Program-made: the position numbers and the translations under genes
Assembly: GCF_945957265.1 (NCBI RefSeq)
Contig: NZ_CAMFKO010000007.1
Location: 1 to 64,000, forward strand
Origin: an uncultured Dechloromonas sp.
GTDB taxonomy: Bacteria; Pseudomonadota; Gammaproteobacteria; Burkholderiales; Rhodocyclaceae
Length of the DNA stretch: 64,000 bases
Direction of reading: 5' to 3'
Shown: positions 1 through 64,000 of the stretch, in pieces
Layout of the letters: every line of letters begins with the position of its first letter
Position numbering within the stretch: the first letter of the stretch is position 1
The notes under the pieces: generated by a model
The model's input: the letters and a program-made list of their open reading frames with translations, nothing else
What the model was told of the DNA's origin: nothing
Databases searched by the model: none

Positions 1-496
1 GCACGGCGCCGTTCATGGTCATCGACACGGAAATCTTGTCGAGCGGGATGCCGTCGAACAGGATCTTCATGTCTTCGACGGAGTCGATCGCCACGCCGGC
101 CTTGCCGACGTCGCCGGTGACGCGGGCATTGTCCGAGTCGTAGCCGCGGTGCGTCGCCAGGTCGAAGGCGACCGACACGCCCTGGCCGCCGGCGGCGAGC
201 GCCTTGCGGTAGAAGGCGTTGGAGGCCTCGGCGGTGGAGAAGCCGGCGTACTGGCGGATGGTCCACGGCTTGACGGCATACATGGTCGGCTGCGGGCCGC
301 GCAGGAAGGGCGCGACACCGGGCAGGGTATCGGCGAACTCGAGGTTCTCAACGTCCTTCTTGGTATACAGGGCCTTTACAACCAGTCCTTCGGGGGTATT
401 CCAGACCAGGTTGTTAACGTCGCCACCCGGTGACTGCTTGGCGGCTGCCTTTTCCCAGGCATCCAGGTTGTTGGAATCAAAGAACTTTTCTGACAT
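1..496 (-). CDS. scpA: methylmalonyl-CoA mutase, large catalytic subunit (5' part only)
   Basis: The first ~165 codons of a gene running off the left edge. Methylmalonyl-CoA mutase interconverts succinyl-CoA and (R)-methylmalonyl-CoA with adenosylcobalamin. The family blocks [25 protein letters not shown] and [17 protein letters not shown] are all visible, in the order and spacing of the N-terminal substrate-binding barrel. The start ATG (494-496) is followed by [10 protein letters not shown]; the upstream strand carries a GGGGTG stretch. The gene is divergent from a GntR/FCD regulator, with a palindrome between them, so it is probably controlled by that repressor. The B12-binding C-terminal domain lies outside the window. 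Alternative gene names are mcmA and mutB. It is a likely consumer of the B12 handled by the cobalamin island further along. Confidence 0.93.
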
Positions 497-570
497 GAGA
501 CACCCCTAGCTGATTCGATTTTTTTCGGCCGATGATGCAGAATTCAAAATTCTACGCTTTTGAACTTCGC

Positions 571-614
571 TTGACATACCAAGTGACACATAATACTGTA
601 TCCATAATTATGGA
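571..614. promoter_or_regulatory. divergent promoters with perfect 14-bp palindromic operator candidate
   Basis: TCCATAATTATGGA at 601-614 is a perfect palindrome. On the + strand TTGACA (571-576) sits 17 bp before a weak -10 TACTGT (594-599), which would put the palindrome over the transcription start of the gntR gene. On the - strand TTGCTT (614-619) is 18 bp before TATTAT (590-595), so the same palindrome lies in the spacer of the putative mutase promoter. This is a natural site for a dimeric FCD-type GntR repressor. Promoter assignments are by eye. Confidence 0.5.
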
Positions 615-659
615 AGCAAGTCGGCAATGCACCGATTTCTCCACCGAGACCACATCACA

Positions 660-1325
660 ATGACCCGCATCGCACCCACCGCGCTCTACCAGGAAGTTGC
701 CGAACGCCTTCGCCAACGCATTTTTGCCCACGAACTGACCCCGGGCACCTGGATAGACGAGCAGAAACTCGCCGAACAGTACGGTATTTCGCGTACGCCC
801 TTGCGCGAGGCGCTCAAGGTTCTCGCCTCCGAAGGCCTCGTCGAGCTTCGCCCCCGCCGCGGCTGCTACGTCACCGAGATTTCCCGGCAGGACCTCGACG
901 ACATCTTCCCGCTGATGGCGATGCTGGAAGGGCGTTGCGCCGCCGAGGCGGTCCGCAATGCCAAGTCGGGCGACATCGCGGCCTTGCAGGACATCCATGC
1001 CCGTCTTGAAAGCGCCGCCCGCGACGGCCGTATCGATGCCTTTTTCGAGGCCAACCAGGAATTCCACAAGCGCATCCAGGAATTGTCCGGCAACCGCTGG
1101 CTGCTGTCGGTCATCCAGGACCTGCGCAAGGTGCTGAAGCTATCCCGCCTCCATTCGCTGTCGCTCGAAGGGCGCCTGCAGCAGTCGCTCGACGAGCACC
1201 GCCTGATCATGGCCGCCGTGGCCGCCAGCGACGCGACCAAGGCGGAGAAGCTGATGCACGATCACCTGCTGTCCGGTCGCGAAGCGCTGGCCAGGATGGA
1301 TGCAAAGACGCCGAAGGCCGCCTGA
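660..1325 (+). CDS. GntR family transcriptional regulator, FadR/FCD subfamily
   Basis: A 221-residue DNA-binding regulator. The N-terminal winged helix-turn-helix (about residues 8-75) contains LAEQYGISRTPLREALKVL and the wing ELRPRRGCYV. The C-terminal all-helical FCD domain (about 85-210) binds a small acidic ligand, often through a metal held by Asp/His residues; FHKRIQELSGNRWL and the closing DEHRLIMAA and MHDHL segments match it. An upstream ATG at 627 exists, but the start at 660 leaves the domain intact and lies better relative to the putative promoter. The gene is divergent from methylmalonyl-CoA mutase, so it probably senses a propionate/methylmalonate-pathway metabolite (inference). 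Confidence 0.88.
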   Translation: MTRIAPTALYQEVAERLRQRIFAHELTPGTWIDEQKLAEQYGISRTPLREALKVLASEGLVELRPRRGCYVTEISRQDLDDIFPLMAMLEGRCAAEAVRNAKSGDIAALQDIHARLESAARDGRIDAFFEANQEFHKRIQELSGNRWLLSVIQDLRKVLKLSRLHSLSLEGRLQQSLDEHRLIMAAVAASDATKAEKLMHDHLLSGREALARMDAKTPKAA

Positions 1326-1339
1326 TCGGGCCCTGCGGA

Positions 1340-2626
1340 TCAACGCATCCGGCTTTCGATGCCGGCGAACAACCTGTCGTAGATTGCCACCAGCGCCTCG
1401 CGGTCCTGGCTGCCCTTGACCCAGCGGCGCGAGCGGGCAATCTTGACGGCCTCCTGCTCCATCTCCGACAGCGACGCGACGTTCACCTCCTGACCGTGCA
1501 GGATCGACGTGGCGTCAGCCCTCGCTCGCTGCGCCGTCGCCACCAGCCCCATCGACGATTCCATGGCGCTGGCGCCCGCCTCGATCGTCGTCACCAGCTC
1601 GCAGACCTGGTTGGCCGACGACGCCGAACTGGCCAGTTCGCTGCTGAATTCGAACGCGGTCTGCCGCGCTTCGGACACCGAGGCCTTCAGCGCGCCGATT
1701 TCCGTCGTTGCCGATTGCATCGACAGCATGATCGCCGCGATGGCTGCCGATATTTCCTCTGCCGAATGCTGGGCCTGGTCGGCCAGCTTGCGCACCTCGT
1801 CGGCGACCACCGCGAAGCCCCTGCCCGCCTCGCCGGCCCGCGCCGCTTCGATGGCCGCGTTCAGGGCCAGCAGATTGGTCTGCTTGGCAATGCCGTCGAT
1901 CCGGGTCGTCAGCAGCTGGATATCGGCCGTTTTTGCATTCAGGTCGTCGAGCGCCCCGGCGCCCCCTTCCGCCGCCTGCTGCGCCTCGCCCATGGCTTCC
2001 GACATGCGCTGGGCCGCCGCCGACATGCCGCTGGCCGACTCCCCGAAACTGGCGGCCAGGGTTCGCGAGCTGCGTGAATTTCCGCCCACTTCGCGCAGGG
2101 CCTGATCGACGTGCTCGATCGCCAGCGACAAGCCGCGCTCCGAACGCAGGAAAATCCGCGACAGCAGGGCTTCGCGGGCAATGGACTCCTGCGCCTCCTC
2201 GAGATGATCGAGCAGTTGTTGCATCTGCTCGAGAACGCTGCGGAAGGTGCCGTGCAATCCGGGCAATTGCAGGCGACGGACGGTATTTCCGCTCGACGAA
2301 GCCTGCATCGCGCCGAGGATTTCGCGAAACGCCGTCTCGGTCTGATCGAGCACGGCGTTCAGGTTCACCCGGATCGCCTCCAGCATGGGATCGTCGAGGC
2401 GATGCGGCAGGCGGGCAACCAGCTGGCCGCTACCCATCTTGCGCAACAGGTCGTCGACCTTGGCGAGATCGGCCCGCGATTCCGCCCCCGGCCACAGCAG
2501 GACCAGCAGGGCGGCGAGCGCGGCCCCGATCACCGCCGACGCCGATACAAAAGCCATTCCTCCGGCCAGCACCAGCAGGAAGGCGAGCAGCAGCTTGCGC
2601 TTAAAGGGAGAAAACCAGTTCTTCAT
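1340..2626 (-). CDS. methyl-accepting chemotaxis protein lacking its own sensor domain
   Basis: A 428-residue membrane chemoreceptor. Residues about 9-46 are hydrophobic and form one or two membrane segments with almost no periplasmic loop. A HAMP-like stretch follows (about 47-110), then a long helical signalling domain containing the conserved hairpin [20 protein letters not shown], which contacts CheA/CheW. No ligand-binding domain is present. Its start lies inside the end of the upstream PAS gene (26-bp overlap), so the two are translationally coupled and together reproduce the domain content of the aerotaxis receptor Aer, split into two proteins. It ends just before the convergent gntR stop. 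Confidence 0.9.
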
Positions 2627-3119
2627 AGCTCATTCCGGTCTGTTTCATGATGTCGACCAGGACCGCCGTACCGGCCTCGATGGCCGAACGCGCCCCGGCT
2701 GCCTTTTCCGCGGCCAGCATGGCCCGATAGACCGGCTCGATCTTGGCGACCGCCTCGGCCGACGGACAGCGGCGCACCGAGGTATAGCCCACGATCTGGC
2801 CGTTGGCGTCGACATCCGGCGTGATGTGGGTGAATACCCAGTAGAAACCGCCATCCTTGGACATGTTCTTGACGTAGGCGAAGAACTCCTTGCCGGACTG
2901 TATGGTGTCCCAGGCCAGCTTGAAGGCCGCGCGTGGCATGTCGGGATGCCGGATGATGTTGTGCTGCGAACCGAGCAGTTCTGCCTCGGAATACCCGGAA
3001 AACTCGATGAATATCGGGTTTCCATAGGTGATGATGCCCTTGGGGTTGGTTTTGGAAACGATGAAATCGTTTTCCCGCATCTTGCGTTCGACGTTGCTTG
3101 GTTGAATGGCTCTCTTCAT
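2601..3119 (-). CDS. PAS domain protein, Aer-type redox/oxygen sensor subunit
   Basis: A 172-residue soluble protein consisting essentially of one PAS domain (about 15-120). The segments [38 protein letters not shown] and [13 protein letters not shown] are those of FAD-binding Aer PAS domains. The C-terminal ~50 residues are helical, with no membrane segment. The gene overlaps the following chemoreceptor gene, which has membrane and signalling domains but no sensor. The natural reading is that this PAS protein docks on the chemoreceptor and reports redox state or oxygen to the flagellar motor. FAD binding is inferred from family similarity. Confidence 0.85.
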
Positions 3120-3192
3120 TGCGCCCCTCCGATTCTTGCGAATTTACTATAAATCGTAGTTTTTCAACATGTCGTCGGAAGCCGGGCGTAAA

Positions 3193-3224
3193 AAAACCCC
3201 GGCAGCCTGCGCTGCCGGGGTTTT
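3193..3224 (-). terminator. intrinsic terminator of actP
   Basis: A perfect 14-bp stem (3193-3206 with 3211-3224) closes a 4-nt loop. Read on the - strand the stem ends in a run of seven T (3196-3190). It starts 17 bp after the actP stop. The reverse orientation also ends in TTTT, but no + strand gene ends here. Confidence 0.9.
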
Positions 3225-3241
3225 GGCGAAACCTGAACGGT

Positions 3242-4915
3242 TTAGTGGTTGCTGGCCGAAGCCGCGCCGAAACCGGTCTGGGCGCGGACATACTGGTCTT
3301 CGAAGGCCTCGATTTCCTGTCCCGCGCGCACGCTGGAATCGGTCTTCGAGAAGATGTAGGCGAGCAGGAAGGCAATCGGCATCGCGAACAGTGCCGGCTG
3401 AGTGTAGGGGAACAGTGCAGCCTTGTTGCCCAGCACGTCGACCCACACCGACTTCGAGAACAGCACGAACAGCACGGCGGAAACCAGGCCGCCGTAACCG
3501 CCGAACAGGGCGCCGCGTGTCGTCAGGCCCTTCCAGTACATGGACAGGATGAGCACCGGGAAGTTGGCGGCAGCCGCCACGCCGAAGGCCAGGCCGACCA
3601 TGAAGGCGATGTTCTGCTTCTCGAACAGGATGCCGAGCACGATGGCGACGGCACCGAGGCAGATGGTGGCGATCTTGGAGACGCGGATCTCGGTCGCTTC
3701 GGATGCCTGACCCTTCATGATCACGCGGGCATAGATGTCGTGCGAGATCGCCGAGGCGCCGGCCAGTGCCAGGCCGGACACGACGGCCAGGATGGTGGCG
3801 AAGGCCACGGCCGCCAGGAAGCCCAGCAGCATGTTGCCGCCGACCGCCTTGGCCAGGTGCATGGCGACCATGTTGCCACCGCCAATCAGCTTGCCGCCAA
3901 CCGTGCCGCCTTCGAAGAACTCGGGGTTCTGGCCGACGATCAGGATACCGGCGAGGCCCATCAGGAAGATGACGTTGAAGAAGTAGGCAACGAAACCGGA
4001 GGCGTAGAGCACCGACTTGCGGGCTTCCTTGGCATCGGTCACGGTGAAGAAACGCATCAGGATGTGCGGCAGGCCGGCGGTGCCGAACATCAGGCCGAGG
4101 CCCAGCGAAATGGCGGTGACCGGGTCCTTGAGCAGGGCGCCCGGATACATCAGCTTGTCGCCCAACTTGTGGACCGCGGTTGCCCTTTCCAGCAGCTTGG
4201 TGAAGGAGAAGTCGAACTGGCTCATCGCCAGGAACATCACCAGCGTGCCGCCCGACAGCAGCATGCAGGCCTTGATGATCTGCACCCAGGTGGTGGCGAC
4301 CATGCCGCCGAAGGTGACGTACACCATCATCAGGATGCCGACGGCGAAGATCGCCGTGTTGTAGTCCAGGCCGAAGAGCAGCTTGATCAACTGGCCGGCG
4401 CCGACCATCTGGGCGATCAGGTAGAAGCAGACGACGGTCAGCGACGAAATCGCGGCCATCGTGCGCACCTTGCCCTGGTCGAGGCGATAGGCGGTGATGT
4501 CGGAGAAGGTGAACTTGCCCAGGTTGCGCAGGCGTTCGGCCATCAGGAAGAGGATGATCGGCCAGCCGGCGAAGAAGCACAGCATGTAGATATAGCCGTC
4601 ATAGCCCTGGGTATAGACCATGGCGGTCAGACCGAGCAGGGTGGCCGCCGACATGTAGTCGCCGGCGATGGCCAGGCCGTTCTGGAAGCCGGTGATGCCG
4701 CCGCCGGCGGTGTAGAAGTCGGACGTCGACTTGGTGCGCGAGGCGGCCCAGTAGGTAATGCCCATCGTCATCGCGACGAAGATGCAGAACATGATGATGG
4801 CGTGCCAGTTGGTGGCCTGCTTTTCGGTGATGCCTTCCAGCGGGCCGCCGGCGAAGGCGGTGGCCGCGGCGGCAACGAGGCCGGCGGCGGCAGCGATTCG
4901 AGTCAAGCGGTTCAT
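3242..4915 (-). CDS. actP: cation/acetate symporter ActP
   Basis: A 557-residue sodium:solute symporter-family permease that brings in acetate and other short carboxylates with a cation. After an N-terminal signal-like segment (ends near ATAFAG) come about 13 membrane helices. Family signatures visible are [20 protein letters not shown] and [11 protein letters not shown] near the N-terminus and [17 protein letters not shown] mid-protein. Length is normal for ActP. Its start codon overlaps the stop of yjcH by one base (TAATG), the usual yjcH-actP operon arrangement. A strong terminator follows. Confidence 0.96.
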
Positions 4916-5235
4916 TATTTGTTCTCCTTCCAGGCTTCCTTGACGATCTCCTGCGTCAAGGCGTCGAATTCGCTATTCGCGCGCTTGACGTACACTGCGG
5001 TCAGCACCCAGAAGAAAATGAACATGAAGAGTTCGACGGCGATCCCCACCGTCACCTTCGACCCTTCGGCAATCGGCTGCCCCAAGGACAACGGATTGAA
5101 GGCAACAACCATCACGAAGCCATAGAACATGGCCAGGACAATGAAAGCCAGGGTCCACGCAAACCGCCCCCGACGGGCAACCAGGTCCTGGAACTTCGGA
5201 TTTGCCCGCATCCGCTCATACATCGCGCTGCTCAT
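4915..5235 (-). CDS. yjcH: DUF485 inner-membrane protein YjcH
   Basis: A 106-residue protein with two membrane helices (about 27-49 and 63-84), belonging to the DUF485 family that is nearly always encoded directly upstream of actP. The N-terminal segment [16 protein letters not shown] is typical. Its role is not firmly established; it is assumed to be an accessory of the acetate permease. GGGAG lies at a good distance before the ATG. The upstream 118 bp shared with the divergent enoyl-CoA hydratase is strikingly AT-rich for this genome and should hold both promoters. Confidence 0.93.
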
Positions 5236-5353
5236 CGCTATCTCCCTTATTAATAATTAGTACAAATTGCATCAATAATTATATCTTATAGAAGACTCGG
5301 CAGACATAAACCCGGCCCCCCTATTTCGTATTAAACCGAAAGAAAGCAAGCAC

Positions 5354-6130
5354 ATGAGTAAGATCGACCTCGACGTTCAGGGCGAAATCGCGACCCTGAC
5401 ACTGAACAATCCCGACAAGCTGAACGCCATCAACCGGGCCATGTGGCAGCAGCTTTCCGAACAGGTCGGGCGCCTCAGCGCCGACGCCGGAATCCGCTGC
5501 ATCATCCTGCGCGGCGCCGGCGACCAGGCCTTTGCCGCCGGCGGCGACCTCGAGGAATTCGTCACCGGGCGCGCCACCCTGGCGCAGGCCCTCGACTATC
5601 ACGGCGAGGTCGCCAAGGCCCTCAACGCCATTGCCGACTGCCCGCACCCGACGGTGGCGCTGATCAGCGGCGCCTGCATCGGCGGCGGGCTGGAGATCGC
5701 CGGCGTCTGCGACTTCCGCATCGCCGGCGAGAGCGCCCGCTTCGGGGCGCCGATCAACCGCCTGGGTTTTTCGATGTATCCGGGAGAAATGGAAGGCCTG
5801 CTCCGCCTGCTCGGGCCGACCGTGGTCAAGGAAATCCTTCTCGAAGGGCGCATCATGCAGGCCCCGGAAGCCTATGAAAAAGGCCTGCTGACGCGGGTTG
5901 TCGCCGACAGCGACGTGGTCGGCGAAGCCTACGCCACCGCCCGCCGCATCTGCGCCGGCGCCCCGCTGGTCGCCGGCTGGCACAAGCAGTGGATACGCCG
6001 CCTGCTCGACGGCCGGCCGCTGACCGACGCAGAAAAGGCCGAGTCTTTCGCCTTCCTGCAAACCGAGGACTACAAGGAAGGGCTGGCCGCCTTCCTGGAA
6101 AAGCGCAAGCCGGTATTCAAGGCGCGCTGA
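5354..6130 (+). CDS. enoyl-CoA hydratase/isomerase family protein
   Basis: A 258-residue crotonase-fold enzyme. The oxyanion-hole segment (GDQAFAAGGDLEEF, about residues 56-69) and the second signature (ALISGACIGGGLEIAGVCDF, about 98-117) are intact; the position of the usual second catalytic Glu is occupied in the NRLGFSMYPGEMEGLL region. The likely reaction is hydration or isomerisation of an acyl-CoA, but the exact substrate cannot be read from the sequence. Divergent from yjcH-actP; convergent with a TauE/SafE gene 12 bp away. Confidence 0.88.
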   Translation: MSKIDLDVQGEIATLTLNNPDKLNAINRAMWQQLSEQVGRLSADAGIRCIILRGAGDQAFAAGGDLEEFVTGRATLAQALDYHGEVAKALNAIADCPHPTVALISGACIGGGLEIAGVCDFRIAGESARFGAPINRLGFSMYPGEMEGLLRLLGPTVVKEILLEGRIMQAPEAYEKGLLTRVVADSDVVGEAYATARRICAGAPLVAGWHKQWIRRLLDGRPLTDAEKAESFAFLQTEDYKEGLAAFLEKRKPVFKAR

Positions 6131-6142
6131 CCGCCGGGCCGG

Positions 6143-6952
6143 CTAGGTGCCGTACAGGCTCCACAACATCTTGGCGGAGAGGATCAGCAGCAGGCCGGCG
6201 AAGACGCGCTTGAGCACCTTGACCGGCAGGCGGTGGGCCAGCCGAGCTCCCAGCGGCGCGGCCAGCACGCTGGCGACCAGGATGATGCCCAGCGCCGGCA
6301 GGTAGAGGAAGCCGAGGCTGCCGGCCGGCAGTTCGGGATGCCCCCAGCCGTTCCACAGATAGCCGAGGGTGCCGCCGAGCGCGATCGGCAGGCCGACCGC
6401 CGCCGAGGTGCCGATCGCCTGGTGCGGGCGCACGTTGCACCAGATCAGGTAGGGCACGGTCAGCGCCCCGCCGCCCATCGCGGCCAGGCTGGCGACGGTG
6501 CCGATCACCCCGCCGGCCAGGCCCAGGCCGCCCCGGCCCGGCAGGCTGCGCGTCGGCTGCGGGCGCAGGTTGGCGATCATCTGGACAGCGACCATGATCA
6601 TGAAGGCGACGAAGAAGATCGACAGCGCCTGCGAGGAAATCCTGGCCGCCAGCTGGGCGCCGAACAGGGTGCCGAGCAGGATGCCCGGAGTCAGCCGGCG
6701 CATCACCGGCCACAGCACCGCCCCGTGGGCATGATGGGCGCGCAGGCTGGACAGCGAGGTGAACAGGATGGTCGCCATCGACGTGCCGAGCGCCAGGTGC
6801 AGCACCTCGCGCGCCGGGAAACCCTGGGCGCCGAAGATGATCGTCAGCACCGGCACGACGACGACCCCGCCGCCGACCCCGAGCAGGCCGGCGAAAAAGC
6901 CGGCCACGGCACCGGTCGCCAGGTAGGCCAGAACGACATCGATAGGAATCAC
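6143..6952 (-). CDS. TauE/SafE family sulfite/organic anion exporter (copy 1)
   Basis: A 269-residue integral membrane protein with about eight helices in two repeated halves. Family motifs GLLGVGGGVVVVP (about 22-34) and the second-half AAMGGGALTVPYL are present. Members move sulfite, sulfoacetate, taurine-related or other small anions; the substrate here is unknown. It shares exact blocks with the other TauE/SafE gene at 16864-17664, including HLALGTSMATI and GARLAHRLPVK, so the two are paralogues flanking the malonate locus. It lies 42 bp downstream of nothing on its own strand: the next gene upstream is divergent in neither direction but a separate unit ending at 6995... reading on the same strand, mdcH precedes it and could be co-transcribed. 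Confidence 0.9.
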   Translation of the reverse strand: MIPIDVVLAYLATGAVAGFFAGLLGVGGGVVVVPVLTIIFGAQGFPAREVLHLALGTSMATILFTSLSSLRAHHAHGAVLWPVMRRLTPGILLGTLFGAQLAARISSQALSIFFVAFMIMVAVQMIANLRPQPTRSLPGRGGLGLAGGVIGTVASLAAMGGGALTVPYLIWCNVRPHQAIGTSAAVGLPIALGGTLGYLWNGWGHPELPAGSLGFLYLPALGIILVASVLAAPLGARLAHRLPVKVLKRVFAGLLLILSAKMLWSLYGT

Positions 6953-6994
6953 GCGGGGAACCGTCGAATCTATATCAGGAAACCCTGAATCTTA

Positions 6995-7906
6995 TCAGGC
7001 GTAACGCCGCAGCCAGTCGACTATCCCGGCCGACGAGCGGAAATCGTCGCTGGCGCGCACCGGTATCTCCGGCGCCAACTCGGCGAACAATTTGCTCAGG
7101 GCATTGCCGGGACCGATCTCCAGCACGACGTCGGGCTGCAGTTCGCGGATGCCATGCAGGCAGGCCGCCCAGTCGAGCGGCGAACGGATTTGCCGGGCCA
7201 GCGCATCGAGCGCCGCCTGCGCGCTGCGCGACGGCTGGCCGTCGATGGCGCTGAGGACGGGCAGCATCAGGCGCCTGTCGGGCAAGGCCGCCAGCTGCTG
7301 CCGGAAGGCCTCGGCCGCCGCGTCCAGCCAGGGCGTATGCGAGGGCGTGCGCACCGCCAGCGACACCAGCCGCGAGGCGCCCGCCGCCGCGAAGCGTTCG
7401 GCCGCCCGCTCGATGGCCGGTCGCGGACCGGCGACGACCGCGTGGCGCGGCGCATTGCGAATGGCCAGCGCGACGCCCAGTTGCGCCGCCATCGCCTCGA
7501 GCGCGGCATCGTCGAGGCCGAGCACGGCGAGCATCGCGTATTCACCCCGCACAGCGGCATCCATCGCCACGGCGCGCTGGCGGCACAGGCGCAGACCGGT
7601 CTCGGGCGAAAACACCCCGGCAGCGCAGCAGGCGGCCATTTCGCCCAGCGAATAGCCGGCCACCGCGACCGGGCGCGGCACGAGTTCGCGCAAATCCGCC
7701 CAGACAGCCATCTGCTGGGCGAAGATCAAGGGCTGGGCGACGACGTTGCGGGACAGCATTTCCATATCGTTGCCGGCTTCCGGATCGTCGATACCGGGGA
7801 TGATCGCCGGCAAATCGTCCGGCCAGCGTGCGCGTTCCCGGCTGACCTGCCGCCAGTGCTCGGGGCGCTGGTTCCCCTGGCCGCTGAAGAGCAGGGCGAG
7901 ACGCAT
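6995..7906 (-). CDS. mdcH: malonate decarboxylase, malonyl-CoA:ACP transacylase MdcH
   Basis: A 303-residue acyltransferase that primes the decarboxylase by charging the special carrier protein with malonyl from malonyl-CoA. It has the FabD-like fold: FSGQGNQ at the N-terminus, the nucleophile elbow AGYSLGEMAA (about residues 93-102), and the closing VLEIGPGNALSKL. It starts 2 bp after mdcB stops and is the last mdc gene. The gap to the next gene (6953-6994) has only a weak 5-bp hairpin, so read-through into the TauE/SafE gene is possible. Confidence 0.92.
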   Translation of the reverse strand: MRLALLFSGQGNQRPEHWRQVSRERARWPDDLPAIIPGIDDPEAGNDMEMLSRNVVAQPLIFAQQMAVWADLRELVPRPVAVAGYSLGEMAACCAAGVFSPETGLRLCRQRAVAMDAAVRGEYAMLAVLGLDDAALEAMAAQLGVALAIRNAPRHAVVAGPRPAIERAAERFAAAGASRLVSLAVRTPSHTPWLDAAAEAFRQQLAALPDRRLMLPVLSAIDGQPSRSAQAALDALARQIRSPLDWAACLHGIRELQPDVVLEIGPGNALSKLFAELAPEIPVRASDDFRSSAGIVDWLRRYA

Positions 7907-7908
7907 GC

Positions 7909-8787
7909 TCAGCCCGCCCGGCCGAGGTCGGCGAGGAAGAGCGTGACGCCGAGCAGGTCGGCGCTGCCGCCCGGGCTGAGGCGACGGGCGGTGAATTGGC
8001 GGTCGATATCCGCCGCCCGCGCCCGCCAGTCGGCGGCGCCCACGCCGCCGGCCGCCAGGAATCCGGCCGCGGCCTGCCGCGCCCAGTCCAGCCCTTCCCG
8101 GCCGCCGCGCCACAGCAGGTTGGTATCTTCCAGTTCCGCCATCAGCGCGAACAGGGCCTGGGTGGCTGCCGCTTCGCCATCGCCGGTCAGCTCCAGGGCA
8201 TGCCGATAGGCCGGCAAGCCGACCCCGGTCGCCGCCGGAAAGCCGCGCGCTGCCTCGTGGCGCGCGCCACCGGCGCCATGGCGCCGGGCCACCCATTGCC
8301 CGTGGCTGACCGGCGCAGCCGGTGCGTCGCCGGCGAGGATGGCCGGCCCCCACGCCCGGCCGACGAGCGCGCAGACCGTGTCGGGCAGGGGTTTTTCGCC
8401 GGCAGAGAGCAGCCAGCCGGCCGCCGCGCACAGCAGGCCGAGATTGAAAATGGCGCCGCGATGCGTGTTGATGCCGCCGGTCGCCGCCAGCATGGCGTTT
8501 TCGGCGACGATGCCCAGGGTCTTGAGCGGTGCGAAGCCCGGGCGGCCCGCCCCGGCTGCGGCAATCGCCGGGAAATAGCCGCGCAGCGATTGCAGGCTGC
8601 GCACGAAAGTCCGGTAGTCCATGTCCTCATGGCTGCCCGAGCCCTGCGGCCCGACCAGGCCGGGCTTGATCGGCAGGGCGACCTCGCGGTACAGGCTGCG
8701 GATGGCCAGCCGGCCGATGGCGGCGGCATCCGGATCGACGCACCCGGCGCGCCGGGAATCGACCGATAAGCGACGCAGCTCAGGCAC
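7909..8787 (-). CDS. mdcB: triphosphoribosyl-dephospho-CoA synthase MdcB
   Basis: A 292-residue CitG/MdcB-family enzyme making 2'-(5''-triphosphoribosyl)-3'-dephospho-CoA from ATP and dephospho-CoA, the precursor of the MdcC prosthetic group. Family blocks include the N-terminal EVALPIKPGLVGPQGSGSHEDM, seen here in part as ALPIKPGLV and GSHEDMDYRTF, the central LGIVAENAMLAATGGINTHR region and LMAELEDTNLLWRGG. The start overlaps the end of mdcG by 8 bp. Its place after mdcG rather than next to mdcA differs from the classic Klebsiella order. Confidence 0.93.
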   Translation of the reverse strand: MPELRRLSVDSRRAGCVDPDAAAIGRLAIRSLYREVALPIKPGLVGPQGSGSHEDMDYRTFVRSLQSLRGYFPAIAAAGAGRPGFAPLKTLGIVAENAMLAATGGINTHRGAIFNLGLLCAAAGWLLSAGEKPLPDTVCALVGRAWGPAILAGDAPAAPVSHGQWVARRHGAGGARHEAARGFPAATGVGLPAYRHALELTGDGEAAATQALFALMAELEDTNLLWRGGREGLDWARQAAAGFLAAGGVGAADWRARAADIDRQFTARRLSPGGSADLLGVTLFLADLGRAG

Positions 8788-9448
8788 GGCGGCGCTCCTC
8801 GACCAAGCCAGCCAAGAAGTCCTGTACGGTCAGCAAGCCGACGGCCTGCGCCCCCTTGACCAGCACGCCGGCCTGCGGCGAATCGATCTGCCGGTCCAGT
8901 TCCTTCCAGGCCACGGCATCGCCGTTCGGCAGGCGGATTTCGCCATCCAGCCTGCCGCCCAGGCTGGCGGCGCACTGGCGCAGGGCGGCCAGGGTCACGC
9001 AAAGCTGGGACAGGCTGTTTACATCGCAAATCAGGTCGATATCGGATTCGGCATGGCGATAGGCGGCATCGGCGATGACCTCCCAGGCCAGGGAGCCGTA
9101 AACGCCGGCTTCGATGCCGAGCTTGGCCAAGCTTGCGGCGAGGTGCGACAAGGCCTCGGCCTCGGTCGCCGGCAAACGCGACAGGCATTGCGCCACCGAC
9201 AGGGGTGCGCGCGTGGCGGCGACATCCTGCCGCGCCACCCGCAGCCCGACGCGGTGGCGCCCCTGCGCCGTCGGCAGGGTCAGCCCGAGCAGGACGCCCG
9301 CTTGCCCCGATGCCTGACGGGCCGCCACCAGGGGCCGCCCGGCGTCGATCCACTGCCGGACGGCGGCCTGCACGCCCGCTTCGAGTTCGGCGCAGGCCGG
9401 GCGGAAGGACGCCCCGGGCACCAGGAAAACCCGGTCGTGGCGGCGCAT
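8780..9448 (-). CDS. mdcG: phosphoribosyl-dephospho-CoA transferase MdcG
   Basis: A 222-residue nucleotidyltransferase that attaches the phosphoribosyl-dephospho-CoA group to the serine of MdcC. The nucleotidyltransferase acidic motif is visible as YGSLAWEVIADAAYRHAE followed by SDIDLICD (about residues 116-145). The start at MRRHDRVFLVP sits 2 bp after the mdcE stop. Length is typical for the family. Confidence 0.9.
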   Translation of the reverse strand: MRRHDRVFLVPGASFRPACAELEAGVQAAVRQWIDAGRPLVAARQASGQAGVLLGLTLPTAQGRHRVGLRVARQDVAATRAPLSVAQCLSRLPATEAEALSHLAASLAKLGIEAGVYGSLAWEVIADAAYRHAESDIDLICDVNSLSQLCVTLAALRQCAASLGGRLDGEIRLPNGDAVAWKELDRQIDSPQAGVLVKGAQAVGLLTVQDFLAGLVEERRRA

Positions 9449-9450
9449 GC

Positions 9451-10158
9451 TCAGGCCGCCACGGCCATTTCGACGGTGTGCGCCACCACCTCGGCCAGTT
9501 GCCGGCCGCCGCGGGACCGCCCTTCCGCCATGCGCCGGTCGCTGGCGTCGGCTTCGGCCAGCGCGGCGCTCAGCAAGCCGGCATCCGGTTCGGCCCAGAT
9601 GGCTTCGATGGCACCCATGCGGCGGTAGCTCTCGGCCCCCGGCGCGAAGATGGGCGAGACCTCGGCCAGCCTGAGCAGGCGCTCGTGGTCGATCTTGGTC
9701 ACCCGCGCCATGGCGCGCAGGTCCATGACCCGCACTTGCGCCTCGGCCAGCGCGTAGGCGCGGTCGGCCATCAGCCCGAAGGACAGGAAGCCGCCGCTGA
9801 CTGCATTGGCGGTGACCAGGCTGAGCGAGCGATGGCCCTGCCGGCGCGCCAGGTCGACGCACTGTGCGAGGTGGGCCAGCGAACCGTTGAGGCACAGCAA
9901 TTCCTGGCTGCGCGACAGGGCCTGGCCGCTGGTATCGACCAGGAAGACCAGCGGGCGGCCCGGGTAGCGCTCGACGGTGTCGAGCACGAAACCGGCCAGG
10001 GCCAGCGCCATCCGGTGGTCGATGGCGGCCGCGTCGGTGGTGCCGAGCACGGCGACGGCGCCTTCGGCCGTCGTCGCTTCGCCGGTGATCACCTGGCCGG
10101 CGACCTGCACGCGATGCCCCTGCGGGAACAGCGTATCGAGAAGAGGCGTGAGACTCAT
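9451..10158 (-). CDS. mdcE: malonate decarboxylase gamma subunit MdcE
   Basis: A 235-residue crotonase-like carboxyltransferase subunit that works with MdcD to decarboxylate the malonyl group held on MdcC. The segment FLVDTSGQALSRSQELLCLN and the following ANAVSGGFLSFGLMADRAY are typical MdcE features. ATG overlaps the mdcD stop by four bases (ATGA), indicating coupled translation and matched stoichiometry. Confidence 0.93.
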   Translation of the reverse strand: MSLTPLLDTLFPQGHRVQVAGQVITGEATTAEGAVAVLGTTDAAAIDHRMALALAGFVLDTVERYPGRPLVFLVDTSGQALSRSQELLCLNGSLAHLAQCVDLARRQGHRSLSLVTANAVSGGFLSFGLMADRAYALAEAQVRVMDLRAMARVTKIDHERLLRLAEVSPIFAPGAESYRRMGAIEAIWAEPDAGLLSAALAEADASDRRMAEGRSRGGRQLAEVVAHTVEMAVAA

Positions 10159-11048
10159 GTCGGCAATCCTTCCTTGATGGCGACCAGGCTGTCGCGGTCG
10201 AGCAGCGGGACGCTTTCCGGGTTCTGCACCCCGAGCGCCGCCCACACCTGCAAGCCGTCGCGATAGGCCGCATAGGCGGCGACGCGGTTTTCAAGTTGCG
10301 TCTGCGTGGCGCGCAGCGCGGCCAGCGACGGCCCCGCTTCCTGCTGCCCGGCCAGCCAGGCGCCGGCCGCTGCGGCGAAGCTGGCGATGTCGTCCTCGAC
10401 CAGCGCGGCGCAATCGCCCATCAGGTAGCGGTGCTTGCCGCCGGTGACGCGCCAGACGAGCGCGCGGTCCTTGGCGTCGAATTCCTCGACGCCGGCGACG
10501 GTTTCGATGACCTCCGGCCCGGACAGCGCGAGGCGACCTTCCTCGGAAATCAGGATGGCCGAGCACAGCTTGGCGACGATGCCCATGCCGCCGAAGGCGC
10601 CGCAACTGCCGCCGACCAGCGCCAGCACCGGCACGCCGGCGGCGCGGGTGGCGAGCACGGCGCGCATGATCTCCGAAATGGCGATCAGCCCGGCATTGGC
10701 CTCGTGCAGGCGCACCCCACCGGAGTCGATGAGGAAGAGCACGGCGGCCGGCTTTTCGGCCACGGCACGGCGCAGCAGGCCGACGATCTTGGCGCCGTGG
10801 ATTTCGCCGACGGCGCCGCCCATGAACTGCCCTTCCTGGGAGATGACCAGCACCGGCTTGCCGGCCAGCCGGCCACTGCCGACGATCACGCCATCGTCGA
10901 AGGCGCCTGGCAGGTCGAGGCTGGCCAGGTGCGGGCTGGGCGTCGACTCGGCCGGCGGCAGGATTTCGCGGAAGCTGCCGGCGTCGAGCAGGCCGGCCAG
11001 GCGACGGCGCGCCGTCGCCTCGAAGTAACTGTGGCGCGGAATGCTCAT
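10155..11048 (-). CDS. mdcD: malonate decarboxylase beta subunit MdcD
   Basis: A 297-residue carboxyltransferase subunit of the acetyl-CoA carboxylase beta type. Recognisable blocks are YFEATARRRLAGLLDAGSF at the N-terminus, ISQEGQFMGGAVGEIHGAKI and FLIDSGGVRLHEANAGL, then GGSCGAFGGMGIV forming an oxyanion hole. With MdcE it releases CO2 from malonyl-S-ACP and regenerates acetyl-S-ACP. It overlaps mdcC by ATGA. Confidence 0.94.
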   Translation of the reverse strand: MSIPRHSYFEATARRRLAGLLDAGSFREILPPAESTPSPHLASLDLPGAFDDGVIVGSGRLAGKPVLVISQEGQFMGGAVGEIHGAKIVGLLRRAVAEKPAAVLFLIDSGGVRLHEANAGLIAISEIMRAVLATRAAGVPVLALVGGSCGAFGGMGIVAKLCSAILISEEGRLALSGPEVIETVAGVEEFDAKDRALVWRVTGGKHRYLMGDCAALVEDDIASFAAAAGAWLAGQQEAGPSLAALRATQTQLENRVAAYAAYRDGLQVWAALGVQNPESVPLLDRDSLVAIKEGLPT

Positions 11049-11359
11049 TGCCCACCTCCCTGATAGTCGGCCAGAGCCTGGCCGAGGCGCAGGCTGACCA
11101 CGGCCGGGGTCGCCCCCATGTCGTTGATGGCGATCCGGGTGCCGCCGGCGGCATGGCTGGCGGCGAAGGCGGCAAGCACGGCCTGCCAGATGTCGCCGAA
11201 GCCGCGCGCCGAGGTCTTGACCGAGATCGCGCAACTTTGCGCCTCGGCACCCGGCGTGACCAGGATTTCCAGGTTGCCGGAGCCGACCACGCCGCACAGG
11301 GCGGGCGTTTCGGCTGCTGCGGCCGGCGCCGACGCAAAACGGTATTCGAGTGTTTCCAT
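11045..11359 (-). CDS. mdcC: malonate decarboxylase acyl carrier protein (delta subunit) MdcC
   Basis: A 104-residue carrier protein bearing the unusual 2'-(5''-phosphoribosyl)-3'-dephospho-CoA prosthetic group instead of phosphopantetheine. The attachment serine is predicted to be Ser27 within VVGSGNLEIL, matching characterised MdcC proteins. The DMGATPAVVSLRL segment near the C-terminus is also conserved. The ATG lies 5 bp after the mdcA stop, so it is part of the same unit. Confidence 0.93.
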   Translation of the reverse strand: METLEYRFASAPAAAAETPALCGVVGSGNLEILVTPGAEAQSCAISVKTSARGFGDIWQAVLAAFAASHAAGGTRIAINDMGATPAVVSLRLGQALADYQGGGQ

Positions 11360-11364
11360 GGCGG

Positions 11365-13017
11365 TCACCAGTTGCGGAAGCGGGAAGGCGGGTTGTACAG
11401 GCCGCCCGACCAGCGCACCAGATCCTTGACGGAGCGGGCGGCGAGCAGGTCGCGGCTGGCCATGCGGGGGTCGATGCCGAGATCTTCGGCGCGGCGGACG
11501 ATGCCGCGGTCGCGCAGGTTCTCGACCATCGCCTGGTCGCGGGCCAGGCCGACCGGCGTGAAGCCGGCGACGCCGCGGATGGCCTGCTCGCGCTCTTCCG
11601 GCGTGCGGCAGAGCAGCAGGTTGGCGATGCCTTCCTCGGTGACGATGTGGCTGACGTCGTCGCCGTAGATCATGATCGGCGGCAGATCGGCGCCCATGAC
11701 TTTCTGCAGCTGCCAGGCGTCGAGTTCCTCGACGAAGACCGGCGCCATGTGCTCGCGGAAGGATTCGACCATCTGCACCACCAGCTTGCGGCCGCGGATG
11801 GCGTTCGGCCCGGCCGCCTCGCGCCCGGCCTTGAGCCAGGCCGGGCTGGCGTGGCGGCGGCCGTGCGGGTCGGAGCCCATGTTCGGCGCGCCGCCGAAGC
11901 CGGTGATGCGGCCCAGCGTGGCGGTCGAACTGTTGCCGGCCAAATCCATCTGCAGCGTCGAGCCGATGAACATGTCGCAGGCGTAGAGACCTGCGGTCTG
12001 CGAAAACGCCCGGTTGGAACGCATGCTGCCGTCGGCGCCGGTGAAGAAGACGTCGGAACGGGCGGCGACGTAGGCTTCCATGCCGACTTCCGAGCCGAAG
12101 CTGTGCACCGACTGGACGAAGCCGGATTCGATGGCCGGGATCAGCGTCGGGTGCGGGTTCAGCGCCCAGTGCGTGCAGATCTTGCCCTTGAGGCCGAGTT
12201 CGGCGGCGTAGGTCGGCAGCAGCAGCTCGATCGCCGCCGTGTCGAAGCCGATGCCGTGGTTCAGCCGGGTGACGCCGTACTCGGCGTAGATGCCCTTGAT
12301 CGCCATCATCGCCATCAGCACCTGGACCTCGGTGATCTGCGCCGGATCGCGGGTGAACAGCGGCTCGATGTAGTTCGGCTTGGGCGCCAGGACCGTGAAA
12401 TCGACCCAGTCGGCCGGCACGTCGACGCGCGGCAGCTTGTCGAGGCGCTCGTTGACCTGGGCGATGACGATGCCGCCCTTGAAGGCGGTGGCCTCGACGA
12501 TGGCCGGCGTGTCCTCGGTATTCGGCCCGAGGTAGAGGTTGCCCTCGGCATCGGCCGCCTGCGCGGCGATCAGCGCCACGTTCGGCGTCAGATCGAGGAA
12601 GTAGCGGCCGAACAGCTCGAGATAGGTGTGGATGGCGCCGATCTCGATGCGCTGCTGCTGGACCAGCTTGGCCAGCCGGGCGCCCTGCGGGCCGCTGAAG
12701 GAAAAGTCGAGGCGGCTTGCCAGGCCGCGCTCGAAAAGGTCCACATGGCTGGGAAGAGCCAGGACTGACTGGACCATGCCGAGGTCGTTGATGCGGGCCG
12801 GATCGCAATCGGCCAGCGATTCGGAGAGAAAGTCGGCCTGCTTCTGGTTGTTGCCTTCCAGGCAGACGCGGTCGCCCGGCTGGATGACGGCTTCGAGCAG
12901 ATCGACGATGCGTTCGGCGGGAACCGCCTTGCCGAGGCCGACGGCGGCCGCCCTTTCCAGGCGGCGGCCGCGGCTCTGGCGCAGGCTGTCCCAGTTGCGG
13001 GGATGCGGTGCGTTCAT
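11365..13017 (-). CDS. mdcA: malonate decarboxylase alpha subunit MdcA (acetyl-S-ACP:malonate ACP transferase)
   Basis: A 550-residue CoA-transferase-like subunit that swaps acetate for malonate on the carrier protein, forming malonyl-S-ACP. Highly conserved family stretches are LEGNNQKQADFLSESL, LNHGIGFDTAAIELLLP, ITGFGGAPNMGSDPHGRRH and GGLYNPPSRFRNW at the C-terminus. Length fits the family. It directly follows the TRAP permease gene (12-bp gap), linking uptake and catabolism in one transcription unit. Confidence 0.96.
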   Translation of the reverse strand: MNAPHPRNWDSLRQSRGRRLERAAAVGLGKAVPAERIVDLLEAVIQPGDRVCLEGNNQKQADFLSESLADCDPARINDLGMVQSVLALPSHVDLFERGLASRLDFSFSGPQGARLAKLVQQQRIEIGAIHTYLELFGRYFLDLTPNVALIAAQAADAEGNLYLGPNTEDTPAIVEATAFKGGIVIAQVNERLDKLPRVDVPADWVDFTVLAPKPNYIEPLFTRDPAQITEVQVLMAMMAIKGIYAEYGVTRLNHGIGFDTAAIELLLPTYAAELGLKGKICTHWALNPHPTLIPAIESGFVQSVHSFGSEVGMEAYVAARSDVFFTGADGSMRSNRAFSQTAGLYACDMFIGSTLQMDLAGNSSTATLGRITGFGGAPNMGSDPHGRRHASPAWLKAGREAAGPNAIRGRKLVVQMVESFREHMAPVFVEELDAWQLQKVMGADLPPIMIYGDDVSHIVTEEGIANLLLCRTPEEREQAIRGVAGFTPVGLARDQAMVENLRDRGIVRRAEDLGIDPRMASRDLLAARSVKDLVRWSGGLYNPPSRFRNW

Positions 13018-13029
13018 GATGGTCGCCCT

Positions 13030-14385
13030 TTAGCTGGTGGCCGGGCCCATGACCAGGTCCGGCAGCCAGGTGGCGATGCCCGGGAACAGGCAGAGCAGGA
13101 TCACGGCGAGGAACATCAGGCCGACGAAGGGCATGACCCCCCAGACGATGTCCTTGAGCGGGATGTCCGGCGCGACGTTCTTGATGACGAAGATGTTGAG
13201 GCCGACCGGCGGGTGGATCAGGCCCATCTCCATGACCACGGTCATCACGATGCCGAACCAGATCAGGTCGAAGCCGGCGGCCTTGAGCGGCGGCAGGATG
13301 ATCGGCGCGGTCATCAGAATGATCGACACCGGCGGCAGGAAGAAGCCGAGGACGACGACGAAGACCAGGATGGCGGCGAGCAGCAGCCACTTCGACAGGT
13401 GCATGCCGACGATCCATTCGGCCGCCCCCTGGCTGATGTGCAGGTAGCTCATCACGTAGGAGTAGAGCAGCGACATGCCGATGATGAACATCAACATGGT
13501 CGATTCCTTCAGCGTGCTGTTGAGGATGGGCTTCAGCTGCGCCGGGCGCCACACGCCGTAGATGCCGGCGATCAGCACCAGGGCCAGGATGCCGCCGAGG
13601 CCGGCGGTTTCCGACGGCGTCGCATAGCCGCCGTAGAGCGCCGCCATGACGCCGATGAGCAGGACCAGGAAGGGAATGACGCGCGGCAGCATGCGCGTCT
13701 TGTCGGCGCGGCTCATGCGCATTTCGTCGAGGTAGGCCGACTTGGCGCCGCCCGAATGCCACACGTCGAGCGCCTGGCTGTATTCCTGCTTGAAGCGGAC
13801 GACGGCGTAGCCGGCGAAGAGGAAGACCAGCATCAGCCCCGGCCCGATGCCGGCGAGGAAGAGGCGGCCCAGCGACTGCTCGGCGGCGACGGCGAAGAGA
13901 ATCATCGTGATCGACGGCGGCAGCAGGATGCCGAGCGTACCGCCGGCGGCGATGATGCCGGCCGCGAAGCCCGGCGAGTAGCCGCGCGAGCGCATTTCCG
14001 GGATGCCGGCGCCGCCGATGGCGGAACAGGTCGCCGGGCTGGAGCCGGCCATCGCCGCGAACAGGGCGCAGGCGAAGACGTTGGCGATGCCCAGGCCGCC
14101 GGGAATCTTGTGCATCCAGGCGTGGATCGCCAGGTAGAGGTCGGCGCCGGCCCGCGAGCGGCCGATGGCTGCACCCTTGAGAATGAACAGCGGGATGGAC
14201 AGCAGGGTGATGTTGGCCATTTCCTCGAACACGTTCTGGGTGATCGTGTCGGTGGCGGCGGCGGGCATGAACATCAACATGAAGAGCACGGCGATGGTGC
14301 CGAGGGCGAAGGCGATCGGGATGCCGGAGAACATCACGACCAGGGTGCCCAGCCCGTACAGAATACCGATGGTGGATTCGGCCAT
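13030..14385 (-). CDS. TRAP transporter large permease (DctM type), putative malonate carrier
   Basis: A 451-residue integral membrane protein with about twelve helices, the ion-coupled channel of a TRAP transporter. Family hallmarks are the SSPATCSAIGGAGIPEM region and GGTLGILLPPSITMILFAV, plus a second repeat with PPVSIILMTAPIILPPL and LIHPPVGLNIFVI. It sits between dctQ (1 bp gap) and mdcA, so malonate is the natural substrate, paralleling the MatPQM TRAP transporter described for malonate in rhizobia. Substrate is inferred from context only. Confidence 0.93.
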   Translation of the reverse strand: MAESTIGILYGLGTLVVMFSGIPIAFALGTIAVLFMLMFMPAAATDTITQNVFEEMANITLLSIPLFILKGAAIGRSRAGADLYLAIHAWMHKIPGGLGIANVFACALFAAMAGSSPATCSAIGGAGIPEMRSRGYSPGFAAGIIAAGGTLGILLPPSITMILFAVAAEQSLGRLFLAGIGPGLMLVFLFAGYAVVRFKQEYSQALDVWHSGGAKSAYLDEMRMSRADKTRMLPRVIPFLVLLIGVMAALYGGYATPSETAGLGGILALVLIAGIYGVWRPAQLKPILNSTLKESTMLMFIIGMSLLYSYVMSYLHISQGAAEWIVGMHLSKWLLLAAILVFVVVLGFFLPPVSIILMTAPIILPPLKAAGFDLIWFGIVMTVVMEMGLIHPPVGLNIFVIKNVAPDIPLKDIVWGVMPFVGLMFLAVILLCLFPGIATWLPDLVMGPATS

Positions 14386-14386
14386 C

Positions 14387-14938
14387 TCAGTTCTCCTTGC
14401 GAACGATGCCGGCGACCAGCTGGAGCAGGATCTGCAGCGACAGCAGGATCATGCCGGTGGTCATGAAGCCGTAGGGAATCCACAGGGGCGGCGCCCAGGC
14501 GGAGGAGGTGGTCTGGCCGTCGACCCAGGCTTCGTGCAGCATCAGCATGGATTTCCACGAGAAGAAGGCGCAGAAGGCGAAGGAGACCAGGTCGCAGAAC
14601 ACCAGGCGCAGCCGATTGACCAGGGGCGGCAGGATGCCGGCCAGCGCCTCGATGCCGATATGGCCGCGCTGCGACTGCACGTAGCCGGCGCACATGAAGG
14701 TGGCGCCGACGAGCAGGAAGACCGACATCTCGTCCTGCCAGTCGGTCGGCACCTTCAGGAAATAGCGCAGGAAGACGCTGCTGCACAGGATCAGCGAAGC
14801 GGCCAGCAAGGCGCCCGACGACAGGAACATGATCGCCGTGTGCACCCACTGCAACACCCGGTCGATGGCGGCCAGAAGCCCGCCGACCGGAATCTCCGGC
14901 GCCTTGACGGCGCCCTCCAGTTCGAAGCCGTGGCTCAC
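14387..14938 (-). CDS. TRAP transporter small permease (DctQ type)
   Basis: A 183-residue protein with four membrane helices. The typical DctQ segment is FLRYFLKVPTDWQDEMSVFLL, of which YFLKVPTDWQDE is clear, followed by SQRGHIGIEAL. The start is a GTG (plus-strand 14936-14938) overlapping the dctP stop as GTGA, which fixes both gene ends; no ATG lies nearby in frame. It is the second membrane subunit of the putative malonate TRAP system. Confidence 0.9.
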   Translation of the reverse strand: MSHGFELEGAVKAPEIPVGGLLAAIDRVLQWVHTAIMFLSSGALLAASLILCSSVFLRYFLKVPTDWQDEMSVFLLVGATFMCAGYVQSQRGHIGIEALAGILPPLVNRLRLVFCDLVSFAFCAFFSWKSMLMLHEAWVDGQTTSSAWAPPLWIPYGFMTTGMILLSLQILLQLVAGIVRKEN

Positions 14939-15960
14939 AGCGTCGCCTCCGCCAGCTTCAGGATGCGGGCGCAGCTTTCGTTCTTGCCGGCAAAGTCCTT
15001 CCAGGCCGTGTCGCGGGCGATGGCCTGCCACTTCTTCACCGTCGCGTCGGTCATGTCGTAGGCCTTGCCGCCGGCCTTCTGGTACACCGCGGCGACCGCC
15101 TGGTCGTCGGCCTTGGCGCCTTCGAGCGCGAAGGCTTCCATCTCGGCGCCGACGGCCATGATCAGATCCTGCTGCGCCTTGGGCATGCGCTCGAAGACGG
15201 CGCGCGAAATCAGCAGCGGCTCGAACATGAACCAATAGGTCTTGCCGCGCCCGGTGGTCAGCGCCTTACCGACTTCCTCCAGACGGAAGGAGATCAGGCT
15301 GGTCGACGAGGTCATCGCCGCATCCAGCGCGCCGGTCTGCATCGCGGCGTAGATTTCGTTGGAAGGCAGGGTCAGCACGGTGGAACCGGCGGCCTTCAGC
15401 ACCATGTCCATTTCGCGGCTGCCACCGCGCACCTTCAGCCCCTTGGCGTCTTCCGGCTCGATGATCGGCTTGCTGCGGCTGGCGACGCCGCCGGCCTGCC
15501 AGATCCACGACACGATCAGCACGCCCTTGTCGGCCAGGATGTTGGCCAGCGCCTTGCCGACCTCGGCCTTCTTCCAGCTCACCGCCTGCTCATACGAGGT
15601 GACGACGCCCGGCATCAGGCCGATGTTGGTTTCCGGCACTTCGCCGCCGGCGTAGGACAGCGGCACCAGGGTCATGTCGAGCGCGCCCTTCCTGACCGCG
15701 CTGAACTGGGCGTTGGTCTTCATCAGCGAGGAGCCCGGATAGACGGTGCCTTTCAGCGCGCCGTTGCTGCGCTTGGCGATCTCGGCCGAAAAGCGACGGC
15801 ACAGGCGGTCGCGGAAATCGCCCTCGGTGGCGCTGCCGCCCGGGAACTGATGGGAAATCTTCAGCTCGGCGGCGGCTTGCGCCCAGAGCAGGTTGGGGGA
15901 AAGGGCAAGGGCCGGCGTTGCGGCCAGGCCCTTCAGGATATTGCGCCGAGTCTCGTTCAT
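14935..15960 (-). CDS. TRAP transporter substrate-binding protein (DctP type), putative malonate binder
   Basis: A 341-residue periplasmic binding protein. The start at MNETRRNILKG is preceded by a very good ribosome site (GGAGGAG, 6 bp before). The N-terminus TRRNILK followed by a hydrophobic stretch and WAQA cleavage site matches a twin-arginine export signal, unusual but known for TRAP binding proteins. Mature-domain features include VYPGSSLM and KGLKVRGGSREMD, the latter carrying the conserved Arg that binds the substrate carboxylate. First gene of the TRAP-mdc unit. Confidence 0.92.
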   Translation of the reverse strand: MNETRRNILKGLAATPALALSPNLLWAQAAAELKISHQFPGGSATEGDFRDRLCRRFSAEIAKRSNGALKGTVYPGSSLMKTNAQFSAVRKGALDMTLVPLSYAGGEVPETNIGLMPGVVTSYEQAVSWKKAEVGKALANILADKGVLIVSWIWQAGGVASRSKPIIEPEDAKGLKVRGGSREMDMVLKAAGSTVLTLPSNEIYAAMQTGALDAAMTSSTSLISFRLEEVGKALTTGRGKTYWFMFEPLLISRAVFERMPKAQQDLIMAVGAEMEAFALEGAKADDQAVAAVYQKAGGKAYDMTDATVKKWQAIARDTAWKDFAGKNESCARILKLAEATL

Positions 15961-16070
15961 GGTTATCTCCTCCAGATGGATAAGCTTCAGTCGTCGGTGA
16001 TCCTCGCTGGTCTGTTTATCCATTCAACTGGAATACAGGACTCGTATCGTTTGTGTTCAAATATCACCGT

Positions 16071-16123
16071 TGTGTATACAAGATATGGAATGATTGAATA
16101 CTCGTCAACTATTTTCGTATAAT
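16071..16123. promoter_or_regulatory. overlapping divergent promoters with palindromic operator for the malonate locus
   Basis: On the - strand TTGACG (16103-16108) and TATCTT (16080-16085) are 17 bp apart and predict a start near 16073 for the TRAP-mdc unit. On the + strand TTGAAT (16094-16099) and a perfect TATAAT (16118-16123) are 18 bp apart and predict a start near 16130 for gntR. A perfect palindrome TGTATACA (16073-16080) lies on the mdc start point and borders its -10, the expected place for a repressor. Several degenerate GTAT/GTATA copies surround it. Confidence 0.6.
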
Positions 16124-16155
16124 TCAATCAACAACCGATGCAGGACACCTCCGCC

Positions 16156-16842
16156 ATGAACAGCCCCGTCGAACTTCAACCAGGAACCCGCCAGTCCGAA
16201 CGACTCGGCGAACAAATAGAAGAACGCATCGTCACCGGGGTTTACCCCCCCGGCACCCGCCTCGACGAGCAGGAACTGGCGACGACCTTCGGGGTGTCGC
16301 GCACCCCGGTCCGGGAAGCGCTGATCCAGCTCGCCTCGGCCGGCCTGATCGAGATCAGGCCGCGGCGCGGCGCGACGGTGCCGGAAGTCGGCGCCGACCG
16401 GATCTGCGAAATGTTTGAATTGATGGCCGAGATGGAGGCCATGTGCGGCCGCCTGGCGGCCCGCCGGATCACCCCGGCCGAACAGCTGGGGCTACAGGAA
16501 GCCCACAAGGCCTGCGAAGCCGCCCGCGATGCGAGTCAGCCGGATGTCTATTACCAGTTGAACGAGGTTTTCCATCAGCGCATCTACGAAGCCAGCCACA
16601 ACGGCTTCCTCGCCGAACAGGCCAGCGCCCTGCACCGCCGCCTGCGCCCCTATCGCCGCCTGCAGCTGCGCGTGCGCAACCGGATGAGCACCTCGTTCAA
16701 CGAGCACCAGGCCATTGTCGACGCCATCATCAAGGGCGACAGCGACCTGGCCGCCTCCCTGTTGCGCTCGCACGTCACCGTGCAGGGCGAACGCTTCGCC
16801 GACCTCGTCGCCACCCTGCGCGACTTCAACGCCGGCAGCTGA
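16156..16842 (+). CDS. GntR/FCD family regulator of the malonate locus (MdcY-like role)
   Basis: A 228-residue FadR-subfamily repressor. The winged helix-turn-helix contains LATTFGVSRTPVREALIQL and EIRPRRGATV; the FCD ligand domain follows (about 85-220) with NEVFHQRIYEASHNGFL and FNEHQAIVDAI, the His/Asn-type metal ligands of this class. An ATG at 16138 is in frame, but the predicted transcript start near 16130 would leave almost no leader; the ATG at 16156 has AGGA about 10 bp upstream and is preferred. Divergent from TRAP-mdc; GntR regulators (for example MdcY) control malonate genes elsewhere, so this is the probable malonate-responsive repressor. Confidence 0.87.
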   Translation: MNSPVELQPGTRQSERLGEQIEERIVTGVYPPGTRLDEQELATTFGVSRTPVREALIQLASAGLIEIRPRRGATVPEVGADRICEMFELMAEMEAMCGRLAARRITPAEQLGLQEAHKACEAARDASQPDVYYQLNEVFHQRIYEASHNGFLAEQASALHRRLRPYRRLQLRVRNRMSTSFNEHQAIVDAIIKGDSDLAASLLRSHVTVQGERFADLVATLRDFNAGS

Positions 16843-16863
16843 GCCGGCGTTATCCGGCCCTAT

Positions 16864-17664
16864 TCAGCCGATCAGGCTGAACAGCATCTTGGTGGCGAGC
16901 AGCGCCAGGAAGGCGCCGAACATCCGCTTCAGCTTCTTGACCGGCAGGCGATGCGCCAGCCGGGCGCCGAACGGCGCCATGGTGATGCTCATCACCACGA
17001 TGCCGAAGAAGGCCGGCAAATAGATATAGCCGAAGGCGTACTGCGGCAGGCCGGTATCGTTCCAGCCAGAAACCATGTAGCCGATGGCGCCGGCCACGGC
17101 GATGGGAAAACCGAGTGCGGCCGAGGTACCGACCGCCTGATGGACGGCGACATTGCAGAACAGCATGAAGGGCACCGACAGGAAGCCGCCGCCGGCCGCC
17201 ACCAGGCTGGAAATGACGCCGATGATGCCGCCGGCGACGAAACGCCCGGCATCCCCCGGCATCTGGCGATGCGCCTTGGGCTTGAAATCGAGCATCATCT
17301 GCATGGAGGCGTAATAGACGATGACCACGAAGATCGCCGTCATCGGCCCGGTCGGCACCAGGCCGACGCACAGCGAGCCGCCGAAGGTGCCCAGCACCAG
17401 GCCGGGCGCCATGCTGCGCACGATATCCCAGCGCACCGCGCCATGGCCGTGGTGCGCCCGCATGCTCGAAATCGACGTGAAGACGATGGTCGCCATCGAG
17501 GTGCCGAGGGCCAGGTGCATCACATGGTCCGCCGGAAACCCCTGGGCGACGAACAGCATGTAGAGGAAAGGCACCAGCGTCAGCCCGCCGCCGACACCGA
17601 ACAAGCCGGCGACGAAACCGCCAAAGATACCCAGCAGGGGGTAGGTAAGCCACCAGATCGTCAT
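16864..17664 (-). CDS. TauE/SafE family exporter (copy 2)
   Basis: A 266-residue membrane protein of the same family as the gene at 6143-6952, with GLFGVGGGLTLVP in the first half and AAGGGFLSVPFML in the second. The two proteins align along their whole length by eye. The start chosen (MTIWWLTYPLLG) lies 2 bp after the EVE gene stop, indicating co-transcription with that gene; an ATG 36 bp upstream would overlap EVE. Convergent with the malonate regulator gene. Substrate unknown; a role in exporting or importing a small carboxylate or sulfonate is possible. Confidence 0.9.
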   Translation of the reverse strand: MTIWWLTYPLLGIFGGFVAGLFGVGGGLTLVPFLYMLFVAQGFPADHVMHLALGTSMATIVFTSISSMRAHHGHGAVRWDIVRSMAPGLVLGTFGGSLCVGLVPTGPMTAIFVVIVYYASMQMMLDFKPKAHRQMPGDAGRFVAGGIIGVISSLVAAGGGFLSVPFMLFCNVAVHQAVGTSAALGFPIAVAGAIGYMVSGWNDTGLPQYAFGYIYLPAFFGIVVMSITMAPFGARLAHRLPVKKLKRMFGAFLALLATKMLFSLIG

Positions 17665-17666
17665 GA

Positions 17667-18122
17667 TTATTCTGCCAAGAGGCGGTTGATGAAGGCCCAT
17701 TCGTCGACCGTCACCGGCGTGATCGACAGCCGGTTGCCGCGGGCAAGGAGGCGCATGTTAGCAAGTTCCGCGTGCGCACGCAGTTCGCTCAGCGGCAGAT
17801 AGCGGGTCTGGCGCACGAAACGGACATCCCGGAGCAGCCAGCGAGGATTGTCCGCAGCGGATTTCGGATCGTGGTAGGGACTGGCGGGGTCGAACTGCGT
17901 GGCATCCGGATACGGCGCCGAACAGACCTCGCAGAGGCCGGCAATACCCGGCTCGGCGCAGCCGGAATGATAGAAGAAGGCCAGATCGCCGACGTTCATC
18001 GCGTCACGCATGAAATTGCGCGCCTGGTAGTTACGCACGCCGAACCAGGGAACGCTGCCCAGCCGTTGCAGATCGTCGATTGAAACCTCGTCGGGCTCCG
18101 ACTTCATCAACCAGTACTGCAT
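17667..18122 (-). CDS. EVE domain-containing protein
   Basis: A 151-residue EVE (PUA-like) protein related to thymocyte nuclear protein 1. The sequence opens with YWLMKSEPDEVSIDDL and has VPWFGVRNYQARNFM and LAFFYHSGC, all signature segments. EVE domains bind modified bases in RNA or DNA; the ligand in bacteria is not known. The start MQYWLMK is the family start, an in-frame ATG 45 bp upstream would add a non-conserved tail. It lies downstream of 6S RNA, a position common for this gene in betaproteobacteria. Confidence 0.93.
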   Translation of the reverse strand: MQYWLMKSEPDEVSIDDLQRLGSVPWFGVRNYQARNFMRDAMNVGDLAFFYHSGCAEPGIAGLCEVCSAPYPDATQFDPASPYHDPKSAADNPRWLLRDVRFVRQTRYLPLSELRAHAELANMRLLARGNRLSITPVTVDEWAFINRLLAE

Positions 18123-18142
18123 CGCACGCACTCCAAAATGGA

Positions 18143-18172
18143 AACGGGTGGCAGACGCATCTGCCACCCGTT
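18143..18172 (-). terminator. intrinsic terminator after 6S RNA
   Basis: A perfect 13-bp stem AACGGGTGGCAGA/TCTGCCACCCGTT (18143-18155 with 18160-18172) with a 4-nt loop. On the - strand it is followed by TCCATTTTGG, a moderate T-tract. It separates the 6S RNA gene from the EVE start 20 bp downstream. Confidence 0.75.
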
Positions 18173-18185
18173 GCTTTTACTGCAA

Positions 18186-18370
18186 ATACAGGCCCCCGCG
18201 AGTGCCGTCAGGCCGGCATCCTGAACCTGGGTTCAGAGTGGCTGCTTTCCTCCCGCATCAGGCACACTCGTAAAGAGCGCGCACAACAGCGGTTTCAACG
18301 GTCCGCAACCGATGCCAATCAGCATTGGTTCAAGGAATGTATGGCCTTAACAAACACCGCAGGGAACACT
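18186..18370 (-). ncRNA. ssrS: 6S RNA (ssrS)
   Basis: The gap downstream of zapA is the conserved location of 6S RNA. On the - strand the sequence can close a terminal stem of CCCTGCGGTG (18364-18355) with CACTCGCGGGG (18204-18194, one bulged T), giving a molecule of about 180 nt, the normal size. Internal CCTTGAACC near the 5' side and CTGAACCCAGGTTCAG near the 3' side resemble the 6S RNA arms that flank the central open bubble which mimics an open promoter and sequesters sigma-70 RNA polymerase. Exact ends are estimates; a covariance-model scan would settle them. Confidence 0.78.
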
Positions 18371-18396
18371 AGGCGGGTGCGCCAACAACGTCCGGA

Positions 18397-18732
18397 TCAG
18401 ATGTCCAGCCGCTGCTGGGGTGCCAGCACGGCATCCAGCCGCGCTCCCATGTCGCCGATTCTACGCTTCGTTTCGGAAGTATCAACCGCTTCCACGAACT
18501 CTTTTTGCTCACCCGTTCCGGCACCCGACAGGTGCTCGTGAGCGATGTTGAGCGCAGCCATCACGGCAACGCGTTCGGCGATGGTGTTCTTGGTGCGCTG
18601 GGCGATCTCGCGCATCTTGCCGTCGACCAGATCGACCGCGGCGAGCAGCGCATCGCGCTCTTCCGGGCCGCAGGCGACACGGTATTCGCGCCCCATGATC
18701 TTCACGTCGAGGAAATTCGGCTCCAGACTCAT
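18397..18732 (-). CDS. zapA: cell division protein ZapA
   Basis: A 111-residue FtsZ-ring-associated protein. The N-terminal globular part has VKIMGREYRVACGPEERDAL and the C-terminal half forms a coiled coil through which ZapA tetramerises, including VAVMAALNIAHEHL. Start chosen at MSLEPNFLDV because GAGG lies 9 bp upstream; an alternative ATG 9 bp earlier has its GAGG too close. It lies 1 bp after the stop of the ZapB-like gene. It stabilises FtsZ filaments at midcell. Confidence 0.92.
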   Translation of the reverse strand: MSLEPNFLDVKIMGREYRVACGPEERDALLAAVDLVDGKMREIAQRTKNTIAERVAVMAALNIAHEHLSGAGTGEQKEFVEAVDTSETKRRIGDMGARLDAVLAPQQRLDI

Positions 18733-18733
18733 C

Positions 18734-18931
18734 TCAGGCATCCTCGGGAATCTTGTCCATCAGACCTTCGAGACGCTCGCGCGCGGCGGTCATGGTCTGA
18801 CGCAAATGCAGCCGCTCGGCCTCGGCGGCGACCATCTGGTTTCTCAAAACCTCATTCTCGGCACGCAACTGGTGAACCAGGGCGACAACCTGCTCGATCT
18901 TGGCTTCAAGGGTATCTAGTTCGACGTTCAT
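18734..18931 (-). CDS. small coiled-coil protein, ZapB-like (TIGR02449 type)
   Basis: A 65-residue protein predicted to be one continuous coiled coil with heptad-spaced Leu/Val (VELDTLEAKIEQVVALVHQL and onward). It is always found just upstream of zapA in related bacteria and is thought to act in the Z-ring network. A -35 TTGACC (18963-18968, - strand) and -10 TATAGT (18939-18944), 18 bp apart, place the transcript start at about 18932, one base before the ATG, so the mRNA may be leaderless; no ribosome site is seen upstream. Confidence 0.85.
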   Translation of the reverse strand: MNVELDTLEAKIEQVVALVHQLRAENEVLRNQMVAAEAERLHLRQTMTAARERLEGLMDKIPEDA

Positions 18932-18938
18932 GGCGCGA

Positions 18939-18968
18939 ACTATAGAGTCTAAAACGCCGCATGGTCAA
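18939..18968 (-). promoter_or_regulatory. sigma-70 promoter of the zapB-like/zapA/6S unit
   Basis: TTGACC and TATAGT on the - strand, separated by 18 bp, match consensus in 5 of 6 and 5 of 6 positions. The -10 ends 8 bp before the start codon, implying a leader of about one base. Confidence 0.65.
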
Positions 18969-19060
18969 GGACTAAGCCTTTATTCTCAAAGTGGTTTATA
19001 GAAGTTTGCCGCGAAACGGCTGATGCGCCGCAACGGAGTTGAATGTAGAATGCGCGCCGT

Positions 19061-19240
19061 GTCAGGTGCTGCGCGCGGAATCTCCAAGCGCGGTTAAACG
19101 GGAAAGCGGTGCGTCTCAAAAAGACCATTCCGCTGCTGCCCCCGCAACGGTAAGCAAGTGCGGGCGTATCACAAGGCCACTGGGAAAACCCGGGAAGGCG
19201 ATACGTCAAGACTTGCCAGCCCGGATACCGGCCTGGGACA
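19061..19240 (+). promoter_or_regulatory. cobalamin riboswitch 1
   Basis: A classic adenosyl/cobalamin aptamer: GTCAGGTGCTG at the 5' end, GGTTAAACGGGAAAGCGG, the core GCTGCCCCCGCAACGGTAAG, GGCCACTGGG, then the B12 box-like GCCAGCCCGGATACCGGCCT. It lies 114 bp before the first TonB receptor. A downstream hairpin (GAAGTGC 19249-19255 with GCACCTTC 19298-19305, one bulge) ends in TTTT, consistent with transcription termination when B12 is bound. Confidence 0.96.
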
Positions 19241-19248
19241 AAAATGTC

Positions 19249-19309
19249 GAAGTGCCACGGGGTGGTGGCGCCGGATTTTCTGGCCAATCCCGCTCGCGCA
19301 CCTTCTTTT
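19249..19309 (+). terminator. putative riboswitch-controlled terminator 1
   Basis: A hairpin whose outer arms GAAGTGC and GCACCTTC pair with one bulged base and is followed directly by TTTT. The loop region is GC-rich and can pair further. Lies between the cobalamin aptamer and the receptor start. Confidence 0.5.
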
Positions 19310-19353
19310 GATGCATTCCGGCATGCGGGGACGCGTGCCTGGAGGGGAAAACC

Positions 19354-21513
19354 ATGAATATCCATTTGCGACCCATCGCGCTCGGCCTGATCACGGCCTT
19401 CGGACAGGCCTCCGTTGCCTCCGCCCAACAAACGCTCGACACGCTTGTCGTCACGGCGAATCGCAGCGCGCAACTGCTCGAACACGCGACCGGCGAAACC
19501 GTGGTCATCGGCGCCAAGGAAATCGAGGCCAGGCAAACCGATCGCCTGACCGACATCCTCAACACCACGGCAGGGGTATTCGTATCGACCGGCAAGGGCC
19601 CGCTGCAAACGGCGCCGGGCTTCGCGCTGCGCGGCATTCCCAGCGACCGCCGCGCGCTCGTCCTGCTCGACGGCGTGGCCATGACCGATGGCTACGCCGG
19701 CAGCGTCCTGCTCGGCGGCATACCGACCGACTCGATTCGCCAGACCGAAATACTCTTCGGGCCGATGTCTTCCCTGTACGGCGGCAATGCGATGGGCGGC
19801 GTAGTCAACTTCGTGACCCGCATGCCGACCCGCACCGAGTTCGGCTTCAACGTCGGCTATGGCGATGCCTTCGAGTCGGGCAAGGCGGCAGCCGATGTCC
19901 AGAAAGCCTACATCCATGCCGGAACCCGGCTGGACAACGGGCTGGCGATCCGCTTCACCGGCAACTGGGGACAAACCAACGGTTATCGCAGCGAATGGGT
20001 CACCGGCAGTCGCCCGGCCAATTCGAACGGCGCCATCCCGACCAGCAGCGAAATGGGCGCGGGAACCTTCCTGCTCGGGCAGAAAGGCGACAACACCTGG
20101 AAGGAGCACGGCGCCTCGCTCAAGCTCGAGCAACGGGTCGACACCGATTTCACCTGGCGCGCCGGCTGGCTGCTGCAGGACTACCACTACGGCTATGGCG
20201 CACCGCAATCCTTCGTGCGCAGCAATGCAACCGGTACGCCCGTCTACAGCGTCTCGTTTGCCGGTGGCGACAGCGACTACAGCCGCCAGATATTCCACGC
20301 CGGCTTCGACAGCAAGCTGGGAATCGGCCGCCTGAACGTGCTGGCCAGCCACACCGACGTGACGGCCAATTCCTTCATCATCGCCACCACCGGAACGGCC
20401 TTCGGCGGCCCGGGCCGCATCAGCGACAGTCCGTCGGAGTCGACGACCCTCGACACCTACTGGAATGCCTCGCTCGGCGCCCACGACCTGACCGTCGGCT
20501 ACGCCTACCGTCAGGACTCGGCGGACACCAAGGACTACACGCTCAGCAACTGGGGCAACCCCGAATCGAAGACTGCCCTCTATTCGTCGGCCTCCGGCAA
20601 GATGTACCTGAATGGTGCCTACCTCCAGGACAACTGGCTGCTGGCGCCCAATCTCACGCTGCAGGGGGGCCTGCGTTACGACCACTGGCTCAACGCCAAC
20701 GGCCAGAGCAGCGACCCCTCGGGCATCTACAGCCATGCCGAGCGAACCGCCTCGGCATGGAGCCCGAAGCTGGGGGCCTCGTGGCGCGTCACCGACGCCT
20801 TCACGCTGCGCACCTCGGCCGGCAAGGCCTTCCATGCGCCAACAGTGTACGACCTGTATCGCAGCTCCACACTGACCACCTACAACATCAGCGCCAACCC
20901 GGCGCTGGAGCCGGAAACCGTCAAGTCCTGGGAGCTCGGCGGCGACTGGCGCGCCTGGCATGGCGGCGAAATCCGCGCCACCTATTTCTACAACGAGATC
21001 GACAACCTGATCTACCTCGGCCCGCGCAAGCCCGGCCCCGGCGGCAAGGATGTCCGCCTGCGCATCAACGCCGGCAAGGCCCGGACCGATGGCATCACGT
21101 TCAGCGTGACGCATCATTTCGATGCCGACAACCGGGTGTTCGCCAATTTCACCTATACGCACAGCGAGATGCTGGAAAACAACGCCTCGCCATCGTCGGT
21201 CGGCAAGCGCCTGACCGGCCTGCCGGAAAAACAGGCCAGCATCGGCTTCGAAAGGCGCCACGGCAACTGGCTGCTGTCGAGCAGCGGCCGCTACGCCAGC
21301 AAGCAATACTCGGACGACGCCAATGCCGATGCCGCCGTTGGCGTGTACAAGGCCTATGACGCCTATTTCGTCGTCGACAGCAAGCTGAGCTACCGCTTCA
21401 ACAAGGAACTGACTGCCTCGCTGGCCGTCAGCAACCTGCTCGACCGGGAGTATTTCTCGTACTACGCTGCACCCGGCCGCGCCTGGTTCGCGTCGCTGAC
21501 CTACAAGTATTAA
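19354..21513 (+). CDS. TonB-dependent receptor under cobalamin riboswitch 1
   Basis: A 719-residue outer-membrane receptor. A signal peptide ends at ASVASA (about residue 24); the TonB box DTLVVTA is at 29-35; the plug domain (about 45-155) has the ALRGI and NFVTRMP segments; the rest is a 22-strand barrel ending in an aromatic residue (SLTYKY). A GGAGGGG site precedes the ATG. Control by a B12 riboswitch indicates a corrinoid, cobinamide or cobalt-complex substrate. It is longer than and clearly different from the BtuB-like receptor that follows. Confidence 0.93.
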   Translation: MNIHLRPIALGLITAFGQASVASAQQTLDTLVVTANRSAQLLEHATGETVVIGAKEIEARQTDRLTDILNTTAGVFVSTGKGPLQTAPGFALRGIPSDRRALVLLDGVAMTDGYAGSVLLGGIPTDSIRQTEILFGPMSSLYGGNAMGGVVNFVTRMPTRTEFGFNVGYGDAFESGKAAADVQKAYIHAGTRLDNGLAIRFTGNWGQTNGYRSEWVTGSRPANSNGAIPTSSEMGAGTFLLGQKGDNTWKEHGASLKLEQRVDTDFTWRAGWLLQDYHYGYGAPQSFVRSNATGTPVYSVSFAGGDSDYSRQIFHAGFDSKLGIGRLNVLASHTDVTANSFIIATTGTAFGGPGRISDSPSESTTLDTYWNASLGAHDLTVGYAYRQDSADTKDYTLSNWGNPESKTALYSSASGKMYLNGAYLQDNWLLAPNLTLQGGLRYDHWLNANGQSSDPSGIYSHAERTASAWSPKLGASWRVTDAFTLRTSAGKAFHAPTVYDLYRSSTLTTYNISANPALEPETVKSWELGGDWRAWHGGEIRATYFYNEIDNLIYLGPRKPGPGGKDVRLRINAGKARTDGITFSVTHHFDADNRVFANFTYTHSEMLENNASPSSVGKRLTGLPEKQASIGFERRHGNWLLSSSGRYASKQYSDDANADAAVGVYKAYDAYFVVDSKLSYRFNKELTASLAVSNLLDREYFSYYAAPGRAWFASLTYKY

Positions 21514-21561
21514 CCCGGAGCTATCTCACTGTTATTCAAGCATTACGCCATGTAAAATGGC

Positions 21562-21748
21562 AGGCGTTACAGGTGCTGCGCACGGACTCTCCAAGCGCAG
21601 TTAAACGGGAAAGCGGTGCGTCTCCGAAAAGACCATTCCGCTGCTGCCCCCGCAACGGTAAGCAAGTGCGGACGTATCACGAGGCCACTGGGAGACATCC
21701 TGGGAAGGCGATGCGTCAAGACTTGCAAGCCCGGATACCGGCCTGAAA
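21562..21748 (+). promoter_or_regulatory. cobalamin riboswitch 2
   Basis: An aptamer nearly identical to riboswitch 1: the same AGTTAAACGGGAAAGCGG type block, the core GCTGCCCCCGCAACGGTAAG, GGCCACTGGGA and AAGCCCGGATACCGGCCTG. TAAAAT at 21553-21558 may be the promoter -10. It controls the btuB-btuC-btuD-btuR run. Confidence 0.96.
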
Positions 21749-21757
21749 CGCCAACGG

Positions 21758-21813
21758 AAGTGCCACCTGGCGCCATGACGGCTCCCTGCGAGCCGCCAGG
21801 CGCCGGCACTTTT
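21758..21813 (+). terminator. riboswitch-controlled terminator 2
   Basis: A long interrupted hairpin: AAGTGCC (21758-21764) pairs with GGCACTT (21805-21811), CCTGGCG (21766-21772) with CGCCAGG (21794-21800), and an inner GGCT/AGCC. It ends in TTTT, the form of an intrinsic terminator acting as the expression platform. Confidence 0.75.
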
Positions 21814-21860
21814 CCTCAACGTATTCCGGTAGCGGGGACGCCTGCCGGGAAAGGAAGAAC

Positions 21861-23828
21861 ATGAATCCACGCTTCAAGCCCCTGGCGGCCCTGCCTGCCC
21901 TCGCGCTGTCCGCGGCCCTTGCGCAGGCCCAAGCGCAACTGGACACCGTGGTCGTCACCGCGACGCGTTTTGCCGAGAAGCTACCGGCCGCAGCCGGCAA
22001 CATCAGCATCATTTCCCGGGAAGACATCCGCAACTCGGCGGCCCGCAGCATTCCCGACCTGCTGAAGAGCAGCGCCGGCATCATGGTCACCCCGCTCTAC
22101 GGCAGCATGGGCATCGATGCCACGGTGGACCTGCGCGGCTTCGGCGACACGTCGGCCAGCAACACGCTGATCCTGATCGACGGCCAGCGCATGAACCCGA
22201 TCGACATGAGCGCCATCGACTGGTCGATCATCCCGCTGTCGAATATCGAACGCATCGAAATCATGCGCGGCGCCGGCACAGTTCTCTATGGCGACCGGGC
22301 AACCGGCGGCGTGATCAACATCGTCACCGACAAATCGGCGCGCAATGCCGCCTCGGCCGCCCTGGGTTTCGGCAGTTTCAACACGCACACCGTCGACGGC
22401 GAACTATCCGTCGGCGGTCGCCAAGCCTATGCCAACCTGAAAGCCCATTACGCCGATACCGACGGTTGGCGCAAGAACAGCCAGGCCGACCAGAAATCCC
22501 TGGCCGGCCGCCTGGGCTGGGCCTTTGCCCTGGGTGACGCATTCACCGACTTTGCCTTCTACAGCGAAAGCGCCGGCGCTCCCGGCTCGATCGCCGAGCG
22601 GGTTTACCGGACCGATCCCCGACAAGCGCGCAACCCGCTCGACACCCAGCGCAAGGATGGCTACCGCATCCGCCCCGGCGTCGCCCTGCAGTTCGCCGAC
22701 AGCCTGCGTTTCGAGGCCGAGGTGTCGATCGAGCACGCCGACCAGCATTTCGAGAACTTTTCCTTTGGCAGCGTCTCCGACCGCCAGCGCGACATGGTGT
22801 CGCTGACCCCGCGCCTGCGCTGGGCGCACGGGCTGGGCCGGATGAAAAGCGAGACCATCCTCGGCGCCGACCACTACGCCGGCACCGTGACCAACACCTA
22901 TTCGTCGTACGCCAACAACCGCTCCGAGCAAGACAGCACGGCGGCCTACCTGCAGAACACGACCAGCCTGACCGACCGCCTGGCACTAACCCTGGGCGCC
23001 AGAACCCAGAGAATGAAGCAGCGCGCCGACCAGGAGGCCTATCCGGCCTATTTCATGGCGGCGATGAGCGGTCGCAGCGAACGCTCGCGCAGCGCCTGGG
23101 ATGCCAGCCTGGCCTATAACGGCGACGGCTGGCGCACCTATGGAAAGCTGGGCACGACCTACCGCTTCGCCAATACCGACGAATTGTTCGGCTATGACGC
23201 GCTGACCGGCAACACCGTATTTGCCGGCGACCTCAAGCCTCAGCACGGCACGATCGGCGAGGTGGGCGGCAGCTTCGTCCGCGGGCCGGTCTCCGCGCAG
23301 GCTTCGCTCTACCAGATCGACCTCGAGGACGAGATTGGCTACGACGGCGCCAAGGGGGCCAACGTCAACTTCGATCCGACCCGGCGGCGCGGCCTGGAAG
23401 CGGAGATGACCTGGCGCATCACCCCGACGCTGAAATCCCGACTGGCCTACACCTACGCCCAGGCCGAGTTCCGCGCAGGCCGCTACGAGGGCAAGGCGGT
23501 GCCGATGGTCCCTGGCAACAAGGCCTCCCTGCTGATCAACTGGGATGGCGGCTCGATCGGCAGCTACGGCGTGTCGACCAACTACGTCGGCGACCGTCGC
23601 TTCAGCGGCGACTACGCCAACAACCGCCAGATACTCTCGGGCTACACCACCGTCGACCTGCTGGCCGACTGGAAGACCGGGCCGGTCACGCTGTCGGCGC
23701 GCGTCCTCAACGCCACCAACAAGCGCTACGCCCCCTACGCCCTCTATTCGACGGCACGCAGCGATTATTTCTACTACCCGGGCGACCAGCGCAGCTTCTT
23801 CGTCAACGTCCGCTACGACTTCAAGTAA
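21861..23828 (+). CDS. btuB: vitamin B12 TonB-dependent receptor BtuB
   Basis: A 655-residue outer-membrane receptor with a signal peptide (to about AQAQA, 25), TonB box DTVVVTAT at 28-35, a plug with LILIDGQRMNPIDM and ERIEIMRGAGTVLYGDRATG, and a 22-strand barrel ending in VNVRYDFK. Size and plug fit BtuB. It follows cobalamin riboswitch 2 and is immediately followed by btuC (stop and start adjacent: TAAATG), then btuD and btuR, so it is the outer-membrane step of a B12 import and adenosylation operon. Confidence 0.93.
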   Translation: MNPRFKPLAALPALALSAALAQAQAQLDTVVVTATRFAEKLPAAAGNISIISREDIRNSAARSIPDLLKSSAGIMVTPLYGSMGIDATVDLRGFGDTSASNTLILIDGQRMNPIDMSAIDWSIIPLSNIERIEIMRGAGTVLYGDRATGGVINIVTDKSARNAASAALGFGSFNTHTVDGELSVGGRQAYANLKAHYADTDGWRKNSQADQKSLAGRLGWAFALGDAFTDFAFYSESAGAPGSIAERVYRTDPRQARNPLDTQRKDGYRIRPGVALQFADSLRFEAEVSIEHADQHFENFSFGSVSDRQRDMVSLTPRLRWAHGLGRMKSETILGADHYAGTVTNTYSSYANNRSEQDSTAAYLQNTTSLTDRLALTLGARTQRMKQRADQEAYPAYFMAAMSGRSERSRSAWDASLAYNGDGWRTYGKLGTTYRFANTDELFGYDALTGNTVFAGDLKPQHGTIGEVGGSFVRGPVSAQASLYQIDLEDEIGYDGAKGANVNFDPTRRRGLEAEMTWRITPTLKSRLAYTYAQAEFRAGRYEGKAVPMVPGNKASLLINWDGGSIGSYGVSTNYVGDRRFSGDYANNRQILSGYTTVDLLADWKTGPVTLSARVLNATNKRYAPYALYSTARSDYFYYPGDQRSFFVNVRYDFK

Positions 23829-24806
23829 ATGCCCACCCGCCAGCGCGCCATCCTGATTCTTTGCTGCCTCGTCCTGCTCACCGCGGCGAGCTTCGGGTTC
23901 GCGTTGACGGTCGGCAGCTTCAAGGTTTCCTACGGCGATGTCTTCGCGGCACTGCTCGGGCACGAAGGCGGCGGCGGCGAAGTCGTGCTGCAGCTGCGCC
24001 TGCCGCGCGCCATCGCCGGCTTTGCCTGCGGCGGCCTGCTGGCGCTGGCCGGCGCGCTGATGCAGGTGCTGCTGCGCAATCCGCTGGCCGACCCCTACGT
24101 GCTGGGCATTTCCGGCGGCGCCGGCGCGGGGGCGATGTTCGCCATCCTGATCGGCCTGCCGGTCATCGGCATCGACGGGCTGGCTTTCGTCGGCGCGCTC
24201 GGGGCGATGTTCGTCGTCTTCGGGCTGGCCCATGGCGACGGCAGCTGGACGCAGACCCGCCTTCTGCTCACCGGCGTCATCGTCGCCGCCGGCTGCGGTG
24301 CGCTGGTCGCGCTGATGCTGGCCATCGCCGAGGAGCACAAGCTGCGCGGCATGCTGTTCTGGCTGATGGGCGACCTCGGCCAGAGCAGCCGATGGTGGCC
24401 GGCCTTGCTGGCGCTCGGCGTGGCGCTGGCGCTGGCCATGCCTTTCGCCCGCGAGCTGAACCTGCTGTCGCGCGGCATGATGCAGGCCCAGGCTCTCGGC
24501 GTGGCGGTCGATCGGCTGCGCTATGCGATCTACCTGCTCGCCTCGCTGGCGACGGCGGCCTCGGTGACGACGGCCGGCTCCATCGGTTTCGTCGGGCTGG
24601 TCGTGCCGCACCTGGTCCGGCTGGCCACCGGCAACGACCAGCGCCTGCTGCTGCCGGCCTCGGTGCTGGCCGGCGGCTCGCTGCTGGTGCTCGCCGACAC
24701 GCTGGCGCGCACCATCATCGCCCCCCAGCAGTTGCCGGTCGGCGTGCTGACCGCCCTGATCGGCGTGCCGGTCTTCCTGTTCCTGCTGTCGAGGCAGCCG
24801 AAATGA
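23829..24806 (+). CDS. btuC: cobalamin ABC transporter permease BtuC
   Basis: A 325-residue FecCD/BtuCD-family permease with about ten helices. Family segments are LRLPRAIAGFACGGLLALAG and NPLADPYVLGISGGAGAG near the N-terminus and IGFVGLVVPHLVRL near the C-terminus, the latter contacting the ATPase. It starts on the base after the btuB stop. No binding-protein gene (btuF) is adjacent, so the periplasmic carrier must be elsewhere or replaced. Confidence 0.93.
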   Translation: MPTRQRAILILCCLVLLTAASFGFALTVGSFKVSYGDVFAALLGHEGGGGEVVLQLRLPRAIAGFACGGLLALAGALMQVLLRNPLADPYVLGISGGAGAGAMFAILIGLPVIGIDGLAFVGALGAMFVVFGLAHGDGSWTQTRLLLTGVIVAAGCGALVALMLAIAEEHKLRGMLFWLMGDLGQSSRWWPALLALGVALALAMPFARELNLLSRGMMQAQALGVAVDRLRYAIYLLASLATAASVTTAGSIGFVGLVVPHLVRLATGNDQRLLLPASVLAGGSLLVLADTLARTIIAPQQLPVGVLTALIGVPVFLFLLSRQPK

Positions 24807-25576
24807 GCCTGCCGCTGATCGAAACCCGGCAACTGCGCGTCACCATCGGCGACAAGGCGATCATCGACGCCCTCGACCTCGGCGTGGCCAGCGGCGAAAG
24901 CCTGGCGATCCTCGGCCGCAACGGCGCCGGCAAGTCGACCCTGCTATCCACCCTGGCCGGCCTGCGCAAGCCGGCTGGCGGCAGCGTCCTGCTCCAAGGC
25001 GAAGCGCTGGCCTCGCTCCCCCCCCGGCAGGCCGCCTTGCGCCGCGCCTGGCTGGGACAATTCCAGAGCGACCCCTTCGGTTCGACCGTGCTGGAAACGG
25101 CCTTGACCGGTCGCCACCCCCACCTCGGCCGCTGGGACTGGGAGTCGACCGGCGACGCCGAACTGGCGCGCGACGCGCTGAAGGCGGTGGGGCTCGACGG
25201 CATGGAAACCCGGCAGATCCATACCCTCTCCGGCGGCGAACGCCAGCGGCTGGCCATCGCCACCCTGCTGACGCAGGCCGCCCCGCTCTACCTGCTCGAC
25301 GAGCCGCTCTCGCACCTCGACCTCAACCACCAGATGGCGGTCCTCGACCTGTTCGCCGGCGCCGCGCGCAACGACGGCGCGGGCGTCATCATGGTCCTGC
25401 ACGACCCGGCGCTGGCCCACCGTTTCTGCGACCGGGCGCTGCTCGTCCATGGCGACGGGCAAACCCGCCTCGGGCCGGTCGACGACATCCTGACAGCGGC
25501 AACGCTGTCCGAACTCTACGGCTACGGCCTGCGGCAGATCGAAGACCGCGGCCACCGCTGTTTCATTCCGGAATAG
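24803..25576 (+). CDS. btuD: cobalamin ABC transporter ATP-binding protein BtuD
   Basis: A 257-residue ATPase with Walker A GRNGAGKST (38-46), signature LSGGERQRLAIA and Walker B LYLLDEPLSHLDL followed by the switch histidine in MVLHDP. ATGA overlap with btuC fixes the start. The gene energises B12 import with BtuC. It is related to FecE/FhuC-type iron-complex ATPases, so assignment to B12 rests on the riboswitch and neighbours. Confidence 0.92.
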   Translation: MSLPLIETRQLRVTIGDKAIIDALDLGVASGESLAILGRNGAGKSTLLSTLAGLRKPAGGSVLLQGEALASLPPRQAALRRAWLGQFQSDPFGSTVLETALTGRHPHLGRWDWESTGDAELARDALKAVGLDGMETRQIHTLSGGERQRLAIATLLTQAAPLYLLDEPLSHLDLNHQMAVLDLFAGAARNDGAGVIMVLHDPALAHRFCDRALLVHGDGQTRLGPVDDILTAATLSELYGYGLRQIEDRGHRCFIPE

Positions 25577-25579
25577 AAA

Positions 25580-26170
25580 ATGACCGTCACCCACGAACAA
25601 CGCATGCAGAAAAAGAAGGCCGTGATCGACAACAAGATCGCCTCGGCCCAGCAGGAACGCGGCGTCCTGCTGATCAACACCGGCAACGGCAAGGGCAAGT
25701 CGAGCGCGGCCTTCGGCGTCGTCGCCCGCGCCCTCGGCCACGGCCTCGAGGTGGGCGTCGTCCAGTTCGTGAAGGGGCGCGGCGACACCGGCGAACAGGC
25801 CTTCTTCCGTCAGCAGACGAATGTCGCCTGGCATGTCGGCGGCGAGGGCTTCACCTGGGAAACCCAGGACAAGGAACGCGACGCCAAGGCGGCGCAGGCC
25901 GCCTGGGCCGTCGCCTGCGGCCATTTGAGCAACCCGGACATCGGCCTCGTCGTGCTCGACGAAATGACCTACGCCTTCAAGTACGGCTGGCTCGATCTCG
26001 ACACGGTGATCGCCAAGCTGCTAGCGCGGCCGCCGATGCAACACGTCATCATCACCGGCCGCACCGCCCCGCAGGCCCTGCGCGATGCGGCCGACACGGT
26101 GAGCGATATCGGCAACGAAAAGCATGCCTTCGCCGCCGGCGTCAAAGCCATGCCCGGCCTCGACTGGTAA
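25580..26170 (+). CDS. btuR: corrinoid adenosyltransferase (BtuR/CobO family)
   Basis: A 196-residue enzyme transferring adenosyl from ATP to Co(I) corrinoids, giving adenosylcobalamin. The P-loop TGNGKGKSS is at 34-42, followed by AFGVVARALGHGLEV; VLDEMTYAFKYGWLD and ITGRTAPQALRDAAD are family signatures. It lies 3 bp after btuD, so imported B12 can be adenosylated at once, for example for methylmalonyl-CoA mutase at the left of the window. Confidence 0.95.
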   Translation: MTVTHEQRMQKKKAVIDNKIASAQQERGVLLINTGNGKGKSSAAFGVVARALGHGLEVGVVQFVKGRGDTGEQAFFRQQTNVAWHVGGEGFTWETQDKERDAKAAQAAWAVACGHLSNPDIGLVVLDEMTYAFKYGWLDLDTVIAKLLARPPMQHVIITGRTAPQALRDAADTVSDIGNEKHAFAAGVKAMPGLDW

Positions 26171-26177
26171 GAGGCTC

Positions 26178-29100
26178 ATGCGCCACGCCGGCTCCCGCCC
26201 GACGCGCCTCGGGCGATACGCCCTTGTCCTGGCCTGCGCCCTGGGCGCGGCCAGCGCGTCGGCGGCCACGCTGCTCGGCATCGTCACCGAACGCGCCGCG
26301 CCGACCGCCATCGAAGCCGCCCACCGCCACCTCGCCACCCACCCGCAGGACCGCATCGAACTGCGCACCCCGGCGCAGCTGATGGCCGCCAGCGACAAGC
26401 AGGTCGCACAATGGCTGGGGCGAGCCGACAGCGTGCTGGCCGTCTCGGTCTTCGGCGATCCGGCGCGCCGCCTGAAGGATGCCCTGGCCCGCCACGCCCG
26501 GCCGCAGACCGCCATCCTGGCCATGAACGGCGAAGCCGGCTTGAGCCTGATGAGCCGCGACGACGCCGGAACGCTCGCCCGCTTCCCGGCCGAAACCCTG
26601 CGCCAGCTGGCGCTCGAGAACCCGCCGGAGGCCGCCCTGGCCGCCGCCGCGGCCGAGCCGACCGCCCGCCACTGGCTGGCCGCCCGCCGCATCTGGCAAT
26701 CCGGCGGCACCGACAACACGGCGCAGCTGCTCGCCCACCTGCTCAAGCCCGGCCTGCCGCTCGGCCAACCGAAGCCGGAGCCGACCCTGCGCCTGCGCGT
26801 CGGCAACGAAGAGCTGAGCGATGAACGGGCCTGGGGCCAGGCGGCCCGCCTCGGACTGAAGAGCGGCCCGGCCGTCGTCGTCCTCGACCTCGCCAACATG
26901 GATGGCCGCGCGCCCGCCGCGCTGTGCCGCGCCGTCGAACAAACCGGCCAGCCCTGCGTGCAGGTGCTGACCCGCTGGGGCGGCGCCTCGCGCCAGGCGC
27001 TGGAACGTCTGCCGGAGCTGATTGCGCCGGCCCGGCCATCCGCCCTGGTCGTGCTGCAGGATTTCGTCGTCGGCGCCGCCGAAGGCCGCGAAGCCGTGAC
27101 CGAGGCCTTCCGCCAGCTCGACGTCCCGGTCTTCAAGGCCATCCGCCTGACCGAGCGGAGCGCCGCGCAATGGCGCCTGTCGCCGGATGGCCTGCCGGCC
27201 GACTCGGTGCAATACCGCGTCGCGCTGCCCGAGCTGCAGGGCATCGGCCAGCCCATCGTCGTTTCCGCGCTGGGCAAGGCGCAGGCCGACCGCCTGACCG
27301 GCATCGAGACCCGGCCGCCGGTGATGCTCGCCGCCGAGATCGACCGCCTCGCCGCGCGCAGCGCCCGCTGGCAGGTCCTGCGCAGCAAGGCCAACGCCGA
27401 CAAGCGCCTGGCCATCGTCTACTACAACCACCCGCCCGGCCGGCAGAACATCGGCGCCGACAACCTCGACGTACCCAACACGCTGTTCGACATGCTGCAT
27501 GCCCTGAAGGCCGCCGGCTATAACGTCGGCGAGCTGCCGGCGACGCCGGAAGCCCTGCTCGACCACATCATGGCGCACGGCGTGAACCTGCCCGAGGATC
27601 GCGCCGCGCTGCGCGAACTGGGCCGCTCGGTGGCGCACGTGACGGCGGCCGACTACGCGCGCTGGTTTGCCACCCTGCCCCCCCGCATCCAGGGCGAGAT
27701 GACCCGCGGCCCGCTCGGCCGCCTGCACGCCGAGGCGCTCGAAGCGGAAGCCGGCAACGAACGCGCCGTCGGCCGCAAACGGGTCGATGCGGTGCTCAAG
27801 GAACTGCACCACCTGGTCGAAGGTGCCGACCATCCGCAGCGCGCGCGGGCGATCCGCGACCTGCAGGCGCTGGAGAAAGGCTACCAGGCCTGCCTCGCCG
27901 ACACGCCAACCAAACGCTGCGCCAGCCTCGCGCCGCTGGCCCGCCGCCTGACCGGCTATGGCATCGAGGGCATGCAGGGCTGGGGCGAAGCGCCCGGCAA
28001 GGTGATGGTCGATGACGGCAAGCTGCTCGTCCCCGGCCTGCGTTTCGGCAACGTGTTCATCGGCCCGCAGCCACCGCGCGGCTGGGAAGTCGACGAGGAA
28101 CTGCTGCACGCCAACACCAGCGTCACGCCGCCGCACCAGTACCTGGCTTTCTACCACTGGCTGCGCGACCGCTTCAGGGCCGACGCCGTGGTCCATGTCG
28201 GCCGCCACTCGACCTACGAATTCCTGCCCGGCAAGGCGGTCGGCCTCGCCGCCGACGACTACCCGAGCCTGATCGCCGCCGACCTGCCCGGCATCTACCC
28301 CTACATCGTCGATGGTGTCGGCGAGGGCACCCAGGCCAAGCGCCGCGGCCTGGCCGTGATGGTCGACCACCTGACCCCGCCGCTCGCCGCGACGCCGCTC
28401 TACGACCAGCTGCTGGTGCTGCGCCAGATCGTCGAGAGCTACGAGGCGGCGTCGTCCGAATCGCTGAAGATGCAGGCCGCCCGCACCATGCGCGAGAAGG
28501 TCGTCGAGCTGAACCTGAAGGCCGAACTGGAAGCCTCGATGGCCGACGTGCTGCAGGTTCGCGGCATCGGCTTCGAGGCGGCCGACGACGACCTGCTGGC
28601 GCACGAGGTCGGCCACTACCTGACCAAGCTGCAGGAAAAGTTCATGCCCTACGGCCTGCACGTCTTCGGCCGCGACTGGAGCCAGGAATCGCTCGACCTG
28701 ATGCTGGCTTCGATGAAGCAGGGCGGCATCGACGACCCGCTCACCGCGCACAAGCTCAAGGATTCGCCGCGCCTCGAAATGCAGGGCCTGCTGGCCGGGC
28801 TGGACGGCCGCTACATCCCGCCGGGCAAGGGCAACGACCCGCTGCGCTCGCCCGAATCGCTGCCCACCGGCCGCAACTTCCACGCCGTCGATGGCGACAT
28901 CCTGCCCACCCACCTCGGCTACAAGCTGGGCAGCGACCTGGCCGCCAAGGCATTGGCAAGAAGTCGCAACGAACGAGGCTCCGAGGGCATCATCCTGTGG
29001 GCCTCCGATGCCGTGCGCGACGAAGGCGTCATGGTCGGCTTCGCGCTCGCCCTGATGGGCGCCGAGCCGGTGTGGAACGCCCGCGGCATCGTCACCGACG

Positions 29101-30530
29101 TCCGCCTCAAGCCGGACGCCGTGCGGCGCGACGTGGTCATCACCACCTCCGGCCTGTTCCGCGACCTCTACCCCAACCTGATCAACCTGATCGACCGCGC
29201 CGGGCGCCTGGCCCTGGCCGCTTCCGCCGCCGGGCTGGCCGAACGGCGCCCCGAGCTGAAGGACGCCCTGGACGCGGCGCTGGCCGCCGTGCCGACCGCC
29301 AGCCGCGGCCGGGAAGCGCCGGAAAACAACCGCGTCGCCCGCGAATGGCTGGCCCGCCTCGCCGCCCTCGAACAGTCCGGCCTGCCGACCAAAGAGGCCG
29401 GTCGCGCCGCCGCCCAGCGCATCTTCGGCGACGCCCCGGGCGCCTACGGGGCCGGCGTCAATCGCCTGACCGAACGCTCCGGCGCCTGGCGCGAACGCGA
29501 CGAGATCGGCCGCGCCTACCGCAACCGCATGGGCCACGCCTACGGCCTCGACGACAGCGGCGAGGCCGCCCACGCCGCCTTCGACACCGCCCTCGACGGC
29601 ATCCAGCGCACCTACCACGGCCGGGCCAGCAACCTCTACGGCCTGCTCGACAACAACGACGCCTTCGACTACCTCGGCGGCCTGTCGCTGGCCATCGAGG
29701 GGCGCACCGGCCGGCCGCCGGAGGCGCTGATCCTGCAGCATGCCGAACCCGGCCGCGCCGATGTCGAACCGCTAACCAGCGCCCTGCTCGGCGAACTGCG
29801 CGGCCGCTTCCTGAATCCGGCCTGGCTCAAGCCGCTGATGGGCCACGGCTATGCCGGCGCCCGGACGATGGGCCAGGAATTCCTCGAAAACCTGTGGGGC
29901 TGGCAGGTCACCCGCCCCGACCTGGTCAAGAACTGGGCCTGGGACGAGGTCAAGTCGGTGTATTTCGACGACGCCCACAAGCTCGGCCTGCCGCAATTCC
30001 TCGGCCAGGGCCACAACGCCCACGTCAAGGCGCACATGCTGGCCATCTTCATGGTCGCCGCCGAAAAGGGCTTCTGGCAGACCGACGCCGCGACGATCAG
30101 GAAGATGGGCGGCGAACTGGCCCGCCTGGTCGCCAAAAACGGCCTGCCGGGCAGCGGCCACACCGCCCCCAACCACCCGATGTGGCAATGGCTGGCGCCG
30201 CAGCTCGACGCGGCCGACGCGCAGGCCCTGGGCGTCACGCTGGCCAAGGCGCGCGGCGAACTGGTTGCCGCCGCGCCAGCCGGCCAGCCCACCGCGCACC
30301 CGCAAGCCTCCGCCAACGCCCCGGCCGCCGCCCCGCAAGCCCCGCCGGCAACCGAAACGGCGCCGCCGCCCCGCTACTACGAGCTGCAAACGCTGGCCGA
30401 TACGGCCAGCACGGCTCAACGCACCCTGCCCATCCTCGCCCTGCTCGCCGCCGCCTTCGCCCTGTTCGGGCTCGGGCTGTGGCGCGGCCGGCAAGGCCCC
30501 GCTCTCACCTCCGGAGAAATCCATGTCTGA
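26178..30530 (+). CDS. exported, membrane-anchored CobN-like chelatase-family protein
   Basis: A 1450-residue CobN/BchH-family protein. The core motif VHVGRHSTYEFLPGK (from about residue 672) and GVGEGTQAKRRGLAVMVDHL match the active region of CobN and Mg-chelatase H subunits. Unlike cytoplasmic CobN, it has a clear signal peptide (RLGRYALVLACALGAASASA, residues about 10-29) and a C-terminal membrane helix (about 1417-1435) after an Ala/Pro-rich linker, ending with a short basic tail. So the bulk should be periplasmic and tethered to the inner membrane. No CobS/CobT AAA+ partner is encoded here. Overlap of 8 bp with the next gene shows coupling. Comparable to HmuS-type CobN-like proteins of haem-uptake loci; the substrate here may be a corrinoid (inference). 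Confidence 0.88.
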   Translation: MRHAGSRPTRLGRYALVLACALGAASASAATLLGIVTERAAPTAIEAAHRHLATHPQDRIELRTPAQLMAASDKQVAQWLGRADSVLAVSVFGDPARRLKDALARHARPQTAILAMNGEAGLSLMSRDDAGTLARFPAETLRQLALENPPEAALAAAAAEPTARHWLAARRIWQSGGTDNTAQLLAHLLKPGLPLGQPKPEPTLRLRVGNEELSDERAWGQAARLGLKSGPAVVVLDLANMDGRAPAALCRAVEQTGQPCVQVLTRWGGASRQALERLPELIAPARPSALVVLQDFVVGAAEGREAVTEAFRQLDVPVFKAIRLTERSAAQWRLSPDGLPADSVQYRVALPELQGIGQPIVVSALGKAQADRLTGIETRPPVMLAAEIDRLAARSARWQVLRSKANADKRLAIVYYNHPPGRQNIGADNLDVPNTLFDMLHALKAAGYNVGELPATPEALLDHIMAHGVNLPEDRAALRELGRSVAHVTAADYARWFATLPPRIQGEMTRGPLGRLHAEALEAEAGNERAVGRKRVDAVLKELHHLVEGADHPQRARAIRDLQALEKGYQACLADTPTKRCASLAPLARRLTGYGIEGMQGWGEAPGKVMVDDGKLLVPGLRFGNVFIGPQPPRGWEVDEELLHANTSVTPPHQYLAFYHWLRDRFRADAVVHVGRHSTYEFLPGKAVGLAADDYPSLIAADLPGIYPYIVDGVGEGTQAKRRGLAVMVDHLTPPLAATPLYDQLLVLRQIVESYEAASSESLKMQAARTMREKVVELNLKAELEASMADVLQVRGIGFEAADDDLLAHEVGHYLTKLQEKFMPYGLHVFGRDWSQESLDLMLASMKQGGIDDPLTAHKLKDSPRLEMQGLLAGLDGRYIPPGKGNDPLRSPESLPTGRNFHAVDGDILPTHLGYKLGSDLAAKALARSRNERGSEGIILWASDAVRDEGVMVGFALALMGAEPVWNARGIVTDVRLKPDAVRRDVVITTSGLFRDLYPNLINLIDRAGRLALAASAAGLAERRPELKDALDAALAAVPTASRGREAPENNRVAREWLARLAALEQSGLPTKEAGRAAAQRIFGDAPGAYGAGVNRLTERSGAWRERDEIGRAYRNRMGHAYGLDDSGEAAHAAFDTALDGIQRTYHGRASNLYGLLDNNDAFDYLGGLSLAIEGRTGRPPEALILQHAEPGRADVEPLTSALLGELRGRFLNPAWLKPLMGHGYAGARTMGQEFLENLWGWQVTRPDLVKNWAWDEVKSVYFDDAHKLGLPQFLGQGHNAHVKAHMLAIFMVAAEKGFWQTDAATIRKMGGELARLVAKNGLPGSGHTAPNHPMWQWLAPQLDAADAQALGVTLAKARGELVAAAPAGQPTAHPQASANAPAAAPQAPPATETAPPPRYYELQTLADTASTAQRTLPILALLAAAFALFGLGLWRGRQGPALTSGEIHV

Positions 30531-30966
30531 CGCCACCACCTTCGCCTGGCTGCACGATGCCGTCACCTGGCTGCTCACCCCGGCGCTCGCCGCCCTGATC
30601 CTGGCCTGCGCCATCGCCACCATCGAAGCCGGCATCGCCGTCGGCGAACGCTTCGGCGGCCTGGCCCGCCTGCAGGGCGGCGGCGATGTCGGCGCCCTGC
30701 AGAAGGTCGCCCGCCACCGCCTGGAACGCGCCGACCTGCTCGCTCGCATCCCGCCCATGCTCGGCCTGATGGCCACCATCATCCCGCTCGGGCCGGGCCT
30801 CGCCGCGCTCGGCAAGGGCGATCCGGCGCAGCTCGCCAGCGCCGTCACCGTCGCCTTCGACGCCACCGTGCTCGGCCTGGTCGCCGGCATCGGCGGCCTG
30901 GTCATCGGCAAGCTGCGCCGCCGCTGGTACGAGGAAGCCCTGGAAGCGATGGAGGACGGGCTATGA
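30523..30966 (+). CDS. MotA/TolQ/ExbB-like proton-channel protein
   Basis: A 147-residue inner-membrane protein with three helices: WLLTPALAALILACAIATI, IPPMLGLMATIIPLGPGL and VTVAFDATVLGLVAGIGGL. The second and third resemble the TolQ/ExbB helices that surround the proton path (compare the TolQ gene in this window). A GGAG site lies 8 bp before the ATG, inside the end of the CobN-like gene. It is shorter than TolQ. With the next protein it probably forms a proton-motive-force motor for the CobN-like protein (inference). Confidence 0.85.
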   Translation: MSDATTFAWLHDAVTWLLTPALAALILACAIATIEAGIAVGERFGGLARLQGGGDVGALQKVARHRLERADLLARIPPMLGLMATIIPLGPGLAALGKGDPAQLASAVTVAFDATVLGLVAGIGGLVIGKLRRRWYEEALEAMEDGL

Positions 30967-31283
30967 GCGAGCTGCAGCCGAGAAAGCGCCTGCGCCTCTA
31001 CGCAAAGCTCGACGCCCGTTTCGACGACCGCGACGAAGACCCGCGCGCCAGCCTGGTCAATCTGGTCGATGTCATGCTGGTCTTCGCCTGCGGCCTGCTC
31101 GCCGCGCTGGCGGCCGGCAGCCAGGCTGCGCTCAAGGCGCCGCAGCCGGTCGAGAAGGGCCAGGAAATCGAACGCCCCGCCGTCGGCGCGCAACAAGCCG
31201 GCAGCGGCTACGACCGGGTCGGCGAAGTCTTCCGCGACCCGAAGACCGGCAAGCTCGTGCTGATCGAGCCGGCCAAGCCGTAA
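30963..31283 (+). CDS. DUF2149 protein with TolR/ExbD-like membrane segment
   Basis: A 106-residue protein with a basic cytoplasmic N-terminus, one membrane helix (about 31-52) and a periplasmic tail ending DPKTGKLVLIEPAKP. The helix entry LVNLVDVMLVFACGLL, with Asp36 in the membrane, closely resembles [13 protein letters not shown] of the TolR gene in this window, whose Asp carries protons. ATGA overlap with the MotA/ExbB-like gene makes them a pair. I infer an ExbD-like role; the family itself has no established function. Confidence 0.85.
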   Translation: MSELQPRKRLRLYAKLDARFDDRDEDPRASLVNLVDVMLVFACGLLAALAAGSQAALKAPQPVEKGQEIERPAVGAQQAGSGYDRVGEVFRDPKTGKLVLIEPAKP

Positions 31284-31339
31284 TTCTTCAGCGCCTGCCC
31301 TTCCGGCGGCAGGACGCCACGAGCAGTCAGCCGGAAACA

Positions 31340-31525
31340 CGCAACAGGTGCCCGCCGCCGCAAGGCGTCGGGTGAAACGGGAACGGGGTGCGCGATCCGT
31401 GCGATCGCAATGCCCCGGCTGCCCCCGCAACGGTAAGCGAGTGCGGATGCATCATCAGGCCACTGAGTGAAAACTTGGGAAGGCGGTGCGTCAAGACTTG
31501 CCAGCCCGGAGACCGGCCTGTCGCT
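31340..31525 (+). promoter_or_regulatory. cobalamin riboswitch 3
   Basis: An aptamer with CAACAGGTGCCCGCC, GGTGAAACGGGAACGGGG, the core GCTGCCCCCGCAACGGTAAG, AGGCCACTGAGTG and GCCAGCCCGGAGACCGGCCTG. It is more diverged from the other two in the variable arms. No T-tract terminator follows; instead GACCG/CGGTC (around 31562-31592) forms a hairpin just before the ribosome site, suggesting control of translation. Confidence 0.95.
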
Positions 31526-31605
31526 TCGTGCTGTCCGCCCCGTGCGGCAGCGATTGCAACGGACCGTCTGCGGGAATGCGGGCGGTCGTTCGATGGAGTA
31601 TCACC

Positions 31606-33708
31606 ATGCAGCACCGCCTCATCTTCCCCGCCGCGCTCGCCACCCTGGCCAGCATCGGCAACCTCCACGCCGCCGGCATGCCGACCCTGCAGGAAGTCAC
31701 CGTCAGTTCCGGCAAGCAGGACCTGACCGGCGTCGCCGATTCGGCCACCGAAGGCACGGTCACCGCCAAGCAACTCGCCAACCGGCCGCTGCTGCGCCCG
31801 GCCGAGGTCCTGGAAGCGGTGCCCGGCATGATCGTCACCCAGCACTCCGGCGACGGCAAGGCCAACCAGTATTTCCTGCGCGGCTTCAACCTCGATCATG
31901 GCAGCGATTTCGCCACCCACGTCCTGGGCATGCCGGCCAACATGGTCAGCCATGCCCACGGCCAGGGCTACATGGACGTCAATTTCATCATTCCCGAGCT
32001 GATCGGCGGCCTCAAGTACCGCAAGGGCGTCTACGCGGTGGAAGACGGCGATTTCACCACCACCGGCTCGGCGCGCATCGACTACCTGCGCAGGCTGGAC
32101 CGCAGCTTCGTCGAACTCGGCATGGGCCAGCACAATTTCCGCCGCCTGCTCGCCGCCGGCGGGCAGACCGTCGGCGACATCAACCTGATCGCCGCGGTGG
32201 ATGTCGGCGGCTACGACGGCCCCTGGGAGCAGGCGCAAAACCTCGACAAGACCAACGCCGTGCTGCGCCTGACCTCGGGCAGCGCCGCCAACGGCTTTTC
32301 CCTGACCGGCATGGCCTACAAGGCCGACTGGACGGCCACCGAGCACGTGCCGGAACGCGCCATCAGCAGCGGCGAAATCGGCCGCTACGGCGCGCAATCC
32401 CGCAACGACGGCGGCAAGACGCACCGCTACAGCCTGTCCGGCGACTGGGCGCGTACCACCGACAGCGGGGCCAGCAAGCTCAACCTCTACGTCATCGACT
32501 ACGGCCTGCACTATTTCGCCAATCCGTCCGGCTACATCAACAGCGTCCAGGGCGACCAGCACGAACAGGCCGACGAGCGCACGCTGTGGGGCGGCCAGGC
32601 CCGGCACAGCTGGTTCCTCGGGCCGCAGTGGAAGGACACCGAACTCAGCGTCGGCGCCCAGCTGCGCCAGGACCGCGTTTCTTCACTCGGTCTCTACGCC
32701 ACTGAAAACCGTCAGCGGATGCAGACGGTACGCGAGGACCGCATCCGCGAAACCGCGCTCGCCATGCTGCTCGAGGCGCGCACGCAATGGACCGGCTGGC
32801 TGCGCAGCACGCTCGGCCTGCGCCGCGACCAGATCGACGCCCGCGTCACGCCGCTGGCCGGCCAGTTCAACATGAGCAACGGCGGCAACGCCTCGGCCGG
32901 GCAGACCAGCCCGAAGCTGGGCCTCGTCCTCGGCCCCTTCGACCTGCTCGGGCCGACCGAGTTCTACGCCAACTGGGGCCGCGGTTTCCACAGCAACGAC
33001 GCGCGCGGCGCCACGGCGCGCACCCATCCGCAGGACGGCAGCGCGGTCGACGCGGTGCCGCTGATCGTCAAGGCCAAGGGCAGCGAAGTCGGCCTGCGCA
33101 CCACGCCGCTCAAGGGCTGGCACAGCAACCTGTCGCTCTGGCAGATGGACCTCGCCTCCGAGCTGGTCTTCATCGGCGACGAAGGGATCACCGAGCCGAA
33201 GGGCGCCTCCCGCCGCCACGGCATCGAATGGTCCAACTACATCACGCCGGCCGACGGCTGGATCATCGACGCCGACGTCGCCTGGTCGCAGGCCCGCTTC
33301 AAGGAAGCCAACGCCGACAACGGCGGGCGCCGCGTCCCCAACGCCATCCCGCTCACCGCTTCGCTCGGTGTTGCCGCCGACAACGGTGGCCCGTGGTTCG
33401 GCGGCCTGCGCCTGCGCTACCTCGGCGCCTACGCGCTGGAGGAAACCGGCGAGCACAAATCCGCCGCTTTCTGGATGGCCAACCTGAAGGCCGGCTACCG
33501 CATCACGCCGCAGCTGCAGCTCACGCTCGACATCCTCAACCTGTTCGACAAACGGGCCAACGACATCGAATACTGGGGCGGCGCCTGCTCGCGTAACGAA
33601 GCGCTGGCCGGCACCGGCGGCTGTGGCTCGGGCACGGCCATCGACGGCCGCCTGGTCCACCCGCTCGAACCGCGCACCTTCCGCGTCGGCCTGCGCGCCA
33701 GCTTCTGA
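31606..33708 (+). CDS. TonB-dependent receptor under cobalamin riboswitch 3
   Basis: A 700-residue outer-membrane receptor. A signal peptide ends near LHAA (22-23); the TonB-box-like EVTVSSG is at 30-36; the plug has YFLRGFNLDHGSDFATHV and the barrel closes with FRVGLRASF. GGAG lies 8 bp before the ATG, and the start is well after the riboswitch. It belongs to a different receptor subfamily from the two upstream (plug with the RGFNLDHG signature). It lies directly downstream of the CobN-like/ExbB-like/DUF2149 cassette and upstream of cobB, so a corrinoid or precursor is the expected cargo. Confidence 0.92.
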   Translation: MQHRLIFPAALATLASIGNLHAAGMPTLQEVTVSSGKQDLTGVADSATEGTVTAKQLANRPLLRPAEVLEAVPGMIVTQHSGDGKANQYFLRGFNLDHGSDFATHVLGMPANMVSHAHGQGYMDVNFIIPELIGGLKYRKGVYAVEDGDFTTTGSARIDYLRRLDRSFVELGMGQHNFRRLLAAGGQTVGDINLIAAVDVGGYDGPWEQAQNLDKTNAVLRLTSGSAANGFSLTGMAYKADWTATEHVPERAISSGEIGRYGAQSRNDGGKTHRYSLSGDWARTTDSGASKLNLYVIDYGLHYFANPSGYINSVQGDQHEQADERTLWGGQARHSWFLGPQWKDTELSVGAQLRQDRVSSLGLYATENRQRMQTVREDRIRETALAMLLEARTQWTGWLRSTLGLRRDQIDARVTPLAGQFNMSNGGNASAGQTSPKLGLVLGPFDLLGPTEFYANWGRGFHSNDARGATARTHPQDGSAVDAVPLIVKAKGSEVGLRTTPLKGWHSNLSLWQMDLASELVFIGDEGITEPKGASRRHGIEWSNYITPADGWIIDADVAWSQARFKEANADNGGRRVPNAIPLTASLGVAADNGGPWFGGLRLRYLGAYALEETGEHKSAAFWMANLKAGYRITPQLQLTLDILNLFDKRANDIEYWGGACSRNEALAGTGGCGSGTAIDGRLVHPLEPRTFRVGLRASF

Positions 33709-33720
33709 TCGTTCGCTCGC

Positions 33721-33742
33721 GACCCTCCCCGCCGGGAGGGTC
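33721..33742 (+). terminator. possible weak terminator between receptor and cobB
   Basis: A perfect 9-bp stem GACCCTCCC/GGGAGGGTC with a 4-nt loop, 12 bp after the receptor stop. Only TCTATC follows, so termination would be partial; it may instead stabilise the upstream mRNA. Confidence 0.4.
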
Positions 33743-33775
33743 TATCATCCCGTCTCGCATCCCGGACTCGCCACC

Positions 33776-35053
33776 ATGCCCGCCTGCCCCGCCCTCCTCA
33801 TCGCCGCCCCCGCTTCCGGCCAGGGCAAGACCACCGTCACCGCCGCCCTGGCCCGCCTGCATGCCCGGCAAGGCCGGCGCGTCACCGTCTTCAAGTGCGG
33901 CCCTGACTTCCTCGACCCGCAGATCCATGCCTTCGCCAGCGGCCGCCCCTGCCAGAACCTCGATCTCGGCATGTGCGGCGAAGCCGATGCCCGCTGGCGC
34001 CTGGCCCGCGCCGCGGCCGATTCCGACCTGATCCTGATCGAAGGCGTCATGGGCCTGTTCGACGGCCAGCCCTCGGCCGCCGATATCGCCGAACGCTTCG
34101 CCATTCCGGTCATGGCCCTGATCGACGCCGGCAAGATGGCGCAGACCTTCGGCGCCGTCGCCCACGGCCTGGCCAGCTACCGTCCCGGCCTGCCCTTCGC
34201 CGGGGTGCTCGCCAACCGCGTCGGCAGCCCGCGCCACGCCGGCATGCTGCAAGACAGCCTGCCGCCCGGCATGGGCTGGTTCGGCGCCCTGCCGAAAAGC
34301 GACGACAGCCTGCCCGAGCGCCATCTCGGCCTGCTCCAGGCGGCCGAGATCGACGACCTCGGCGAGCGCCTCGACAAGCTGGCCGACGCCCTGGCGGCCA
34401 GCGCCAGCGTCGACCTGCCCGCCCCCGTCGCCTTCCCCGAGGCCGATGCGCCGGCCACCGCCCCGCTGCTCGCCGGCAAGACCGTCGCCATCGCCCGCGA
34501 CGCGGCCTACGGCTTCATCTACCCGGCCAACCTGCAGACGCTGCAGCAGCTGGGCGCCGAGCTGCGCTTCTTCTCGCCGGTCGCCGGCGACGCCCTGCCC
34601 GCCTGCGACGCCGTCTGGCTGCCGGGCGGCTACCCGGAACTGCACGCCCCGGCCATCGGCGCCAATGCGGCGCTGTGGCGGCAGTTGCGCGCCCACGTCG
34701 ACGCCGGCAAGCCCCTGCTCGCCGAATGCGGCGGCATGATGAGCCTGTTCGAGGAGGTCGTGGACAAGGCCGGTACCGCCCATCGCTTCGGCGGCCTGCT
34801 GCCCGGCCGCTCGGTGATGCAGAAGCGCCTGGCCGCCCTCGGCACGCAATTCGTCGATCTGCCGGAAGGCGCGCTGTCCGGGCACACCTTCCACTATTCG
34901 AAAAGCGAGTCGCCGCTGGCCCAGCTGACCCGGGCGCGCACCGCCGACGGGCGCGACGGCGAGGCCGTCTACCGGCTGAACCGGCTGACCGCGTCGTATG
35001 TCCATATCTACTTCCCGTCCAATCCGGAAGCGATAGCGGCCCTGCTCGGCTGA
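33776..35053 (+). CDS. cobB: cobyrinate a,c-diamide synthase CobB/CbiA
   Basis: A 425-residue ATP- and glutamine-dependent amidase that amidates the a and c side chains of the corrin ring. The N-terminal ATPase domain has the P-loop APASGQGKTTV and FKCGPDFLDPQIH; the C-terminal type-1 glutamine amidotransferase domain has the nucleophile Cys318 in LLAECGGMM and GHTFHYSKSE. Start chosen at MPACPALLIAA. It is the only corrin-ring biosynthetic enzyme in the window, which suggests salvage of an incomplete corrinoid or a biosynthesis cluster continued elsewhere. Confidence 0.95.
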   Translation: MPACPALLIAAPASGQGKTTVTAALARLHARQGRRVTVFKCGPDFLDPQIHAFASGRPCQNLDLGMCGEADARWRLARAAADSDLILIEGVMGLFDGQPSAADIAERFAIPVMALIDAGKMAQTFGAVAHGLASYRPGLPFAGVLANRVGSPRHAGMLQDSLPPGMGWFGALPKSDDSLPERHLGLLQAAEIDDLGERLDKLADALAASASVDLPAPVAFPEADAPATAPLLAGKTVAIARDAAYGFIYPANLQTLQQLGAELRFFSPVAGDALPACDAVWLPGGYPELHAPAIGANAALWRQLRAHVDAGKPLLAECGGMMSLFEEVVDKAGTAHRFGGLLPGRSVMQKRLAALGTQFVDLPEGALSGHTFHYSKSESPLAQLTRARTADGRDGEAVYRLNRLTASYVHIYFPSNPEAIAALLG

Positions 35054-35156
35054 CCCTTCGAAAATACCGAAGAGTCACAACCGAATACGCTGCTAAATTC
35101 AAAGCGACTAAGCGGTTACACTACGCCGGTCGATTCCCACAGACAGGAGACACAGG

Positions 35157-36035
35157 ATGAAAAACTTCGTAATGATGGCCGCAGCGCTGGTGCTCGGCTT
35201 CACCTTGCAAATCAACGACGCCGAGGCCAAGCGCCTGGGCGGCGGCAGCTCGTCCGGCATGCAGCGCCAGTCGGTCGCCCCGAGCAACACGCACCAGGCC
35301 GCACCGGCCCAGGCTCCGCGCCAGGCCGCCGCACCGACGCCCGCAGCGCAACCGAAACGCTCGTGGATGGGCCCGCTCGCCGGCCTCGCCGCCGGTCTCG
35401 GCCTCGCCGCGCTGGCTTCGCACTTCGGTTTCGGCGAAGAACTGGCCAACTTCATGATGATCGCCCTGCTCGCCATGGTCGTCATCGGTGCGATCGGCTT
35501 CTTCATGCGCAAGAAGGCCGCGGCCCAGGGTCACCAGGGCATGCAGTACGCCGGTGCCGGCGCCCCCTACGGTGCCAAGGCAGCGCAGCCTGACTTCACG
35601 CCGGCCGGCGGGTCCGCCGCCGCTCCGGTCGCTGCGGGCGTCGCCGCGGGCATGGCCAGCATCCCGGCCGATTTCGATGTCGAGGGCTTCGTGCGCAACG
35701 CCAAGGTGAACTTCATTCGCCTGCAGGCCGCCAACGACGCCGGCAACCTCGACGACATCCGCGAATTCACCGCGCCGGAAATGTTCGCCGAGATCAAGCT
35801 GGCCATCGACGAGCGCAAGGGCGCCAAGCAGACGACCGATGTCGTCCAGCTCAACGCCGAGGTGATCGATGTCGCCGAAGAAGCCAACCGTTACGTCGTG
35901 ACCGTGCATTTCTCCGGCCTGATCCGCGAGGACGACCACGTACCGGCCGAGGCCTTTGCCGAAATGTGGCACATGACCAAGCCGCGCGACGGCTCCCGTG
36001 GCTGGGTTCTGTCCGGCATCCAGCAAGTCCAGTAA
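35157..36035 (+). CDS. Tim44-like domain protein, exported or membrane-bound
   Basis: A 292-residue protein with a signal-like N-terminus (to about NDAEA, 24), a Gln/Ala/Pro-rich linker, two hydrophobic segments (about 71-86 and 97-116) and a C-terminal Tim44-like domain (about 165-290), recognisable by FVRNAKVNFIRLQAAND and FAEMWHMTKPRDGSRGWVL. Bacterial members are of unknown function. GACAGGAGACAC precedes the ATG. It stands alone with its own terminator. Confidence 0.85.
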   Translation: MKNFVMMAAALVLGFTLQINDAEAKRLGGGSSSGMQRQSVAPSNTHQAAPAQAPRQAAAPTPAAQPKRSWMGPLAGLAAGLGLAALASHFGFGEELANFMMIALLAMVVIGAIGFFMRKKAAAQGHQGMQYAGAGAPYGAKAAQPDFTPAGGSAAAPVAAGVAAGMASIPADFDVEGFVRNAKVNFIRLQAANDAGNLDDIREFTAPEMFAEIKLAIDERKGAKQTTDVVQLNAEVIDVAEEANRYVVTVHFSGLIREDDHVPAEAFAEMWHMTKPRDGSRGWVLSGIQQVQ

Positions 36036-36058
36036 GCGCCACGGCGCTTACCCGAACG

Positions 36059-36088
36059 AACCGGCGGCCAACACCCGCCGGTTTTTTT
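36059..36088 (+). terminator. intrinsic terminator of the Tim44-like gene
   Basis: AACCGGCGG and CCGCCGGTT (36059-36067 and 36075-36083) form a 9-bp stem with a 7-nt loop, followed by a run of seven T (36082-36088). It starts 23 bp after the stop codon. Confidence 0.92.
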
Positions 36089-36177
36089 ACGTCCGCGATT
36101 TCTTCCCGACGGGCGGATCGGTCCGCCGGCGAGCGGTCGAGTAGAATTCCGCGTCACGACAACGCCAGCCACCGATC

Positions 36178-36408
36178 ATGCGCCGCTATCCCCGCTCCTT
36201 CATCATCCTGACCGCGCTGGGGGTGCTCTGCGCGTTTCCCAGCGCCTTCAGCCTGGCCGGCTTCGGGGGGCTGATCCATCCCGTACTCGACGACCCGATG
36301 GCCGGCCTGGCCTTCGTCGTCTCCGCCATCGCGCTGTTCGGGTCGGGCGCCTTTCCGCTGGTGATCGGGAAGCTGAAGGAAGCGGAGGATCGCGGGTCGA
36401 GCGGCTAG
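36178..36408 (+). CDS. small hypothetical membrane protein
   Basis: A 76-residue protein with two hydrophobic segments (about 8-31 and 42-65) and a charged tail (KLKEAEDRGSSG). I do not recognise a family. The reading frame ends four bases into the convergent YeeE gene. A start at 36178 is the only reasonable ATG; no strong ribosome site is seen. Gene status is likely but function is unknown. Confidence 0.55.
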   Translation: MRRYPRSFIILTALGVLCAFPSAFSLAGFGGLIHPVLDDPMAGLAFVVSAIALFGSGAFPLVIGKLKEAEDRGSSG

Positions 36409-37505
36409 ACTTCGCGCATCAAGCGCCAGTACTGGAACTTGAGCGTCGCGGCGGCGGCCGCGACGATGGCGCCGAAAGTCAGCATGGAACCCAGCGCCAG
36501 CGTCGAGAAGCCGCTGATGCCCTGGCCGACCGTGCAGCCCATGGCGACGACGCCGCCGAAACCCATCAAGGCGGCGCCGATCAGGTGGCTGGCCGTATCT
36601 TCGACACTGGCGAAGCCTTCCCAGCGGAAATTGCGCGTCAGCACGCTCCAGGCGAAGGAGCCGGCGATCACGCCGAGCGCCGTGGCGATGGCGAAGGTCA
36701 CCGTGCGGCTGGTATCGGACCACAGCATCAGCAACTCCAGCGTATAGGCCTGCGGCGCGACGAAGCTCAGCGCCTCCATGCGTCCGCTGTTGGTGGCGAC
36801 GAAAGCTTCCTCCAGCGTCTCCGGATGCTCGGCGAGGTAGCCGACGTGGCCGCTGACGTACCAGGCGGCGACGACCGTCAGGCCGACACCCAGGCCGCCG
36901 AGCAGGTTGTCGAGGGTCCAGAAATCGCGCTTGAGCAGGCAAAAAGCCGTCAGGCCGCCGCCAATGCCGAGCACGGCCAGCCAGAAGGCCGTCTTCGCCT
37001 CGACACCGGCCGCCGTCAGCAGGGCGGGAATATCCTGCCCGCCCGGCAGGGTGATGGCGGCCTTTTCCAGCACGTTGACGCGGAAGATGCCGAAGATGCC
37101 GCGCATGGTCATGTAGGCCACCAGCCCGAGCACGACGAAAACGACCAGCGATTTCAGGTTGCCGCCGCCGATGCGGATCAGCGTCTTGCCGCCGCAGCCG
37201 GAAGCCAGCACCATGCCGATACCGAAGCAGGCGCCGCCGACGAGGTAGGACAGCCAGGCGAAGGTCGGCGTCCGGTAGATGCTCTTGCCGAGGTCGATCT
37301 GGCCGCCCGCATGCAGGAAACCGGCGCCCAGGATGGCGACGCCGATGGCCAGCAGCCACATGCGCATGCGGCTCCAGTCGCCCATGTTCACGATGTCGGA
37401 AACCGCCCCCATGGTGCAGAAATGGGTTTTCTGCCCGATGGCGCCGAACACGAAGGCGACGGCGAAAGCCAGCCAGAGGACGGTGTTGGGCGAAACGGCT
37501 GCCAT
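36405..37505 (-). CDS. YeeE/YedE family sulfur transporter
   Basis: A 366-residue membrane protein with about ten helices in two repeats. The Cys-containing motifs FGIGMVLASGCGGKTLIR and GFGGVVAMGCTVGQGISG match the thiosulfate-conducting Cys positions of YeeE. An N-terminal THFCTMGAVSDI adds a third Cys. It probably takes up thiosulfate or a related sulfur compound. It starts 2 bp after the queC stop on the same strand, so the two are co-transcribed; queC needs no sulfur, making the link possibly accidental. Confidence 0.9.
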   Translation of the reverse strand: MAAVSPNTVLWLAFAVAFVFGAIGQKTHFCTMGAVSDIVNMGDWSRMRMWLLAIGVAILGAGFLHAGGQIDLGKSIYRTPTFAWLSYLVGGACFGIGMVLASGCGGKTLIRIGGGNLKSLVVFVVLGLVAYMTMRGIFGIFRVNVLEKAAITLPGGQDIPALLTAAGVEAKTAFWLAVLGIGGGLTAFCLLKRDFWTLDNLLGGLGVGLTVVAAWYVSGHVGYLAEHPETLEEAFVATNSGRMEALSFVAPQAYTLELLMLWSDTSRTVTFAIATALGVIAGSFAWSVLTRNFRWEGFASVEDTASHLIGAALMGFGGVVAMGCTVGQGISGFSTLALGSMLTFGAIVAAAAATLKFQYWRLMREV

Positions 37506-37507
37506 GG

Positions 37508-38182
37508 TCAGGCGCGGTACGGTGTGGGGTCGGGCACGCCGGCCGCCGCGAAGCCTTCGGCGCGCAGGCGGCAGGAGTCGCAGGCGCCGCAGGCGCGGCC
37601 TTCCTGGTCGGCCTGGTAGCACGACACGGTCAGGCCGTAATCGACGCCCAGGGCGGAGCCCATCCGGATGATCTCGGCCTTCGACAAGTCGATCAGCGGC
37701 GCGTGGATGGCCAGCCTGTGGCCCTCGACCCCGGACTTGGTGGCCAGGTTGGCCATCTTTTCGAAGGCGGCGATGTATTCCGGCCGGCAGTCGGGGTAGC
37801 CCGAGTAATCGACCGCATTGACGCCGACGAAGATGTCGTCGCTGCCCAGCACTTCGGCCCAGGCGAGCGCCAGCGACAGCATGATGGTGTTGCGGGCCGG
37901 CACGTAGGTGACCGGGATGCCCGGCTGCACGCCCCCGGTGGGCACGGCGATCGAGGTATCGGTCAGCGCCGAGCCCCCGAACTGGGCGATGCCGAAATTG
38001 ACGACGCGGTGTTCCCGGGCGCCCAGCGCCTGGACGACCCGTTCGGCCGCCTTCAGTTCGGCGTTGTGGCGCTGGCCGTAGTCGAAGGACAGGCAATAGC
38101 AGTCAAAGCCCTGCGAGCGGGCGATGGCGAGACAGGTGGCGGAATCAAGACCGCCGGAAAGGAGTACGACAGCTGGCTTCAT
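37508..38182 (-). CDS. queC: 7-cyano-7-deazaguanine synthase QueC
   Basis: A 224-residue PP-loop enzyme converting 7-carboxy-7-deazaguanine to preQ0 in queuosine biosynthesis. The ATP motif [10 protein letters not shown] is near the N-terminus; [18 protein letters not shown] is the family core; the C-terminal Zn site uses the Cys residues in [19 protein letters not shown]. An ATG one codon upstream (38185) is equally possible. It pairs functionally with queE at 48462-49100. Confidence 0.95.
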
Positions 38183-38284
38183 CATGGGGCGCGAATATAC
38201 CCGAAAATGACTATGGACCGCGACGGTATCTGCTTGTTCCTGCGCTACAATTTCCCGCTTTAGCCCACCAGCCCGGAGATTCCG

Positions 38285-39451
38285 ATGATGCCTCGCCTGA
38301 CTGCCCTTGCCGCTGCCCTGCTGCTGGCCGGTTCCGCCCACGCCGCCGACCGGATCAAGGTCGGTTTCGTCTCGACCCTCTCCGGCCCCGGTGCCGGCCT
38401 CGGCGTCGATATCCGCGACGGTTTCCAGCTCGGCATCAAGCACCTGAACGGCAAGCTGGGCAACCTGCCGGCCGAGGTGCTGGTCGCCGACGACCAGCAA
38501 AGCCCGGACATCGCCAAGCAGGCGGCGGACAAGTTCCTGAAGAAGGACAAGGTCGATTTCATGACCGGCATCGTCTTCTCCAACATCATGCTCGCCGTCG
38601 GCCCGGCCGTCTTCCAGAACCAGACCTTCTACATCTCGGCCAACGCCGGCCCCTCGCAATACGCCGGCGAGCAGTGCAATCCCTTCTTCTTCAACGTCGC
38701 CTGGCAGAACGACAACCTGCACGAGGCGGTGGGCAAGATCGTGCAGGACAAGGGCTACAAGAACGTCGTGATCGTCACCCCGAACTATCCGGGCGGCAAG
38801 GATGCGGTTTCCGGCTTCAAGCGCTACTACAAGGGCCATGTTTCCGAAGAGATCTACACCAAGCTCGGCCAGCTCGACTACGCCGCCGAACTGGCGCAGA
38901 TCCGCAGCCTGAAGCCGGATGCGCTGTTCTTCTTCCTGCCGGGCGGCATGGGCATCAACTTCGTCAAGCAGTTCGTGTCGGCCGGCCTGTCGCGCGACAC
39001 CCAGCTGTTCGCCCCCGGCTTCTCGGCCGACGAGGACGTGATCAAGGCGGTCGGCGGTTCGATGCTCGGCATGTTCAACTCGTCGCACTGGGCGCACGAC
39101 ATGGACAACCCCGAGAACAAGCGCTTCGTCGCCGACTTCCAGAAGGAATACGGCCGCCTGCCGTCGCTCTACGCCTCGCAGGGCTACGACGCCGCGCTGA
39201 TGATGGATGGCGCGGTGCGCGACGTGAAGGGCAATGTCGAGGACAAGAAGGCCCTGCAGAAGGCGCTGGAAGCCAAGCGCTTCAAGTCGGTACGCGGCGA
39301 CTTCAAGTTCAACGCCAACCACTACCCGGTTCAGAACTACTATCTCCGCGCCATCGGCAAGGATGCCGGCGGCCGAGTCACCAACAAGACCATGGGCACC
39401 ATCTTCACCAATCATGCCGATGCCTATGTCGGCCAGTGCAAGATGAAGTAA
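38285..39451 (+). CDS. ABC transporter substrate-binding protein, branched-chain amino-acid (LivK) type
   Basis: A 388-residue periplasmic binding protein with a signal peptide ending at GSAHA (about 20). The mature part starts [20 protein letters not shown] and has the two-lobed Peripla_BP_6 fold, with [14 protein letters not shown] and [15 protein letters not shown] as recognisable segments. GGAG lies 6 bp before the ATG. It is separated from livHMGF (42267 onward) by an inverted yfiR/TonB-receptor pair. Real ligand may be an amino acid, amide or aromatic acid. Confidence 0.9.
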
Positions 39452-39484
39452 GCCCCCGGCGACCAGTTGTTTCGGGCGGGGCAG

Positions 39485-40012
39485 TCAGTCGCTCTTGCGG
39501 ACGCTCCTTGCCAGGCGCAGCAGGTTCGATTGTGGCTTCAGGTTGGCGCGCTTGCAGTAGTCGAGGTTGACCTCGAAGGCGAGGCGTTGCCCCTGCAGCG
39601 CGATGACCATGCCGACCTGCGGCAGGACCGGCGCATCGGCCACGGTCAAGACGGCTTGCTGGCCCAGCTCGTGGGCGATGCGCCCGAGCTTGGGCAATTC
39701 GGCATCGCCGATGAAAAGGATCTGGCAATCGGCAATGGCCGCCAGAGACGACAGGCGCGCCACGGCCACCCGCCGGTTGTTGATCAGCTTGCCCTCGTAA
39801 CGCTTCAGCGAGCGACCGACCCTGTCGTCGCCCAGGGTGCAGATGTTGAAGCTGATCCGGTTCGACTCCGGCCACTCGGTGAAGGCGCCGAAGTTGTAGA
39901 TGTAGGCCGCCTTCATGTCGGCCTCGGCGACTGAATCCGGGCGCTCCCCGCCGGAGTCGGCGAGAACGATCCCGGCCAGCCAGAGCGAGACGAGGAGGAA
40001 TAATGCCCGCAT
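39485..40012 (-). CDS. YfiR family (DUF4154) periplasmic protein
   Basis: A 175-residue exported protein with a signal peptide (RALFLLVSLWLAGIVLA) and the YfiR core KAAYIYNFGAFTEWPE and NICTLGDDRVGRSL. YfiR in Pseudomonas represses the diguanylate cyclase YfiN; here the partner is not a cyclase but the adjoining TonB-type receptor, 10 bp upstream on the same strand. A start at MRALFL with a GGGCG/GAGAC region; an earlier in-frame ATG would add a non-signal tail. The pair is probably co-regulated and periplasmic. Confidence 0.88.
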   Translation of the reverse strand: MRALFLLVSLWLAGIVLADSGGERPDSVAEADMKAAYIYNFGAFTEWPESNRISFNICTLGDDRVGRSLKRYEGKLINNRRVAVARLSSLAAIADCQILFIGDAELPKLGRIAHELGQQAVLTVADAPVLPQVGMVIALQGQRLAFEVNLDYCKRANLKPQSNLLRLARSVRKSD

Positions 40013-40022
40013 GCCCGTCGTC

Positions 40023-42035
40023 TCAGAAATCGCAGCGCAGCTGGAACCAGTAGGTCCGGCCATCCATGCGCAGGGTGTCCTGCGGGATGTCGCTGGCCGG
40101 GCGCCAGGCGAAAGGCGAAACCGCCTCGTAATGGCGGTCGAACAGGTTGCGGATGCTGAAGGACGCCGAGAAGCCGTACCACGTGCGCTGGCTGGACAGG
40201 GTCAGGTTGGCCAGGGCCATCGCCCCCAGCCGCTTCTGGTCGGGAACGCTGCCGCCCATTTCCTCCTGGACCAGGGCCAGGCGCGATCCCAGGTACTGTC
40301 CCTCGAAACCGACGCGCCACCGGTCGGCCAGCACCGGGAAGCTCAGGTTGAACTTGCCCAGCACATGCGGCGAATTGGCGAGCTGCGCGCCCTGCACGTT
40401 GCTCGCATCCTGCCAGGCCATGCTGCCGCGCACCCGGATGCCGCTTTCCCACGAACGCTCCAGCTCGACCTCAAGCCCCCGGCTGGTACTCGACCCTTCC
40501 GGCAGGTAATCGTCGGCCACCGCGTTGTACACCAGCTGCCGGCTCCGCTTGTAGCGGTACAGCGAGCCGGTGAAGCGCAGGCGCGGCGTGAATTCGTGCT
40601 GGAGCACCAGCTCGCTGGCCGCCACGTATTCCGGCGCCGCCGCCGCCCCGTAGGTCGAGCGATCGTTGGCATTCGGCATGCGGAAGGCTTCGCTGTAGGA
40701 AGCCTTCCACGTCGTCTCCGCGGCAGGCCGGTAGATGGCCGCCAGGCGCGGGCTCCAGTTGGGCGCCAGGTCGCTGGCGTCGTCGTAGCGGGCGCCGAGA
40801 TTGAGCGACCACTGGTCGTCGAGGCGTATCTCGTCGGTCAGATACAGGCTGATCGTGCGCCGGGCATAGTCTTCCTGCACCGTACGCACGGTTTCGTGCG
40901 CCGCCGAGAGGTAGCGCCAGTGGAAGTTCTGGCGAAAATCGTTGCGGTACTCGACGCCGAAGACGAGGGAGTGATCCCTGAACCAGTTGCCGACGAATTT
41001 CTGGTCCAGCCCCCACCATTTCCCCTCGAAACGACGCTGGCCGTATTTTTCGCCGTCGCTGTCGTCGGAAAACTCCCGGAAAGCGTCGTAGACGTACTGG
41101 CCATAATAAAACCGCGTCGATGAATAGAGGCTCAGGCCGAGGTCGGTTTCGTAGCGGCCATTCAGGAAGGCGTTTTCATCGCGGATGGCGAACAAGGAAT
41201 TGAACGCGGTGTAGTAGCTGGGATTGGTCGGCACCGCCTTGTTGCGGTCGACATAAGCCGCCTCGAGGGTCAGCCCCTCGTACGAGAACTTGCCGAACAG
41301 GCGCCGGTTGCGCTCCCAGTCCCGGGCCTCGGCGACGCCGTTGTTGGTCGATGGCGTGTCGTAGGCCGGGAAATAGCGATTCCGGCCATTGACGTCGAGG
41401 GCCGACACCGAGAACAGCACATCGGCGCCGTTTTCGAAGCGCTTGCCGTAGGTCAGCCGCTCCTTCCTGCCGCCGTGGCTGAACACCTCGCCCGCCGCCT
41501 GCCCGCCGTTGAACGAAGCGCCCTGGCGCGTGACGACGTTGATGATGCCCAGCATCGCATTGCTGCCGTAGGTCACCGAACCGGTGCCGGGGACGTATTC
41601 GACCCGCTCGACCAGGTCGAGGTCGATCAGGCCGGAATTGTCGATGTAGGCCTGGTTGAACAGGCTGTCCTGCGTCGCATGGCCGTCGATCATCAGCATG
41701 ATGCGGCCGGCGTAGTCGCCCGGCACGCCGAAGCTGCGCCCGCCCATGTACTGGTAGCGATAGTCGTAGGTGGTGTACAGGCCGCGCATGCCGTTGATCA
41801 CGTCGGCCAGCGTGCGGTAGCCGTAGGCCCGGATGTCGTCGGCCGTGACGATGGCGACGGCGGACGGCGAATCGCTGATCTGCTGGGCGAGCCGCGAGGC
41901 GGGCACGACCTCCTGCTGCACCAGCTGCTCGAAGGGCGTATCCGACAGGTCGCGAGCGGTTTCGGCGCAGGCCAGGCCGCCGACCAAGTGCAGGCCGATC
42001 CACACGGATATCGTTTTCAGCGCGCCGAACGTCAT
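40023..42035 (-). CDS. TonB-dependent receptor, YfiR-linked
   Basis: A 670-residue outer-membrane receptor with signal peptide (to about CAETA, 24) and a plug beginning LVQQEVVPASRLAQQISDS, with DDIRAYGYRTLADVINGMRG. No obvious TonB box is visible near the N-terminus, a feature of this subfamily. The barrel ends FQLRCDF. GGGGGGAG lies just before the ATG. Substrate unknown; no B12 riboswitch is present. It lies divergent from livH. Confidence 0.88.
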   Translation of the reverse strand: MTFGALKTISVWIGLHLVGGLACAETARDLSDTPFEQLVQQEVVPASRLAQQISDSPSAVAIVTADDIRAYGYRTLADVINGMRGLYTTYDYRYQYMGGRSFGVPGDYAGRIMLMIDGHATQDSLFNQAYIDNSGLIDLDLVERVEYVPGTGSVTYGSNAMLGIINVVTRQGASFNGGQAAGEVFSHGGRKERLTYGKRFENGADVLFSVSALDVNGRNRYFPAYDTPSTNNGVAEARDWERNRRLFGKFSYEGLTLEAAYVDRNKAVPTNPSYYTAFNSLFAIRDENAFLNGRYETDLGLSLYSSTRFYYGQYVYDAFREFSDDSDGEKYGQRRFEGKWWGLDQKFVGNWFRDHSLVFGVEYRNDFRQNFHWRYLSAAHETVRTVQEDYARRTISLYLTDEIRLDDQWSLNLGARYDDASDLAPNWSPRLAAIYRPAAETTWKASYSEAFRMPNANDRSTYGAAAAPEYVAASELVLQHEFTPRLRFTGSLYRYKRSRQLVYNAVADDYLPEGSSTSRGLEVELERSWESGIRVRGSMAWQDASNVQGAQLANSPHVLGKFNLSFPVLADRWRVGFEGQYLGSRLALVQEEMGGSVPDQKRLGAMALANLTLSSQRTWYGFSASFSIRNLFDRHYEAVSPFAWRPASDIPQDTLRMDGRTYWFQLRCDF

Positions 42036-42079
42036 GACTCCCCCCAAGCAGCGCGCATGGAAACACACAACAACAGCCA

Positions 42080-42093
42080 TGTCAATTTTGACA
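42080..42093. promoter_or_regulatory. inverted repeat in the receptor/livH divergent region
   Basis: TGTCAA-TT-TTGACA is a perfect 6-bp inverted repeat in the 231-bp gap between two divergent genes. TTGACA can act as a -35 on either strand, but no convincing -10 is spaced from it. A repressor site is possible. The rest of the gap shows nothing else I can support. Confidence 0.4.
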
Positions 42094-42266
42094 TTTTATC
42101 AATTTACCCTGGGGCGTGGCGGCCGCGAATCCCCGCCTCCCGGATCACAAAGCTTGCTTGGCGGAGCCGTTTTTGCCGGATAATCTCGCCCCATCCCGGC
42201 CGCGAACCGGCACCTCCACCGCCCGGCCCCAACCCCGTTCCACCCTCCACCCCGCCCCCAGCCCGC

Positions 42267-43181
42267 ATGCTCCAGCTCATCCTCGAACAGACGCTCAACG
42301 GCCTGCAGTTCGGCCTCATGCTGTTCCTGCTCGCCGCCGGCCTGACGCTGGTCTTCGGCATCATGGACTGCATCAACCTGGCCCACGGTTCGCTGTACAT
42401 GGTGGGCGCCTACTTCGTCGCCGCCGCCACCCAGGCCGCCGATTCGTTCTGGATCGGACTCGGCGCCGGGGTCGCCGCCGCGGCGGTACTGGGCCTGCTG
42501 CTCGAACTGACGCTGTTCCGCCGCCTCTACCAGCGCGACCACCTGTCGCAGGTGCTCGCCACCTTCGCCCTGATCCTCATCGCCAACGAGGCCGTCCGCG
42601 CCATCTGGGGGCCGGCCGCCCTGCTGCTCAATCCGCCCGAGGCGCTGGCCGGCCCGGTCGAGATCGGCGGCTTCTTCTATCCGGCCTATCGCCTGCTCAT
42701 CATCGCCTTCGGCATGGCGGTCGCCCTCCTGCTCTACCTGCTGGTGGCCAGGAGCCGGGTCGGCATGTGGGTGCGCGCCGGCGCCGCCAATCGCGAGATG
42801 ACCGAAGCGCTGGGCATCAACGTGCAGGCGCTGTTCACGGCTGTCTTCGTGTTTGGCGCGGCCTTGTGCGCGCTGGCCGGCGGGCTGCTCGGCCCGCTGC
42901 TCGCGGTGCAGGTCGGCATGGGCGAAAGCGTGCTGATCCTCGCCTTCGTGGTCATCATCATCGGCGGCATCGGCTCGATCCGCGGTGCGCTGGTCGGCAG
43001 CCTGATCGTCGGCACCGTCGACACGCTCGGCCGGGCGCTGCTGCCCAGCCTGCTGCGTGCCCTGCTGCCGGCGGACGCGGCGTCGACGCTCGGCCCGGCG
43101 CTGGCCTCCATCCTCATTTACCTGCTCATGGCCGCCATCCTCTTCTTCAAGCCGCAAGGCCTCTTCCCGGCACGGGCCTGA
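42267..43181 (+). CDS. livH: branched-chain amino-acid-type ABC permease LivH
   Basis: A 304-residue membrane permease with about eight helices. GLQFGLMLFLLAAGLTLVFG and NLAHGSLYMVGAY near the N-terminus and GGIGSIRGALVGSL near the end, the latter being the ATPase contact, are LivH signatures. It opens the livHMGF run. The LivK-type binding protein gene lies upstream beyond an inverted pair of genes. Confidence 0.93.
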   Translation: MLQLILEQTLNGLQFGLMLFLLAAGLTLVFGIMDCINLAHGSLYMVGAYFVAAATQAADSFWIGLGAGVAAAAVLGLLLELTLFRRLYQRDHLSQVLATFALILIANEAVRAIWGPAALLLNPPEALAGPVEIGGFFYPAYRLLIIAFGMAVALLLYLLVARSRVGMWVRAGAANREMTEALGINVQALFTAVFVFGAALCALAGGLLGPLLAVQVGMGESVLILAFVVIIIGGIGSIRGALVGSLIVGTVDTLGRALLPSLLRALLPADAASTLGPALASILIYLLMAAILFFKPQGLFPARA

Positions 43182-43239
43182 AACGATGCGTCCCCTCCCG
43201 CCCCGCAACCAGACGGCCTTCGCGCCGAGGATCGCCTGA

Positions 43240-44199
43240 ATGGCCCTCTACCGCCCCGCCCCCTGGCAGAAACCGCTGTCCCTGGCCTTGCTGCTCGCGG
43301 CGCTCGCCCTGCCGAGCGTGCTCACCGCGCTCGACCAGACCTTCTACATCGGCTTCGCCACGCGCGTGCTGATCTTCGCGCTGGCCGCCTCCAGCCTCAA
43401 CCTGGTGCTCGGCTTCGGCGGCATGGTGTCCCTCGGGCATGCCGCCTTCCTGGGGGCCGGCGCCTATGTCGCCGCCATCTGCCAGCAGGCCGGAATCAAC
43501 GAAGCCCTGATCGCCTTTCCGCTCGCCATGGGCGTTGCCGGGCTGTTCGCCCTGGTCGTCGGGGCCGTCAGCCTGCGCACCCGGGGCGTCTATTTCATCA
43601 TGATCACGCTGGCTTTCGCCCAGATGGCGTATTACCTGTTCGTCTCCGCGCGCAGCTGGGGCGGCGACGACGGGCTGCCGCTCAACGGACGGATGACCCT
43701 GGGCGGTCTTCCCCTGGCCGCCGACGACGCCCTGTTCTACGCCGCCCTCGGTGCGCTGGCCGCCGCCACGGCCCTCTTCGGCCGGCTCGTCGATGCCCGC
43801 TTCGGCCGGGCGCTGCAGGCCATCCGCGAGAACGAGACGCGCATGGAAGCGCTCGGCTACCCGGTATTCCGCTTCCGCCTCGTCGCCTTCGTCCTCGGCG
43901 GCATGGTCGCCGGGCTGGCCGGCGCGCTGCTCGCCAACCTGACCGGGCTGGCCAGCCCCAACCTGCTGCAATGGACGCAATCCGGCACCCTGCTGGTGAT
44001 GGTCATCATCGGCGGCGTCGGCTACCTGTACGGCGGCGTGGTCGGTGCGGTGGTGCTGCTGGTGCTGGAGGAGACGCTGGTCGGTTTTACCGAACACTGG
44101 CACATCGTCCTCGGCCTGCTGCTGCTCGCCGTGGTCCTGTTCGCCCCGCGGGGCGTCGCCGCCCTGTTCGGGCAGGCGCGGAGCGACGACCATGGCTGA
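43240..44199 (+). CDS. livM: branched-chain amino-acid-type ABC permease LivM
   Basis: A 319-residue membrane permease, second of the transmembrane pair. GFGGMVSLGHAAFLGAGAY and RTRGVYFIMITLAFAQM are LivM signatures, and RENETRMEALGYPV forms the ATPase-coupling loop. 58 bp separate it from livH. Substrate as for livH: likely a branched-chain or other amino acid, or an amide. Confidence 0.93.
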   Translation: MALYRPAPWQKPLSLALLLAALALPSVLTALDQTFYIGFATRVLIFALAASSLNLVLGFGGMVSLGHAAFLGAGAYVAAICQQAGINEALIAFPLAMGVAGLFALVVGAVSLRTRGVYFIMITLAFAQMAYYLFVSARSWGGDDGLPLNGRMTLGGLPLAADDALFYAALGALAAATALFGRLVDARFGRALQAIRENETRMEALGYPVFRFRLVAFVLGGMVAGLAGALLANLTGLASPNLLQWTQSGTLLVMVIIGGVGYLYGGVVGAVVLLVLEETLVGFTEHWHIVLGLLLLAVVLFAPRGVAALFGQARSDDHG

Positions 44200-44943
44200 C
44201 GCATTGCTCGAGGTGTGCCGGCTGTCGCGCCGCTTTGGCGCGGTCGATGCCTTGAAGGAAGTCAATTTCAACGTGACCGCCGGCGAGGTCCATGCCCTGA
44301 TCGGACCGAACGGCGCCGGCAAGACGACCTTCATCCACCACGTTTCCGGCGCCCTGCAGCCGGACAGCGGCCGCATCCGTTTCGCCGGACACGACGTGAC
44401 CGCGTTGTCGATGCACCGCCGGGTGCGCGCCGGCATGGCGCGCTCCTACCAGATCACCAACATCTTTCCCGGCCTCTCCGCGCTGGACAACGTGGCGCTG
44501 GCCGTCCAGGGACGCAGCGATGCCGGCAGCAGCTTCCGCTTCTGGCGGCCGGTCGGCACCGAAGCCGCCCTTTTCGACGAAGCGCACGGCTATCTCGAAC
44601 AGGTGGGGCTGCAGGACAAGGCCAGGGCGGCGGCCGGCATGCTGTCGCACGGCGAGCAGCGCGCGCTCGAGCTGGCCATGGCGCTGGCCACCCGGCCCAG
44701 GCTCCTGCTCCTCGACGAGCCGATGGCCGGCACCGGCCCCGAGGAGTCGGCACGCATGGTCGAGCTGATCGAGCATCTCGCCCGCCACGTCACCATCCTG
44801 CTCGTCGAGCACGACATGGCGGCCGTTTTCCGGCTGGCCGACCGCATCTCGGTGCTGGTCAACGGCCAGCTGATCTGCACCGGCACGCCGGACGAGGTCC
44901 GGAACGATGCCGCCGTGCGCCGCGCCTACCTGGGAGATCACCT

Positions 44944-44947
<4 letters not shown>
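44192..44947 (+). CDS. livG: ABC transporter ATP-binding protein LivG
   Basis: A 251-residue ATPase with Walker A GPNGAGKTT (38-46), the family-typical signature LSHGEQRALELA and Walker B LLLLDEPMAGTGPEES. The start overlaps the end of livM by 8 bp. The segment RSYQITNIFPGLSALDNV is typical LivG. Confidence 0.93.
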
Positions 44948-45654
<707 letters not shown>

Positions 45655-45657
45655 AGC

Positions 45658-47952
45658 CTAGATGACCCAATCATCAAGCGGGTTGACCGGCACGCTTTCC
45701 CGGTAGCCGCCCAAGGTCTGGCGAAACTCGGCGCAGGACATCGGCTTGCCGAACAGGTAGCCCTGGAAGAAGGCGCAGCCGTGCCTGACCAGGTAGGCAT
45801 GCTGCTCGGTATCCTCGACCCCCTCGGCCACCACGTTGAGGCGCAGCGTGTTGCCCATCGCCAGGATGGCCCGCACGATGCCCGCATCGTCGCTATTGCG
45901 CATGATGTCGCTGATGAAGGAACGATCCACCTTGAGTTGCTCGAAGGGAAAGCGCTTCAGGTAGGACAGGGAGGCATAGCCGGTGCCGAAATCGTCGAGC
46001 GAGAAGCGAACGCCCATGCGGCGCAGCGCCTGCATCTTGGCTACGACATCCTCGACCTTGTCGAGCAGCAGGCTCTCGGTCAGTTCCAGCTTGAGCAGGC
46101 CGGCATTGACCCCGTGCCGCGACAGGGCGTCGCCGACCTGGCTGACGAAATCGCCCTGGCGGAACTGGCGGGCGCTGACATTGACCGCCATGGTCAGGCT
46201 CGCCGTCGCCGCATCGTCCGCCCAGCGACGCAGCTCGGCGCAGGCCTGATCGAGGACCCACAGGCCGATCGGCACGATCAGGCCGGTGTCCTCGGCCAGC
46301 GGAATGAAATCGGCAGGCGACACCATGGCCTGCCCCGGGGGTTGCCAGCGCAGCAGGACTTCGACGCCGACCAGGCGGCTGGCGGCATTGACCTGCGGCT
46401 GCAGGTAAAGCGCGAACTCGTTGCGCGACAGGGCGCGGCGCAGGCCCGACTCGAGCGCGGCCCGTTCGTCGAGCGCGATCTGCATGGCGGTATCGAAGAA
46501 GCGGATGGCGTTGCGTCCGGCATCCTTGGACTTGTACAAAGCAATATCGGCCTGCTTGAGCAGCACATCGACCGTCTTTTCGCAGCCCTGGTAGAGGCTG
46601 ATCCCGATGCTCGCCGAGCGGAAGTACTCGGTGTCGCCGCTCAGCAGATAGGGCCGCGCCAGCTCGAAACGGACCTTCTCGGCGACGGTTTCCGCCTGGA
46701 GGGCCGCTCCCCCGGCATCGCCCCCCAGGTTTTCGAGCATGATCACAAACTCGTCGCCGCCCAGGCGGGCCGCGGTGTCGCATTCGCGTATGCACGCCGT
46801 CAGGCGAGCGGCCACCTCGGTCAGCAGGCGATCCCCGACATCATGGCCGAGGGTATCGTTCAGGGTCTTGAAATGATCGAGGTCGATCATCAACAGCGCC
46901 CCGTAGTGCCCGTCGCGCCGGCTGGACAGGCACGACTTTTCCAGCCGGTTGAGCAGCATGCGGCGATTGGGCATGGCCGTCAGCGGGTCGTAGTAGGCCA
47001 GGTGATGAATCTCCGACTCGGCGACCTTCAGGTTGCTGATATCCGAAAAGGTGCTCACGAAATGCGTCACCTTGCCCTGCGCATCCCGCACGCTGCTGAT
47101 CGTCAGCCATTCCGGAAAGACCTCGCCGTTCTTGCGGCGATTCCAGATTTCCCCCTGCCAGTGCCCCGTCTCGGCCAGCGTCCGCCACATGTCGGTGTAG
47201 AACGCGGCATCCTGCCGCCCGGACTTCAGCATGCTCGGCGTGCTGCCGATCGCCTCGGCGGCCGGATAGCCGGTCAGCGTCGAAAAGGCCTGGTTGACCT
47301 GCAGGATGCGCTGCTCGGCATCGGTGACCATGATCGCCGCCTGCGATGCGAAGGCAATGGCGGCGATGCGCAGGCTCTGCTCCTGCTGGTGGCGCTCGGA
47401 AATGTCGGTGGCGATCCCGAGGTAGCCCAGAATCTCGCCGCTGCCGTCGCGCAGCAGACTGACGCACAAGCTGACGGGAAAACTCGACCCATCCTTCCGG
47501 ACATAGGTCCAGTCGGCTTCGACGGCCGGCTTTTCCGGACCGAGGCCGGCCACGAAAACGGAAAAGCCCTCGGGTTCGGCGACGCCAGGCGGGCGCGACA
47601 AGCCCCTGGCGCGCTCGCCGACTTCTTCGGCCAGGTGAAAGATCAGGGGCGTTTCCCGGCAGACCACCTCTTCCCACGTATAACCCAGCATTTTCTGGGC
47701 TTCCGCATTGAAGTAGAGGATCATCCCCTGCCGGTCGGTCAGGATGATCGCCCGGCCGGCATGTTCGAAAATGGCTTGCTGGAAGGCGCACAGCCGGGAG
47801 GGCTGCAGACCGTGCCATAAGCCGCTCAGGCCGCATGGCGACGAGGACACCGGCGGGGAGGTCATGGCCACCGCCCGGCCGATACAAGGCTTCCCGGCGG
47901 CGAACTTGCCGCACGAAATAAAGCACTTCGTGCAACCATACATCCTCCCCAA
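45658..47952 (-). CDS. PAS-PAS-GGDEF-EAL cyclic-di-GMP signalling protein
   Basis: A protein of up to 764 residues. Two PAS domains (about 50-165 and 175-290) precede a GGDEF domain (about 300-470) with an intact RLGGDEFVIML motif, and an EAL domain (about 485-745). The EAL signature reads EVL (GVEVLLRW), while DDFGTGYASLSYL and VVAEGVE, which carry further catalytic residues, are intact, so phosphodiesterase activity is plausible. No membrane helix is evident. The start is uncertain: TTG 47952 has AGAGG at good spacing; ATG at 47943 or 47865 are alternatives. Confidence 0.88.
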   Translation of the reverse strand: MGRMYGCTKCFISCGKFAAGKPCIGRAVAMTSPPVSSSPCGLSGLWHGLQPSRLCAFQQAIFEHAGRAIILTDRQGMILYFNAEAQKMLGYTWEEVVCRETPLIFHLAEEVGERARGLSRPPGVAEPEGFSVFVAGLGPEKPAVEADWTYVRKDGSSFPVSLCVSLLRDGSGEILGYLGIATDISERHQQEQSLRIAAIAFASQAAIMVTDAEQRILQVNQAFSTLTGYPAAEAIGSTPSMLKSGRQDAAFYTDMWRTLAETGHWQGEIWNRRKNGEVFPEWLTISSVRDAQGKVTHFVSTFSDISNLKVAESEIHHLAYYDPLTAMPNRRMLLNRLEKSCLSSRRDGHYGALLMIDLDHFKTLNDTLGHDVGDRLLTEVAARLTACIRECDTAARLGGDEFVIMLENLGGDAGGAALQAETVAEKVRFELARPYLLSGDTEYFRSASIGISLYQGCEKTVDVLLKQADIALYKSKDAGRNAIRFFDTAMQIALDERAALESGLRRALSRNEFALYLQPQVNAASRLVGVEVLLRWQPPGQAMVSPADFIPLAEDTGLIVPIGLWVLDQACAELRRWADDAATASLTMAVNVSARQFRQGDFVSQVGDALSRHGVNAGLLKLELTESLLLDKVEDVVAKMQALRRMGVRFSLDDFGTGYASLSYLKRFPFEQLKVDRSFISDIMRNSDDAGIVRAILAMGNTLRLNVVAEGVEDTEQHAYLVRHGCAFFQGYLFGKPMSCAEFRQTLGGYRESVPVNPLDDWVI

Positions 47953-48081
47953 GCGAGTGCCTCTGCACCCCGCAGCAGCGGAGGGCGCGGCAACATTATG
48001 GCGGGATTATGAACACAATGACAGCCGGGTAGCAAGCCCCGAAACGCGTCGCACGGGAGCTGTCGCCCCCGACGGCGACAC

Positions 48082-48465
48082 TCAGCCGTTGGTCAGCAGC
48101 GCGAATTCGCGCTCGGCGAGTTGCTCGTCGCCGAGATTCAGTTCAACCAGGCGACGCAGGTGCGTCACGCTGTCGAGGTCGATTTCGCGGCACAGCAGGC
48201 CGTAGTAGCCGGCCATGTGATGGACGATGGCGACATCCATGCGGATGCCGGAACCGAGGTCGTCGAGACGGATTTTCAGCGTTCCCTGGCTACCGACGGT
48301 GACGTACATCGGCGCCGTCGGCGCGATCAAGGCACCTTGCAGCGAGAGGTCGATCACCTCGACGACATGCTCGCCGTCCGGCAGGAAAAGCCGGGCTTCG
48401 CAGTGAAAGGGAATGCGGGAAAACCTGCGACGATTGTGGTTCAAGCTTGCCTCCGTCTGTTTCAC
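48082..48465 (-). CDS. PilZ domain protein (putative c-di-GMP receptor)
   Basis: A 127-residue single-domain protein. The N-terminal NRRRFSRIPFHCEARL (the RxxxR c-di-GMP-binding arginines) and DLSLQGALI (DxSxxG) are both present. It is the natural effector type for the c-di-GMP enzymes nearby. It overlaps the queE end by 4 bp on the same strand, so it is the tail of the tol-pal-queE transcription unit. Confidence 0.92.
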   Translation of the reverse strand: MKQTEASLNHNRRRFSRIPFHCEARLFLPDGEHVVEVIDLSLQGALIAPTAPMYVTVGSQGTLKIRLDDLGSGIRMDVAIVHHMAGYYGLLCREIDLDSVTHLRRLVELNLGDEQLAEREFALLTNG

Positions 48466-49100
48466 TTTCCCTGCATGTTACCCCAAAGGAGCTTGTGCAG
48501 TTGCAGCTGGAAACGGACGTTCAGGCCGTCGGCAAGAATCCAGTCGGCCAGCGACTGCGCCTCGAGCAAGCCCTGAGCCGGCGACAGCAGAACCGGGCAC
48601 AGGCCGTCGAGATGGCGCTGGCGAATGACATCGCGCGCCCATTCGTAGTCCTCGCGCGAGGCGATGACCATCTTGATCTCGTCGCGGCCGTTCAGGCAAT
48701 CCAGGTTGCTCCACAGGTTGCGCCCGACCTCGCCGGAACCTGGCGCCTTGAGGTCCATGATGCGCGACACGCGCGGATCGACGGCGGCCACATCGAGTGC
48801 GCCGGAGGTTTCCAGCGAGACGTCGTAACCGGCGTCGCACAGGGCGCTCAGCAGGGGCAGGCATTCCTTCTGCGACAGCGGCTCGCCGCCGGTCACGCAG
48901 ACCTGGCGGGCAGGGTACCTGGCCACGTCGGCGAGCACAGACTCGATGGTCGCCGCCTCGCCGCCGGTGAAGCTGTAGGTGGTGTCGCACCAGGTGCAGC
49001 GCAGCGGGCAACCGGTCAGGCGGACGAAAACGGTCGGCAGGCCGACGCGCGATGCCTCGCCCTGCAGCGAGTAGAAAATTTCGGTGATGCGGAGGGCCAA
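48462..49100 (-). CDS. queE: 7-carboxy-7-deazaguanine synthase QueE
   Basis: A 212-residue radical-SAM enzyme of queuosine biosynthesis. The iron-sulfur motif is CPLRCTWC with Cys31, Cys35 and Cys38 (CX3CX2C); VCVTGGEPL and SLETSGALD match the SAM-binding elements. It starts right after the cpoB stop and is part of the tol-pal transcription unit, a common betaproteobacterial arrangement. Confidence 0.94.
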   Translation of the reverse strand: MALRITEIFYSLQGEASRVGLPTVFVRLTGCPLRCTWCDTTYSFTGGEAATIESVLADVARYPARQVCVTGGEPLSQKECLPLLSALCDAGYDVSLETSGALDVAAVDPRVSRIMDLKAPGSGEVGRNLWSNLDCLNGRDEIKMVIASREDYEWARDVIRQRHLDGLCPVLLSPAQGLLEAQSLADWILADGLNVRFQLQLHKLLWGNMQGK

Positions 49101-49841
49101 TTACTTCTTCTTCAATCGCTCGCGCGCCGCTTCGGCGGCCGGTGCGCTCGGGTATTTGGCGACCAGGGTTTCCAGCGAACGCCTGGCGGCGCCGGCGCCG
49201 CCCATTTCCTGCTGGCAGGTGGCCATCGCCAGCCAGGCGTCGGGCGCCTTCGGGCTGTCGGCGTACTTGGTGGTCACCACGCTTTGCGCCTCGATGGCGC
49301 GCTTGCAGTCGCGCTGGGCATAGAAGGCGTTGCCCAGCCAGTACTGCGCATTGGGCGCCAGCTGGCTGTCCGGATACTTCTGCACGAAGGCGCCGAAGCC
49401 GGCTGCCGCTTCCTTGTACTTGGCGGCCTTGAACTGGTTCAGGGCGGACTCGTACTCCTGGCTTTCCTTGGTCGGATCGCCAGCCGGCTTGGCCGGCGCG
49501 GCGGCGGCCGGATCGGTGCCGTTGGCAGCCGCCGGGGGGGTCTCGAACTTGCGCAGACGCGTATCGAGGTCGAGATAGAAATCCTGCTGGCGTTTCTTGG
49601 CCGTTTCCAGCTCGTAGCTCAGCGTTTCGATCTGCCCGCGCAGGCGGGCGATCTCTTCGGCCTGGCGCTGGATCTGCGCGGACAGATCCAGCTGGGCCTT
49701 GGCCTGCTGGTCGAATCGCGCCTCGGTCTTGATCCGTTGGTCGGCGATCTGGCGACGCGCTTCGTCGTCGTCGAAGACGCCGGCCTGGGCCTGTGCGGCA
49801 CCCAGGGCGGCGATCAGGAGGGCGATTCGAACCGGGCGCAT
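49101..49841 (-). CDS. cpoB: cell division coordinator CpoB (YbgF)
   Basis: A 246-residue periplasmic protein with a signal peptide (RIALLIAALGAAQAQA), a trimerising coiled coil (about 40-100, rich in Q/R/E) and C-terminal TPR repeats (about 125-245), with YESALNQFKAAKYKEAAAGF and SQLAPNAQYWLGNAFYAQ. It links peptidoglycan synthesis to outer-membrane constriction by the Tol machine. Ends in RLKKK. Confidence 0.93.
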   Translation of the reverse strand: MRPVRIALLIAALGAAQAQAGVFDDDEARRQIADQRIKTEARFDQQAKAQLDLSAQIQRQAEEIARLRGQIETLSYELETAKKRQQDFYLDLDTRLRKFETPPAAANGTDPAAAAPAKPAGDPTKESQEYESALNQFKAAKYKEAAAGFGAFVQKYPDSQLAPNAQYWLGNAFYAQRDCKRAIEAQSVVTTKYADSPKAPDAWLAMATCQQEMGGAGAARRSLETLVAKYPSAPAAEAARERLKKK

Positions 49842-49844
49842 GGC

Positions 49845-50396
49845 TTAGAACTCGCCGCGGCCGTCCGGGGCCTTGTAGAGGATGTCGGCGCGACGGTTCT
49901 CGGCCCAGGCGGCGTCGTCGTGACCCGGGTTCTTCGGCTTCTCTTCGCCCAGGCTGACCGATTCGATCTGGTCGTCCTTGACGCCGAGCAGGGTCAGCGA
50001 ACGCTTGACGGCTTCGGCGCGCTTCTGGCCGAGCGACAGGTTGTATTCGCGGCTGCCTCGCTCGTCGGTGTTGCCCTGGAGCAGGACCTTGAAGCCCTTG
50101 TTGGCGGTCAGGTACTTGGCGTGGGCGGCGACCAGATCCTTGTACTCGTCCTTGACCTCGTAGCTGTCGAGATCGAAGTAGATGCTGCGCTGCGACAGCT
50201 TGCTCTTCGGGTCGGTCAGCTCGCGCGGCAGGCCGCTGGCGTCGAGGCCGCCGGCGGTCACCGGGGTGATGCCGGTGGAGGCGGAGCCGCCGGTGCGCGA
50301 TTCGACCGGGGCGCCGGCGCCGTCTTCCGGCAGCGGGGTGGTGGAGCAGGCGGCCAGCAGGGCCGACAGGAGGGCAGGGATCAGCAGTTTTTTCAC
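49845..50396 (-). CDS. pal: peptidoglycan-associated lipoprotein Pal
   Basis: A 183-residue outer-membrane lipoprotein. The lipobox is LLAAC with lipidated Cys17, followed by STTPLPEDG. The OmpA-like domain has IYFDLDSYEVKDEYKDLV and QGNTDERGSREYNLSLGQKR, which bind peptidoglycan. Located between tolB and cpoB as expected. Confidence 0.96.
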   Translation of the reverse strand: MKKLLIPALLSALLAACSTTPLPEDGAGAPVESRTGGSASTGITPVTAGGLDASGLPRELTDPKSKLSQRSIYFDLDSYEVKDEYKDLVAAHAKYLTANKGFKVLLQGNTDERGSREYNLSLGQKRAEAVKRSLTLLGVKDDQIESVSLGEEKPKNPGHDDAAWAENRRADILYKAPDGRGEF

Positions 50397-50414
50397 GAAG
50401 TTCTCCGGTGAGGA

Positions 50415-51701
50415 TTATTGATAGTACGGGCCCCAGGCCGGTTCGCGGACATCGCCGGCGGCAACCGTGAGGCGTTGTTTGATCCTGCCATCGCTGGACA
50501 CAGCCGATAGGACGCCGCGACCGCCAATTTCAGTGGCGATCAGGATCATGCGGCTGTTGGGAGCGAAACTGGGGGATTCGTCCTTGTTCGAATCGCTCAG
50601 CACCTGGACCTGGCGGCTGGCCAGATCCATCGCGGCGAGCTGGAAACGGCCTTCGCGACGGGTGATGAAGGCAAGGCTCTTGCCGTCCGGCGACGGGCGC
50701 GGCGACACGTTGTAGCTGCCCTCGAAGGTGACGCGGCGGGAGTCGCCGCCATTGGCGCCGACCTGGTAGACCTGCGGGCTGCCGCCGCGGTCGGAAGTGA
50801 AGAAGATGCTGCCGCCGTCGGCCGAGTAGCGCGGCTCGGTATCGATGCCGGAGGACTGGGTGACGCGCTGCAGGCCGCTGCCGTCGGCATTGACCGTATA
50901 GATCTGGGAATTGCCGTCCTTGGAGAGTACGACTGCGAGCTTGCGGCCGTCCGGCGACCAGGCCGGCGCCGAGTTGGAGCCCTTGAAGTTGGCGACAATG
51001 ATGCGCTGGCCGGAAGACAGGGAATGCACGTAGATGACCGGCTTCTTCTTCTCGAACGACACGTAGGCCAGCTTGCCGCCATCCGGCGACCAGACGGGCG
51101 AGATGATCGGCTCGCTCGAGGTCAGCGCCGTCGCCGCATTCTGGCCGTCGGAATCAGCGATCTGCAGCAGGAACTGGCCGCGCGACTTGACGACGTAGGC
51201 GATGCGCGTCGAGAAGACCCCCTTTTCGCCGGTCAGCTTCTCGTAGATGTAGTCGGCGATGCGATGGCCGGCGGCGCGCAGCTGGGTGTTGCTGGTCACG
51301 TAGGCGGCGCCGCCCAGCGACACGCCCTTCTGCGAGTCGTAGAGGCGGAAACGCGCTTCCATGCGGCCATCGGCGCTGCGGGCGATGCTGCCGGCGGCCA
51401 GGGCGTCGGCGCCCTTGCTCTTCCAGTCGGCGTGGTTGATCGGCGCATTCTCGTCGAAGGCCAGGCTGTTGTGATCGACCAGCCTGAACAGGCCGCTGCG
51501 CTCCAGGTCGCTGCGCACGGTGGCGGTGATGACGCGCGACGCCACCGGATCGCCCGGAAAATCGACGATGGCCACCGGGATGCGGTTGGCGCCGGCACCG
51601 GTGATCTCGATGGATAGCTGGGCCTGGGCCAGGCCCGTGACGAGCAGGGCGAAGGCAAGGAAAATTCGGCGGGAAATTCGGGACATTGCGTTCATTTTCA
51701 A
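50415..51701 (-). CDS. tolB: Tol-Pal system protein TolB
   Basis: A 428-residue periplasmic protein with signal peptide (IFLAFALLVTGLAQA), an N-terminal alpha/beta domain and a six-bladed WD40-like propeller with repeats of the form SPDGGKLAYVS, SPDGRKLAVVL and SADGGSIFFTSDR. It couples Pal to the inner-membrane Tol complex. The ATG chosen is the first of two close ones; MSRISRRIFLAF is a later alternative. Confidence 0.95.
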   Translation of the reverse strand: MKMNAMSRISRRIFLAFALLVTGLAQAQLSIEITGAGANRIPVAIVDFPGDPVASRVITATVRSDLERSGLFRLVDHNSLAFDENAPINHADWKSKGADALAAGSIARSADGRMEARFRLYDSQKGVSLGGAAYVTSNTQLRAAGHRIADYIYEKLTGEKGVFSTRIAYVVKSRGQFLLQIADSDGQNAATALTSSEPIISPVWSPDGGKLAYVSFEKKKPVIYVHSLSSGQRIIVANFKGSNSAPAWSPDGRKLAVVLSKDGNSQIYTVNADGSGLQRVTQSSGIDTEPRYSADGGSIFFTSDRGGSPQVYQVGANGGDSRRVTFEGSYNVSPRPSPDGKSLAFITRREGRFQLAAMDLASRQVQVLSDSNKDESPSFAPNSRMILIATEIGGRGVLSAVSSDGRIKQRLTVAAGDVREPAWGPYYQ

Positions 51702-51716
51702 AAGTTTCGCGCGATT

Positions 51717-52526
51717 TTACTCTTCAAACGGGCGGTATTTGATTTCCAGCGTCCGCTCGAACAGCGAAGGATCGTCCGGCTTGGGCAGGGGCGAGGACTT
51801 GCGGATCGCCCGCTCGATGGCGGCATCGAGCGAGGCGTTGCCGCTCGAGCGCTTGAGGCGGACTTCCAGCACCTCGCCGCCCGGCAGCTGATCGACCATG
51901 AACACGGCTTCCGGATTCCCCTGGATAGCCTGCGGCAGGACGATATTGCCGCGGATCTTGCCGCGGATCTTGTTGGCGTAGTCGGCCTTGCCGCGCTTGT
52001 TCGACGAAGCCCGCTGCTCGGCTTCGGCCGCCGCGGCGTTGGCCATCTGCTGGGCGGAAGCCTGCGCCTTGGCCGACGACTTCAGCTGCGAGGTTTCGCT
52101 GGCCAGCTCCTTGCTGAAATCGAATTTCGGCTGCGGCTTGGGTTCAGGCTTCGGCGGCTCGGGCTTTTTCGGCTCGGGTTTCGGCGGTTCCGGTTTCTTG
52201 GGCTCCGGCTTGGGCGGTTCCGGCTTCTTTTTTTCTTCCTTGACCACGATGTCCGGCTTTTTCGGCGGCGGGGGTTCGACCTTGGGCTCCGGCCTGGGCT
52301 CGGGTTTCGGCTGCTGCTTCACTTCCGGTTGGGGCGGCGGCGGAGGCGGGGCGACCTGGGTCGCCGGGCGCGGCGTCGGCGACCACAACTCGACCTCGTA
52401 CACCTCCGGCTTGCTGCGCTTCCATTGCACGCCGAAAAACAGGACGACGGCCAGCATCAGATGCACCAGCACGGTCAGTGCCAGCGCATATTTCTTTCCG
52501 GGTTCTTCGGGCCGCTCGAGGATCAT
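51717..52526 (-). CDS. tolA: Tol-Pal system protein TolA
   Basis: A 269-residue protein with one N-terminal membrane helix (about 14-34), a long Pro/Lys/Glu-rich periplasmic linker and a C-terminal domain (about 190-269) resembling TonB/TolA, ending TLEIKYRPFEE. The linker contains three perfect copies of the decapeptide KPEPPKPEPK (residues 101-130). It transmits proton-motive-force energy from TolQR to TolB/Pal. Confidence 0.93.
   Translation of the reverse strand: MILERPEEPGKKYALALTVLVHLMLAVVLFFGVQWKRSKPEVYEVELWSPTPRPATQVAPPPPPPQPEVKQQPKPEPRPEPKVEPPPPKKPDIVVKEEKKKPEPPKPEPKKPEPPKPEPKKPEPPKPEPKPQPKFDFSKELASETSQLKSSAKAQASAQQMANAAAAEAEQRASSNKRGKADYANKIRGKIRGNIVLPQAIQGNPEAVFMVDQLPGGEVLEVRLKRSSGNASLDAAIERAIRKSSPLPKPDDPSLFERTLEIKYRPFEE
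52137..52226 (-). repeat. three tandem 30-bp units in tolA
   Basis: The stretch encodes KPEPPKPEPK three times in a row. The nucleotide copies are close but not identical, so length variation by slippage is plausible. It acts as a stiff proline-rich spacer. Confidence 0.85.
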
Positions 52527-52529
52527 CGC

Positions 52530-52934
52530 TTACTTGCTGCGCGTTTCCAGACCGACCTTGTCGAAGTGCAGCTTCTTCACCTCGTCGAGGACCTCGATCA
52601 CGTTCTTGTAGGGAGCATCGCCATCGCCTGCGACGAGCACGGCGGGCGCCTGTTCGCCATCGCCCTTGAGCGGGCCGAGCACGCTCTTCAGTTCGCGCAG
52701 GCTGCCGACCTTGGTTTCCTTGCCGTTGGTGTCGAAAACCGACAGATGGCCATCCGGCTTGACCTCGACCTTCAGGTACTTGTCCGGCTTGCCCGGCGCC
52801 GTGCCCGATTCCGGCAGGTTGACCGAGCCGGTGGTCATCATCGGCGTCGCCACCATGAAGATGACGAGCAGCACCAGCATCACGTCGATGTAGGGCACGA
52901 CGTTGATTTCGTTTTTCAGGCGGCGTTGGCGCAT
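52530..52934 (-). CDS. tolR: Tol-Pal system protein TolR
   Basis: A 134-residue inner-membrane protein with one helix (about 15-35) in which [17 protein letters not shown] has the proton-carrying Asp. A periplasmic domain follows with [18 protein letters not shown]. Belongs to the ExbD/TolR family. It pairs with TolQ. Confidence 0.95.
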
Positions 52935-52940
52935 TTCGCC

Positions 52941-53618
52941 TTACCTCATCTGCCGCTGGATGATGTTGGAGAACTCTTCCATGAACGACTCGTAGCGCAC
53001 CGCAAGGCGGTCGATGTCGTGCGAGAAGCGGTTGTAGGCGAGCACGGCCGGGATGGCGGCGAACAGGCCGATGGCGGTGGCGACCAGCGCCTCGGCGATA
53101 CCCGGGGCGACGGAGGCGAGCGTCGCCTGGCCGACGTTGGAGAGGCCGCGGAAGGCGTGCATGATGCCCCAGACGGTGCCGAACAGGCCGATGTAGGGCG
53201 ACACCGAGCCGACCGAGGCGAGGAAGGCGAGGTGCGCTTCCAGGCCGTCCATCTCGCGCTGGTAGGTGGCGCGCATGGCGCGGCGGGAGCCGTCGACGAT
53301 GTCCTTGGGGTCGAGGTTCTTCTGGCCGCGCAGCTTGGTGAATTCACGGAAGCCGGCTTCGAAGATGCGTTCCATCGAGCCGGCGTTGTGGCGATCGTTC
53401 ACCGCGCTGTTGAACAGGTTGTTGAGGTCGCCGCCGGACCAGAAGTCGCGCTCGAAGGCCTCGGTCTTCGTGCGCGCCTGCTTGACGGCGAACAGCTTCA
53501 TGAAGATGTAGTACCACGACATCAGCGAGACGCCGGCGAGCAGGGCCATGACGATCTGCACGACCGCGCTGGCCTGCAGGATGAGGTGGAGGATGGACAG
53601 GTCCTGGGTGACGTTCAT
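52941..53618 (-). CDS. tolQ: Tol-Pal system protein TolQ
   Basis: A 225-residue inner-membrane proton-channel protein with three helices; VSPYIGLFGTVWGIMHAF and GIAEALVATAIGLFAAIPAVL are the TolQ/ExbB signatures of helices two and three. It starts inside the end of ybgC (4-bp overlap). Confidence 0.96.
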   Translation of the reverse strand: MNVTQDLSILHLILQASAVVQIVMALLAGVSLMSWYYIFMKLFAVKQARTKTEAFERDFWSGGDLNNLFNSAVNDRHNAGSMERIFEAGFREFTKLRGQKNLDPKDIVDGSRRAMRATYQREMDGLEAHLAFLASVGSVSPYIGLFGTVWGIMHAFRGLSNVGQATLASVAPGIAEALVATAIGLFAAIPAVLAYNRFSHDIDRLAVRYESFMEEFSNIIQRQMR

Positions 53619-54037
53619 TTAAGCGCTTCCAGCTTGGAATACAGAAAATCGGGAATCGGGGCGGGTTTCATGCTTGCCATGTCGACACAGGCGATCTCGA
53701 CGGTGCCGGTGACCAGTTCGTCGTCGCCGCGGCGGACGTGCTGGCGGAAGACGACGCGCACGCGGGTCAGCTTCTCGACTTCGAGGCCGACGGTCAGCTG
53801 GTCGTCGAGACGGGCAGGGCGGAGGTATTCGCAAGCGGCCTTGCGGGCGACGAAGCCGATGCCGGCGTCGAGCGCCAGCTGGCGCTGGTCGTGGCCGGCC
53901 GAGCGCATCCACTCGGTGCGGCAGCGCTCGAAGAATTTCAGATAGTTGGCGTAGTAGACGACCCCGCCCGCATCGGTATCTTCGTAATACACGCGCACCG
54001 GCATGGTGAAGGCGTTGGGACTGGGCTCGAATTTCAT
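53615..54037 (-). CDS. ybgC: acyl-CoA thioesterase YbgC
   Basis: A 140-residue hot-dog-fold thioesterase acting on short acyl-CoA or acyl-ACP. The active-site stretch YYEDTDAGGVVYYANYLKF has the catalytic Asp of the family. It is the first gene of the ybgC-tolQRAB-pal-cpoB-queE unit. The 128-bp gap upstream (54038-54165) should hold the promoter; no high-confidence one stood out. Confidence 0.94.
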   Translation of the reverse strand: MKFEPSPNAFTMPVRVYYEDTDAGGVVYYANYLKFFERCRTEWMRSAGHDQRQLALDAGIGFVARKAACEYLRPARLDDQLTVGLEVEKLTRVRVVFRQHVRRGDDELVTGTVEIACVDMASMKPAPIPDFLYSKLEALK

Positions 54038-54165
54038 CCCGGGATTTTACCTTGCATCGCAGCAATGTTTTGTAACGGTCTGTTTCTGCGACGATTGCCA
54101 CCGTTTGCCGAAAATTGCCGACATCCCGATGCTCGACGCTTGCCGCGCCCATCGGCCGCCATGGG

Positions 54166-55223
<1,058 letters not shown>

Positions 55224-55227
<4 letters not shown>

Positions 55228-56279
55228 GTCGGGGTTTCCTCGCGAATCCAGCGGCGGAGCAGCATCTCGCCCAGCGCCAGCAGCACCGGTCCGAGGAAGA
55301 TGCCGATGAAGCCGAAAACCAGCACGCCGCCGAGCACGCCGAGCGCGATGAGCAGGATGGACAGCCCGGCGCCGCGCGCCATCAGGATCGGCTTGACGAA
55401 GTTGTCGATGCTGCTGATCACGAACAAACCGTAGACCACCATGAAGATGGCCCAGCCGGTCTGCCCTTCGCTGTATAGCCAGGCCGCCACGCCGCCCCAG
55501 ATCAGCGGCGGCCCGACCGGAATCATCGACAGGAAGAAGGTGGCGAAGCCGAGCAGGACTGCCGCCGGCACGCCGACGATCAGGAATCCGAGCATCGCCA
55601 CCGCCCCCTGCGCCGCCGCCGTGCCGACAATGCCGAGCATGACGCCGACCACCGTACCGCGGGCCTTTTCCAGCATGTGCTCGCCGAGATCGCCGCCCAG
55701 CTTGCGCGAACCGACCAGCAGGGCATGGCTGACCGCCGCCCCGTCGCGGTACAGGAAAAACACGACGAAGAGCACCAGCGCCATCTGCAGCAGGCCGTTC
55801 GCGACGATGCCGCCGAGCGCCAGCGCGAACTGGCGGGCCGGCGCGAGCAGCTGCCGGATGGCGCCGTTGAGTTCCTCGCGGTCGCTGGCCAGGCGGTGCC
55901 AGGTGCTGTCGATCTCGCTGCCGACGAAAGGCAGGCCGCTCAGCCAGGCCGGCGGATTGGCCGGCAGCCCCTGGTCGATGTAGGGCTTGATGAAGTCGAT
56001 CAGCTTGTCCGCGCCATTGGCCAGCGAACCGGCCAGGAACAGCGTGGGCAGCAGCATGACCAGCACCAGCGCCAGCGTCATCAGCGAGGCGCCGAGGGTA
56101 TCGCGGCCGCCGAGCACGGGCAGCAGGCGATCGGCGTAGAGGCGCCAGGTGCACACCCAGACCACGAAGGCGAACAGCACCGCCCCGATGAAGGGCAGCA
56201 ACACCGCGATGCAGCCGACGATGAGCAGCACCACCAGCGCGATCTGCGCCATGCGCTTGGGGTCTTGTTCCTCGATCAT
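55224..56279 (-). CDS. AI-2E/PerM family transporter
   Basis: A 351-residue membrane protein with about seven to eight helices, belonging to the AI-2E/YdiK/PerM family. Signature segments are [16 protein letters not shown] and [19 protein letters not shown], and [17 protein letters not shown] near the C-terminus. Members export small molecules or act as Na+/H+ antiporters; the substrate is unknown. It is placed between ruvA (shares a base at 56279) and ruvB, an unusual insertion into the ruv operon. Confidence 0.9.
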
Positions 56280-56857
56280 CAGGCCTTGGACAGCAACTTG
56301 AGCGCCTGGCGGATGCCGTCGGAGGTGCCGACGTCGGCCGGCAGCTGCTTCATCGCCGCCGCCGCTTCCTTCTCGTTGTAACCGAGGGCGAGCAGGGCGT
56401 TGGCGATGTCCTGCCGGACATCGTCGACCGGCGCGTGCAGCGACACGCCGGTGGCGTCGGCCAGCTTGCCTTTCAGTTCGAGCAGCAGGCGCTCGGCCGT
56501 CTTCTTGCCGATGCCGGGAATCTTGACCAGCCGCCCCAGCTCCTGCTGCGCCACGGCCGCCGACAGGTCGCCCACCGACAGGCCGGAGAGCACCGACAGC
56601 GCCGTGCGCGCCCCGATGCCGGAGACCTTGAGCAACTGGCGGAAAGCGAAGCGCTCGGCCTCGGTCAGGAAACCGTAGAGGAAATGGCCGTCCTCGCGCA
56701 CCGCGAAATGCGTCAGCAGCTTCGTCTTTTCACCCGCCGCCGGCAGGTTGTAGAAGGTGCTCATCGGCACGTCGAGCTCGTAGCCAACGCCATTGACGTC
56801 GAGCACGATGTGCGGGGGATTCTTTTCGGCGAGGGTGCCGGTCAGGCGTCCGATCAT
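56279..56857 (-). CDS. ruvA: Holliday junction DNA-binding protein RuvA
   Basis: A 192-residue tetrameric junction-binding protein. [20 protein letters not shown] is the opening OB-fold strand; two helix-hairpin-helix motifs ([19 protein letters not shown] and [19 protein letters not shown]) and a C-terminal domain III that binds RuvB are present. Spacing to ruvC is 33 bp. Confidence 0.97.
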
Positions 56858-56890
56858 GGGCTGTCGCGATACTGTATGTTCAAACAGTCA

Positions 56891-57424
56891 TCATCCTATC
56901 AGGCGGCCGCCGCGAACGCGATAGCCAGCTGTCGCCAATGCCCCCAGACCTTGCCCGCCATGGGCGTGGGCAATGGCGCAGGCCAGCGCGTCGGCGGCAT
57001 CGGCGGCGGGCGCCCCGGGCAGTGAAAGCAGCCTGACCACCATGTCCTGCACCTGCTCCTTGGCCGCCTTGCCGTGGCCGACGACGGCCTGCTTGACCTG
57101 CAAGGCCGTGTATTCGGCCACCGGCAGCCCGCCATGCACCAGCGCGCTGATCGCCGCGCCGCGCGCCTGGCCGAGCAGCAGCGTCGATTGCGGATTGACG
57201 TTGACGAAGACCTTTTCCACCGCCGCCTGATCGGGCCGGTAGGTGGCGATCACCTCGCTGATCCCGGCAAACAGGGTGGCGATGCGTTCCGGCAGGCCCT
57301 GCTTGTCGTTCGACTTGATGCAGCCGCTGGCCACATACAGCAGCTGGTTGCCGTGCTTCTCGATGACGCCAAAGCCGGTCACGCGCAGCCCGGGGTCGAT
57401 GCCGAGAATGCGTGGAATGCTCAT
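56891..57424 (-). CDS. ruvC: Holliday junction resolvase RuvC
   Basis: A 177-residue endonuclease that cuts Holliday junctions. The catalytic acids appear in [13 protein letters not shown] (Asp), AAVEKVF (Glu) and the C-terminal [13 protein letters not shown] (Asp pair). The start [12 protein letters not shown] overlaps the EamA stop by 4 bp, so ruvC, ruvA, the AI-2E gene and ruvB form one transcription unit. Confidence 0.96.
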
Positions 57425-58272
57425 TTCGCCCGCGCCACCAGATACACGCCACCCACCGCCACCACCATGCCGACGACGGCGGTCGGCGTCAGGGTCTCGC
57501 CAAAGACGACAAGGGCGATCAGCGCCGTGGTCGGCGGCGTCAGGTAGAACAGGCTGGCGACATTGACTGCGCTGCCGCTGCGGATCAGCAGGTTGAGCAG
57601 GCTGATCGCCCCGAGCGACAGCACCAGCACCAGCCAGCCCAGCGCGAACAGGAAATGGCCGTTCCAGTCGATGCGGTAATCCTCGAACAGCGCGACCGCG
57701 ACGGCGGTGGCGATGGCCGTCGGCACGAACTGGATCACCGATCCGCTGCGCAGGTCGAACTTGGGGCAGTAGCGTTTCTGGTACAGGGTGCCCGCCGTGA
57801 TGCCGAGCAGGGCGACCACGGCCGGCACCAGCATCGGCCCCAGCGCCCCGTCGCCGAGCTTGCCCGAAACGACCATGCCGACGCCGACGAAGCCCAGCGC
57901 CAGCCCGCCCCATTGGCGCGCCGTGACTTTCTCGCCGAGCAGCCAGCCGGAGCCGAGCCCGGTCAGCAGAGGCTGCATGCCGACGACCAGCGCGGTGATG
58001 CCGGCCGACAGGCCGTGCTTGATCGCCACGAACACGCCGCCGAGATAGACCGCATGGACCAGGATGCCGGACACGCCGATGTGCAGCCAGTCGCTTCGCC
58101 GTTCCGGCCACGGCGCCCGGGTGGCCAGGGCGATGACCAGCATCAGGGCGATGACCAGGCCGTAGCGGGTGAGCAGAAAAGACAGCGGTTCGGCATAGGG
58201 CAGGCCGTACTTGGCGCCGATGAAGCCGGTACTCCACAGGAAGACGAAGAGCAGGGGGTAGAGTCGTTGCAT
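57421..58272 (-). CDS. EamA/DMT family transporter
   Basis: A 283-residue membrane protein with ten helices in two EamA repeats. [20 protein letters not shown] opens the first repeat; [18 protein letters not shown], in part [17 protein letters not shown], closes the second. Substrate unknown; family members export amino acids or metabolites. Its start shares the terminal base of the exonuclease stop (TGATG-type junction at 58270-58274). Confidence 0.91.
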
Positions 58273-58775
58273 CAGATCCAGTCCGGCGCGCAGCGCTTGC
58301 GGGCCTCGAGCAGGGTTTCGAACAGCATGCGGGCGTCGCTGCTGGCGCGATGGCGGCGCAGCTGCAAACGCAGCTCCACCGCGGCGCGCGTGGCGTGCCA
58401 CAGCTTCTGCTCGCAGTCGCCGAGCAAGTCGCGGATGTCCTTCAGCTGGAAGAGGGGCACCCGCTCCGCCGCGTCGAACAGCTTGCCGAGCCAGACGTAG
58501 TCGTACGCCCAGGCATCGCAATAGACATACTGGCCGCGCAGTTTTGCATTGAGGTCATCGCAGACATCGAGCGCCCGGCTGCCTTTTTCGAACAGCAGCT
58601 CGCGTCGGATGCCATGGACCTGCTCGGCCGAGTCGTCCCAATGGCTCCACGCCGCTTCCGGCGTGATCAGGGTGCAATAGGCCTGGCCGTCCGGCAGGTA
58701 GAAGCCGACCTCGATCGGATAACTGCCTTTTCCGAACCCCGAGGCCTCGATGTCGATGATGGCCGGCTGGATCAT
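58272..58775 (-). CDS. 3'-5' exonuclease of the DEDDh (DnaQ-like) family
   Basis: A 167-residue exonuclease domain. The motifs are [19 protein letters not shown] (first DE pair), [18 protein letters not shown] (second Asp) and the [10 protein letters not shown] block (final H and D). It has no polymerase domain and is a stand-alone nuclease, most like small proofreading-type or RNase T-like proteins. Precedes the EamA-ruv run. Confidence 0.88.
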
Positions 58776-58791
58776 GCAGCCGCCGCGCGGG

Positions 58792-59268
58792 TCAGTCGCA
58801 ACGCGCCCGGCAGGCGGCCGAATCGGCCGCGCAGGCCCGGTCGTCCTCGACCTTGCAGGCGACCTTGGTGCGATGGGTGAAATTGACGCCGTTCGGGTAA
58901 TTGCACACCACCTTGGTGATCGAACCCTGCTTCGCCACCTTCATACCGGTCGCCTTCAGCGCCTTGAGCCTGGCCTGCGGCAGGTCGCAGGAAACGTAGC
59001 CGTCGAACGAACCATCCGCCGATTCCCACAGGGCGGTGTTCTTCATCGCCCGGTAGTCGTCGTAGCGCATGCAGTTGTCGGTTTCGCCGGCATAGGCCTT
59101 CTTGTCGTCGCTGCAGAAGCCGCTGTAGGTATGCCTCAGCTCCTCCTCGCCCGGGCAGGCGTTGACCTGCCGGGCTGCAGCGAGGTCCGGACAGGCGAAC
59201 TGCGCCGCGCCGGCGGACAGCGTCATGAAACTCAGGAACAGGGCGGGGAGAGTCTGGCGGAATTTCAC
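58792..59268 (-). CDS. secreted cysteine-rich hypothetical protein
   Basis: A ~158-residue protein with a signal peptide (FRQTLPALFLSFMTLSAGAA) and ten cysteines in the mature part, spaced as if forming disulfides (CPDL, CPGE, FCSDD, NCMR, SCDL, VCNY, ACKV and three near the C-terminus). I recognise no family. A GTG start preceded by AAAGGA six bases before it fits the ribosome site better than an ATG 24 bp further upstream. Function unknown; possibly periplasmic. Confidence 0.75.
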   Translation of the reverse strand: MKFRQTLPALFLSFMTLSAGAAQFACPDLAAARQVNACPGEEELRHTYSGFCSDDKKAYAGETDNCMRYDDYRAMKNTALWESADGSFDGYVSCDLPQARLKALKATGMKVAKQGSITKVVCNYPNGVNFTHRTKVACKVEDDRACAADSAACRARCD

Positions 59269-59301
59269 GAACGATCCTTTGTGGCGCGACATGCAAGCAA
59301 A

Positions 59302-59336
59302 ACGCCGGCATCGTCGCCAAACGGCGGCGAATTGCC
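59302..59336 (-). terminator. probable terminator of the yebC-like gene
   Basis: On the - strand GCCGGC and GCCGGC enclose TCGCC/GGCGA around a central loop and are followed by GTTTTGC. The stem is interrupted, so efficiency is uncertain. Confidence 0.55.
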
Positions 59337-59346
59337 GGCAACCGGC

Positions 59347-60072
59347 TTATTCCTCGATGACCGCCGTCGTGTAGATTTCCTGCACATCGTCGAGGCCTTC
59401 CAGCGCGTCGAGCAGCTTCTGCATCTTGACGCCATCGTCGCCGGTGAAGACGTTCTCGCCTTCCGGCTTCATCGTCACTTCGCTGAATTCCGGCGTGAAA
59501 CCGGCGGCTTCCAGCGCATCCTTGACGGCGATGAACTCGGTCGGCGCGGTGATCACCTCGATCGAACCGTCGTCGTTGGTATTGACGTCGTCGGCGCCGG
59601 CCTCGATGGCGGCATCCATCAGCGCGCCTTCGTCGGTACCCGGGGCGAAGATCATCTGGCCGCAGTGCTTGAACTGGAAGGCCACGCAGCCGTCGGTGCC
59701 CATGTTGCCGCCGTGCTTGGAGAAGGCATGGCGCACTTCGGCGACGGTGCGGGTCTTGTTGTCGGTCAGGCAGTCGACCATGATCGCCGCGCCGCCGATG
59801 CCGTAGCCTTCGTAGCGGATCTCGACATAATCGACGCCTTCCAGCTCGCCGGTGCCCTTCTTGATGGCGGTGTCGATCTTGTCCTTGGGCATGTTGACGG
59901 CCTTGCCCTTGTCCACGGCCACGCGCAGGCGCGGGTTGAAGCCGATGTCGCCGCCGCCCATCTTGGCGGCCACGGTGATTTCCTTGGCGATCTTGGAGAA
60001 GGCGGCGCCGCGCTTCTCGTCCTGGCGACCTTTACGGTGCTGAATATTGGCCCATTTGGAATGACCAGCCAT
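59347..60072 (-). CDS. yebC: YebC/PmpR family transcriptional and translational regulator
   Basis: A 241-residue protein starting [18 protein letters not shown], the near-universal YebC opening. [17 protein letters not shown] and [20 protein letters not shown] are family signatures. It belongs to the TACO1/YebC family, known to aid ribosomes on proline-rich stretches and to influence transcription. Length is normal. Confidence 0.96.
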
Positions 60073-60217
60073 GATGATGTCCCACTGCAAATAACAAAGA
60101 AGGCGAGATTTTACCCGCCGGAAGCCTTCTCGTCAGGTCGGCGGCTTACGGTATTTCACAAAGCCCCGCCCCGGCGTTGCTAGAATATTCGGATACTTTC
60201 CCGAGGAACCCGCCGCC

Positions 60218-61843
<1,626 letters not shown>

Positions 61844-61870
61844 ACGCCGACCGGCGAACGATCCAAGGCC

Positions 61871-61895
61871 ATGGCGCAGGGCTTTCCTGCGCCAT
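61871..61895 (+). terminator. terminator of the HerA-like gene
   Basis: ATGGCGCAGG (61871-61880) pairs perfectly with CCTGCGCCAT (61886-61895) over a 5-nt loop, then GTTCGTTTT. The stem is strong and the T-tract moderate. Confidence 0.75.
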
Positions 61896-62018
61896 GTTCG
61901 TTTTCGGGCCTTTCCCGGCTTGATGGATCGGCGGCGCCCATCCGAAAATCCGGGAATCTAGCCGGAATGGCGCTGTCCACCGCACGTGGAGCGAAAAATC
62001 CGGGAAAGGGGCGCAAGC

Positions 62019-62414
62019 ATGAGCCAATCACTGCCGCCGCTGGGCATTCAGCGGGTCAAGGTCGTCGCGCTGGCGGTTACCGACATCGCGCGCGCCAATC
62101 GCTTCTATCGGGAGCAACTCGGCCTGGAGCCGGCTTTCGAGGGCAAGGAACAGGTCGGCTGGTGGCTGGGCCAGGTCATCCTGATGCTCAAGCCGGACTG
62201 GGCAACGCCGACCGAATTTCCGAATCCGCGCGTCACGCTGGCCACCGACCACGCACCGGCGACCCAGGCGGCACTGCGGGCGCGCGGCATCGCGATTGCC
62301 AACGAGGTACAGGTTTATGGCGATTTTCATGTCGGCAGCTTTCTCGACAGCGAAGGCAACAAGCTCTGGTTCTGCTCCCCGGCCGCCGGACCCGGCGACG
62401 ACACGCCGGCCTGA
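62019..62414 (+). CDS. VOC (glyoxalase/bleomycin-resistance) family protein
   Basis: A 131-residue metal-dependent-fold protein. The first half VKVVALAVTDIARANRFYRE and the closing GDFHVGSFLDSEGNKLWF are typical VOC segments. The ATG at 62019 (MSQSLPPLG) has AAAGGGG before it at good spacing; an upstream in-frame ATG at 61986 would add a non-conserved extension. Substrate unknown. Confidence 0.85.
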   Translation: MSQSLPPLGIQRVKVVALAVTDIARANRFYREQLGLEPAFEGKEQVGWWLGQVILMLKPDWATPTEFPNPRVTLATDHAPATQAALRARGIAIANEVQVYGDFHVGSFLDSEGNKLWFCSPAAGPGDDTPA

Positions 62415-62447
62415 TCGCCCCCTCTTTCCCCCACCCAAAGACCCACC

Positions 62448-62463
62448 TGGCATACCCCTTGCA
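62448..62463 (+). promoter_or_regulatory. sigma-54 promoter
   Basis: TGGCATA-CCCC-TTGCA matches the -24/-12 consensus (GG at 62449-62450, GC at 62461-62462, exactly 12 bp apart). It lies about 41 bp before the start codon of the orphan gene at 62504. Such promoters require an activator, as for flagellar, nitrogen or pilus genes. Confidence 0.8.
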
Positions 62464-62503
62464 CTGGTAGTGACCGTTTCCATCACTGTGCGGGGGTTGA
62501 ACC

Positions 62504-63205
62504 ATGGCGATTGCCAGTCTGGCTGCATCGGCAGCCGTTTCCCTGGTCGGGTCGATTGCCCGTAGCCTGACCTCATCCAGTCGACCGGCGGCAAGTTCGG
62601 CCGGTCGGGTGGAAGATTCTGCCGTCACCACCATCTCCCAGGCAGCCCGCGACCGGCTGGCGGCCGAGGCGAGCGGTGCCAAGGCCACCTACGACACCAT
62701 GCAAGGCAGCCAGGCGCTCGATATCGACGCCTACTTCACGCCCGACCCGTCCCGCCCCCTGCTCTCCCTGCCACTGCTGGCCCCGACCCGGAACAACATC
62801 GACGCCCTGAGCCGGCACGTATCGGCAGCCATGCCCGAACTGCTCGCCCGCTACGGCATTCCGCAAGCGCCGGCGAGCATCGCCTACGACACCAATGGCC
62901 AGATGCAGCTGCCCGCGGACTATCCTTACGCCGCGCAGTTTCGTGGCGCGATGGCGGAAAACCCTGTTCTGGCCCGCCAAATGAGCACGATCAATGCCCT
63001 GTCGTCGCAGATGAACGGCATGGAAAAAGCGATGTCCTTCGATGCGGAATACCGCGCGGCAAAAACGCCGGCCGAACTTGCGGCGGTGATCACCAAGTAT
63101 CGGAGCCTGCTTGACGGCAATCTTCCCCCCGCCGCGATCGCGCTGCATTTCGACAACCAGGGTCGCTTGTCGGTGACTGCTGACAACCAGGCGCTGGCTG
63201 CCTGA
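62504..63205 (+). CDS. orphan hypothetical protein under sigma-54 control
   Basis: A 233-residue protein I do not recognise. It is Ala/Ser-rich, with a hydrophobic N-terminus (AIASLAASAAVSLVGSIA) but no convincing signal cleavage site. The middle has the segment AVTTISQAARDRLAAEA, a pattern resembling flagellar-regulatory and secreted flagellar-type proteins that carry IS-x-x-A-x-x-L stretches, but I would not assign it. CGGGGG lies 9 bp before the ATG. The sigma-54 promoter immediately upstream indicates control by an enhancer-binding regulator. Confidence 0.75.
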   Translation: MAIASLAASAAVSLVGSIARSLTSSSRPAASSAGRVEDSAVTTISQAARDRLAAEASGAKATYDTMQGSQALDIDAYFTPDPSRPLLSLPLLAPTRNNIDALSRHVSAAMPELLARYGIPQAPASIAYDTNGQMQLPADYPYAAQFRGAMAENPVLARQMSTINALSSQMNGMEKAMSFDAEYRAAKTPAELAAVITKYRSLLDGNLPPAAIALHFDNQGRLSVTADNQALAA

Positions 63206-63342
63206 AAATGACAGGTTGATTTCGCCGACCGGCGAATGGAGAATGCGCAACGACGTCCGTTCGCCCGCTTCCCGGCCAATGCCGAGAACCCATTGCCGGA
63301 TCAGGCGTCGAAGCCCGTATAGCCCAACAGGAGAGAGATGCC

Positions 63343-63786
63343 ATGCCGGGAACCGTTCGCCTTCACCGCGTACTGAAAGCGCCCGCCGAGCGCCTGTATC
63401 GCGCCTTCACAACCGCCGAGGCGATGGCCAAATGGCTGCCGCCGCACGGTTTCACATGCACCGTACACCATCTGGAGGCGCGGGTCGGCGGGACATTCCG
63501 GATGTCGTTCAGCAGCTTTTCGACGCAACAAGGCCACAGTTTCGGCGGGGAATACCTCGAACTCGTTCCCGACCGTCTGCTGCGCTACACCGACCGCTTC
63601 GACGATCCCAACCTGCCCGGCGTCCTGCAAGTCACCGTGACGCTGACGCCGGTACTGTGCGGCACCGAACTCCACATCGTGCAGGAAGGCATCCCCGATG
63701 CGATCCCGGTCGAGATGTGCTACCTCGGCTGGCAGGAATCGCTGACGCAACTGGCGGCGCTGGTCGAGCCGGAAATTCCGCAGTAA
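63343..63786 (+). CDS. AHSA1/SRPBCC domain protein
   Basis: A 147-residue START-fold protein of the AHSA1 family, with RVLKAPAERLYRAFTTAEAM and AKWLPPHGFTCTVHHLEARV at the N-terminal strand-helix region and EMCYLGWQESLTQLAALVEP as the closing helix. Ligand unknown; bacterial members are often with ArsR regulators, but none is nearby. Fine ribosome site (GGAGAGAGATGCC) overlaps a possible earlier ATG. Confidence 0.88.
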   Translation: MPGTVRLHRVLKAPAERLYRAFTTAEAMAKWLPPHGFTCTVHHLEARVGGTFRMSFSSFSTQQGHSFGGEYLELVPDRLLRYTDRFDDPNLPGVLQVTVTLTPVLCGTELHIVQEGIPDAIPVEMCYLGWQESLTQLAALVEPEIPQ

Positions 63787-63882
63787 CGCCCCGTTCCGGG
63801 ATGATTGCCATGCACCAACCCAGACCCAGCGGCAGCGAACCGGCCGGTTGCGCGCCAGCGGCTTGAAACGGGGAATACGCCA

Positions 63883-64000
63883 GTGCCGCCCACCTTCCTC
63901 GATCACATCACGCTGACCGCCCCGTCTCTCGAGGCGGGAAGCGATTTCGTTCGCGACGTGCTGGGTGTCGCGCCGCAAGACGGAGGCGAGCACCCGCGCA
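63883..64000 (+). CDS. VOC/glyoxalase-like protein (5' part)
   Basis: A reading frame open to the window end, with a GTG start 7-10 bp after GGGGAA. The first residues (PPTFLDHITLTAPSLEAG) and the following FVRDVLGVAPQDGG match the first beta-alpha element of a glyoxalase-like (VOC) protein. The rest is outside the window, so function and length are unknown. Confidence 0.65.
   Translation, partial: MPPTFLDHITLTAPSLEAGSDFVRDVLGVAPQDGGEHPR

Follow-up and report, generated by a model that had tools for sequence, protein, structure and literature searches.

The CobN family is related to the enzymes that insert metals into vitamin B12 and chlorophyll, and its cytosolic members, CobN and ChlH, are served by ATP-driven rings, CobS/CobT and ChlI/ChlD. 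An exported system has been described in the hmu operon of Bacteroidota (PDB 9d26), where HmuS, an exported and membrane-anchored PF02514 protein, is encoded with HmuU/HmuV in a set comprising ExbB-family, DUF2149 and TonB-dependent receptor genes. According to excerpts of PMC12583661, removal of iron from heme by HmuS requires no ATP but does involve membranes and NADH; the ExbB-like and DUF2149 partners of HmuS are assigned there to heme import, an assignment also found in excerpts of PMC10100974. Further CobN-related proteins linked to B12 regulation or tetrapyrrole salvage have already been published, namely the 'BtuS' proteins (Rodionov 2003, as cited in an excerpt of PMC6460266) and the hmu-like operons under B12 riboswitches in Bacteroides (PMC10100974, excerpt). 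The passages concerned in PMC6460266 and PMC10100974 do not describe the Proteobacterial clade, any motor for CobN or the joint absence of anchor and motor reported below, and the coupling of a CobN-family protein to ExbB-like and DUF2149 neighbours as its motor was not found in the literature searched.

Two further loci are similar. Plasmid pSZ77 of Trichlorobacter (Geobacter) lovleyi bears a cobN cluster with a CobN-like protein and no CobST, and its ExbB/ExbD/TonB genes were interpreted by the authors as transport genes (PMC3403914, excerpt). It likewise has ExbB-like and DUF2149 genes and cobalamin riboswitch matches, and in our tree its CobN belongs to another branch of exported CobN proteins. 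In Pseudomonas aeruginosa, the operon PA1922-PA1925 encodes a TonB receptor, a CobN-like and an ExbD-like protein and, unlike the locus studied here, is zinc-regulated within the Zur regulon; this likeness is drawn from the published description (PMC4542158, excerpt).

Here, we analyse a window of 64,000 nucleotides from an uncultured Dechloromonas sp. (contig NZ_CAMFKO010000007.1), in which CobN-like, ExbB-like and DUF2149 genes form one overlapping operon at 26178-31283, under cobalamin riboswitches (Table 1). The original prediction, made from the DNA alone, had described a 1450-residue CobN-family protein with a signal peptide and C-terminal anchor, followed with overlaps by a MotA/TolQ/ExbB-like and a DUF2149 gene, and this arrangement was confirmed: the ExbB-like gene overlaps cobN-like by 8 nt and is itself overlapped by the DUF2149 gene by 4 nt. 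The placement among riboswitches was equally correct, with three matches to RF00174 of 105.9 to 118.9 bits, all on the plus strand and far over the gathering score of 31.5 bits. A scan of window genes around the module recognised no BtuF, and neither hmuY nor hmuT was among the genes scanned.

Table 1. Features of the module and its surroundings, in window coordinates
Feature	Position	Strand	Evidence
Cobalamin riboswitch upstream of first TonB-dependent receptor	19047..19250	+	RF00174, 105.9 bits
TonB-dependent receptor	19354..21513	+	PF00593/PF07715
Cobalamin riboswitch heading the gene run with cobN-like	21554..21760	+	RF00174, 118.9 bits
TonB-dependent receptor, BtuB-like	21861..23828	+	PF00593/PF07715; TIGR01779 155.8 bits, under cut-off 599.7
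btuC-like permease	23829..24806	+	PF01032, 287.6 bits; top NCBIfam matches are BtuC, under cut-off
btuD-like ATPase	24803..25576	+	PF00005, 100.9 bits
cobO/btuR corrinoid adenosyltransferase	25580..26170	+	PF02572, 197.3 bits; TIGR00708 above cut-off
Putatively exported CobN-family protein, 1450 aa	26178..30530	+	PF02514, 825.6 bits; own clade
Putative signal peptide of CobN-like, residues ~1-29	26178..26264	+	By eye: sequence and hydropathy
His677 of CobN-like, the superfamily His (HmuS His538)	28206..28208	+	Alignment; motif from PMC12583661 (excerpt)
HEVGH (809-813) of CobN-like, clade-private HExGH motif	28602..28616	+	80/80 clade loci; 0/28 other superfamily members
Asp1161 of CobN-like, in place of HmuS His1209	29658..29660	+	Alignment
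Putative C-terminal transmembrane helix of CobN-like, ~1416-1435	30423..30482	+	Hydropathy
147-aa protein of ExbB/TolQ fold with three long helices	30523..30966	+	PF01618, 33.1 bits, cut-off 22.9
DUF2149 protein, 106 aa; single helix containing Asp36, plus short hairpin	30963..31283	+	PF09919, 38.1 bits, cut-off 27.1
Cobalamin riboswitch upstream of third TonB-dependent receptor	31329..31535	+	RF00174, 110.3 bits
TonB-dependent receptor; close relative (>500 bits) in 11/80 loci	31597..33708	+	PF00593/PF07715
cbiA/cobB cobyrinate a,c-diamide synthase	33776..35053	+	PF07685 and PF01656

As judged from its sequence, the CobN-like protein is evidently exported and anchored at its C terminus, and we found no cytoplasmic signature in it. 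The signal peptide and the helix were called by eye and from hydropathy. With cytosolic CobN (of CobNST) and ChlH/BchH it has in common the PF02514 body and the superfamily active-site His, which alignment places in HVGRHS; it differs from them in its export signal and anchor and in scoring below all listed NCBIfam CobN/BchH cut-offs (best 587.1 versus 1619; TIGR02257 516.6 versus 822.05). The clade is distinct from HmuS. The HmuS motif LSLDHxxEFMGG, which holds His1209, is replaced in the alignment by LDNNDAFDYLGG with an Asp; the clade has the private HExGH motif; the methionine-rich domain IV insert of HmuS is absent when the window sequence is read against HmuS; the hmuY and hmuT genes are missing from the genes scanned; and the locus has cobalamin riboswitches. 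Two trees also place the protein and its relatives in a clade separate from HmuS; both were quick searches without bootstrap that gave warnings of long branches and uneven composition, and the second excludes L140_10222. Exported CobN proteins at B12 loci fall into more than one branch, and we rejected a single clade for all of them (p-AU 1.9e-6 against, for a group named after the first tree had been seen).

A TolQ/ExbB fold was found for the ExbB-like protein, in keeping with the kinship first proposed for it. Of the aligned members, 39/39 match PF01618 at E up to 0.01, and the Thr of the second transmembrane helix is present in 38/38 ExbB-like proteins. The fold is common to the stators ExbB/ExbD, TolQ/TolR, MotA/MotB and ZorA/ZorB, whose partner subunits, like DUF2149, carry an acidic transmembrane residue; in contrast to these, the ExbB-like protein has only 147 residues and DUF2149 shows no clear periplasmic domain in an AF2 model of low confidence (pLDDT 65.1), in which only a short hairpin is predicted as the periplasmic part. 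All 41 aligned DUF2149 clade members match PF09919 at E up to 1. The string LVNLVDVMLVF that had been likened to one in the TolR gene of the window is present, as is its TolR counterpart (52530-52934, minus strand), and the membrane Asp within it is invariant in 41/41 clade members; across module types the acidic residue is found in 39/39 (38 Asp, 1 Glu). DUF2149 is not recognised as an ExbD by Pfam or by profile comparison: 0/41 members match Pfam ExbD at E up to 1, and the profile comparison with TolR/ExbD gave 5%, with only two rows in the partner alignment. A strong likeness of HmuV to ExbD is nevertheless reported in an excerpt of PMC10100974.

The module recurs widely. CobN-like, ExbB-like and DUF2149 genes stand in this order in 60 of the 80 named loci, and a same-strand cobalamin riboswitch match lies within 10 kb upstream in 78/80 (E up to 0.05), the weakest scoring 26.9 bits; in 39/80 it immediately precedes cobN (<700 nt). 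Rfam confirmed the match in all 12 loci tested. The two loci with no match are L108, with only 765 nt of sequence ahead of the match, and L113, which holds a partial gene. DUF2149 occurs in 19 of 397 Pseudomonadota genomes sampled, our own included, as 20 genes. An ExbB-like gene is in the cluster of 20/20 of these, and CobN together with an ExbB-like gene in 19/20. The 20 genes are an undercount, because the Pfam DUF2149 model misses some clade members in whole-genome searches, among them the window's own gene and that of Halomonas. Among plasmids, 11 records bear DUF2149; of the 10 examined (H3 was left out), 9 have CobN in the locus, the exception being a Paracoccus plasmid stretch (L131) where neither partner was recognised. 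Given recurrence in 60/80 loci and 19/20 DUF2149 clusters, a chance neighbourhood is rejected, and the conserved gene order on which the original prediction depended is found. TonB-dependent receptors adjoin the module in many loci. Separate ExbB-ExbD genes lie near it in L137 and L183, and the T. lovleyi plasmid holds both the ExbB-like/DUF2149 pair and a separate ExbB-ExbD-TonB set in one locus. A second CobN/ExbB-like/DUF2149 module was observed in the source genome (contig C35, L006).

The anchor helix and the motor genes are present or absent together in most loci. Among 75 loci, 57 have both, 15 have neither and 3 have the motor without a helix by threshold; 5 of the 80 loci were omitted as truncated or broken (L078, L087, L088, L094, L113). 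One of the three, L067, is a real exception with no clear C-terminal helix; L077 has an evident helix just below threshold, and that of L075 is encoded in a different frame beyond the stop. Elsewhere, L189 has ExbB-like and DUF2149 genes with no CobN within ~9 kb, and L140 encodes a putatively exported and anchored CobN with no motor nearby. The loci with neither are those of Marinobacter, where helix and motor genes are both found in 0/15. Their CobN keeps the hydrophobic N-terminus and both body motifs in 15/15 loci, with btuC in 15/15 and a riboswitch in 14/15, the remaining contig being cut. DUF2149 was found in 0/15 Marinobacter genomes by Pfam (8/9 other genomes positive) and in 0/15 by our own profile (controls positive 3/3). 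The three Marinobacter on the trees adjoin Halomonas, which has both helix and motor, and the absence is probably one event rather than 15. Since Marinobacter CobN persists without the motor, the motor is dispensable for some function.

The genomic surroundings may point to corrinoids. The corrin-ring gene CbiC/CobH is absent from 39 of 48 host genomes searched (29/38 hosts with the motor and 10/10 Marinobacter); the search covered the genomes of 47 of the 80 loci plus our own, with a completeness figure for 1/48 only. This lack is not a special association, because few genomes of the order carry CbiC in any case: it occurs in 9/48 module hosts versus 10/150 genomes of the order, both including our own, and special depletion of corrin synthesis in module hosts was therefore rejected. 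A corrinoid importer is encoded within 10 kb in 39/80 loci, in a search that covered corrinoid importers only; 29 have BtuC, 10 a BtuM-like relative of PDB 8c7p (E 2e-55), and in 41/80 none was recognised. The source genome also has CbiX, CbiM, CbiN and CbiC genes, and its possession of corrin-ring genes speaks against the salvage reading proposed below. CbiX is independent of CobN. With CbiX in the genome and CobN-like exported as far as its sequence indicates, we rejected a role for the CobN-like protein as the de novo cobaltochelatase here, and no de novo cobalt pathway using it was found. CobS gave no match over the TIGR01650 cut-off in the genome, whose assembly is 91.48% complete; two matches fell below it, at 30.4 and 20 bits.

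We propose, at a probability of roughly 0.5, that the module is a B12-repressed periplasmic salvage machine in which the CobN-like protein has its own ExbB-like/DUF2149 proton-driven stator. The CobN-like protein would be tethered in the periplasm through its C-terminal helix and would bind corrinoid that the neighbouring TonB-dependent receptors bring in. Proton flow past the Asp of DUF2149 would move or twist CobN through that helix, the three proteins being in contact, so that the stator would take the role played by the ATP-driven CobS/CobT or ChlI/ChlD rings for cytosolic CobN/ChlH. The processed corrinoid would then enter as a corrinoid via BtuCD or BtuM and be completed by CbiA, CobO and partners. 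The original prediction of a proton-driven periplasmic machine handling a corrinoid or cobalt-tetrapyrrole thus stands in part: predicted export and the genomic coupling of the pair to CobN agree with it, whereas dechelation of a cobalt-tetrapyrrole now seems less likely than corrinoid salvage. A more specific version, which we consider doubtful, is a class I chelatase driven by the proton motive force, its AAA+ motor replaced in the periplasm by an ExbB/ExbD-like membrane motor. Scavenged corrinoids that are incomplete or metal-free would receive cobalt from it, or be repaired by it, ahead of their import and would then supply CbiA, CobO and later steps, and the HmuS, zinc and nickel versions would be the same engine working on other metal-tetrapyrroles.

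An HmuS-like activity, in which a scavenged metal-tetrapyrrole loses its cobalt or other metal and the free metal is imported, is on balance unlikely. HmuS, of the same superfamily, reportedly acts as a dechelatase of heme in the periplasm (PMC12583661, excerpt) and has the same two partner genes (PMC10434189, excerpt; also our loci L155-L157). Related modules are found within a hyp operon that also encodes a weakly NicO-like protein, close to nikR, and within the Zur regulon of P. aeruginosa (PMC4542158, excerpt); such nickel, zinc and iron contexts favour metal release as a family theme, and the source genome could use cobalt because it has CbiM, CbiN and CbiX. Yet salvage of corrinoids seems more likely than a harvest of cobalt, given the hosts lacking CbiC/CobH and the co-encoded corrinoid importers, the only importers searched for, and HmuS His1209 is Asp here. 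Removal of cobalt from corrins is also very hard. A B. fragilis btuS1 btuS2 double mutant, moreover, still freed protoporphyrin from heme (PMC6460266, excerpt).

The published view of HmuU/HmuV (PMC12583661 and PMC10100974, excerpts) would have the ExbB-like/DUF2149 pair energise TonB for the neighbouring receptors, with the CobN-like protein acting alone. The adjoining receptors and the ExbD-likeness of HmuV agree with this, but we find it very improbable. The near-exclusive pairing of DUF2149 with CobN, in the genome sample and on plasmids, the joint absence of motor and anchor in Marinobacter, the separate ExbB-ExbD in the same loci and a DUF2149 match in an archaeon, Methanosarcina acetivorans (a control genome of the Pfam search), together suggest that the motor pair is tied to CobN rather than to TonB; the lack of any Pfam ExbD match among DUF2149 members is in line with this. 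Nor do we give much credence to a pure carrier, a periplasmic binder that passes its ligand from receptor to importer, reset by the motor and performing no metal chemistry. The head and neck domains of class I chelatases do resemble periplasmic binding proteins (PMC12583661, excerpt), and BtuF went unrecognised around the window's module; however, a BtuF-like gene (>200 bits) is present in 21/80 loci, including Marinobacter and Pseudomonas, and the superfamily His is kept and the private HExGH invariant.

Taken at this strength, the module of the source bacterium and many relatives suggests that B12-like molecules are handled beyond the inner membrane by a machine that has not yet been studied. 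If the pair powers a chelatase-family protein, it would provide a missing energy source for the whole family of exported CobN proteins (iron, zinc, nickel and B12). It would also mean a new kind of job for the ExbB/MotA stator family and a function for DUF2149, and it would add a periplasmic step to the salvage of B12, a main currency of microbial communities.

Gene and RNA model searches show that the + strand of the window carries a locus for B12 acquisition, in the order listed in the table. The cobN-like and exbB-like genes overlap by 8 nt, and the exbB-like and DUF2149 genes by 4 nt. By eye and hydropathy, the CobN-like protein has an evident N-terminal signal peptide and, at its C-terminus, a hydrophobic helix with basic residues after it, so that, by sequence, the original prediction of an exported and anchored protein stands. 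It reaches no NCBIfam CobN or BchH cut-off among the models listed, and its solved relatives are ChlH, HmuS (9d26) and CobN. The 6S RNA match in the window scores 47.4 bits, just over the gathering score; three loci with the same CobN type (L043, L046 and L052) have a 6S RNA close by as well.

Features of the window locus in 5' to 3' order, followed by other features
Feature	Sequence	Position	Strand
Riboswitch	window		+
TonB-dependent receptor	window		+
Riboswitch	window		+
BtuB-like receptor	window		+
btuC	window		+
btuD	window		+
cobO	window		+
cobN-like	window	26178-30530	+
HExGH motif	window	28602-28616	
exbB-like	window	30523-30966	+
DUF2149 gene	window	30963-31283	+
Riboswitch	window		+
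Third receptor	window		+
cbiA	window		+
6S RNA	window	18189-18368	-
Second module, L006 (TonB-dependent receptor, CobN, TonB-dependent receptor, DUF4019 protein, ExbB-like, DUF2149)	source genome, contig C35	3557-14531	
L133 (CobN/ExbB-like/DUF2149, receptor, weakly NicO-like protein)	Runella slithyformis pRUNSL01	773-15031	
L140, exported, anchored CobN-like gene	genome G149	10222-14211	

A scan of species genomes recovered 99 relatives of the window CobN type; the best 80 of these, at 47-86% identity to it, are the loci counted here. Their hosts include Rhodocyclaceae, Oxalobacteraceae, Zoogloea, Methylophilaceae, Lysobacter, Pseudomonas, Stutzerimonas, Halomonas and Marinobacter, among others. 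The cobN, exbB-like and DUF2149 genes share the strand and order of the window in 60/80 loci, bearing out the predicted conserved neighbourhood. Within ~10 kb lie cobO (38/80), cbiA (37/80) and btuC (29/80) or, in its place, a BtuM-like gene (10/80: nine Methylophilaceae and locus L099) whose best solved relative is 8c7p (E 2e-55); neither btuC nor a BtuM-like gene was found within that distance at 41/80. The type is patchy in the order, reaching >=59% identity in 4/150 genomes, the source genome counted, with no match in the sole sampled congener.

Using a cobalamin riboswitch model built in this analysis (accepted at E <=0.05), we found a match on the same strand within 10 kb upstream at 78/80 loci, a few of them weak (lowest 26.9 bits), and immediately 5' of cobN at 39/80. 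Of the two negatives, L108 has its sequence cut off 765 nt ahead of the match; the other, L113, is a partial gene. Rfam concurred at all 12 loci submitted. This control suggests that the CobN-like protein is needed when B12 is scarce.

Among the 80 loci, the 15 from Marinobacter all retain the hydrophobic N-terminus and both body motifs of CobN, and 14 retain the riboswitch; all 15 lack the C-terminal helix and both adjacent motor genes. DUF2149 was not found in any of the 15 Marinobacter genomes by Pfam, which matched 8/9 other genomes, or by the clade's own profile, which matched 3/3 positive controls. Because the three Marinobacter included in the trees adjoin Halomonas, which has both helix and motor, anchor and motor were probably lost jointly; the absence is probably one event, not fifteen. 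Among the other 60 complete loci, L067 alone has the motor without a clear helix. In Methylobacillus glycogenes (L075) the helix lies in another frame, past a stop, through either a frameshift or an assembly error.

Across 397 sampled Pseudomonadota genomes, DUF2149 occurs as 20 genes in 19 genomes (source genome counted), always with an ExbB-like gene (20/20) and, for 19/20 of the genes, clustered with CobN; the exception, L189 in genome G565, has the pair with no CobN gene in view. CobN was visible in 9/10 plasmid loci opened with DUF2149; at L131, on a Paracoccus plasmid, neither ExbB-like nor CobN is visible. The plasmid locus of Trichlorobacter lovleyi carries the pair beside a separate ExbB-ExbD-TonB set, and a second ExbB-ExbD is also seen in L137 and L183. 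DUF2149 itself also matched in a control genome, the archaeon Methanosarcina acetivorans; two BtuS proteins, which are CobN-like, are reported from M. barkeri (PMC10846266). The published role of HmuU/HmuV is TonB energisation (PMC12583661; PMC10100974). The pairing with CobN, the joint absence in Marinobacter, the separate ExbB-ExbD and the archaeal DUF2149 together speak against that assignment. In G149, the CobN-like gene of L140 adjoins a cytosolic cobN with no motor pair nearby; the pair lies elsewhere in that genome, at L141.

In quick trees, a branch with 99% SH-aLRT divides exported CobN from cytosolic CobN and BchH, and the window clade and HmuS form two distinct groups (100% each). 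B12-linked loci occupy at least three places: the window clade, a branch in Comamonadaceae-like genomes (L158, L186, L188, L190) and T. lovleyi. A single clade for all B12-linked exported CobN was rejected (p-AU 1.9e-6), for a group that was defined once a first tree had been seen. All four members of the Comamonadaceae-like branch, a second exported-CobN branch, have riboswitch matches (32.8 to 78.3 bits), and L186, L188 and L190 have B12 salvage genes nearby. Further exported relatives sit in hmu operons, and P. aeruginosa PA1922-25 belongs to the Zur regulon (PMC4542158). On Azospirillum brasilense plasmid p4 (L130), CobN/ExbB-like/DUF2149 have a receptor and nikR in their vicinity, and a riboswitch match (61.7 bits) lies immediately downstream of the DUF2149 gene. 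The Runella module is embedded in an operon of hyp genes (hypA-hypB-hypF ... hypC-hypD-hypE), which suggests a version for nickel.

HmuS histidines 538 and 1209 oppose each other in the cleft (PMC12583661). In our alignment the first is retained as His677 and the second is Asp1161. Both cytosolic CobN rows in the alignment shown also have Asp at this place, as do several other exported ones; the Azospirillum row has His. HExGH is a motif private to the window clade (80/80 loci, L043-L122, the best 80 of 99, versus 0/28 other superfamily members) and resembles a metal-binding helix motif.

Earlier publications already cover exported CobN-like 'BtuS' proteins (PMC6460266, citing Rodionov 2003), the T. 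lovleyi cluster (PMC3403914) and, in Bacteroides, hmu-like operons with riboswitches (PMC10100974). Our literature search, with most subscription papers outside its reach, found no report of the coupling of CobN to the pair, of the joint absence of anchor and motor, or of the HExGH clade.

In the source genome, the second module, on contig C35, has diverged from that of the window, and our model found no riboswitch there. One stretch encodes CbiX, CbiM, CbiN and CbiC, pointing to an early-cobalt-insertion corrin route that does not need CobN. No CobS match passed its cut-off in the 91.48% complete assembly.

CbiC/CobH is missing in 39 of the 48 host genomes examined, whose completeness is not stated (29/38 motor-bearing hosts, 10/10 Marinobacter), so most hosts are unable to build a corrin ring around freed cobalt. 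A special depletion of corrin synthesis in hosts was rejected, as few genomes of the order have CbiC in any case (10/150). Every importer recognised at the loci, in a search confined to corrinoid importers, is a corrinoid importer, and cbiA at 37 of the best 80 loci suggests salvage of under-amidated corrinoids. Given the riboswitch control, missing CbiC/CobH, corrinoid importers and CbiA, the best reading is that a corrinoid, before it is imported, passes through a periplasmic step powered by the motor. The CobN-like protein, driven by the motor pair, would act on the corrinoid in the periplasm; judged from sequence, that action may be cobalt insertion, ligand swap, release from a carrier or mere handover.
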